In this document: positions 1 to 26,428 of the stretch, one piece after another
Layout: each line of letters begins with the position of its first letter
Position numbering within the stretch: the first letter of the stretch is position 1
Source of the DNA: a virus
Length of the DNA: 26,428 nt
Reading direction: 5' to 3' (one strand)
IMG/VR virus record: IMGVR_UViG_3300035179_000508
Coordinates: 1-26,428 of that record
The notes under the pieces: generated by a model
What the model was told of the DNA's origin: nothing
Database searches by the model: none
Seen by the model: the letters and a program-made list of their open reading frames with translations, nothing else
Made by a program: the position numbers and the translations under genes

Positions 1-54
1 CGCTAATTCGACTTTTTGCATATGATTGACTATTAAGCGATCTTGGTAAAAAAG

Positions 55-127
55 TGGGCCCGAAGGGATTCGAACCCTCGATTTTCGCCTTGTAAAGGCG
101 ACGTCATAACCGCTAGACCACGGGCCC
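55..127 (-). tRNA. tRNA-Val (anticodon TAC), host gene restored at attL
   Basis: Read on the minus strand, 73 bases fold as a complete tRNA. The acceptor stem GGGCCCG (127-121) pairs perfectly with CGGGCCC (62-56), followed by an A discriminator at 55. The anticodon stem TCGCC/GGCGA encloses loop TTTACAA, so the anticodon is TAC (Val, codon GTA). The T arm has GAGGG, loop TTCGAAT and CCCTT. No CCA is encoded, as is common in archaea. A T-run follows the 3' end (complement of 47-54) and may terminate transcription. The 5' half (89-127) is the attachment core shared with the right end; the 3' half belongs to the host side. Confidence 0.93.
89..127. repeat. attL core (39-base direct repeat)
   Basis: Identical to 26302-26340 base for base; the match stops at 88 (c versus t) and 128 (g versus a). 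It covers the tRNA-Val from the 5' end through the anticodon loop. Tyrosine recombinases commonly cross over in the anticodon loop, here near 89-97. The identity block extends toward the 5' end of the tRNA rather than the more usual 3' end. Confidence 0.9.
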
Positions 128-144
128 GAGTAGACTCTGTTCCT

Positions 145-157
145 AGTTTTAAAAACA
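145..157 (-). promoter_or_regulatory. TATA box for tRNA-Val, supplied by the virus
   Basis: The minus strand reads GTTTTTAAAACTA across this stretch, an archaeal TATA-like element centred about 24 bases upstream of the tRNA 5' end at 127. That is the right distance for tRNA transcription. It lies on the viral side of the 39-base core, so the virus replaces the host promoter lost on integration. The equivalent host element sits at 26361-26370. Confidence 0.6.
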
Positions 158-168
158 CTCGCTCTCGG

Positions 169-306
169 ATGGTGCTCCTTTCTAAGAAAACGGCAAAGAC
201 TCTCGGCATCAGGCCGGGGCACTACATGCGCGTCTTTCCGAGGTACGGCGTGGTCGAGTTGTTGAAGGTGGTGGAGAGCTGTAAATGGGTGGAGGACAGA
301 AAATGA
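169..306 (+). CDS. Small AbrB-like protein, possibly the remainder of an attP-spanning gene
   Basis: A 45-residue reading frame starts at ATG 169 and ends in an ATGA overlap with the next gene. The stretch KKTAKTLGIRPGHYMRVF resembles the second half of an AbrB/SpoVT-type swapped-hairpin DNA-binding domain, but the usual N-terminal half is absent. There is no clear Shine-Dalgarno sequence before 169. In the circular viral genome the frame stays open backward through the att core to ATG 26211, which would give about 102 residues. The gene may therefore be cut by integration. AbrB assignment is a weak motif impression; a chance frame is possible. Confidence 0.45.
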   Translation: MVLLSKKTAKTLGIRPGHYMRVFPRYGVVELLKVVESCKWVEDRK

Positions 307-557
307 GCGTACCCACCTCCGTGTTGCAGTTCGACGCCCTCCCGCCGTGCGAGTTCGAGTATGCCGGGAATCGCTACCCGAGCGGCCGCCGATCGTGCAA
401 GTTGTGCCCCATCCCGTGCGGCGTGGAGAACCCCGCGACATGTTCAGAGTTGCGGAAAATGGAGGACGGCCTGAGAGTCAAGGCCGCTCACGAACTCGCC
501 GCTAAATCATCTCGATCCTCCAAGGGGAGAAAAAAACGGGGCCGGGTGGAACTTTGA
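303..557 (+). CDS. Small Cys-rich protein, putative zinc binder
   Basis: 84 residues from ATG 303. A strong GGAGG at 291-295 and the ATGA overlap with the preceding stop favour this start over ATG 285. Cysteines lie in CKLCPIPC plus one Cys on each side (one near residue 16, one in PATC), a pattern fit for one metal site. The C-terminus is basic (KSSRSSKGRKKRGR), which would suit nucleic-acid binding. It is the first of many small Cys-containing genes in the early operon. Family not recognised. Confidence 0.7.
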   Translation: MSVPTSVLQFDALPPCEFEYAGNRYPSGRRSCKLCPIPCGVENPATCSELRKMEDGLRVKAAHELAAKSSRSSKGRKKRGRVEL

Positions 558-689
558 TTGGACAGCGAAGCTTACCTGCAAGTCTGCCAGCATCCGGTCT
601 TGGCGCATCCGCCCGGCCCCGCCGACGAAGGGTCAAGGGGCAAAAGTGGGAAGACGCGTATATCTGGTTCCCTGGGAGGCGGTGAGTGA
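558..689 (+). CDS. Hypothetical short ORF, perhaps a frameshifted HTH/excisionase-like gene
   Basis: A 43-codon frame runs from TTG 558 to TGA 687-689 and fills the gap between two genes. Its start (LDSEAYLQVCQHP) recalls the first helix of MerR/excisionase-type helix-turn-helix proteins. The matching second part, AKVGRRVYLVPWEAV, a typical 'GrrvriP.ea' beta-wing pattern, lies one base out of phase (frame containing TGG 601) and stays open to about 722. The stretch could be a small DNA-binding gene broken by a frameshift, or an unrelated short gene. Low certainty. Confidence 0.25.
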   Translation: MDSEAYLQVCQHPVLAHPPGPADEGSRGKSGKTRISGSLGGGE

Positions 690-994
690 TGGAGCATTGT
701 CACGATCCACCGCAACCAGATAATGGGGATTCACCGCAGACACCAAACGGAGATTTTCCACAGGACGGTTTCAAGAGGTGCCCGGACTGCACGCTCCCCG
801 TCCTGGCGAACGAGGAGTTCTGCGTGTTCTGCAATCATAGGCTCAAGGTCACGGGTGGGGCGCCAGTGGGATATGCAGTGCTATCATGTCCTGCCTCCAA
901 CGCCCCACCCGCGACTAAAACAAAAAAGGAGGGCAAGAATATGCCGTACCTTGAGCGATTGGTGAAGAAGGCGAGAAAAGATGTTGGCATTTGA
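689..994 (+). CDS. Zinc-ribbon protein with an internal start site
   Basis: 101 residues from ATG 689, preceded by GGGAGG at 674-679; GTG 686 is the alternative start. The N-terminal 25 residues are Pro/Asp-rich and look disordered. A zinc ribbon follows: CPDC, about 14 residues later CVFC, then NHRL. The last 17 residues (from MPYLERLV) begin at ATG 942, which has its own perfect GGAGGG at 927-932, so a short peptide could also be made separately. The 3' end overlaps the next gene by 14 bases. Probable early regulatory or accessory nucleic-acid-binding protein; family not recognised. Confidence 0.65.
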   Translation: MEHCHDPPQPDNGDSPQTPNGDFPQDGFKRCPDCTLPVLANEEFCVFCNHRLKVTGGAPVGYAVLSCPASNAPPATKTKKEGKNMPYLERLVKKARKDVGI

Positions 995-1664
995 GGAAAT
1001 CATAAATAAGATTATGATGGGATCAGGACTCTGCCACGACGAGATCATGACCAAAATCTACGAAGTGCAGCGGGAATTTTATGGTTTTGTGACGGACGCT
1101 GGCGCTGCCTCGCTACTCGCATATCGGATGAACATTTCGTTGGATGACACGCAGGACTTGGGGAAAATCGGCGATGAGGCCAGCCCAAGCGGGCAAGAAA
1201 CAGGATTGCGTTCGACCGCTCACCCCGATTCATGCTCGACCGTCTTTCCAGATTCGCGCTCGACCGATTTTGAAAAAAACAAAACAGGAGGGAGTGGTAT
1301 GGGGTTGAAGTACAAAGTAGAGGCGCCCAAGCAAGTCGCCGACGGACTGCACGAGGGGACGATAGTGCGGCTCGAGGAGAGTCCGCGCGAGAAACGTGGA
1401 CGGAAGTTCGTCTACCTCGATGTGTATGTCCTCGAGAAGAAAGAGGGCGTGGAGCTACGAGCGGGATACCCGGCGAACATAACTCCCGTATCGGCGCTCG
1501 GGAAACTGTGCCAGCGGTTCGGGTCGGGCCTGGACATCGGGAAGGAGATCGAGGTGGAAGCGATCCTCCTCAACAAGCCGTGCACCTTCGTGACGGTGAA
1601 CGAGGAGACCAAGTCCGGGACATTCGCGCGGGTGCAGCGGGACAGCCTGAAGCCGATGCCCTGA
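981..1664 (+). CDS. RPA-like N-terminal domain joined to an OB-fold-like ssDNA-binding domain
   Basis: 227 residues. Residues 1-52 (FEEIINKIM, then HDEIMTKIYE, then DAGAASLLAYRM) match the helical N-terminus typical of archaeal replication protein A. Residues about 55-105 are a Ser/Asp-rich linker. From residue 107 (MGLKYKVEAPKQV) a compact beta-rich domain follows, with the look of an OB-fold or phage single-strand-binding protein. ATG 1299 inside the frame has a GGAGGGA nine bases upstream, so the C-terminal domain may also be translated alone. Likely role: protecting single-stranded DNA during viral replication beside the SF3 helicase and exonuclease. The OB-fold call is inference from position and pattern. 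Confidence 0.72.
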   Translation: MLAFEEIINKIMMGSGLCHDEIMTKIYEVQREFYGFVTDAGAASLLAYRMNISLDDTQDLGKIGDEASPSGQETGLRSTAHPDSCSTVFPDSRSTDFEKNKTGGSGMGLKYKVEAPKQVADGLHEGTIVRLEESPREKRGRKFVYLDVYVLEKKEGVELRAGYPANITPVSALGKLCQRFGSGLDIGKEIEVEAILLNKPCTFVTVNEETKSGTFARVQRDSLKPMP

Positions 1665-1674
1665 GGTGGAAACC

Positions 1675-1878
1675 ATGTCGGCCATGAACGGGGCGGCAAA
1701 CGCCCAATGTCGCCCCCTGATTTTTTCAAAGTCACGCTTATCCAATAACTTCCGCAAATGCAGACACTGCGGCACGCCGAGTTTCGAGGGGATGAGGTGC
1801 TACAGTTGCGGACGCTTCTTCGACAAGGGGCAGCGCGACATCGAGATGGCGGTTGCAAAAGTGGAGGACGTGGGGTAG
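1675..1878 (+). CDS. Zinc-ribbon mini-protein
   Basis: 67 residues from ATG 1675, with GAGGTGG just upstream; GTG 1666 is also in frame. It carries a CRHC...CYSC ribbon (two CxxC knuckles 12 residues apart) followed by GRFFDKGQ. The TAG stop is immediately followed, in the same frame, by the ATG of the next zinc-finger gene (1879), so amber readthrough would fuse the two. Function unknown; likely DNA or protein binding in the early phase. Confidence 0.65.
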   Translation: MSAMNGAANAQCRPLIFSKSRLSNNFRKCRHCGTPSFEGMRCYSCGRFFDKGQRDIEMAVAKVEDVG

Positions 1879-2034
1879 ATGGGTAACCTTTGGAATCCTA
1901 AATCGTGCCGCTGTAAAATTTGCGGTAAAACGTTTCCACAAATAAACAAAGGGTGCGCTCACCTCCTGGTCAGACACGGAAAAACATGGAACATGGCGCG
2001 GAAACTTTTGGAAGTGGAGAAGGGGGCCATCTGA
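1879..2034 (+). CDS. Mini zinc finger (Ros/MucR-like), family member 1
   Basis: 51 residues starting directly after the TAG of the upstream gene. It has CKICGKTF, then about 12 residues later H-x4-H (HLLVRH), followed by GKTWNMARKLL. This CxxC...HxxxxH plus G-K-[ST]-W-x-x-A helix recurs in the proteins at 5305, 5458 and 5742. The layout resembles prokaryotic Ros/MucR zinc fingers, in which a 'HG..W/Y' helix follows the last histidine. Possible transcriptional regulator. Its 3' end overlaps the next frame. Confidence 0.68.
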   Translation: MGNLWNPKSCRCKICGKTFPQINKGCAHLLVRHGKTWNMARKLLEVEKGAI

Positions 2035-2222
2035 TACCGTTCACAATTATCTGCTACGCCGACGGTCGCACCGAGCCGCACCGCCCCGATTACGCGAAGC
2101 TCGACTGCCCGCTCAGATCCTACGTCCGGGACGGAGCATTGCATCAGGAGAAGTGCACCGGGCCGACATGCGCCGCGTGGCAGGACGAAAAAGGGTGCGG
2201 GATGAAGAAGGGGAGAGCATGA
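1986..2222 (+). CDS. Small Cys-rich protein
   Basis: 78 residues from ATG 1986, the nearest canonical start. A better-placed Shine-Dalgarno (GTGGAGAAGGGGG, 2014-2026) instead suggests initiation at CTG 2031, which overlaps the upstream stop by four bases and gives about 63 residues beginning before PFTIICYADGR. Cysteines occur in ICYAD, DCPL, KCTGPTC and KGC, enough for a zinc site. It ends in an ATGA overlap with the homing endonuclease. Family not recognised. Confidence 0.55.
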   Translation: MEHGAETFGSGEGGHLIPFTIICYADGRTEPHRPDYAKLDCPLRSYVRDGALHQEKCTGPTCAAWQDEKGCGMKKGRA

Positions 2223-2908
2223 TTAACCATTGTCTCGGCAGACCGAATTCTGGTCAATTCCCGAAGGGACACATTCCATGGAACTATACCAAAAGAAATA
2301 TTCCTCTGCCGTGGGAAAACGAGAACGCTGCTTATATTTTTGGTTGTTTGTTGGGTGATGCGTCCCTAATGTATAATTCCAAAGAAAAAGGCAGTACCCC
2401 GAAAGGAATTCAGATGACAACTGTTGATGAAGAATTTGTGGAAACATTTTCTAGTGCTGTTAAATCCGCTTTTGATTTGGAGACGCACAAATATTTAGAA
2501 CGGCGTCTCATTTGCGGGCGATACCATGACTATTTCAAATTAATGGTTATCTCAGCAGATCTAAGTAGAATCTGCTATCAGTTTAGAATAGATGCAAATT
2601 CTTGGTACATTCCCAAATCATTCTTCAACACATCTAGGGCGATCAGACTCGCGCTCGTTCAAGGGTATTTTGATTCTGATGGATACGCTAGATTGGAAGG
2701 GAAACGAAAAACAATAACAGCGCAATCCGTGAACGAGGCAGGACTCAAAGATATATCAAACTTGGTTAAAAGTCTCGGGTATGCGTCGAGCATCACTGGA
2801 CCATATCCCCCACACGGTTTCGGAAAAAAAGAAGTGTACTGCCTAAGACTCCCAAACGGTTCCTCGGAATTATTTAGGATTCCTAGAAAAAGGAAGGCGT
2901 TAACCTAA
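2219..2908 (+). CDS. Free-standing LAGLIDADG homing endonuclease
   Basis: 229 residues from ATG 2219, with AGGGGAG upstream; the longer frame from ATG 2153 overlaps the previous gene and is less likely. Two LAGLIDADG helices are visible: AAYIFGCLLGDAS near residue 38 and LVQGYFDSDGYARL near residue 161, each with the acidic metal-binding residue (GD and SD). No intein splicing motifs (N-terminal Cys/Ser block, C-terminal HN) are seen, so it is free-standing. The gene is clearly more AT-rich than both neighbours, a sign of transfer. It lies neatly between two overlapping genes. It would cut an allele lacking the insertion and spread by repair. Confidence 0.85.
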   Translation: MINHCLGRPNSGQFPKGHIPWNYTKRNIPLPWENENAAYIFGCLLGDASLMYNSKEKGSTPKGIQMTTVDEEFVETFSSAVKSAFDLETHKYLERRLICGRYHDYFKLMVISADLSRICYQFRIDANSWYIPKSFFNTSRAIRLALVQGYFDSDGYARLEGKRKTITAQSVNEAGLKDISNLVKSLGYASSITGPYPPHGFGKKEVYCLRLPNGSSELFRIPRKRKALT

Positions 2909-3498
2909 TGGCGGATCTTTATTTAGATTGCGAAACAACGGGCCTCTACGCGATCGTCCACCGCATCATCTGCATCGGGGCGATGCGCGAGGGGAAAATC
3001 GAATACTTCATCGACAGGGACGAGAAGAAGATGCTCGAAAATTTTTTGGCGTTCCTGAGCGTCGACGACGGCCTGGTCGGGTTCAACATCGGGTTCGACT
3101 ACGGGTTCCTGGTCCTGCGGTGCCTGAAGCACAAGCTCAACCCGTCCCGGCTGATCGCGCGGCCGCGGATCGACCTGATGGACATCGTCGTCAGGTTGCT
3201 CAACGGGAGCAAGGTGTCGCTCCAGACGCTCGCCGACTTTTTCAGGATCACATACAACCCCGTGTCCGGCAAGTTCGCCCCTGAGATGTGGGAGGCCGGC
3301 GACTTGGACGCCATCCGGCATCATTGCCTGTCCGACATCATGCTGACGTCCGAGCTCCACGAGCGGCTCGACTCCCTGCTGAAGGTGCCGGCCACTCCGG
3401 CGCAACTGGAGTACCTGCGGAATCTCGGCATCGGGGTGAAGGAGGGGCTGACCAAAAGCGAGGCATCGAAAATCATTGACGGGGCGAGGAGACGGTGA
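2908..3498 (+). CDS. DnaQ-like 3'-5' exonuclease (DEDDh)
   Basis: 196 residues; start ATG 2908 overlaps the previous TAA by one base. RNase H-fold exonuclease motifs are in order: Exo I DCETTG (D7, E9), Exo II NIGFDYGFL (D64), and Exo III H138-x4-D143 (HHCLSD). The usual DEDDh acidic residues are all present, so activity is expected. A C-terminal segment, TPAQLEYLRNLGI then LTKSEASKII, is a small helical module often appended to phage replication and repair proteins. Likely role: trimming or proofreading DNA ends in viral replication or recombination, with the RPA-like protein and SF3 helicase of the same operon. Confidence 0.85.
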   Translation: MADLYLDCETTGLYAIVHRIICIGAMREGKIEYFIDRDEKKMLENFLAFLSVDDGLVGFNIGFDYGFLVLRCLKHKLNPSRLIARPRIDLMDIVVRLLNGSKVSLQTLADFFRITYNPVSGKFAPEMWEAGDLDAIRHHCLSDIMLTSELHERLDSLLKVPATPAQLEYLRNLGIGVKEGLTKSEASKIIDGARRR

Positions 3499-3500
3499 CG

Positions 3501-3590
3501 ATGGAACTTTATGAGTATGTTATCATTTCGCTTCTCACGTTGCTTAGCGTAGTGGTAGGAGCAATAATCGCTGGGTGGGGGAGACGGTGA
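3501..3590 (+). CDS. 29-residue single-span membrane protein
   Basis: ATG 3501 follows GGAGACGGTGACG and starts two bases after the exonuclease stop. The peptide begins MELYEYV, continues with about 19 hydrophobic residues (IISLLTLLSVVVGAIIAG) and ends WGRR, the positively charged end fitting an N-out/C-in single helix. The next gene starts three bases after its stop, with a near-copy of the same ribosome-binding context (GGGAGACGGTGAG), so it is embedded in the operon and probably translated. Function unknown. Confidence 0.6.
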   Translation: MELYEYVIISLLTLLSVVVGAIIAGWGRR

Positions 3591-3592
3591 GT

Positions 3593-3802
3593 ATGAATAA
3601 ACCCGACTATTCGCAAGCAGACCTAGAATTTGTCGGACGTTTTGGGAAAGTTAAATGTCCACATTGCTACAATTACAGAACTACGCTCGATTTTTGCATA
3701 CGATATTGTCATTTTCTCGGCGCGGCCGTGTGTCCGCGTTCTGCACTTCCAAAAAAAATAATCAAAGAGATGGTTGAAAATGGTCGACCCATCGCTGGTT
3801 GA
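3593..3802 (+). CDS. Small Cys-rich protein
   Basis: 69 residues from ATG 3593, with GGGGGAGACGGTG upstream. It contains CPHC, then FCIRYC and a later VCPRS, giving five Cys and two His for a likely zinc site. Its last 23 bases overlap the start of the helicase gene, so the two are probably translationally coupled. Family not recognised. Confidence 0.65.
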   Translation: MNKPDYSQADLEFVGRFGKVKCPHCYNYRTTLDFCIRYCHFLGAAVCPRSALPKKIIKEMVENGRPIAG

Positions 3803-5144
3803 TGACGAAGGCAAGTTCAAGTTCGTGCCGCAGGAGGTCGCCGCGCTGGTGATGTCTAAGAATCGCTTTGCCACGCATAAGCAGAGCCATGTCATCTGGG
3901 CCTATGGGAATGGATCATACGCATCAGATGGGGAAGAACTCATCCGTGCCGAGGTCAGGGGAATCCTCGGAGACAAAGCAAAAGAGGGCTGGGTAAATGA
4001 AGTCGTTTCGCATATCCGAGAGACGACCTACACCAAGCCAGAGAAGTTTGAAGCGCCCAAATATTTAATCAACGTAGAGAACGGTATCTTGGACATCGAG
4101 AGCGGAAAGTTGCTAGAACATACGCCAGATATCATCTTCACGAACGAACTCCCCGTAAAATATGACTCCAACGCGACTTACCCAGCGATCACACGGTTCC
4201 TAACCGAAATCCTTGAGGAAAGCGATATCCCACTCATGCAGGAGATTACCGGGTACTGTTTGTTGCGGGATTACCTATTCGCGAAGGCTATCATGTTTCT
4301 AGGGGTTGGTGCGAACGCCAAGTCCACTATGTTGCGACTCATCGCTGCCCTTCTAGGAGAGGAAAATGTCGCCACGCCGTCCCTCCACGATTTGGTCTCT
4401 AACAGATTCACAAAAGCTGAACTCTATGGAAAATTGGCGAACATCCATGCAGACATTTCAGCCATCCCGCTGAAATATACGGGCGTCTTCAAGATGCTCA
4501 CGGGGCAGGATCTCATCTGGGCCGAGCAGAAACATAAGAATCCCTTTACGTTCAGAAACTATGCCAAGTTGCTTTACTCGGCAAATGAGTTGCCCCGAAT
4601 CGAGGACACAACCGAGGCGTTCTGGCGACGGTGGATTCTTATTAAATTCTCACGGGTCTTTGCAGAGAACGATCCCAAGACGGATCCGCGCATCATCGAG
4701 AAATTGACCACCTCGCAGGAGTTGTCGGGATTCCTAAACTGGGCGCTTGAGGGATTGAAACGACTATTAAAAAACGGGAAGTTCACGACTACTTCGATGA
4801 GCAAGGAGATTGAAAAGGAATGGGTGATGCAGACCGACAGTTTGCGGGCATTTACTACTCAACACACGACTTTTGACTTGAAATATTTTGCCTCGAACGA
4901 GGACTTCTACACCGCCTATTTGATGTTCTGCGAAACTCATGATCTTGTGCCATTTGAGAAGGGAGAAATCGGGCGAAGATTGCCGACACTCACGCGAGCT
5001 AGACAATTCAATCCGCGAATCGGGGGCAAACAGGTCAGGGCGTGGCGAGGAATCCGATTCTCTGCGGACTTCGAAGCATACCACAAGACAGACATCACGG
5101 TTCCATTAGGAGATTTCCTCAAGAAACAGGGGGAACAACAGTGA
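3780..5144 (+). CDS. SF3 helicase, D5/P4-type primase C-terminal family
   Basis: 454 residues from ATG 3780. A D5_N-like region (about 20-150) precedes an SF3 helicase core: Walker A GVGANAKS (175-182), Walker B-like NIHADIS (221-227), sensor LLYSANELP (264-272) and an arginine-finger segment FWRRW (281-285). A winged-helix-like C-terminal region follows (about 350-440). It lacks the N-terminal archaeo-eukaryotic primase domain found in longer members (700-900 residues), so priming must come from elsewhere, perhaps the host. Likely the replicative helicase and initiator of the virus. The preceding Cys-rich gene overlaps its start. Confidence 0.9.
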   Translation: MVDPSLVDDEGKFKFVPQEVAALVMSKNRFATHKQSHVIWAYGNGSYASDGEELIRAEVRGILGDKAKEGWVNEVVSHIRETTYTKPEKFEAPKYLINVENGILDIESGKLLEHTPDIIFTNELPVKYDSNATYPAITRFLTEILEESDIPLMQEITGYCLLRDYLFAKAIMFLGVGANAKSTMLRLIAALLGEENVATPSLHDLVSNRFTKAELYGKLANIHADISAIPLKYTGVFKMLTGQDLIWAEQKHKNPFTFRNYAKLLYSANELPRIEDTTEAFWRRWILIKFSRVFAENDPKTDPRIIEKLTTSQELSGFLNWALEGLKRLLKNGKFTTTSMSKEIEKEWVMQTDSLRAFTTQHTTFDLKYFASNEDFYTAYLMFCETHDLVPFEKGEIGRRLPTLTRARQFNPRIGGKQVRAWRGIRFSADFEAYHKTDITVPLGDFLKKQGEQQ

Positions 5145-5305
5145 TAACAGATATTACAGGAGAATCTCGTATCCCTAATGAAGTTTTTGATTTTAATAAT
5201 AGGGTGGATACCGAGCATAATGGTGTATTATCTGTAATCAGCAGCATCAGGTCGATTTTACCCCTCTTTTGTCCAGTGATTTGCCCCTTGGTGGAGGGTC
5301 GATGA
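5141..5305 (+). CDS. Hypothetical protein
   Basis: 54 residues from GTG 5141, overlapping the helicase stop (GTGA), with AGGGGGAAC upstream. The first two-thirds are hydrophilic (EVFDFNNRVDTEHNG); the end is hydrophobic with two cysteines (LPLFCPVICPL). AT-richer than its neighbours. The stop shares its last base with the ATG of the next gene. No family recognised. Confidence 0.5.
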   Translation: MITDITGESRIPNEVFDFNNRVDTEHNGVLSVISSIRSILPLFCPVICPLVEGR

Positions 5306-5457
5306 TGCCATACCGTTGCACGATCTCCGGCTGTGGCAAGGTCTTCCCGTACCTGATTGGTGGCAAGATCCACGTTTATGGCGATCACGGCAAGTCCTGG
5401 AAGAAAGCGCGCTGCTACCTCGAGCACGTGAGCAAGGACGGCAGGAAGTTGATGTAG
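5305..5457 (+). CDS. Mini zinc finger (Ros/MucR-like), family member 2
   Basis: 50 residues. ATG 5305 is chosen over the adjacent ATG 5302 because the paralogue at 5458 begins with the same MPY; GTGGAGGG lies at 5291-5298. The finger is C-x4-C (CTISGC) then GKIHVYGDH with GKSWKKARCYL following, nearly identical to the next protein. The two-residue spacing between cysteines in member 1 is four here. TAG is followed immediately, in frame, by the ATG of member 3. Probably DNA-binding; a tandem duplication with the next gene. Confidence 0.7.
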   Translation: MPYRCTISGCGKVFPYLIGGKIHVYGDHGKSWKKARCYLEHVSKDGRKLM

Positions 5458-5745
5458 ATGCCCTATCAATGCATGATCTCTAACTGCAATCATGTTGAGT
5501 TGACGTTGCTCTATGGTAAGATCCACGTCTATGAGATTCACGCCAAGTCCTGGAAGAAGGCGCGCTGCTATCTGAGGTACATAACTGTTCAAGAGGCGGC
5601 ACGATTACCTGCCGAGAAATTGCCGACCGCACCGAAGAAGAAGAAAGAGTTGTCCGTCCGTGAACTACTCAAAAAACATGCCGAGGATGAAAAGCGAGAA
5701 AGAAAGGAATGGGCACTTGGAAAGGCCAAAGGCAAATCGAGATGA
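5458..5745 (+). CDS. Mini zinc finger (Ros/MucR-like), family member 3, with basic tail
   Basis: 95 residues, starting directly after the TAG of member 2 and in the same frame. Residues 1-41 copy member 2 (MPYQCMISNCN, GKIHVYEIH, KSWKKARCYL). An added tail of about 50 residues is rich in Lys and Glu (KKKKELSV, EDEKRERKEW) and looks like a charged helix. The DNA of the two finger parts is also visibly similar, so this is a recent tandem duplication. Possible regulator or DNA-binding protein. It ends in an ATGA overlap with member 4. Confidence 0.7.
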   Translation: MPYQCMISNCNHVELTLLYGKIHVYEIHAKSWKKARCYLRYITVQEAARLPAEKLPTAPKKKKELSVRELLKKHAEDEKRERKEWALGKAKGKSR

Positions 5746-6008
5746 GATGGATGGGCTACGAATGCAAGCGTTGTGGGGCATATTACGAAAGCCAGCTGAA
5801 AGGCCGGTGCCATGTCCATCTCGAGCATGGCGTATCGTGGAAAAAAGCGTTGAAAGAGCTAAAATTGGCGGAAAACCCTGCGAAATCATCCTGCCCAAAT
5901 GGCAAAAATGTCAGTAAATCGCGTAAAGCGCATCGAATAGGAAATTTTGTTTATAAAGGCTATTTAAACGAATTGCCAAAAAATCCCCCTTCCGAGGCCC
6001 AAGAATGA
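5742..6008 (+). CDS. Mini zinc finger (Ros/MucR-like), family member 4
   Basis: 88 residues from ATG 5742 (ATGA overlap with the previous stop). The finger is YECKRCGAYY, then CHVHLEHGVSWKKALKEL, that is CxxC...HxxxH-G-x-S-W-K-K-A. A basic, Asn/Ser-rich tail of about 45 residues follows. It belongs with the proteins at 1879, 5305 and 5458. It overlaps the next gene by four bases. Confidence 0.68.
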   Translation: MRWMGYECKRCGAYYESQLKGRCHVHLEHGVSWKKALKELKLAENPAKSSCPNGKNVSKSRKAHRIGNFVYKGYLNELPKNPPSEAQE

Positions 6009-6145
6009 CGAAAAAACCTCAACTCTGCGACATGTGCGGCGAACCGATGAAGCGGGTGACGATGCCGGGGAGGAAAAGTGTGTATGTGTGTGTATGTGGC
6101 GAGCGGGTCAAGGTGCGCGAGGGGATGATCACCGCGGCGAAGTAG
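6005..6145 (+). CDS. Zinc-ribbon mini-protein with open frame after its TAG
   Basis: 46 residues from ATG 6005 (ATGA overlap). It carries CDMCGEPM and YVCVCGERV, a split CxxC/CxC ribbon. The frame ends at TAG 6143-6145 but stays open for another 26 codons to TGA 6224-6226, right at the ribosome-binding site of the next gene. The extra stretch (SDVTFEYPSVYSDKL onward) looks protein-like, so either readthrough or a former longer gene is possible. Family not recognised. Confidence 0.6.
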   Translation: MTKKPQLCDMCGEPMKRVTMPGRKSVYVCVCGERVKVREGMITAAK

Positions 6146-6232
6146 TCCGACGTCACGTTTGAGTATCCGTCCGTGTATTCCGACAAGCTGGCTCATGTTG
6201 TTAAAATTCGGCATGCGAGGAGGTGAGTGGCG

Positions 6233-6628
6233 ATGATTGAAGTGATGACTTTTGTGACGGCGTCCGTGCTGGCGATCGTGGCCGGGGCAGTCCGCTGCGT
6301 GGCGGGCTGGCTCGAGAACGCGCTGCGCGACGACGTGATCGAGGAATTCGAGTGGCGGAAGCTCGCGGGGACGATGGCGATGTATCTGGGGGCGGTGAAC
6401 GTGGCCAGCATAGGACTCGCTCCGGAGATGGCGGTCGTCGTGGCGATGCTGCTCGATATGGCGAGGACGGCGCTGGGGCATATCGCCGAAGGAAAAGCAG
6501 GAAATATAATAGAGGCTCCACATCCATCTAGGCCTGAACCTCCAACACTTGGACCAAAACCAAAATATCCAGGCGGTTTAAAGATAGCTTACGAAGCGGA
6601 CGCAGAGAAAGCAAAAAAGAAAAAGTGA
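6233..6628 (+). CDS. Small membrane protein, possible holin-like
   Basis: 131 residues from ATG 6233; a perfect GAGGAGGTGA at 6217-6226 supports it over GTG 6227. Hydrophobic segments are near residues 4-23 (MTFVTASVLAIVAGAV), 44-60 and 63-80. A Pro-rich stretch (PHPSRPEPPTLGPKPKYPGG) and a basic end (EKAKKKK) follow. Size and layout fit a small holin-like or other membrane protein, but no family is recognised and no lysis enzyme lies beside it. It is the last gene of the early operon; a terminator follows. Confidence 0.6.
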   Translation: MIEVMTFVTASVLAIVAGAVRCVAGWLENALRDDVIEEFEWRKLAGTMAMYLGAVNVASIGLAPEMAVVVAMLLDMARTALGHIAEGKAGNIIEAPHPSRPEPPTLGPKPKYPGGLKIAYEADAEKAKKKK

Positions 6629-6635
6629 TTGGATT

Positions 6636-6679
6636 GGGCCGGATGTATGATGTGGCACATCGGCCCTCTTTTCTTTTTT
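6636..6679 (+). terminator. Hairpin plus T-run terminator of the early operon
   Basis: GGGCCGGATGT (6636-6646) pairs with ACATCGGCCC (6657-6666) with one bulged G and a 10-base loop. A T-rich tract follows at once (6667-6679). T-runs alone terminate archaeal transcription; the hairpin may assist. It separates the early operon from the ParB-methyltransferase gene. Confidence 0.75.
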
Positions 6680-6682
6680 AGT

Positions 6683-6712
6683 GGATAAATAAAACGTTCC
6701 CTAAAATGTATA
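6683..6712 (+). promoter_or_regulatory. TATA promoter of the ParB-methyltransferase gene
   Basis: GGATAAATAAAACG at 6683-6696 is a good archaeal TATA element just after the terminator. A start site about 26 bases downstream falls near 6713-6716, at the GTG start codon, so the mRNA may be leaderless. The TATA core resembles the late promoters at 9702, 12551, 15428 and 21033, but the downstream part is not clearly shared. Confidence 0.6.
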
Positions 6713-7864
6713 GTGAAATTGGCCTGTGATGTTATGCAGATAATCGACCGAGATCCGCGCACGCTGAAGCCGTTCGAGAAGAATCCGAAGAAGCACCCGG
6801 GGTCGCAGATAGAGAAACTGGTGCGCTCGATTGAGGAGTTCGGGTTCACCAATCCGATCCTGACGATTGAGCACAACGGGGGGCACTTGATCGTCGCGGG
6901 CCACGCTCGAGTTGTCGCCGCGGTGGAGAAGGGACTGGCGACTGTGCCGACGATCGACCTGAAGATATCGTACGAGAAGGCGGTGGCGTACAACGTGGCG
7001 GACAACAAGATCGCGGAGCTCGCCGAATGGGATGATGCGATACTCGGCGCGTTAATGACGAACGATATTCCTGCCGAGCTGCTCGAGGCCACGGGGTTCG
7101 ACAATCGAGAAATCTCGGCGATTCTCGACAAGATGAAGGGCGTGGAGGAAGTCGCAGAGGTGAACGTGGATGTCGTGCCGAGATGCAAGCAGGGCCAAGT
7201 GTGGCGACTTGGTGGCCACCGATTGATGTGTGGGGATGCAACCAACAAACAAGACGTAGAAACCCTAATGAATGGCACTAAAGCAGACATGATATTCACA
7301 GACCCACCGTACGGAATAAAAGCAGTTGAATCAAGTGGGGTTTTAAAAGGGCAGTTCTCCCCTATTATTGGTGATGACAAACCATTCTATCCTAAACATT
7401 TACTTAACTTAGCGCAAAAAATCATTATATTCGGTGGCAATTACTTCGCAAATGAACTGCCCATTTCATCGTGTTGGTTTGTTTGGGATAAAAAGGCAGA
7501 AGATACAGAACGGATTGATCAATCGGATTGTGAATTAATTTGGACGAACTTACCAAAACCCGCACGCATTTATCGATGTATTCTACGAGGTTGGTTTAGA
7601 GAAGGCGAATCGAATAAAATAAAAAGAGTTCATCCAGCACAAAAACCAATTAAACTATTATCCGATATTTTGAAAGACACTACAAATAACCTAGATTTAA
7701 TTCTTGACCCTTACGGTGGTTCTGGTTCTACCCTTATCGCATGCGAACAATTAGACCGCCGATGCTTTATGATGGAGATCGAGTCCCGTTACTGCGAAAT
7801 CATCATGCAACGCTGGGAAAAGTTCACGGGTCAAAAAGCGGAGTTGATTGAAGATGCAGGATAG
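6713..7864 (+). CDS. ParB-like / DNA methyltransferase fusion
   Basis: 383 residues. Residues 8-110 are a ParB/Srx-like domain (PFEKNPKKH, then VAGHARVVAA as box II). Residues about 160-375 are an N6-adenine or N4-cytosine methyltransferase with DPPY at 197-200 before DPYGGSGST (332-340), the beta-class order. ParB-methyltransferase fusions are common beside phage terminases and are thought to modify viral DNA or help packaging. GTG 6713 fits a leaderless start; ATG 6734 is the alternative, also consistent with the ParB homology. From about 7240 to 7750 the DNA turns strongly AT-rich while both flanks match the rest of the gene, so the catalytic core looks swapped in. Confidence 0.9.
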   Translation: MKLACDVMQIIDRDPRTLKPFEKNPKKHPGSQIEKLVRSIEEFGFTNPILTIEHNGGHLIVAGHARVVAAVEKGLATVPTIDLKISYEKAVAYNVADNKIAELAEWDDAILGALMTNDIPAELLEATGFDNREISAILDKMKGVEEVAEVNVDVVPRCKQGQVWRLGGHRLMCGDATNKQDVETLMNGTKADMIFTDPPYGIKAVESSGVLKGQFSPIIGDDKPFYPKHLLNLAQKIIIFGGNYFANELPISSCWFVWDKKAEDTERIDQSDCELIWTNLPKPARIYRCILRGWFREGESNKIKRVHPAQKPIKLLSDILKDTTNNLDLILDPYGGSGSTLIACEQLDRRCFMMEIESRYCEIIMQRWEKFTGQKAELIEDAG

Positions 7865-8354
7865 CGCATTGGCCAAGCAGACATTCCAAGAAAAAATAAG
7901 CGAGCGCCGCAAGAAGATGCTCAAGTTCCATTTCAGGGGCATCTCGGCGACCGAGTGGGTTTCCCTCGTCGCGCAGGAATACGGCATCACGGAGATCGCC
8001 ATCTGGCAGGACTGGCGCCGGCGCAAGAGCTGGCTGAGCAAGGTCTTCAATCTGAACGACGTGGTCGACGAAATTAACATGAACATGGTCGAGTTGATGA
8101 ATGTGAAGGAGGAGGCGTGGCGGACGTACCACAAGGCCGAGAACGCGCAGAGCAAGGCGGCTGCTCTCAAGATAGTCGCGCGGGCGATAGTCGACAAAAT
8201 TGAAATCCTGCAATCGCTCGGCGAAGTCCACAGGGAGCCGCAGAAAATTGAAATTGAAGGGAGGGTCGCTATTGTCGAGTTGCTCAAAGTCTATGCTCCG
8301 ATCGCCGAGCGAATTGGTGCTGGATCTGTTCAAAAAAACAATTCTGGAAAATAG
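7854..8354 (+). CDS. Terminase small subunit-like protein
   Basis: 166 residues from ATG 7854; TTG 7848 is a possible earlier start. It overlaps the methyltransferase by 11 bases. Residues about 28-58 form a helix-turn-helix-like stretch (SATEWVSLVAQEYGIT, then IWQDWRRRKSWL), as expected for recognition of viral DNA. The rest is helical and could form the oligomer core. Position directly before the large terminase, with overlap, is the main support; sequence similarity to a named family is not clear to me. Confidence 0.72.
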   Translation: MQDSALAKQTFQEKISERRKKMLKFHFRGISATEWVSLVAQEYGITEIAIWQDWRRRKSWLSKVFNLNDVVDEINMNMVELMNVKEEAWRTYHKAENAQSKAAALKIVARAIVDKIEILQSLGEVHREPQKIEIEGRVAIVELLKVYAPIAERIGAGSVQKNNSGK

Positions 8355-9582
8355 ATGGATTCCAGAGAGCCACAGGCCCACGGCGAAGCAGGCCGAGTTT
8401 TTGATGTCGCCCCAACTCGAAGTTCTTTACGGTGGAGCTGCTGGCGGTGGAAAGACTGATGGCCTCTTGATGGCTGCGCTCCAGTTCGCCGATATGCCCG
8501 GATACAACGCGATTCTTTTCAGGCGCACTCTCCAGGATCACAAACTTCCCGAAGGCCTCATCCCGCGGTCTATGGAATGGTTGACCGACAAGGGCGCGAA
8601 GTGGAACGGCAGCGATTACAAGTGGACGTTTCCGAGCGGAGCGACACTGACATTCGGGTATCTCGAGACGGAACAGGACAAGTATCGATATCAGAGTTCG
8701 GCGTTTCAGAGCATCGGTTGGGATGAATTGACGCAATTCCAAGAGAGCCAGTATGCTTATCTCATGTGCCGTCTGCGCCGCCTCACCAATGTCCACGTTC
8801 CGCTGCGCGTGAGGTCTGCGACAAACCCGGGAGGCATCGGTCATGAGTGGGTCAAGCAGCGCTTCATCGTGGAGGGCCAGAAATACAACAGGGCGTTCAT
8901 TCCCGCGTTGCTCGAGGACAACCCCCACATCGATCGCACAACGTATGAGAAAAATTTACAACTGCTTGACCATGCAACGTTCAGACAACTCCGCCATGGG
9001 GATTGGGAGATTAGGCCCGACGTCGGCAAGTTCCGCCGCGAATGGTTCACGATCGTCGACGGTTATCCTGCCGAAGCGAAAAAGGTGCGCTTCTGGGATC
9101 TCGCCTCGACGCTGCCGAAGACGGGCACGGACCCGGACTGGACGGCGGGGGCGCTGATGGCTGAGAAGGACGGCGTGTACTACCTCGTGGATATCCAGCG
9201 CAGGAGAGGAACGCCGCAACAGGTCGAGCAACTCATCCGAATGACCGCGGAGATGGACGGTCCCAGCGTCGACATCTGCATGGAAGAGGAGCCGGGGAGC
9301 TCGGGCGTGGCGATGATCGACCACTACGCGCGCGAAGTGCTGAAGGGCAAAACGTTCAGAGGTATCAGGACGACGGGCGATAAAGAGATTAGGGCGAATC
9401 CGGTGAGTTCGGCGGCAGAGGCGGGGAACGTGAAATTGGTCAGGGGCACATGGATCAACGACTTTTTGGACGAGGCCGAGATTTTTCCGCGGGGTTCACA
9501 TGATGACCAAGTCGACGCCGTGGCCGCGGGATTTTCGATGCTGGCTGTTAAAACAGAACTGACGGAGAGACCATTTGCGTGA
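8293..9582 (+). CDS. terL: Terminase large subunit
   Basis: 429 residues from ATG 8293. The longer frame from ATG 8200 is unlikely because it would read far into the small-subunit gene with basic, low-quality sequence. ATPase: Walker A GGAAGGGKT (47-55), Walker B IGWDE (141-145), coupling motif SATN (175-178). RNase H-like nuclease: FWDL (D269), MEEE (330-333) and HDDQVDA near the C-terminus, so all three acidic clusters are present. It packages viral DNA into proheads and cuts it. Length is normal for the family. It overlaps the small-subunit gene by 62 bases. Confidence 0.95.
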   Translation: MLRSPSELVLDLFKKTILENRWIPESHRPTAKQAEFLMSPQLEVLYGGAAGGGKTDGLLMAALQFADMPGYNAILFRRTLQDHKLPEGLIPRSMEWLTDKGAKWNGSDYKWTFPSGATLTFGYLETEQDKYRYQSSAFQSIGWDELTQFQESQYAYLMCRLRRLTNVHVPLRVRSATNPGGIGHEWVKQRFIVEGQKYNRAFIPALLEDNPHIDRTTYEKNLQLLDHATFRQLRHGDWEIRPDVGKFRREWFTIVDGYPAEAKKVRFWDLASTLPKTGTDPDWTAGALMAEKDGVYYLVDIQRRRGTPQQVEQLIRMTAEMDGPSVDICMEEEPGSSGVAMIDHYAREVLKGKTFRGIRTTGDKEIRANPVSSAAEAGNVKLVRGTWINDFLDEAEIFPRGSHDDQVDAVAAGFSMLAVKTELTERPFA

Positions 9583-9591
9583 GGTGCCAGT

Positions 9592-9741
9592 ATGGGTCAA
9601 ACGATAACTGTCTATTGGTGCGAGAAAGAAGCGGTGTGGGTGTTCCCAGACAAGTGCGAGAAGTGCATGATCAAGAACGTCTGCGTCAAGAAGTTCTCTC
9701 ACAGCATAAATATTTCGTCAACGCAAGTTAAATCAGAGTGA
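9592..9741 (+). CDS. Zinc-knuckle mini-protein whose end encodes a promoter
   Basis: 49 residues from ATG 9592, with GAGGTG just upstream. Cysteines are in YWCEKE, KCEKC and VCVKK, giving a C...CxxC...C site. The last codons (HSINISSTQVKSE) are laid over the promoter of the portal operon at 9702-9741, so that part of the protein may be dictated by DNA function. The gene sits between terminase and portal. Family not recognised. Confidence 0.6.
   Translation: MGQTITVYWCEKEAVWVFPDKCEKCMIKNVCVKKFSHSINISSTQVKSE
9702..9741 (+). promoter_or_regulatory. Late promoter copy A (portal operon)
   Basis: CAGCATAAATATTTCG with TTAAATCAGAGTGAG downstream. It shares CAGCATAAATATTT with the copy at 15428 and nearly so with 21033. 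A TATA core at about 9706-9715 predicts transcription start near 9735-9740, a few bases before portal ATG 9746. It lies inside the 3' end of the upstream small gene. Confidence 0.65.
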
Positions 9742-9745
9742 GCCG

Positions 9746-11323
9746 ATGCCAAAATCTAAAGTTAAAACATCTCTAAAAACGCGTCCATTTGCCGTCGATG
9801 TTAGACCAAGGCATAGGGCCATGGATCAGGACATCAGGATTCCGCAGACAGGTACATCGGGAGGCGCCGGCTTCGGGGACACGATTGTTGACGCCGATCG
9901 TGAATGGGCAGCGCAGAGAGAGCCAGTGGCCAATCGAATAACTTGCATGGTCGCCGCGGATATCTTCGATAATTGGTTCGAGGTTGATGATCCCAAGACC
10001 GAGGGCAAGGATGAGAAACTCAACGCCAAGTTTCAAGCGGTGCTCAACGGACTCAACGCAAAGACTATCTTCACTGATGCGGCGATCTATGAACGCACTC
10101 TCGGATACAGTCTTATCGCGATTGCGTTCAATGATGCGCCGACGGAAGCAACTTTGAGGAATATAAAGAGACGTGGCGCGAAAATTGACCATCTTGAAGT
10201 ATACAAAAAGACAGATGTTGTCTCGGTGAAAAAGAACACGAATCCCGACAGCAAAGAATACGATCAGCCTGCGGTCTATACTATCAACCGGGGTGGCGGT
10301 CGACAGATTAATGTTCATCAGTCGCGGACGATTCGCCTCGCGACTCGTCTTGGCGAGTTTTCAGTCTTGGACCCGATATGGGACGATCTGACCTGCCTCC
10401 GCAATGAACGTTGGGGCATGGCTCAGACATTGTATCGATACGGCAGTGGTTTCCCTGACATCAAGATCGATGGCGCGTCGGCGAAGCAACTCCAAGAGTG
10501 GGACTTGAATTTGTCCGATATTTGCGCGCGAACAAAATTTGTGCACAACGAACATGCTGAGTTAAACTTCAAAGGCGCTCAAGGCGTCGCGCTCAATCCC
10601 ACGTTGTATTATGATCCTATCTTAGAGAATCTCGCCGTAGGGTCAGGAATTCCTCTGGCCATCCTCCGCGGGGCCCAGGCTGGCGAACTCGCGGGCAGCG
10701 AGGTCAACGAGAGGGAATATTTCAAAGTCATCAGTTCGCTCCAGAGCAAGTTCGAGCCGTTCGTCCGTCAGCTCCTTGACATGCTAATTGAGAGCGGGCA
10801 GGTCGACTATGAAGGCGACTACGTGATTAATTGGAAGCCGGGCTTCGAGCCGTCCGAGGCCACGCGGAACCAGGCGCAACTCCTCGAGGAGCAGGCCAAC
10901 GATCTCAGATTGAAGTATATGTCGATCGACGAGGTCAGAGCCAAGATGTCGCTGCCGGCATTGCCGGACGGCGAGGGCGTAATCGTGCCTGGACTCGTGA
11001 AGCCGCAACAGCAACTGCCGTTTGGTGGCATGGGTGCGGATAAGAACGAGACGCACCCTGCTTTGGGGAGAATGCTTGCCAACATCGTGAACCGGGCCAA
11101 GAAGAAGGAAATCACGAGGGACGACGCGGTCGCGGAGGCAGCGGGCATCATTGACCAGTTCGCCAAGCTTGAAGAAGAAAGGGCACTTATCTGGGTTCGC
11201 AGTCGAGTGAAAACACAAGAGATAAAGGACCCATCACCCGAACTTCAAGCACGGTTTTTGAGGATACGGCAAAACTATGTCAACGATTTTATAAAAATTT
11301 TAGATGATGCTCTGACGGGGTAA
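9746..11323 (+). CDS. Portal protein (DUF1073-like)
   Basis: 525 residues from ATG 9746. The N-terminal 40 residues are basic. The middle has features of DUF1073-type portals: WAAQREPVANRITCMVAADI near residue 55, RTLGYSLIAIAF, and SGIPLAILRGAQAGELAGSE near residue 300, a conserved portal-like segment. A helical C-terminal stretch follows (about 430-525). Portals form the dodecameric DNA channel at one capsid vertex and bind the terminase. Size and place directly after the terminase agree. It starts a new transcription block at late promoter A. Confidence 0.88.
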   Translation: MPKSKVKTSLKTRPFAVDVRPRHRAMDQDIRIPQTGTSGGAGFGDTIVDADREWAAQREPVANRITCMVAADIFDNWFEVDDPKTEGKDEKLNAKFQAVLNGLNAKTIFTDAAIYERTLGYSLIAIAFNDAPTEATLRNIKRRGAKIDHLEVYKKTDVVSVKKNTNPDSKEYDQPAVYTINRGGGRQINVHQSRTIRLATRLGEFSVLDPIWDDLTCLRNERWGMAQTLYRYGSGFPDIKIDGASAKQLQEWDLNLSDICARTKFVHNEHAELNFKGAQGVALNPTLYYDPILENLAVGSGIPLAILRGAQAGELAGSEVNEREYFKVISSLQSKFEPFVRQLLDMLIESGQVDYEGDYVINWKPGFEPSEATRNQAQLLEEQANDLRLKYMSIDEVRAKMSLPALPDGEGVIVPGLVKPQQQLPFGGMGADKNETHPALGRMLANIVNRAKKKEITRDDAVAEAAGIIDQFAKLEEERALIWVRSRVKTQEIKDPSPELQARFLRIRQNYVNDFIKILDDALTG

Positions 11324-11327
11324 TAGC

Positions 11328-11633
11328 ATGGGATTTTGGACTACCGTCGAGGGAATCCTCATGCGCCTGTTCATGCTTAGCGAATCCATAGAATTTGGTC
11401 ACTTTAATGAAGTTATTGTTCGGGTATCGACCGAGAATTTGAGAGAGGTGGAGTTCACGTTTACGGGACCGATAAATGAAAACATCTGCCCAATCTGTCT
11501 TCAATATGTGGGCGAACATTTCAAATTGGGCGAATTCCCGATAGCGTTGACCAGTTGGTATGGAGGATTAGCACATCCAAACTGCGCGCATTGGTGGGAA
11601 CTCTATGCACCAGAAGCGACCGAAATTGCTTAG
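11328..11633 (+). CDS. MuF-like zinc module, minor head protein fragment
   Basis: 101 residues from ATG 11328, four bases after the portal stop. The second half has ENICPICLQYVGEHF, then GEFP, then AHPNCAHWWEL. This is the CPxC...G..F..GE.P...HPNC pattern seen at the end of SPP1 gp7/Mu gpF-type minor head proteins, but the large N-terminal domain is missing. Position after the portal agrees. A second protein with a related motif is at 22402. It may be a stand-alone zinc module that acts with the portal. Confidence 0.6.
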   Translation: MGFWTTVEGILMRLFMLSESIEFGHFNEVIVRVSTENLREVEFTFTGPINENICPICLQYVGEHFKLGEFPIALTSWYGGLAHPNCAHWWELYAPEATEIA

Positions 11634-11643
11634 GTGAATTTAC

Positions 11644-12066
11644 GTGAGCTTCGAGTCATTGTGGGCCAAGATCGCGAACTTCAAAAAGACAGGGGAGTTG
11701 GACAAAATAATCATGGCCAAACTCGCGGCGTTGCTCCCGGTGAAACAGATGGCTTATGGATTCCTTGAAAATGCTGCAAGTGCCTCGCCCGAGTTCGAGA
11801 GCGATGATCCGTTTTTGAATTGGCTGAATGATTTGCTGAATGAGTTCGTCCGTGCGGAAGGAGCGCACGACGGATTGCCCGATCGACACACAGCGAGGAT
11901 CTTCGCACCCGGGGTGAAAGTAGGGATGAGTCACGCGGAAGCGGACAGGGTCTATCGTGAATCGCTCGCCGGTCTCGTGGCGAAAATCCGAGCAGCTCCG
12001 CGCCCGCCAATAGATGCATCGGAAGCGGAACGGATCGAAAAGCGGTATGGAGTCAAGGTGGTCTGA
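11644..12066 (+). CDS. Hypothetical protein in the portal block
   Basis: 140 residues from GTG 11644, with TAGGTGA upstream. Mostly helical and charged; it includes GLPDRHTARIFAPG and GMSHAEADRVYRESL. No cysteines or membrane segments. The TGA stop abuts the TTG start of the next gene in the same frame. Function not recognised; perhaps a head-assembly accessory. Confidence 0.65.
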   Translation: MSFESLWAKIANFKKTGELDKIIMAKLAALLPVKQMAYGFLENAASASPEFESDDPFLNWLNDLLNEFVRAEGAHDGLPDRHTARIFAPGVKVGMSHAEADRVYRESLAGLVAKIRAAPRPPIDASEAERIEKRYGVKVV

Positions 12067-12549
12067 TTGTCAGAAGAATCCGAAATTCAAAAACTCATCG
12101 ATGAAAACAGAAAGATTCTGGGCTCTTCGTTCGTCGAGGAGATGATGAAGAATCCGACCTTTTGGAAGCGATTCATATTCAAGACGCTGCCGCAGGGAAA
12201 GGGAAGCGGGCTCGATGCGGACATGGTCGACGGCTATCATGCGGATGATTTTCTTCAACGTTTGGCGGTGAAGCATCTGGCGATGGGCGGAGGCGGGGGC
12301 GGAGGCACTGGAGCAACTAAATTTATTGAATTGACTGATGTACCTAACAGTTATTCGGGCCAATCAGGGAGGGTTGCGCAAGTAAAAGCGACTGAGGACG
12401 GTCTTGAGTTTAACGATCCTTTCCCAGCATACGTTCCGAGTTATTTGCGGTTTAACGAAAACTATTTGGAGGTAGATGTCTCGCTGGGCGACGGCGACAT
12501 TTTGCCCGGCATCCGATTTTATCAAAATTATGTGGAAGTTAACATTTAG
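12067..12549 (+). CDS. Fibre-like virion protein
   Basis: 160 residues from TTG 12067. The N-terminal 55 residues are helical. Then comes GLDADMVDGYHADDF, a motif widespread in phage tail-fibre proteins, a glycine linker (GGGGGGG) and FIELTDVPNSYSGQ...RVAQV...EDGLEF, another common fibre motif ('sGqaGkvv.V...e.GLeF'). The end repeats short beta segments (YLRFNENYLEVDV / IRFYQNYVEVNI). Likely a virion surface or host-contact protein. It is unusual to find it between portal and protease. Confidence 0.72.
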   Translation: MSEESEIQKLIDENRKILGSSFVEEMMKNPTFWKRFIFKTLPQGKGSGLDADMVDGYHADDFLQRLAVKHLAMGGGGGGGTGATKFIELTDVPNSYSGQSGRVAQVKATEDGLEFNDPFPAYVPSYLRFNENYLEVDVSLGDGDILPGIRFYQNYVEVNI

Positions 12550-12550
12550 A

Positions 12551-12589
12551 CCATAAATAAAAGTTTCGATGATATTTAATTGAAAGAGA
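12551..12589 (+). promoter_or_regulatory. Late promoter copy B (fibre/spike block)
   Basis: CCATAAATAAAAGTTTCGAT followed by GATATTTAATTGAAAGAG. It is related to the copies at 15428 and 21033 (CATAAATA, then CG[AC]TGAT.TTTA, then GAG). Predicted start near 12580; GGAGGTGAAAAC at 12609-12620 then precedes ATG 12623. Confidence 0.6.
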
Positions 12590-12622
12590 AGTTGTCCAAA
12601 AATCAAAAGGAGGTGAAAACGC

Positions 12623-13006
12623 ATGGTAGCAATTTGGAAAAAATTGGCCTATTTTGACGAAGTCGCGATAGTGAGTGATGAGACAGCCCATGATGTCGGG
12701 ACAAGCGCAAGCGCAGGCGTAGCGACAGACGCATCCAGACATGACCATATCCACATATTGGGCGATGGTTCGGTAAGCGCAACAGCGAAGTTGGCAGCCG
12801 ATGTGGTTGATGGCACGAAAATCGCAGACGATGCCGTGGGAAGCGAACACATTGAAACGTTGTCGGCAGCCCTCGACTGCGGCAAGCAACAACTGACCGC
12901 TGCAGCCTTGGACAATCAAGCATCAGACCCAACGACACCGGTCTTGGGACAAGTATATTTCAAAACAGGGGACACTCACCCCTATGTCTGCACAGCGCCG
13001 ACTTAA
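12623..13006 (+). CDS. Fibre-like virion protein
   Basis: 127 residues from ATG 12623 with a strong GGAGGTGA. DVGTSASAGVATDASRHDHI is a typical phage fibre stretch ('vGt...aG....asR.DHvH'). It is followed by a collagen-like alternation of Ala/Asp/Val (KLAADVVDGTKIADDAVGSE) and a PVLGQVYFKTGDTHPYVC end as in capsid fibre tips. Probably a trimeric virion fibre part acting with the neighbouring spike. Confidence 0.7.
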   Translation: MVAIWKKLAYFDEVAIVSDETAHDVGTSASAGVATDASRHDHIHILGDGSVSATAKLAADVVDGTKIADDAVGSEHIETLSAALDCGKQQLTAAALDNQASDPTTPVLGQVYFKTGDTHPYVCTAPT

Positions 13007-13018
13007 GGTGGAAGACCG

Positions 13019-13201
13019 ATGACGAAAGAAGAATGCGCCGGCTTGCATAACGCAATAGCAGAGCTAGTGGTAACTAGGAAGATGAGTGTGCAGGATGCTG
13101 TTTATGTGTTCGAACTGCTCAAACAGGAAATCATGGACGGCGAACTGAAGAAAATCTTTGCCCCGAAGTTGAGCGATAAAAAACCGACCGAGATGGGATG
13201 A
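13019..13201 (+). CDS. Hypothetical small helical protein
   Basis: 60 residues from ATG 13019, with AAGGTGG upstream. Helical, mixed charge (ELVVTRKMSVQDAVYVFELL). It overlaps the spike gene by four bases. No family recognised; it may be a chaperone or a connector for the spike because the genes are coupled. Confidence 0.6.
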   Translation: MTKEECAGLHNAIAELVVTRKMSVQDAVYVFELLKQEIMDGELKKIFAPKLSDKKPTEMG

Positions 13202-14688
13202 TGGCACCGATTTTTAAAAAAATACTCCTCGACGGGGATGTAACCAGTGGCGATACTCGTGGATGCACGATAGTCGTGGCCGCGAGCAACTCGATAGACC
13301 CCACGCTCGCACCAGCGGCTTATCGTTGCGATGGCACCGACGATCAGGTTGAGATAAATGCCGCCATCACAGTTTTGGGCGCGACTGGTGGAACTGTCAT
13401 GCTCCTCGAGGGCCAGTACAACATAACGGCTTCGATAAACCTAGCCACGCTTACGACTCTAATGGGGCAGGGCGCGGGGACAGTGCTCAGAATACCGAAT
13501 GGGTTCGACGCCGACCTGAACGTGATCTCCGCCGTGAGTGTGAACCGCGTCATCGTGGCTGACCTGAGAGTAGACGGGAACTTGGCGAACCAGACCGCAG
13601 GAAATATGAACGGGATATACTTCGAGACTGTCACTTACTCCACGATAGCGCGGTGCTGGGCTGAGAACCTTTACGTTGACGGATATGCGGGCATCTACCT
13701 CGTCACCTCCAGCAACAACACCATCATGGGCAACAACTGCCAGGACAACGACTACGCCGGTATCTTCCTCTCTGTCTCCAGCAACAACAACACTATCACG
13801 GGGAACAACTGCCAGTCCAACGACACAGGCATCATACTCACCACCTCCAGCAACAACAACACTATCACGGGGAACAACTGCCAGTCCAACGACACCGATG
13901 GCATCAACATAACCAGTACCAGCAACAACAACACTATCACGGGGAACAACTGCCAGTCCAACGGACGGCACGGCATCCAGCTCAACGCCTCCAGCAACAA
14001 CACTATCACGGGGAACAACTGCCAGTCCAACGGACAGTACGGCATCTACCTCCGCGTATCCAGCAACAACAACACGATCACGGGCAACACCATCCAGTCC
14101 AATGTCAGAGCGGGTGTTATGCTTAGTGTATCCAACAACAACATCATCACGGGCAACACCATCCAGTCCAACGGGTGGTGGGGCATCGACTCCACTGGCT
14201 CTGATAACAACACCATCATGGGCAACACCGTGGTCGGGAATTCTCAGACCACCGACAATACGTACGACGGCATTCTAATTGATGGAAGCTCGAACTACAA
14301 CAGCGTGCAGGGGAACACGGTCAGGCACGCAGGGGGGGCGAACCAGCACAAGTACGGCATCTACATAAACATCAATACCTGTAACGGAACCCTCGTGATC
14401 AACAACGACCTCTACCTGTCGGGCAGGACGGCAAACCTCAGCGACGCGGGGACGGGGACGATAGTAAGAAGCAACAGGGGCTGGGCCACCGAGAACAGCG
14501 GGACGCGCACGGGCACAGGGGCACAGGAAACCATTCCCCATGGCCTGAACGTAATACCTAACCGCGTCCAGCTGACGGATTTAGAAGTGGGGGCGTCTCC
14601 TTACCAGTCCGCAGCACCGGACGCGACCAACATTTACACCACCGCAGTGCTGAATCAGGACTATTTATGGAAGGCCTGGAAAGTGTAA
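13198..14688 (+). CDS. Right-handed beta-helix spike protein (NosD/pectate-lyase-like)
   Basis: 496 residues; start ATG 13198, with ATG 13201 next. Residues about 40-110 match the N-terminus of pectate-lyase-type proteins (RCDGTDDQVEINAAI, then GGTVMLLEGQYNI, then LMGQGAGTVL). Residues about 130-390 are parallel beta-helix rungs; at least eight are tandem copies of SSNNNTITGNNCQSN of 22-24 residues. The C-terminus (GTGAQETIPHGLNVIPNRV) looks like a fibre-tip or trimerisation domain. In viruses such proteins bind or degrade surface glycans. No catalytic residues can be assigned. Repeats at DNA level make length change by slippage likely. Confidence 0.85.
   Translation: MMAPIFKKILLDGDVTSGDTRGCTIVVAASNSIDPTLAPAAYRCDGTDDQVEINAAITVLGATGGTVMLLEGQYNITASINLATLTTLMGQGAGTVLRIPNGFDADLNVISAVSVNRVIVADLRVDGNLANQTAGNMNGIYFETVTYSTIARCWAENLYVDGYAGIYLVTSSNNTIMGNNCQDNDYAGIFLSVSSNNNTITGNNCQSNDTGIILTTSSNNNTITGNNCQSNDTDGINITSTSNNNTITGNNCQSNGRHGIQLNASSNNTITGNNCQSNGQYGIYLRVSSNNNTITGNTIQSNVRAGVMLSVSNNNIITGNTIQSNGWWGIDSTGSDNNTIMGNTVVGNSQTTDNTYDGILIDGSSNYNSVQGNTVRHAGGANQHKYGIYININTCNGTLVINNDLYLSGRTANLSDAGTGTIVRSNRGWATENSGTRTGTGAQETIPHGLNVIPNRVQLTDLEVGASPYQSAAPDATNIYTTAVLNQDYLWKAWKV
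13707..14243 (+). repeat. Tandem coding repeats of about 66-72 bases in the spike gene
   Basis: About eight copies. The core AACACTATCACGGGGAACAA plus CTGCCAGTCCAACG is almost identical in four or five central copies and decays toward both ends. Near-identity at DNA level shows recent expansion or conversion rather than only protein-level constraint. Confidence 0.85.
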
Positions 14689-14703
14689 TATGGGGTTACT
14701 AAG

Positions 14704-15393
14704 ATGGCTACCTATTTCCAAAAGAACGGCGTTGATAGAGGGGTTAGGCTCGCAGTAAACGTTACCGGTGCTGGAGCCACCGTTACGGACGACCCAGAGC
14801 ATAATGCAGTTATATTAAATCTCCCAGGTGGTGGCGGAGTTGATTTTAGTAATTACCGTCATTACGGAACCACGCAATACGAGGCGTGGTACACATTCCC
14901 GGGGACAGGAACGACCGGCGGGACTCTGGCATTGGTAGCAAATACGCTTTATGCCATACCCTTTGTATGTCCGAAGGCGATTACCCTCGATCGGATAGGA
15001 ATCAATGTCACAACCTTGAAAGCGGGGCTTTCGCGGTTGGGGATTTACGCCGATGCGGGCGGGGTGCGCACTTGCTACCCCGGAACTTTACTGTTGGATG
15101 CGGGAACTGTTGATACGACTACGGCGGGAGTCAAATCGATAACTATAAATCAGGCATTAACTAGCAATACTCTCTATTGGTTGGTTATAGTCCCTAATGT
15201 TGCCCCAACCATTACTGGTATTGCGTCGGCTAGCACTATCAACATGCTTGGGCGGAATACCGCGCTCACACTGCAACATTGCGGGCTATCCGTTGCCTTT
15301 ACCTATGCCCCCCTACCAGCGACTTTTCCCACGACCACCACCACCATGATAACATCAGTAGCACCGGCAATCTTTGTGAGGTTGAGCGCTTAG
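14704..15393 (+). CDS. Fibre or baseplate virion protein
   Basis: 229 residues from ATG 14704. The first 45 residues carry a beta-rich anchor ending VILNLPGGGGVDF. From about residue 75 a compact beta domain follows with NTLYAIPFVCPKAITLDRIG, LGIYADAGG, YPGTLLLDAGTVDT and TLYWLVIVP. This pattern recurs as a C-terminal domain of phage tail-fibre-like proteins. Likely a host-contact protein made with the spike. An inverted repeat and a late promoter follow it. Confidence 0.7.
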   Translation: MATYFQKNGVDRGVRLAVNVTGAGATVTDDPEHNAVILNLPGGGGVDFSNYRHYGTTQYEAWYTFPGTGTTGGTLALVANTLYAIPFVCPKAITLDRIGINVTTLKAGLSRLGIYADAGGVRTCYPGTLLLDAGTVDTTTAGVKSITINQALTSNTLYWLVIVPNVAPTITGIASASTINMLGRNTALTLQHCGLSVAFTYAPLPATFPTTTTTMITSVAPAIFVRLSA

Positions 15394-15394
15394 A

Positions 15395-15412
15395 TTGTTA
15401 TTAGCATAACAA
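15395..15412. repeat. Perfect inverted repeat upstream of late promoter C
   Basis: TTGTTAT-tagc-ATAACAA, seven paired bases with a four-base spacer, directly after the TAG stop and 20 bases before the TATA element at 15432. No T-run follows, so it looks more like an operator or weak hairpin than a terminator. Confidence 0.45.
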
Positions 15413-15427
15413 GGGACTCCGCCTTCA

Positions 15428-15463
15428 CAGCATAAATATTTGTTTCGCTGATTTAGTTTTGAG
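15428..15463 (+). promoter_or_regulatory. Late promoter copy C (head block)
   Basis: CAGCATAAATATTTGTTTCG then CTGATTTAGTTTTGAG. It is nearly identical to the copy at 21033 over about 36 bases, not just the TATA core. Predicted start near 15458-15462; GAGGGAAC then precedes the TTG start at 15472. Confidence 0.7.
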
Positions 15464-15471
15464 GGAACAAC

Positions 15472-16608
15472 TTGTCTTTGACAGATAGATTCATCGCATT
15501 CGACCGCATCAGTCTCGGCAAGCAGAAAATCAAGGCCGACAACGACGACGAACTCGTGGTCAACGCCGTGCTGGCGAGCGAAATCGTGCACAAGTACGCG
15601 GACGGTATGGCGTACAAGCCGGCCGACGAACTCGAGAGGGCCGCGTGGACGGTAGATGGTCGATGGGTCAAGATTCTCGATCATCCTGCCGAGGGAACGA
15701 TTCAAAAAGTGAATGATATTTCTGGGAAAATCACAGATCCCACATTCGTCAAGAACCTCATCGACCCGAAAACAGGGCGACCCAGCAGGAAGGGCATAGT
15801 CGCCGACATCCACTTCTTCAAACACGCACGAGGAAAAGATGGATGTTCCCCCGTATCGCCCGAACTCATCGAGAGGATTAGGAGCGGGGACCTCTCCGAC
15901 GTCAGTGTGGGTTTCACATATGAGAAAGACGTGACGCCCGGAGAGTTTGAGGGCACGAGATACGATTATGCTCAAACGAATTTCTTTTTTGATCATCTCG
16001 CAGCGCCGATCGAGGCGGGGCGCTGCCCGACTCCACTATGTGGCATCGGCATGGACGCCACCGACAAGACGCTCCCGGGCCCGCGCCTGGTTGGACTCGA
16101 TCCGTGGGAAGAGGCTGAAAATTATATCCGCAGTGGACACGGTGAGAAAAAAGAAGGGATGGAATGCCGCACGACTGATTTTGAAGGAAAACTTCCAGAC
16201 GGCATCAAAGCCATCTATTGTCACATGCCCGATTCAGATGAGTGGTGGGTCCAGAGTTATCTCTTTGATAAAAAGAAATTCACGATGGAGCAGGCAAAGG
16301 CGTGGCTCGGAGAACACAAGGGCGACAAGATCGAGAAGCCGCATGTGGATCTGGGCGATAAAATCCCCTGTCCGATCTGCGACAAGATCAAGGCGCTCGG
16401 GGATTTCGAGTTCTCCAAGCGACTCGTGCGGGAGTTCGGACTCGATGCCGTGTTGAAGGCCGTGGACGCTGAAGAGAAAACCAAGCAGGTGGCCAAGACA
16501 GAGCAAGCGGAGGCGAAGAAGCCCGAGCAGGTCGCGGAGAAAGAGGATGCGGTGTTGTCGCGGGCGAGAGAGGTCACGGAGCATAGTCGCAAACTTTTGG
16601 AGATGTGA
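15472..16608 (+). CDS. Prohead protease-like protein (DUF2213-like) with scaffold-like tail
   Basis: 378 residues from TTG 15472, GAGGGA upstream. Residues 1-190 (LTDRFIAFDRISLGKQKI, HPAEGTIQKVNDISGKI, GDLSDVSVGFTYEKD, FFFDHLAA) resemble DUF2213-type virion assembly proteins linked to prohead maturation. Residues about 225-285 carry MPDSDEWWVQSYLFDKKKFT then EQAKAWLGEHKG, a module often found in protease-region phage proteins. CPICDKIK follows, then a charged coiled tail (330-378) that looks like scaffold. It lies just before the scaffold-like, decoration and capsid genes. Catalytic residues cannot be assigned by eye. Confidence 0.75.
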   Translation: MSLTDRFIAFDRISLGKQKIKADNDDELVVNAVLASEIVHKYADGMAYKPADELERAAWTVDGRWVKILDHPAEGTIQKVNDISGKITDPTFVKNLIDPKTGRPSRKGIVADIHFFKHARGKDGCSPVSPELIERIRSGDLSDVSVGFTYEKDVTPGEFEGTRYDYAQTNFFFDHLAAPIEAGRCPTPLCGIGMDATDKTLPGPRLVGLDPWEEAENYIRSGHGEKKEGMECRTTDFEGKLPDGIKAIYCHMPDSDEWWVQSYLFDKKKFTMEQAKAWLGEHKGDKIEKPHVDLGDKIPCPICDKIKALGDFEFSKRLVREFGLDAVLKAVDAEEKTKQVAKTEQAEAKKPEQVAEKEDAVLSRAREVTEHSRKLLEM

Positions 16609-16610
16609 TC

Positions 16611-16739
16611 ATGGTTACTTCTGTAACAGAACTCCCAGGAAATGATCTGGGTTCGGGAAGTGGGTGCCCGACTAAATCCAGACCCTTTGGGGTTATGGAG
16701 ACCCAAAATAAAACGATATACCAAAAAAGAGAGTGCTAA
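16611..16739 (+). CDS. Hypothetical 42-residue ORF
   Basis: ATG 16611 follows the protease stop by two bases, and TAA 16737-16739 is one base before the scaffold ATG 16741. The peptide is polar (MVTSVTELPGNDLGSGSG, ending YQKREC) with no clear domain. Spacing fits an operon gene, but there is no good ribosome-binding site and the composition is plain. It may instead be an untranslated leader. Confidence 0.35.
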   Translation: MVTSVTELPGNDLGSGSGCPTKSRPFGVMETQNKTIYQKREC

Positions 16740-16740
16740 T

Positions 16741-17097
16741 ATGGGAGAACAATTTACGACTGAGGAAGCTCTAAAAATTGAGTTGGAAGGGGCAAAGGAA
16801 CAGCTCAAGAAGACGACCGACGCTCTGGAACAGGCGAACGAGAAGCTTGCCAAGAAAGCAGCTGATGAAGCGGAGAGATTGAAGAAAGACATCCTCGAGA
16901 GAACCAACCTCAAGGCTCTGGACCTCGAGGGGAAGTCAATCGAGACTCTCAACGCGATAAAACTCGGCCTTGACAGAGCGGGTGTGACATCGAAAGCCGC
17001 GGGCATCAAGAAATCATCTGACGAGCGGAAAGCTACCGACGGTCTGACCGTGGGTCGTTGGGATCCCGCTACCAAGCAATACGTAGGAGGGCTTTAA
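16741..17097 (+). CDS. Scaffold-like coiled-coil protein
   Basis: 118 residues from ATG 16741. The upstream in-frame ATG 16642 is rejected since it would overlap the small ORF with a low-quality N-terminus. Residues 8-60 are a strong coiled coil (EEALKIELEGAKEQLKKTT, EKLAKKAADEAERLKKD). The C-terminus ends GRWDPATKQYVGGL. Position between protease and capsid, size and charge fit a scaffolding protein or capsid-assembly delta domain. Confidence 0.68.
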   Translation: MGEQFTTEEALKIELEGAKEQLKKTTDALEQANEKLAKKAADEAERLKKDILERTNLKALDLEGKSIETLNAIKLGLDRAGVTSKAAGIKKSSDERKATDGLTVGRWDPATKQYVGGL

Positions 17098-17098
17098 A

Positions 17099-17575
17099 AT
17101 GGCCGATTCGGGTTATACAAAGCCAACCAACGCGATTGTGGTTGCGGGAAGTCCGACGGCACAGTACCTGTTGGTCAAAGCCGTTGCGACTATGTACGCC
17201 GGGCGACTTGTCATGAAGGGCGCCGCTGATAACGAAGTGATAGTGAACACGGCGGAAGGCACCGCGGTCGGCTGGCTCGGGTACGAGCAGACACAGAAAG
17301 GATTCAGACCGACGGATGTTGACACCCCCTACAAGGGATACGACAGTAGTCCCTCCGTGAGGGTTCATGCAGCAGTCCTGAGTGGACCCGGCATGGTTAT
17401 CGTGGGATCGCTCGCAGTGAGCCAAACGATAGTCAAGGGCGACATGCTTGTAGCGACAACTGCAGGACAACTTATCAAATGGACCGTTGGTCACACGCCA
17501 GTTGCGATAGCCGAAGAATCAGTGACGACTAGCAGCGTTGCATCGAGCGACATCATGGTTAGGAGTTTGATCTAG
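17099..17575 (+). CDS. Head decoration protein-like (DUF2190-type)
   Basis: 158 residues from ATG 17099, one base after the TAA of the previous gene. Beta-rich with small residues; motifs include YLLVKAVATMYAGRLVMKG, GWLGYEQTQKGF and AVSQTIVKGDMLVATTAGQL. This pattern is usual for capsid decoration or head-fibre proteins of the DUF2190 kind encoded just before the capsid protein. The TAG stop abuts the capsid ATG in the same frame. Confidence 0.7.
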   Translation: MADSGYTKPTNAIVVAGSPTAQYLLVKAVATMYAGRLVMKGAADNEVIVNTAEGTAVGWLGYEQTQKGFRPTDVDTPYKGYDSSPSVRVHAAVLSGPGMVIVGSLAVSQTIVKGDMLVATTAGQLIKWTVGHTPVAIAEESVTTSSVASSDIMVRSLI

Positions 17576-18448
17576 ATGGACAAACTACGCTATGTTGGAA
17601 CAGATGAACCGCTGACGACGGAGCAGGGACTAGTCCTCCGTGATAGGATAATCACGGCGGCAAGACGGACAATGATCGGACGCAAACTGCTTCCGATTAC
17701 CGCAGCGCTGGGCGAGGGAGCCACGACATACGGCTATAACACGCTGACTGAGGTATCAGACGCCAGGATTGACTATGGTTGGCCAGGCGCGGAAAGTCTG
17801 GACATCGTCAACTTGGCGCGGACAAATGTCGAGATTCCGAACATACACAAGGAGTTCGAAATCAACAAGCTGGACCTCAACGCGTCAAGGCGGAATGGAA
17901 CGCCGCTCAACTTGAGCTTGGCGGAGTCTGCGACATATAAGGCGTCGCGGATGGAAAACAGCCTCATATTGGACGGCTGGAAGCGGAACGGTACATACGA
18001 GATAAACGGGCTGTACAGGGCAGCAGGCAACGACGAAACCACGAATCTAGATTGGGGAACCGCGACAAACATCCCGCTATCGATTACGGCTGCGATGAAA
18101 TTGATGCTGGAAGACGAAATCGATCCGCCGTACAATCTTGTATTGCATCCACAACAGTGGACCAACGCGCTCGCATTGATTGGAACGTCTGCGAACAGCT
18201 GGATCACTTGGATCAGGGAAGCGATTCAAGGCGAGGTCTATCAGACGGCCGCCATGACGAACGGCACGGGTCTGTTGTCGAAGGCCAACCCAGAGGGGAT
18301 GTTTGAGTACGTTCCCGCAGAGGATCTGACGCTCAAGACAGAAGTCTTGCAGAAGTCAGAAAACCTGTGGGGCAAGGTCTACATCAGGGCTCTACCAGTC
18401 GTGTACAACGCGAACGCGCTATGCAAACTGAGCGATATCGGAACATAG
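17576..18448 (+). CDS. Major capsid protein, HK97-fold, encapsulin-like
   Basis: 290 residues from ATG 17576, directly after the previous TAG. Features recall the encapsulin/linocin-like branch of HK97-fold proteins: RRTMIGRKLLPITAALGEGA near residue 28, TYGYNTLTEVSDARI, IHKEFEINKLDLNASRR near residue 95, and a C-terminal IRALPVVYNANALCKL. Length is normal for that branch. It has no large N-terminal delta domain, in line with the separate scaffold-like gene. The 88-base gap after it holds only a weak GC-rich hairpin (18481-18503) and no T-run. Confidence 0.85.
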   Translation: MDKLRYVGTDEPLTTEQGLVLRDRIITAARRTMIGRKLLPITAALGEGATTYGYNTLTEVSDARIDYGWPGAESLDIVNLARTNVEIPNIHKEFEINKLDLNASRRNGTPLNLSLAESATYKASRMENSLILDGWKRNGTYEINGLYRAAGNDETTNLDWGTATNIPLSITAAMKLMLEDEIDPPYNLVLHPQQWTNALALIGTSANSWITWIREAIQGEVYQTAAMTNGTGLLSKANPEGMFEYVPAEDLTLKTEVLQKSENLWGKVYIRALPVVYNANALCKLSDIGT

Positions 18449-18536
18449 GGCGACAACTTCCAAGCGAACACACCAAGTTTAGGGGGCGCGGGCACACGGG
18501 CCCCTTCCCAATCACAAAGTCATGAGGCGAAAAAGA

Positions 18537-18821
18537 ATGGCAAATGGAAAAGGGAGATATGTGACGAAGGGCGATTGTCGAGAGGCCATGTCTAGCGTAG
18601 CGACTGAACTAGGCACTGTCAAGAAAGCGTTGGTCGGGGATGACATGCGGGGCGGCATAGTGAAAGACATTGCCGGGTTGAATGGAAAAGTAGACGATCT
18701 CATCAAGGCCAAGCAATGCGGAGACGAAATCAGTCTAAAGTGGAAACTTGCCATTTTCAGTGCGTCGATCTCCTCAATTCTTGCGCTGATCGGAATCGCC
18801 GTGAAATTGGCGGGTGCATAA
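18537..18821 (+). CDS. Small membrane protein with helical N-terminus
   Basis: 94 residues from ATG 18537; ATG 18522 is possible. A charged, probably coiled N-terminal part (residues 10-65) is followed by one C-terminal membrane helix (WKLAIFSASISSILALIGIA). This coiled-coil-plus-one-span layout resembles XhlA-type holin partners, but in this position it could also be an unrelated virion membrane protein. The next gene begins two bases after its stop. Confidence 0.6.
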   Translation: MANGKGRYVTKGDCREAMSSVATELGTVKKALVGDDMRGGIVKDIAGLNGKVDDLIKAKQCGDEISLKWKLAIFSASISSILALIGIAVKLAGA

Positions 18822-18823
18822 TA

Positions 18824-19141
18824 ATGGTGAATTGTCAAGCAAGTGACGTGAGATTGATAATCAACACTTCGCTCACGGACACGAACATAGGATCTCTGAT
18901 CACCCTCGCCGATGCCGAGATGATCGCGAGGGGACTCGATGAAGGGACGTCCAACATAAAAAAGCTCATCTCGATGCTCATTACTGCCAGCCTCTGCGCG
19001 CTGCGCGACCCGGCGAGCAAGAGCATCGGTGAATACACGGAAGCGAAACTCAACGCCGAGGGATGGAGAAAGTTGGCGGAGGACCGCATCAGTTGTTTGG
19101 TTGAAATTCCGTTCTTGGCAGTGACCGATCCGGTGGAATAA
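18824..19141 (+). CDS. Head-tail connector-like protein
   Basis: 105 residues from ATG 18824. Helical: SDVRLIINTSLTDTNIGSLI, DAEMIARGLDEG, KLISMLITASLCALRDP. This is the usual look of phage gp6/gp15-type connector proteins that follow the capsid gene, with a first segment 'v....t.ltD..i..li..A...i'. It would dock under the portal and precede the head-closure protein. The TTG start of the next gene follows two bases after the stop. Confidence 0.68.
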   Translation: MVNCQASDVRLIINTSLTDTNIGSLITLADAEMIARGLDEGTSNIKKLISMLITASLCALRDPASKSIGEYTEAKLNAEGWRKLAEDRISCLVEIPFLAVTDPVE

Positions 19142-19143
19142 AC

Positions 19144-21042
19144 TTGTACGATCTACCAGGGACCCGGACATTCACCAGGCGGATCGCCAGCTTTGATGTC
19201 ATAAGAGACCCCATCAGCGGTCATCGCATCCCAACATTCATTGAGGCGGCCATCGACGGCACGCTGGTCGAGCAGTCCGGGGACATGCCCGCGTTCGCCG
19301 CCGGCCTGGTGATGACTCAAAACGCGGTCTTTTTCACCCGCGACACAGTGACTGAACTCGATCAGATCCGAGACGGCACCAAACTCTACGAGGTGCGGCA
19401 GATCGAAGAGAAACCCGATAAAGTCGGCGTTCTTGTTTATCGGGCATGCCACCTCCACAGATTGGAATTGTACATAGATACCTCTATATTTTCTGGCGGC
19501 AGTGGAACGGTTGATGATCCCTGGGTCATAAAAAATATTGACCAGTTGCAAGCGATGAAAAATCACCTCACTGCTTATTATATCCTCGGTAACGACATCG
19601 ATGCCTCTACCACTTCGACTTGGAATGAAGACCTTCCAGGAAACCCTGGAACTTATCTCGGGTTCGAACCAGTCGGAACAGCGGACAACCAATTTACTGG
19701 AAACTTTAACGGGCAGGGTCACAAGATTTACGATTTATATATTAATAGACCCGCCACGCCCTATGTCGGTCTTTTCGGGAAGGCGAATGGGATCGTCGTG
19801 AAAAATCTGGGGTTGGAAAATGTGAATGTGACTGGGGATCATTATACGGGTGGCCTTATTGGATTGAACGAGGCGGTGGGGGAGGGAAATATGTCTAACT
19901 GCTATTCAACTGGTTCCGTGACTGGTGGTGGGGATATGGGTGAAGGCGATATGGCCGGCGGCCTTGCTGGGGAATTTAACGGACCGATGGATAGTTGCCA
20001 TTCTTCTTGTTCTGTGAATAGTAGTGCCAGTTACGTGGGCGGCCTCGTCGGATGGACGCAGGGAACCGTAACCAATTGCTATTCAACAGGAAACGTGAGT
20101 GGTCATGATTATGTGGGTGGTTTCGCCGGGGGCATTAGTACTATGGGAGATGTGGTTAATTGTTATTCTATCGGTTCTGTCGACGGCAATGGTGCTATCG
20201 GTGGTTTCGTCGGGGGAATTGGAAGCGCAACCATGGTCAACTGCTACTCCATGGGTGTTGTAAGTGGCATCAGTTACGTGGGCGGCCTCGTCGGGAAGGA
20301 TGAGAGTGGAGGTGTGGAAAACTCTTTCTGGGACATGGACACATCTGAGCAACCAACAAGCGCCCTCGGGACAGGAAAAACGACTGAACAAATGAAAGAT
20401 GTTAGAACTTATACGTCTCTGGAATGGAGCGGCGAAGGACTGGCCGTCCCCTGGGACTTCGTGGGAACCCAGTATGATGACGAAGGAACGGACGACATCT
20501 GGGATATCAATTCAACAACGAACGATGGGTATCCCTTCCTTACGCCTCCTCCACCCCTCACGTCGACCGAGCCCCGTTACATCATAAGAACGTGGTTCGA
20601 TCCATCATTCGAGGCGTGCAAGGTGAATGCGGACGACATGATAAAACATGATGAGCGCAATGCCACTTTCGAGGCCGATTATGAGATGGGCGAAAACAAC
20701 CTCAAGACGCTTTTCATCGACGTTGGTCTCGATATCATCTTCGTCATCAAGAAGGTCAGGACGGAGCCGATTAAGGCGGGCAGAAACACGATCGGATACC
20801 GCCACTTCATCGGGATCCAGCCGTGCGTCATCAACAAGCTCTTGGGCGGGACGATAAACGTGCAGGCGACCGAACTCCTGGGTAAGGCCTTGGATGAGGT
20901 CAGGCGCGTCATCAGGGAGAGCATCGACTCCGGGAGCATGATCACCATGAGTAACGAACAACCCGAGATTCAACGTTTGGGGTCGACGCTTCTGCACGGA
21001 GACACATGTATCGTTAGATGGGAGCAATACATCAGCGCATAA
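19144..21042 (+). CDS. Composite neck protein: head-closure + GLUG-repeat + tail-terminator domains
   Basis: 632 residues from TTG 19144. Residues 1-107 look like a head-closure or head-tail joining protein (FTRRIASFDVIRDP, GTKLYEVRQIEEKPDKVGV). Residues about 108-470 are a GLUG-repeat domain: repeats of YVGGLVG...NCYSTGSV (five to six between 206 and 390) and the usual GLUG tail (NSFWDMDTSEQPTSALGTGK, QMKDV, DIWDI, YPFL). Residues about 476-632 look like a tail-terminator protein (EVRRVIRESIDSGSM, HGDTCIVRWEQY). GLUG domains occur in large surface and adhesion proteins. Most viruses encode the two neck proteins separately, so this is a triple fusion. The middle is AT-richer, a sign of insertion. 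Confidence 0.72.
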   Translation: MYDLPGTRTFTRRIASFDVIRDPISGHRIPTFIEAAIDGTLVEQSGDMPAFAAGLVMTQNAVFFTRDTVTELDQIRDGTKLYEVRQIEEKPDKVGVLVYRACHLHRLELYIDTSIFSGGSGTVDDPWVIKNIDQLQAMKNHLTAYYILGNDIDASTTSTWNEDLPGNPGTYLGFEPVGTADNQFTGNFNGQGHKIYDLYINRPATPYVGLFGKANGIVVKNLGLENVNVTGDHYTGGLIGLNEAVGEGNMSNCYSTGSVTGGGDMGEGDMAGGLAGEFNGPMDSCHSSCSVNSSASYVGGLVGWTQGTVTNCYSTGNVSGHDYVGGFAGGISTMGDVVNCYSIGSVDGNGAIGGFVGGIGSATMVNCYSMGVVSGISYVGGLVGKDESGGVENSFWDMDTSEQPTSALGTGKTTEQMKDVRTYTSLEWSGEGLAVPWDFVGTQYDDEGTDDIWDINSTTNDGYPFLTPPPPLTSTEPRYIIRTWFDPSFEACKVNADDMIKHDERNATFEADYEMGENNLKTLFIDVGLDIIFVIKKVRTEPIKAGRNTIGYRHFIGIQPCVINKLLGGTINVQATELLGKALDEVRRVIRESIDSGSMITMSNEQPEIQRLGSTLLHGDTCIVRWEQYISA

Positions 21043-21071
21043 ATATTTGTTCCGCTGATTTAAGTTTAGAG
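21033..21071 (+). promoter_or_regulatory. Late promoter copy D (tail block)
   Basis: CAGCGCATAAATATTTGTTC then CGCTGATTTAAGTTTAGAG. It matches copy C at 15428 with one or two insertions. Its TATA core overlaps the last codons of the neck gene. Predicted start near 21065-21070, before tail-tube ATG 21082. Confidence 0.7.
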
Positions 21072-21081
21072 ATGATGAAAC

Positions 21082-21555
21082 ATGGCTGATTATCCAAAGG
21101 CGGTTCTGAGCATCGGGATCGGGGTTTCTTCGGCGACCACGACTTTGACCGCGATCGAATACTTTGGCGACAGGCCGATGGGGTCCGGGCCTGGCGGAGA
21201 TCTCGTGAGCGTTCTGACCGTGCCGAACACGGTGACTCCGGTTGGAATTGTGGGGCATCACGCCTGGTGGGAGCTCGTCGTGGGATTAAATGAAGACGAA
21301 TACACCGCATTCTACAACACGAGCGTGAGCGGATCCTTGAAGGCGATCGTCATGGGCGGGGAGAACTCGCCGATCGGTTACTTTGTTGTCACCGAGAAAT
21401 CCGCCGACGGGAAGACAAGGATTCTGACCTATCAATCCACAAAAACGTATGTGGCCGGGGTCGGCGCCAACAAGTTGACCAACGAATCTGGAAATTATGT
21501 GGTAGAAGTCAAACTGATCTGCATTGGAACGCGGACGGCTTCGGCGTGGAGTTGA
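21082..21555 (+). CDS. Tail tube protein-like
   Basis: 157 residues from ATG 21082. Beta-rich, Gly/Thr/Val-rich: TTTLTAIEYFGDRPMG, TPVGIVGHHAWWELVVGL, NSPIGYFVVTEKSADGKT, GNYVVEVKLICIG. Size and place directly after the neck protein and before the tail-assembly protein fit a major tail tube protein. It has its own late promoter, as expected for an abundant protein. The family is inferred from context. Confidence 0.65.
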   Translation: MADYPKAVLSIGIGVSSATTTLTAIEYFGDRPMGSGPGGDLVSVLTVPNTVTPVGIVGHHAWWELVVGLNEDEYTAFYNTSVSGSLKAIVMGGENSPIGYFVVTEKSADGKTRILTYQSTKTYVAGVGANKLTNESGNYVVEVKLICIGTRTASAWS

Positions 21556-21559
21556 TCCA

Positions 21560-21838
21560 TTGCCTGGTCTGTCGAACCTGACCTTCGACGAATTTTTGAA
21601 ACTCCTCAGAGCAAAGGGACGTACCAAGAAGGCGGATGAACTCGAGGCGAGGGTAATGGAGCGACTTTGCCCGCCGCTCGATCGGGGGGAGATAATGAAG
21701 GCGACGGTCGAAGCCGTGGCGATCGCAGCGGAAATTATTTCTCTCTCAGCGATGGCGTCGGGCACCATTCAGTCGAGGATTGATGAGTTAAAGGGCGAAG
21801 GGTTTGCGGTCTTGCCGGGTGAAGGACATGCCATATAA
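21560..21838 (+). CDS. Tail assembly chaperone-like protein
   Basis: 92 residues from TTG 21560, five bases after the tail-tube stop; the frame back to ATG 21524 would overlap that gene. Helical: LTFDEFLKLLRAKGRTKKAD, EIMKATVEAVAIAAEII. Position after the tail tube fits the chaperone that normally precedes the tape measure. No slippery sequence for the usual G-GT frameshift was found, and an HNH gene has been inserted at its end, overlapping by 11 bases. Confidence 0.55.
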   Translation: MPGLSNLTFDEFLKLLRAKGRTKKADELEARVMERLCPPLDRGEIMKATVEAVAIAAEIISLSAMASGTIQSRIDELKGEGFAVLPGEGHAI

Positions 21839-22412
21839 ACAGGCAAAATATTGGCTGAAACCCGAAGTTAGAGAGAGTAGGCGATTGTATAACCAAAGAC
21901 CAGAAGTCAAAGAACAGAGAAAAAAATATCGGGATAGACCTGAGATTAGAGAGCGAAGACTAGAACGGATGAAATGGTATAATCAAAGACCTGAAGTCAA
22001 AGAACGGCATAGACAATATAAACGAAGGCCAGAGGTTAGAGAACGGAGTAAACAACTTCAAAGACAATATGCCCGGAAGCCAGAAATCAGAAGGCGAAGA
22101 GTAGAGTACAACCGAAAATATTTCCAAAGACAAAAATCAAAAGTAATCGAGCTTTTTGGTGGCAAATGCGTCTATTGTGGATGCGATGATTTGACGGCTT
22201 TTGAGATAAATCACAAAAAGGGTGGGGGTAGGAAGGAATCAAACTCGTGGAGTCGTGCTACGTATTATCATAAAATATTGACTGGGGAACGACGCAGAGA
22301 TGATTTGGAATTGGTTTGTAGAGTCTGCAATGCTCGCCATTATTCAGAAGTTCTCAAAGGCGTCTCTGGAAATTGGGAAATAAAATGGAATGGTGCGAAG
22401 AATGTCAGATGA
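21828..22412 (+). CDS. HNH homing endonuclease with basic tandem repeats
   Basis: 194 residues from ATG 21828. Residues 11-98 hold six to seven repeats of about 14 residues of the form KPEVRERRKQYNQR, very basic, likely DNA-gripping. An HNH domain follows: CVYCGCDDLTAFEINHKKGG (about 114-133) and LVCRVCNARHYSE near residue 168; the two CxxC pairs form the structural zinc site and the NH of EINH the active site. The gene is AT-rich compared with its neighbours. It overlaps the genes on both sides by 11 bases, as selfish HNH genes often do. Confidence 0.85.
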   Translation: MPYKQAKYWLKPEVRESRRLYNQRPEVKEQRKKYRDRPEIRERRLERMKWYNQRPEVKERHRQYKRRPEVRERSKQLQRQYARKPEIRRRRVEYNRKYFQRQKSKVIELFGGKCVYCGCDDLTAFEINHKKGGGRKESNSWSRATYYHKILTGERRRDDLELVCRVCNARHYSEVLKGVSGNWEIKWNGAKNVR

Positions 22413-22770
22413 ACTCATTGTTAGTGGTACTATGCAGGAGATAGTAGGAAAATTAAATTTACTCCTAGAAGTTGTAAAAAATCGGGAAGCAACCGGGTGG
22501 GCGGCCCTTCAAGGGGACGAGAACTGGCAATTTATCAGCATGGGCGATCAACGGGTCTGCCCTCTCTGTCTCGCAATGGAAGCGATTGGAAACTTTGTAG
22601 GATCTGAGGTTCCCGCCAAATTCCCGTTCTATGAAATTTTGGAAGACGCCCTCATCCTCCCTCATGTTCATACGGATCCACCGTGTCGATGCCACCTTGA
22701 GTGGCCCGATGCGGCGCAGGTATGCGAAGCACGTCTTCATGAAGAAAAACTCGTGGCGAGCCGAGGCTGA
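22402..22770 (+). CDS. CPxC/HxDPPCRC protein, MuF-like zinc module
   Basis: 122 residues from ATG 22402; ATG 22390 is possible. The middle reads QRVCPLCLAMEAIGNFVGSE then PHVHTDPPCRCHLEW, the same zinc-like signature as MuF-type minor head proteins and the protein at 11328. The N-terminus (MQEIVGKLNLLLEVVKN) is helical. Here it lies in the tail region, between HNH endonuclease and the tape-measure candidate, rather than by the portal. Function unknown. Confidence 0.6.
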   Translation: MSDELIVSGTMQEIVGKLNLLLEVVKNREATGWAALQGDENWQFISMGDQRVCPLCLAMEAIGNFVGSEVPAKFPFYEILEDALILPHVHTDPPCRCHLEWPDAAQVCEARLHEEKLVASRG

Positions 22771-22773
22771 ATC

Positions 22774-23259
22774 ATGGTTGACGAAAACGTGGTCATACAA
22801 GTTGACGATGCTTCAGTGGACGAAACAATCGCAAAAATAGAGGGCGCCCTCGACAAGAAGGGAGAGGTCGAGGACGTCAAGGAAACGGCCGAGGAAGCAA
22901 AAGTAAATGTGAAAGAAGCCATCGATGTTGCCGAGAGTAGCGATATCAAAGGCACGAATCTTCTCGTCCGGCGAACTGTGGCCCAACTCCCGGGCGTTAG
23001 GGAAGCGTATCATCTGGTCATGTTGATAAGGACGATGCTGCGCGTCTCTCCGGAGATTGCTCTTATCTTGGGTGCATGGATGGCTGGGCGTGCGTTTGTC
23101 GATTGGCTTCAGGGGGGCGTGAGAGAGGCTGAAGAATACAGGAAGATGATAATGGAGGCGAGGGGCTTCACCAAGAAGAGTCAATATGCGGATTGGCAGC
23201 GACAGGCAGAAACCATTCGCCAGAATTCAGAAGCATACAGGGGCGGTGTACCGCAATGA
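22774..23259 (+). CDS. Short tape measure candidate
   Basis: 161 residues from ATG 22774. N-terminal 60 residues are acidic and coiled (ETIAKIEGALDKKGEVEDVK). A hydrophobic stretch near 87-108 (MLRVSPEIALILGAWMAGRA) is probably one membrane span. The C-terminus is polar (EEYRKMIMEARGFTKKS). It occupies the place of the tape measure, between chaperone-like and hub genes, but is far shorter than usual (500 or more residues). It overlaps the hub gene by four bases. It may be a very short tape measure or an unrelated membrane protein. Confidence 0.5.
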   Translation: MVDENVVIQVDDASVDETIAKIEGALDKKGEVEDVKETAEEAKVNVKEAIDVAESSDIKGTNLLVRRTVAQLPGVREAYHLVMLIRTMLRVSPEIALILGAWMAGRAFVDWLQGGVREAEEYRKMIMEARGFTKKSQYADWQRQAETIRQNSEAYRGGVPQ

Positions 23260-24878
23260 CGTCATCAATCCAAATTATTATTAACGAAACATCTCGAGAG
23301 GCGAGACGGATTGACATCTTCCGGGAGAGTCTCGCGGGCATCGGGAGGTTCGAAGTCCAACTCGAAAACCAAGATAACATCTACGGCGGTGAATTTGCCC
23401 CCCAGGATCCAGTCGAACTCAAAATCAACAACACGAGCATGATGAAAGGTTACGTGGACGACATCTTGCCGAATGTGAAGGATCCCGCGGCGGTGTACCG
23501 AAACCTGATGCGAGTCCTCGGGCGCGACTACGGGCAGGACCTCGTGAATCTGTTCCATACAAAGAAGTACCTCGACACGGAAGTTGTTGACATCATCGCG
23601 GATGCTCTCTACCAACCCCCCATCTACGAATCGGAGTTGGGTGCAACTTGGTCGGAAAACTTCCCTGATATTTCATATGAGTTCAAACGCCAGTACCTGC
23701 TCGACGGGTTCTGTGATATCGCAAAACTCGTAGACGCGGATTTCTACGTTCGGGACGAAGACAAGTTGATAAAGTTTTTCCTCCTGAGCGCAGCCCCGAA
23801 TAGCAACGTCACCCTCAAGAGCGTTGCTGGAGCCGCGGACAATAACATCCTTAGCATAGATGAGATTGGGGAACAGGTCGGCTTCGATATCAGGAATTAT
23901 ATTCAAATCGAGGCAGGGGATACCGATGACCATTGGACCGAAGGGAATGCTTCTGATTTCACAGGTTCAAACTGCACTGTGGCAAATGAGACAACACCAA
24001 CACTTTTTGTACGTGGAAAGACGAGTGTGCGAAGCACAAGGACCAACACGGGCGCTGGTCTCACATATCTTCAGTTTCCAAAATACAACCATGACACAAT
24101 CGACCTTTCAGAAGTCGCACAAACCGATTGTACTGCATGGGTAAGATATCATCCCAATGGATCGGGATTTTCAAGATATTGCCGGATGTACGCAAAAGAC
24201 GACGCCGGAAACGAAATAATAAATCAAGACAGTTGGACTGGTCTCGATTCTGATAAGTGGGATAAGATAGATTTTAAAATGGGTAATGAAGTAGACATCG
24301 TAGATTCTGGCAGTCTCGGATGGATTTATTTGACGGGTTCAACATTTTCATGGAACTTGACAAGGTTGGGTGTACGTCATACGCCCGCAGCAGTCGGGGA
24401 TATTTTTTGGCTCGACGGTTTAAAGTTGGGCGGTATTACAGCCACCGCAATCGCTGATGAAGGGACACCTTGGGGCGGACATCGTAAACGGATGATTCCT
24501 ATTACGCGGACGGATATCAAATCACAACTCCAACTTGACGCCCTGGCCGTGAGTGAATTGGCGTATCGGAAGGACCCGACACAGAAACTCAAAACAACCG
24601 CGATATTCCAACCGAACTGTAAATATGCTGGACAGACGGTCGTGGTAAATGCGCCGTCAAGCGGAATTAACAATGTGACTTATCGTATCCTCGGTCTGCA
24701 CCACTCTGCCGAGCCGAGGCAGAATCTCTCCAGAGAATTTGACGCAATCACTGAGTTTGATCTCGTGAAGTACGGGACAACGGGAGTGGATCCGTTGCGT
24801 GTTAAATTATCGAATAATCCGATATGGGTAGCTGCGCAACGGTTCGGAGCGAGACTGCGATCGCTTGAGAAGGCATAA
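23256..24878 (+). CDS. Baseplate hub protein with inserted beta domain
   Basis: 540 residues from ATG 23256; the frame open back to 23193 overlaps the previous gene. The start (RIDIFRESLAGIGRFEVQLE, PQDPVELKINNTSMMKGYVD) and middle (GRDYGQDLVNLFHTKK, YLLDGFCDIAKLVDADFYV) fit a gp27/gpD-like tail hub. Residues about 221-388 are a beta-rich insert (DDHWTEGNASDFTG...TPTLFVRG...TDCTAWVRY...WLDGLKLG) resembling carbohydrate-binding jelly-roll modules; its DNA is AT-richer. The hub fold resumes (AVSELAYRKDPTQKLK, GQTVVVNAPSSGI). The insert may serve receptor binding. Last structural gene. Confidence 0.8.
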   Translation: MTSSIQIIINETSREARRIDIFRESLAGIGRFEVQLENQDNIYGGEFAPQDPVELKINNTSMMKGYVDDILPNVKDPAAVYRNLMRVLGRDYGQDLVNLFHTKKYLDTEVVDIIADALYQPPIYESELGATWSENFPDISYEFKRQYLLDGFCDIAKLVDADFYVRDEDKLIKFFLLSAAPNSNVTLKSVAGAADNNILSIDEIGEQVGFDIRNYIQIEAGDTDDHWTEGNASDFTGSNCTVANETTPTLFVRGKTSVRSTRTNTGAGLTYLQFPKYNHDTIDLSEVAQTDCTAWVRYHPNGSGFSRYCRMYAKDDAGNEIINQDSWTGLDSDKWDKIDFKMGNEVDIVDSGSLGWIYLTGSTFSWNLTRLGVRHTPAAVGDIFWLDGLKLGGITATAIADEGTPWGGHRKRMIPITRTDIKSQLQLDALAVSELAYRKDPTQKLKTTAIFQPNCKYAGQTVVVNAPSSGINNVTYRILGLHHSAEPRQNLSREFDAITEFDLVKYGTTGVDPLRVKLSNNPIWVAAQRFGARLRSLEKA

Positions 24879-25029
24879 AAGCCGCGCCACTGAGATTGTC
24901 TGTATTCTCCATGTTCTCATTTCTTTTATTCCATTCCTCATTCTTGATATATGCGACAATGATATTGACAACAATCAAGATAGCGATTACCGCTAGTACG
25001 ACGCGAACATTATGACTTAGTGGTTGCAT
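24802..25029 (-). CDS. Small membrane protein, antisense to the hub gene end
   Basis: 75 residues, start ATG at 25029 with GGAAGAAG just before it (minus strand). A membrane helix covers residues 9-27 (VVLAVIAILIVVNIIVAYI); the rest is polar. The start overlaps the integrase stop by 13 bases, so it is likely cotranscribed with the integrase. Its 3' part runs 77 bases antisense into the hub gene. Function unknown. Confidence 0.5.
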   Translation of the reverse strand: MQPLSHNVRVVLAVIAILIVVNIIVAYIKNEEWNKRNENMENTDNLSGAAFMPSQAIAVSLRTVAQLPISDYSII

Positions 25030-25946
25030 GTTACTTCTTCCTTCCCCAAAACTTTCAACCCCGCTTTGCCATATATCTCCTTTAATCTTTCCGGCGAGTA
25101 GTCAGTGTAGTGCTTCCCGAGCACACTCCTCGGGATCCTGCCGCAGTAGGCGTCGACATATCTGTCCTGGACGCCGAGTCGCCCGAGCTCGCAGCAGAAC
25201 CAGTCGCGGAGGACCTGCGGAGTGATTTTGAAATCGTCGGGGCTGGCCTTCCCGAACTTGCGCGTCATGACGTGCTCGTTCAGATCGAAAACGCGCTCGC
25301 TTGGGCTGGGTGATTTGGTCAAGGACAGCCTTTCGAGCGCGGCTTTCGCCTCGGAATTGAAGCATGTGGCCCACTGAAATTTTGTAGTGCCAAAATGGCG
25401 ACTCGGATAGATGATGCGGTTCTCCATGTCGATGCGCGCCCAGATCAGTTCCATGAGTTCATGTTTCCGGAGTCCGCTCGATGCGAACAGCAGGAAGGCA
25501 GTCTCGAGTTCGGGGTCGTCCAGGTTGTCGTATGTTTCTTTGAGTTGCTCGCGAGACGGGGCGATCACAACGCGGAATGGGGATTGAGGGACCTTGAAAC
25601 AATCGGCTAAATTACTGTCAAAAAATCGGCTATATAGAACGCGCAGGGCCTTGACAGTATTCATGGCACCGTTCTGATCTAGGAACTGGCGCAACTCCTC
25701 GCGGGTCGCGTCGAGGGGATGCTTGTCCAAAAACTTCAGCAAGCGTTTGACGTGCCTCATGCGCTCCACAATCGTGCGACGCTGCAAACGGTAGTCGACA
25801 TAACAAGCATGTTCGAACTCGTGGAGTATAACATCAGGGTCGAAAGGCGTGGGCGTGAGGCGCCGGGGAATCGATGACAGGATATCCTCAATCACGGCAC
25901 GCGGAACGAGCACGTATTCGGATTTTTCCATTGTGTCCAGCTCCAT
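25017..25946 (-). CDS. int: Tyrosine-recombinase integrase, archaeal type
   Basis: 309 residues from ATG 25946 (minus strand); ATG 25931 is also possible. Residues 35-115 form a SAM-like N-terminal domain; the catalytic domain follows. Box I is SSGLRKHELMEL (R160), with a likely catalytic Lys in TTKFQ (K189). Box II ITPQVLRDWF keeps R247 but has Gln where many members have His or Lys. The C-terminus CGRIPRSVLGKHYTDYSPE holds the nucleophile, Y280 or Y283. The ending resembles archaeal virus and plasmid integrases. It sits beside the right att site and would recombine the tRNA-Val 5' half. A divergent zinc-ribbon gene shares its upstream region. Confidence 0.92.
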   Translation of the reverse strand: MELDTMEKSEYVLVPRAVIEDILSSIPRRLTPTPFDPDVILHEFEHACYVDYRLQRRTIVERMRHVKRLLKFLDKHPLDATREELRQFLDQNGAMNTVKALRVLYSRFFDSNLADCFKVPQSPFRVVIAPSREQLKETYDNLDDPELETAFLLFASSGLRKHELMELIWARIDMENRIIYPSRHFGTTKFQWATCFNSEAKAALERLSLTKSPSPSERVFDLNEHVMTRKFGKASPDDFKITPQVLRDWFCCELGRLGVQDRYVDAYCGRIPRSVLGKHYTDYSPERLKEIYGKAGLKVLGKEEVTCNH

Positions 25947-25965
25947 ATCTCTAATGGAAATGCAG

Positions 25966-25976
25966 CCTTTTAACGT
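25966..25976 (-). promoter_or_regulatory. Likely integrase promoter
   Basis: On the minus strand CGTTAAAAGG (25975-25966) is a TATA-like element about 25 bases upstream of integrase ATG 25946, which suggests a leaderless mRNA. The stronger AT element at 26004-26014 is nearly palindromic and could serve a longer leader instead. Confidence 0.4.
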
Positions 25977-26003
25977 TTTCGGCTAATCTTACGCTAAAGG
26001 AAA

Positions 26004-26014
26004 ACTTTAAATAC
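26004..26014 (+). promoter_or_regulatory. TATA box of the divergent zinc-ribbon gene, candidate early promoter
   Basis: GGAAAACTTTAAATACC around 25999-26015 has a good purine-rich BRE followed by TTTAAATA. The predicted start is near 26036-26040, 7-11 bases before ATG 26047. In the circular genome this transcript would cross attP into the early operon at 169-6628. Confidence 0.6.
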
Positions 26015-26046
26015 CCTGCCCACGTAAGTAAAAATCGGGAAACGGC

Positions 26047-26199
26047 ATGGTGACTGTTGAATTAACTCAGCTCAAATGTACCAAGTGCAGACATCGCTGG
26101 ACGCCCGAAGGATCTGAAGTTTTTTATTGCCCTATTTGTAAATGTTCTCTAGAAAAATACCCACCGAAAAAGATAAAAATCGGGGCAAAAGAAGATTAG
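26047..26199 (+). CDS. Zinc-ribbon mini-protein divergent from the integrase
   Basis: 50 residues from ATG 26047, with CGGGAAACGG upstream. LKCTKCRHRW and FYCPICKCSL make a CxxC...CxxC ribbon of rubredoxin/TFIIB-like spacing; the C-terminus is basic (KYPPKKIKIGAKED). It is the only plus-strand gene after the integrase and lies next to the att site. Its position is typical for an early regulator or recombination directionality factor, but no family match supports either role. Confidence 0.68.
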   Translation: MVTVELTQLKCTKCRHRWTPEGSEVFYCPICKCSLEKYPPKKIKIGAKED

Positions 26200-26248
26200 G
26201 TGTTGTTGTTATGGTTCCCGCTTCCGTTCAACTTCGCGTTCAAGGACG

Positions 26249-26265
26249 TCGCCCCGTTCGGGCGA
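26249..26265. repeat. Perfect hairpin beside the right tRNA relic
   Basis: TCGCCC-CGTTC-GGGCGA, six base pairs and a five-base loop, two bases beyond the 3' end of the tRNA-like sequence at 26268. No T-run follows on either strand. It could be an att-flanking structure; a chance GC-rich repeat is possible. Confidence 0.4.
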
Positions 26266-26267
26266 GG

Positions 26268-26340
26268 TGGGGCCGCCAAGATTTGAACTCGAGGTCTTTG
26301 TCTTGTAAAGGCGACGTCATAACCGCTAGACCACGGGCCC
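26268..26340 (-). pseudogene. Chimeric tRNA-Val relic at attR
   Basis: A full 73-base tRNA-like sequence on the minus strand with the same TAC anticodon. The 5' half equals the left tRNA, but the 3' half is diverged and viral. The anticodon stem TCGCC/GACAA has two C-A mismatches, and acceptor GGGCCCG/CGGCCCC one C-C mismatch, while the T stem still pairs. The viral 3' half would pair perfectly with a different 5' half (TTGTC and GGGGCCG), so it comes from another tRNA-Val. Probably not a functional tRNA. Confidence 0.8.
26302..26340. repeat. attR core (39-base direct repeat)
   Basis: Exact copy of 89-127. Left of it lies viral DNA (diverged tRNA 3' half), right of it host DNA with the original tRNA promoter. 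Confidence 0.9.
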
Positions 26341-26360
26341 AATTGATTTTTCGTGCCTTC

Positions 26361-26370
26361 GAATAAAAGC
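26361..26370 (-). promoter_or_regulatory. Original host tRNA-Val promoter, now driving the relic
   Basis: The minus strand reads GCTTTTATTC, TATA-like, centred about 25 bases upstream of the tRNA 5' end at 26340, the same distance as the viral element at 145-157. It lies outside the element, so it is the host promoter stranded by integration. Confidence 0.5.
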
Positions 26371-26384
26371 GTAGCCAGCCGCGA

Positions 26385-26428
26385 TCATTTGATGCCCAGG
26401 ACGATGGCGAGAATAACCTCGATGACTA
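26385..26428 (-). CDS. Possible 3' end of a host gene (partial)
   Basis: The minus strand at the window edge reads VIEVILAIVLGIK then TGA (26387-26385), which looks like the C-terminal membrane helix of a protein whose start lies outside the window. With only 13 codons visible, chance is quite possible. Confidence 0.3.
   Translation of the reverse strand, partial: VIEVILAIVLGIK

Follow-up and report, generated by a model that had tools for sequence, protein, structure and literature searches.

A GLUG module between fused stopper and tail-terminator domains in a provirus of probable Bathyarchaeia origin

Surface-binding domains, Ig-like and others, are found appended to phage structural proteins, mostly those of the capsid, the tail tube and the tip. 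In phages SPP1 and lambda, the stopper (gp16 and gpFII, respectively) and the tail terminator (gp17 and gpU) are two proteins, encoded in the gene order adaptor-stopper-terminator-tube. The SPP1 connector contains gp6, gp15 and gp16 at a ratio of 12:12:6 (PMC9701221), and in lambda both gpFII and gpU are hexamers, with gpFII directly touching gpU (PMC10721106). The stopper and the terminator of phage 812 are also both hexamers (PMC12886913), and the neck model of TP901-1 has the same stopper-terminator arrangement (PMC10747895). For the long-tailed phages studied so far, earlier work cited in PMC12494034 assigns the stopper to the head and the terminator to the tail, with tails being completed first and attached to heads afterwards. 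In phage 812, it is the terminator that opens the stopper at docking (PMC12886913).

Several described systems carry additional mass at or near the neck. The neck passage proteins of lactococcal 936 and P335 phages anchor carbohydrate-binding or β-helix modules at the neck as attachment aids (PMC6669499, PMC10747895); they are separate proteins, whose N-terminal ring domain forms a collar round the adaptor or portal, and the binding of a lactococcal neck carbohydrate-binding module proved weak when tested (PMC6669499). The turrets of the archaeal tailed virus HFTV1, which are separate proteins with a deacetylase-like domain on the capsid hexamers, have been proposed to mediate attachment away from the tail tip (PMC12494034). 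Phage 812 bears small, separate decoration proteins at the joint between stopper and terminator, which lack an adhesin-type module (PMC12886913).

The stretch of DNA analysed here, termed the window, comprises positions 1 to 26,428 of IMGVR_UViG_3300035179_000508; the contigs compared with it carry L-numbers. Two tRNA-Val (TAC) genes identified by ARAGORN on the minus strand (54..127 and 26266..26340) share an identical 40-base stretch (about 88-127 and 26301-26340) that marks the two copies of the attachment site, and an archaeal-type tyrosine integrase (25017..25946, minus strand; Pfam Phage_integr_3, 2.4e-8) lies near one of them, indicating that the window is an integrated provirus of ~26 kb with little flanking DNA. 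It encodes a portal (9746..11323, plus strand; Pfam Phage_portal_3, 4.9e-27; phrog_146) and a major capsid protein of the HK97/Linocin_M18 fold (17576..18448, plus strand; Pfam 4.4e-29; phrog_264, major head protein), in addition to a terminase and a head maturation protease (phrog_2229). Among cellular genomes, relatives of the portal occur almost exclusively in Bathyarchaeota MAGs, and a search with the attachment-site flanks returned short tRNA matches only, in two Bathyarchaeia genomes. The host is most likely an uncultivated member of the Bathyarchaeia, judging from the relatives of the portal and of the GLUG module rather than from a direct match. With respect to the Bathyarchaeia head-tailed viruses (Fuxi-/Kunpengviridae-like), compared by portal, major capsid protein, integrase and host link, the window shows an archaeal integrase and a portal with Bathyarchaeota relatives, and is a candidate for that group.

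A single open frame at 19144-21042 (plus strand) encodes 632 residues from a TTG start, and neither a stop codon nor a frameshift interrupts it in the assembled sequence. The chain starts with a stopper (head-closure, gp16/gpFII-type) domain (residues 1-112; 19144..19479), followed by an inserted segment of short linkers and a complete GLUG module (19480..20565), and ends with a tail-terminator (gpU/gp17-type) domain (residues 475-632; 20566..21042). Models and profiles found nothing further in the chain, and both ends of the insert are in frame with the flanking domains. An earlier note on this DNA had read the frame as one 632-residue chain with GLUG between two neck domains, and the open frame, Pfam and the comparison with the related contig L004 all bear this out; only its limits for the module, residues 108-470, shift slightly upon pairwise comparison, to a core of residues ~116-466 (19489-20541) that starts with FSGGSG and ends with GYPFL. 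The architecture of a fused stopper-GLUG-terminator chain is thus well supported.

The identity of the flanking domains came from relatives and from structure, as Pfam gave no match in either flank, and the one PHROGs match in the chain, of unknown function, covers the GLUG part only. Residues 4-112 are 73% identical to a separate stopper gene of L004, and residues 472-630 are 66% identical to its separate terminator gene. Family profiles detected the stopper at an E-value of 1.6e-31 and the terminator at 3e-41; these values are optimistic since the profiles were iterated on their own family, yet they show that the matches are not due to chance. Tblastn of the stopper and terminator against phage records recovered no real relatives, and a broad alignment of terminators contained no stretch sufficiently conserved to scan with. 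A search of PDB sequences with the terminator profile returned chance matches only; fold comparison alone succeeded in linking the terminator to known structures. An AlphaFold model of the direct fusion of L147 (263 residues; pLDDT 80.8, pTM 0.73) has two domains, which in Foldseek searches against PDB matched the terminators T5 p142, lambda gpU, DT57C and a tail chain of HFTV1, and the stoppers of the Pam3 neck, SPP1 gp16 (7z4w_1), Douge and XM1. In the model of the window chain, confidence is high for the flanks and low for the GLUG part (pLDDT about 30-68). For this model as a whole, the Pam3 neck chain 8hdr_A, of 110 residues, ranks first (E 1.5e-4, TMt 0.66); the stopper-type matches also include the GTA chain 6tba_3A and the XM1 neck 7kjk_A4, and the terminator-type matches include lambda gpU (3fz2/8iyd) and T5 p142. 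Although the Foldseek E-values are modest (about 1e-4 to 1e-2), nearly all proteins in the lists are neck proteins, and the two models return the same sets of stoppers and terminators. Both models therefore have the β-barrel/sandwich fold of a stopper, and the α/β fold of a terminator is likewise recovered through lambda gpU, T5 p142 and the HFTV1 tail chain. The structure prediction that the earlier note had suggested as a check on its neck assignment accordingly agrees with it for both domains.

The neighbouring genes follow the order adaptor-stopper-terminator-tube of long-tailed phages. Directly upstream lies a putative adaptor (18824..19141, plus strand), 55% identical to the syntenic gene of L004, where the stopper gene likewise follows it; its function is suggested by its position and by an adaptor-family profile, with which many relatives show such a gene ahead of their stopper. 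Directly downstream lies a gene 68% identical to its syntenic counterpart in L004 (21082..21555, plus strand), which from its position would encode the tail tube and has relatives in L040, L049 and L081. A second, longer tube-like copy, 55% identical to that of the window, lies after the hub gene of L004 (13819-14577) and was not found in the window. An HNH-type gene (21804-22412; GC 0.41, GC3 0.35), apparently a recent mobile insertion, separates the tube-like gene from the conserved gene that follows. The Cys-rich gene at 22390-22770 has relatives in some 35 contigs, mostly directly after the portal, in a MuF-like position; it lies in the tail region in the window, in L004 and once in L040. 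A candidate tape-measure gene, assigned by position (22774-23259), encodes a short protein of 161 residues, from which we would guess at a short tail that keeps the neck near the cell.

The comparison with L004 (IMGVR_UViG_3300034378_000096) locates the insertion exactly. This contig is the closest relative, with structural genes about 44-73% identical to those of the window, and was the only one returned by searches with single proteins and two-row alignments of the whole chain or its domains against viral and genome contigs. It lacks the GLUG module and such genes of the window as those starting at 13198 and 14704. The former (13198-14688), between portal and protease, encodes a NosD/right-handed β-helix protein (Pfam 2.4e-59), which gives this small virus another module of solenoid type. 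In L004, the stopper (9736-10098) and terminator (10095-10565) genes are separate and overlap by 4 bp; the stopper ends in ...LELYIDEESP* and the terminator restarts at M-TEPRY. The window reads ...LELYID-TSI-[GLUG]-PPPPLTS-TEPRY, which places the insert exactly at the former gene joint, with the ATG of the terminator lost. A sequencing or assembly artefact, in which two genes and a fragment of a host gene were misjoined, might be suspected of an insert carried by one contig only, host-like and with a GC3 (0.50) below that of its flanks (0.69 and 0.74). However, each join keeps the frame and falls exactly at the end of a domain, and the same pair of genes is fused in many independent contigs, which makes an artefact very improbable.

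Pfam assigns the inserted module to Glug (PF07581), at 50.5 bits against a cut-off of 20.5 (E 1.6e-13 for the whole protein), with three motifs at 19837-19923, 20023-20100 and 20110-20181. Over 324 residues, the module shares 44% identity with the secreted Bathyarchaeia protein L186, and the similarity starts just past a signal peptide, read by eye, with FSGSGSGT in L186 against FSGGSGT in the window. In L186, and in the secreted Bathyarchaeia GLUG proteins L187 and L188, the module follows the signal peptide of a cell-surface type protein, whereas in the window it lies inside a neck chain. The simplest reading of these sequence relationships and of the lower GC3 of the insert is that the module is of host origin. 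A sequence search of PDB with the module gave no match. GLUG is the name of a motif, and the adhesin role and solenoid-like shape that we ascribe to the module of the window are both inferred.

A broad portal alignment gave 80 viral contigs and Bathyarchaeota MAGs, to which the stopper and terminator profiles were then applied. Both domains are present in 26 distinct contigs. Twelve of these, among them the window, have the two in a single frame; a linker of only 7-12 residues joins them in the remaining 11. Three Bathyarchaeia genome contigs (L209, L210 and L212) also encode fusions, with linkers of 8-15 residues, and two more genome contigs (L211 and L213) encode separate proteins. In total, 15 of 31 related contigs, which are not independent samples as some are closely related, carry the fusion, and in 14 of these just 7-15 residues join the domains, with no insert between them. 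In L149 and L209, the fusion even takes in the tube-like domain that comes next. A tree built from the two domains places the fused chain of the window and the separate genes of L004 as sisters, away from the other fusions, so the fusion arose, or was lost, on more than one occasion. A view of the fusion as peculiar to the window is rejected by these counts; among the 31 related contigs, a large insert in the linker between stopper and terminator was found in the window only. The earlier note's statement that no such case was known to have been described fits word searches of open papers, which returned neither a paper on a stopper-terminator fusion nor a GLUG neck protein or GLUG domain on a phage structural protein. 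Terminators are typically, though not by strict definition, separate polypeptides, and those of the window and the 14 other contigs are not. The GLUG insert is a new form of neck decoration, on a fused neck that itself appears to be undescribed.

We propose, with a probability of roughly 0.6, that six copies of the fused chain form stacked stopper and terminator rings which display a host-derived GLUG adhesin as a collar around the neck. The stopper and terminator of this head-tailed provirus, most probably one of Bathyarchaeia, would be synthesised as one chain, six copies of which would build two stacked hexameric rings beneath the 12-fold adaptor. A secreted surface protein of host-like type would have supplied its extracellular GLUG module, inserted at the former gene joint. 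As the insertion site is where the C-terminus of the stopper meets the N-terminus of the terminator, six GLUG modules could loop outwards, leaving the outer face of the joint to form a collar. The most likely role of this collar would be that of an auxiliary adhesin, binding the particle to host glycans or surface proteins ahead of engagement by the tail, in line with the role proposed for the lactococcal neck passage proteins and the HFTV1 turrets.

The ring stoichiometry is compatible with such a chain. The earlier note had seen a conflict between a 12-fold and a 6-fold ring that would demand cleavage, but the solved stoppers of SPP1, lambda and phage 812 are hexameric like terminators, the two rings lie stacked on each other in solved or modelled necks, and the 12-fold ring is that of the adaptor, putatively a separate gene in the window; a 1:1 stopper-terminator chain fits without being cut, and the argument that fixed stoichiometry forces cleavage is rejected. 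Alternatively, the chain might be a precursor that is cut, or the terminator might also be started internally, giving separate rings with the GLUG module released or kept on one of them. The linkers TSI and TPPPPLTS look flexible in sequence, the virus encodes a head maturation protease, and in-frame ATG/GTG codons at residues 391 and 417, in the C-terminal part of GLUG, follow weak, purine-rich sequence resembling a ribosome site, from which a separate terminator product is conceivable. On the other hand, a cleavage motif is not known, the terminator has lost its ancestral ATG, and the candidate internal starts lie within the GLUG part. Moreover, the domains of 14 relatives are covalently fused with only 7-15 residues between them, extended by the tube-like domain in L149 and L209, so an uncut fusion seems to be tolerated. 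We consider separation of the two rings unlikely. No second stopper or terminator was found in the window, which the attachment-site repeats bound, so that both functions appear to come from the fused chain alone.

Other large modules recur on neck ring proteins in this virus group. In L153, L155 and L213, ~365 residues precede the stopper (45-79% identical among the three), and those of L155 have a weak likeness to the α/α folds of C5-epimerase and GH88. L211 has about 470 residues of another kind before the stopper and a 50-residue insert in the terminator, the terminators of L153 and L155 extend to 326 residues with an extra β-rich part, and L156 has about 175 residues before the adaptor. 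Separate genes occupy similar positions: L010 and L151 have two genes between the stopper and a terminator with an N-terminal extension, and L163 and L170 have a β-helix gene directly ahead of the stopper. In viruses of two lineages unrelated to the window, GLUG genes (L194, 5965-6960; L195, 624-2507; L196, 5962-7887) lie directly upstream of genes read by eye as adaptor-like. The Bathyarchaeia provirus L040 encodes a protein of 2267 residues (5075-11875) that contains about 15 Flg_new (InlB B-type) repeats and is placed between the capsid gene and genes in the terminator position. Its C-terminus appeared adaptor-like by eye, but the adaptor profile gave no confirmation, so it is left out of the count.

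These modules bear on whether the GLUG part could instead be a structural brace or spacer at the stopper-terminator joint. The decoration proteins of phage 812 span the same joint and seem to protect the neck (PMC12886913), which would be a precedent. But the direct fusions of 14 relatives manage without a brace, the host homologues of GLUG are secreted surface-type proteins, and the modules at or near other necks of the group are β-helices, InlB-type repeats and folds resembling sugar enzymes; a purely structural role thus appears improbable. The collar that we favour resembles the HFTV1 turrets in placing attachment away from the tail tip, and differs from the turrets, the phage 812 decoration proteins and the lactococcal neck passage proteins in that its module lies within the stopper-terminator chain. 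The N-terminal ring domain of the last was not found in the window chain, which is not a member of that family but, by analogy, may work alike.

A broader view, which we offer tentatively, is that in this group the completion of the head and the termination of the tail are covalently joined in a single step, and that the neck ring has become the chief carrier of adhesin and sugar-enzyme modules derived from hosts. If so, the stopper and terminator, with the tube-like domain in L149 and L209, would enter the particle as one ring, and tails would be built on, or delivered with, the gate, rather than heads and tails maturing apart; the GLUG collar would be one of several host-derived modules on that ring. 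The natural covalent fusion, recurring across a virus group linked to uncultivated archaea, makes the order of head and tail events directly testable. With its insert, the virus appears to have recruited an entire extracellular domain of host-like type to an essential ring protein, which suggests that archaeal viruses may use the neck for attachment.

Follow-up and report, generated by a model that had tools for sequence, protein, structure and literature searches.

Organization of the element and its two tRNA copies

We analyzed a virus record of 26,428 bases, and by the window we mean the whole of this stretch. It encodes a tailed-virus gene set with terminase, portal, major head protein and primase, among others, and the terminase compares at ∼49% with those of the methanogen viruses psiM100 and psiM2. 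The element is probably a tailed-virus provirus whose terminase is kin to those of methanogen viruses. Repeats of 69 to 72 bp lie within the gene for a viral NosD/beta-helix protein (13690-14227). The features that bear on integration are the following.

54-127, minus strand: attL, an intact tRNA-Val(TAC) (ARAGORN; Rfam tRNA 70.9 bits; fold z -2.88)
89-127, minus strand: left copy of the 39-bp core, tRNA positions 39 to 1, an exact repeat of 26302-26340
147-155, minus strand: TATA-like TTTTTAAAA, -28 to -20 from the left tRNA, viral side
25017-25946, minus strand: tyrosine integrase (PF16795, 2.4e-08; PF00589, 1.1e-06; PHROG integrase families)
26245-26253, plus strand: GACGTCGCC, repeating tRNA positions 23-31 in inverted orientation, in the viral arm next to the 3' half
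26268-26301, minus strand: viral 3' half, covering tRNA positions 40-73 and nearest to tRNA-Pro in most comparisons
26268-26340, minus strand: right tRNA copy (attR), called tRNA-Val(TAC) at 26266-26340 by ARAGORN; Rfam tRNA 44.0 bits
26302-26340, minus strand: right copy of the 39-bp core, 5' half of the host tRNA-Val, an exact repeat of 89-127
26362-26368, minus strand: TATA-like TTTTATT, -28 to -22 from the right copy, host side

By its gene limits the left tRNA occupies 55-127, the ARAGORN call being 54-127. It consists of the common 5' half and the host 3' half, with viral DNA upstream and host DNA downstream, and the right copy is flanked the other way, by host DNA upstream and viral DNA downstream. 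The core runs from the anticodon loop to the first base of the tRNA, and the two copies diverge immediately on either side of it. ARAGORN, Rfam and the 39-bp identity all bear out the earlier note, made from the sequence alone, in its description of the right copy as the 5' half of the intact tRNA-Val(TAC) joined to a viral 3' half. The gathering score of the Rfam tRNA model is 29, and the model flags the broken pairs of the right copy. These are C28-A42, C30-A40 and C4-C69, the two C-A and one C-C mismatches previously listed, and the T stem, which had been described as kept, does close, including two G-U-type pairs (T49-G65 and G51-T63).

When the same 5' half was joined to shuffled 3' halves, ARAGORN reported a tRNA-Val in 0 of 2000 cases, and random window segments used as 3' halves gave one in 2000. 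The viral 3' half is tRNA-like beyond chance. The left copy has a predicted fold of -32.1 kcal/mol (z -2.88), better than shuffles, and the right copy one of -18.6 kcal/mol (z 0.23), no better than shuffles, so that no tRNA fold is predicted for the latter. ARAGORN sees no third tRNA in the window.

The virus integrates in the 5' half of a tRNA-Val gene

As in the tRNA-gene islands described for Islander (PMC4383910), an intact tRNA stands at one end of the element and a displaced fragment at the other, in the same orientation and with the integrase gene between them. The signature is of the 5'-fragment type, in that the common block reaches tRNA position 1 in both copies and the displaced 5' half lies upstream. 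The virus thus integrates in the 5' half of the tRNA-Val gene. This orientation is rare, and the Islander account gives a 5' fragment for 159 of 3919 islands (PMC4383910).

The integrase open frame is whole, adjoins the right tRNA copy and does not overlap the att core. The enzyme would insert the element in the 5' half of the host tRNA-Val(TAC), with strand exchange most likely within the anticodon loop. This is where IntSSV1 is described as exchanging strands (PMC8371274), and exchange at that place would mean that the virus supplies the 5' half of the tRNA, and with it a TATA element. TATA-like boxes stand equally far from both tRNA copies. The host-side TTTTATT is presumably the original promoter of the tRNA and remains with the right copy, so the left copy would have to be driven by the virus, and the position of the viral TTTTTAAAA is suggestive of that role; since all-A/T runs of at least 8 occur in 2.9% of the 16-nt segments of the element, the TATA reading is suggestive and not proof. 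A working left copy would have its 5' half held identical by selection. The viral 3' half, placed behind the old host promoter, would contribute to no useful tRNA and be free to decay. GACGTCGCC occurs at three sites in the window, two of them within the tRNA copies (one at 26310-26318), and the site at 26245-26253 is a possible integrase arm or binding site.

The viral 3' half is most similar to tRNA-Pro in most comparisons

The earlier note had assigned the viral 3' half to a different tRNA-Val. The 3'-half query with its viral flank was window 26238-26302. In the phylum of G002, a Methanomassiliicoccus MAG, where 389 genomes were searched with the 3' half alone, there were 32 places in 26 genomes at E <= 1e-4, and all 30 of the loci read among these places are tRNA-Pro, with a best match of 26/27 bases. 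Four of these loci carry an intron and are labeled Leu(caa) by ARAGORN; from the 5' end GGGGCCGTGGGGTAGC and the anticodon arm we read them as tRNA-Pro(CGG). In the phylum of G409, a Methanocellaceae MAG, 88 of 383 genomes had matches, and the 30 loci read were tRNA-Pro in 29 cases and tRNA-Phe in one, which brings the count for both phyla to 59/60 tRNA-Pro and 1/60 tRNA-Phe. The acceptor strand of the matching tRNA-Pro genes is GGGGCCG in most and GGGCCCG in others; GGGGCCG is not confined to them, being present in some tRNA-Phe and tRNA-Ile as well.

Over 35 nt, the smallest edit distance to any tRNA in the fetched loci is 4 for Pro, 7 for Phe and 8 for Val, and stricter anchoring gives 5, 8 and 9, respectively. 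For positions 49-73 the viral half agrees with tRNA-Pro at 23/25 bases and with the tRNA-Val of G042 and G231 at 19/25 at most; tRNA-Val(GAC) of L094 reaches 22/25 (manual count). Taken together, these comparisons point to a tRNA-Pro gene as the most likely source of the 3' half.

A control meant to avoid a panel picked for its similarity comprised 193 tRNAs from five genomes (37, 43, 39, 37 and 37), three of which had not been picked via the 3' half. The nearest type is Pro in G042 (6 edits; Val 10), G231 (6 edits; Val 9) and G002 (7 edits; Val 10), while in G409 Pro, Arg and Gly are tied at 10 edits (Val 12), and in G001 (Poseidoniales) the nearest type is Val at 9 edits, with Pro at 10. Pro is therefore nearest in four of the five complete tRNA sets, one of them a tie, and Val in one, and because the nearest type differs among the sets, the assignment to Pro is lineage-dependent. 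Assigning 3' halves across G042 and G231 by nearest type gave the right answer for 36/37, and after eight random substitutions still did so in 1004 of 1110 trials.

Alternative origins of the 3' half

The main rival is that an ordinary tRNA-Val 3' half drifted in the virus without selection, which we consider unlikely. Positions 40-48, ACAAAGACC, differ from GCGAAGATC in the tRNA-Val(TAC) of G231 by three transitions and no indel, the variable loop has the length found in Val, and two G-to-A changes explain both C-A mismatches. Drift is likewise consistent with the predicted failure of the right copy to fold, and tRNA-Val is the nearest type in G001. Positions 40-48 and the 5-nt variable loop fit tRNA-Pro about equally, but need an insertion; since this segment can be read as Val or Pro, the two origins may meet either at 39/40 or in the vicinity of 48/49. 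Against drift stand the T arm and the acceptor strand, which are nearer to tRNA-Pro at the values given above, although the tRNA-Val of L094 comes close. In a drift simulation on sampled tRNA-Val halves with 4 to 12 substitutions, none of 2000 ended at least 4 edits closer to Pro, and 61 of 2000 were closer to Pro by any margin, in a test that leans towards Pro because the Pro panel was gathered by closeness to the viral half.

Origin from some other tRNA, such as a tRNA-Phe or tRNA-Ile with a GGGGCCG acceptor strand, is less probable still. The single tRNA-Phe among the 30 loci read in the G409 phylum does have this strand and a 5-nt variable loop, at 7 edits, and further 25-nt matches in that phylum, beyond the loci read, may be of the same kind; tRNA-Pro is closer, however, at 4 edits, and accounts for 59 of the 60 loci read.

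The least probable origin is the one proposed in the earlier note, namely the tRNA-Val of a former host with acceptor strand GGGGCCG and anticodon stem TTGTC, and we rejected it: such strands would pair perfectly and the 3' half is clearly tRNA-like, but no match was found and tRNA-Pro fits better, its acceptor strand included. A degenerate tRNA-Val(TAC) pattern, which fixes one form of the D loop, retrieved 32 loci from all genome_contigs, and the viral GACAA strand was present in 0/32. The whole right tRNA matched 23 of the 389 genomes of the G002 phylum at E <= 1e-14 (best 85%), and there was no tRNA-Val with the viral 3' half among these best matches; with up to 3 mismatches allowed (substitutions only), the same 389 genomes gave no hit to a slightly degenerate version of the viral 3' half. 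The archaeal tRNA-Val combining this 3' half with TTGTC and GGGGCCG was accordingly found in none of the scans made. What stood of the proposal is that the 3' half is foreign to the present tRNA-Val and suits the 5' half of another tRNA; its identity as tRNA-Val and its attribution to another host found no support, and the predicted GGGGCCG strand is that of most of the matching tRNA-Pro genes. A change from one tRNA type to another inside a single host therefore suffices as an explanation, and no change of host is needed. No former host can be inferred from the hybrid.

In four Aenigmatarchaeota loci (L048, L053, L065 and L071) the tRNA-Val reads as though interrupted in the D loop, consistent with an intron; default-mode ARAGORN reports no tRNA there.

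A proposed switch of target from tRNA-Pro to tRNA-Val

Our preferred reading, to which we give a probability of roughly 0.6, is that of a provirus in the 5' half of a host tRNA-Val(TAC) whose viral 3' half is a tRNA-Pro remnant, left by a switch of target and since decayed. The attachment site would once have been tRNA-Pro sequence, and its 5' half would later have become that of tRNA-Val, by a change of target tRNA that does not need a change of host. We more tentatively propose, as something short of an even chance, that the site is a half-by-half mosaic in which the switch from Pro to Val replaced only the half upstream of the anticodon loop and left the old half as a fossil.

A possible route is offered by genomes in which the two genes are neighbors. 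In G231, G350 and G353, all of the G002 phylum, tRNA-Val(TAC) immediately precedes a tRNA-Pro of the same orientation; the tandem tRNA-Val(TAC)/tRNA-Pro loci of three archaeal genomes are L082, L083 and L130, the tRNA-Pro(CGG) of the first two having an intron. Recombination between the anticodon loops of such a pair could give the order Val 5' half, Pro 3' half. The flanks of the viral site are, by eye, unlike those of G231, G350 and G353, and we thus take the tandem arrangement as a route and not as evidence of descent.

Relatives of the virus and its host

The exact core was present in no genome_contigs or viral_contigs record, in a scan from which the window's own record was possibly excluded. 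In Poseidoniales 38 of the 39 core bases are identical (manual count), and the tRNA-Val core is too conserved for this to name the host. The upstream host sequence had no match, by eye, in the fetched tRNA-Val neighborhoods.

Among viral contigs we found no relatives of the att site or the tail protein, and among viral contigs and phages none of the integrase; nor did we find a related virus whose attachment site is of the Pro type. Against the 389 genomes of the G002 phylum the integrase has three distant relatives (23-31%). One of them, in L073 (1159-2037), is 30% identical, and at its start stands what looks by eye like a tRNA-Leu 3' half in reverse complement, in the manner of split-gene (SSV-type) integrases; those of L074 and L075 are, by eye, Xer-like. 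Of the virus relatives found, L003 is the nearest, with 11 of 22 proteins in common, but its integrase differs, being Xer-like by eye and near the end of the record (L402, 424-1263), and no tRNA was found in L003. The integration module appears to have been exchanged between these relatives.

Comparison with known integration systems

A close parallel is with the pTN3-like integrases of Thermococcales, to which a review ascribes a 5'-half site unique to them in archaea (PMC8371274). As described in the sources, these elements and ours have in common a tRNA gene whose 5' half serves as attB, the rebuilding of a complete tRNA severed from its original promoter, and ∼40 bp of identity that include the anticodon (PMC8371274, PMC5495485). 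As for the further pTN3-like trait, expression of the rebuilt tRNA from element DNA, what the sequence shows is a TATA-like box on the viral side, at -28 to -20. The pTN3 att site, however, is described as part of the integrase gene itself, and integration disrupts that gene, whereas here the gene is whole at 25017-25946 and ∼350 bp away from the core at 26302-26340. CalSub-E1 of Ca. Caldiarchaeum subterraneum, apparently at the 5'-distal part of a tRNA gene (PMC6563490), is a further archaeal case of the 5' type besides the pTN3-like integrases; it differs in using a tRNA-Ser, and in the section consulted no hybrid between tRNA types is mentioned (PMC6563490).

Unlike the fragments of Islander islands, the displaced copy here still resembles a full tRNA. 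Islander is described as rejecting matches inside a full-length tRNA (PMC4383910) and would therefore probably miss the present case. tRNA-dependent lysogeny (PMC10865867) resembles the present case in that the viral tyrosine integrase has a tRNA gene as its target and the supply of that tRNA must continue. That account describes a core of ∼10 bp and a tRNA that is not rebuilt, its loss being complemented by a separately encoded phage tRNA (PMC10865867), in contrast to the present element, in which the tRNA is rebuilt, the left copy is intact and the window holds no additional tRNA. That archaeal integrases change their target between tRNA genes is in print (PMC8371274); in listings and the openings of abstracts we found no recognizable report of an att site that combines two tRNA types in one hybrid.

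Implications

Moves of integrases between tRNA genes have so far mostly been inferred from comparisons of families. If our reading is true, half of an old target lying beside half of a new one would be a direct trace of a target switch, and the half that becomes dispensable once the element has integrated can act as a fossil. The element adds to the archaeal 5'-half cases one with an undamaged integrase gene, and to the known ends of integrated elements a tRNA-like one of the kind that fragment-based island finders reject. The hybrid may record a change in the landing site of the virus rather than a change of host.
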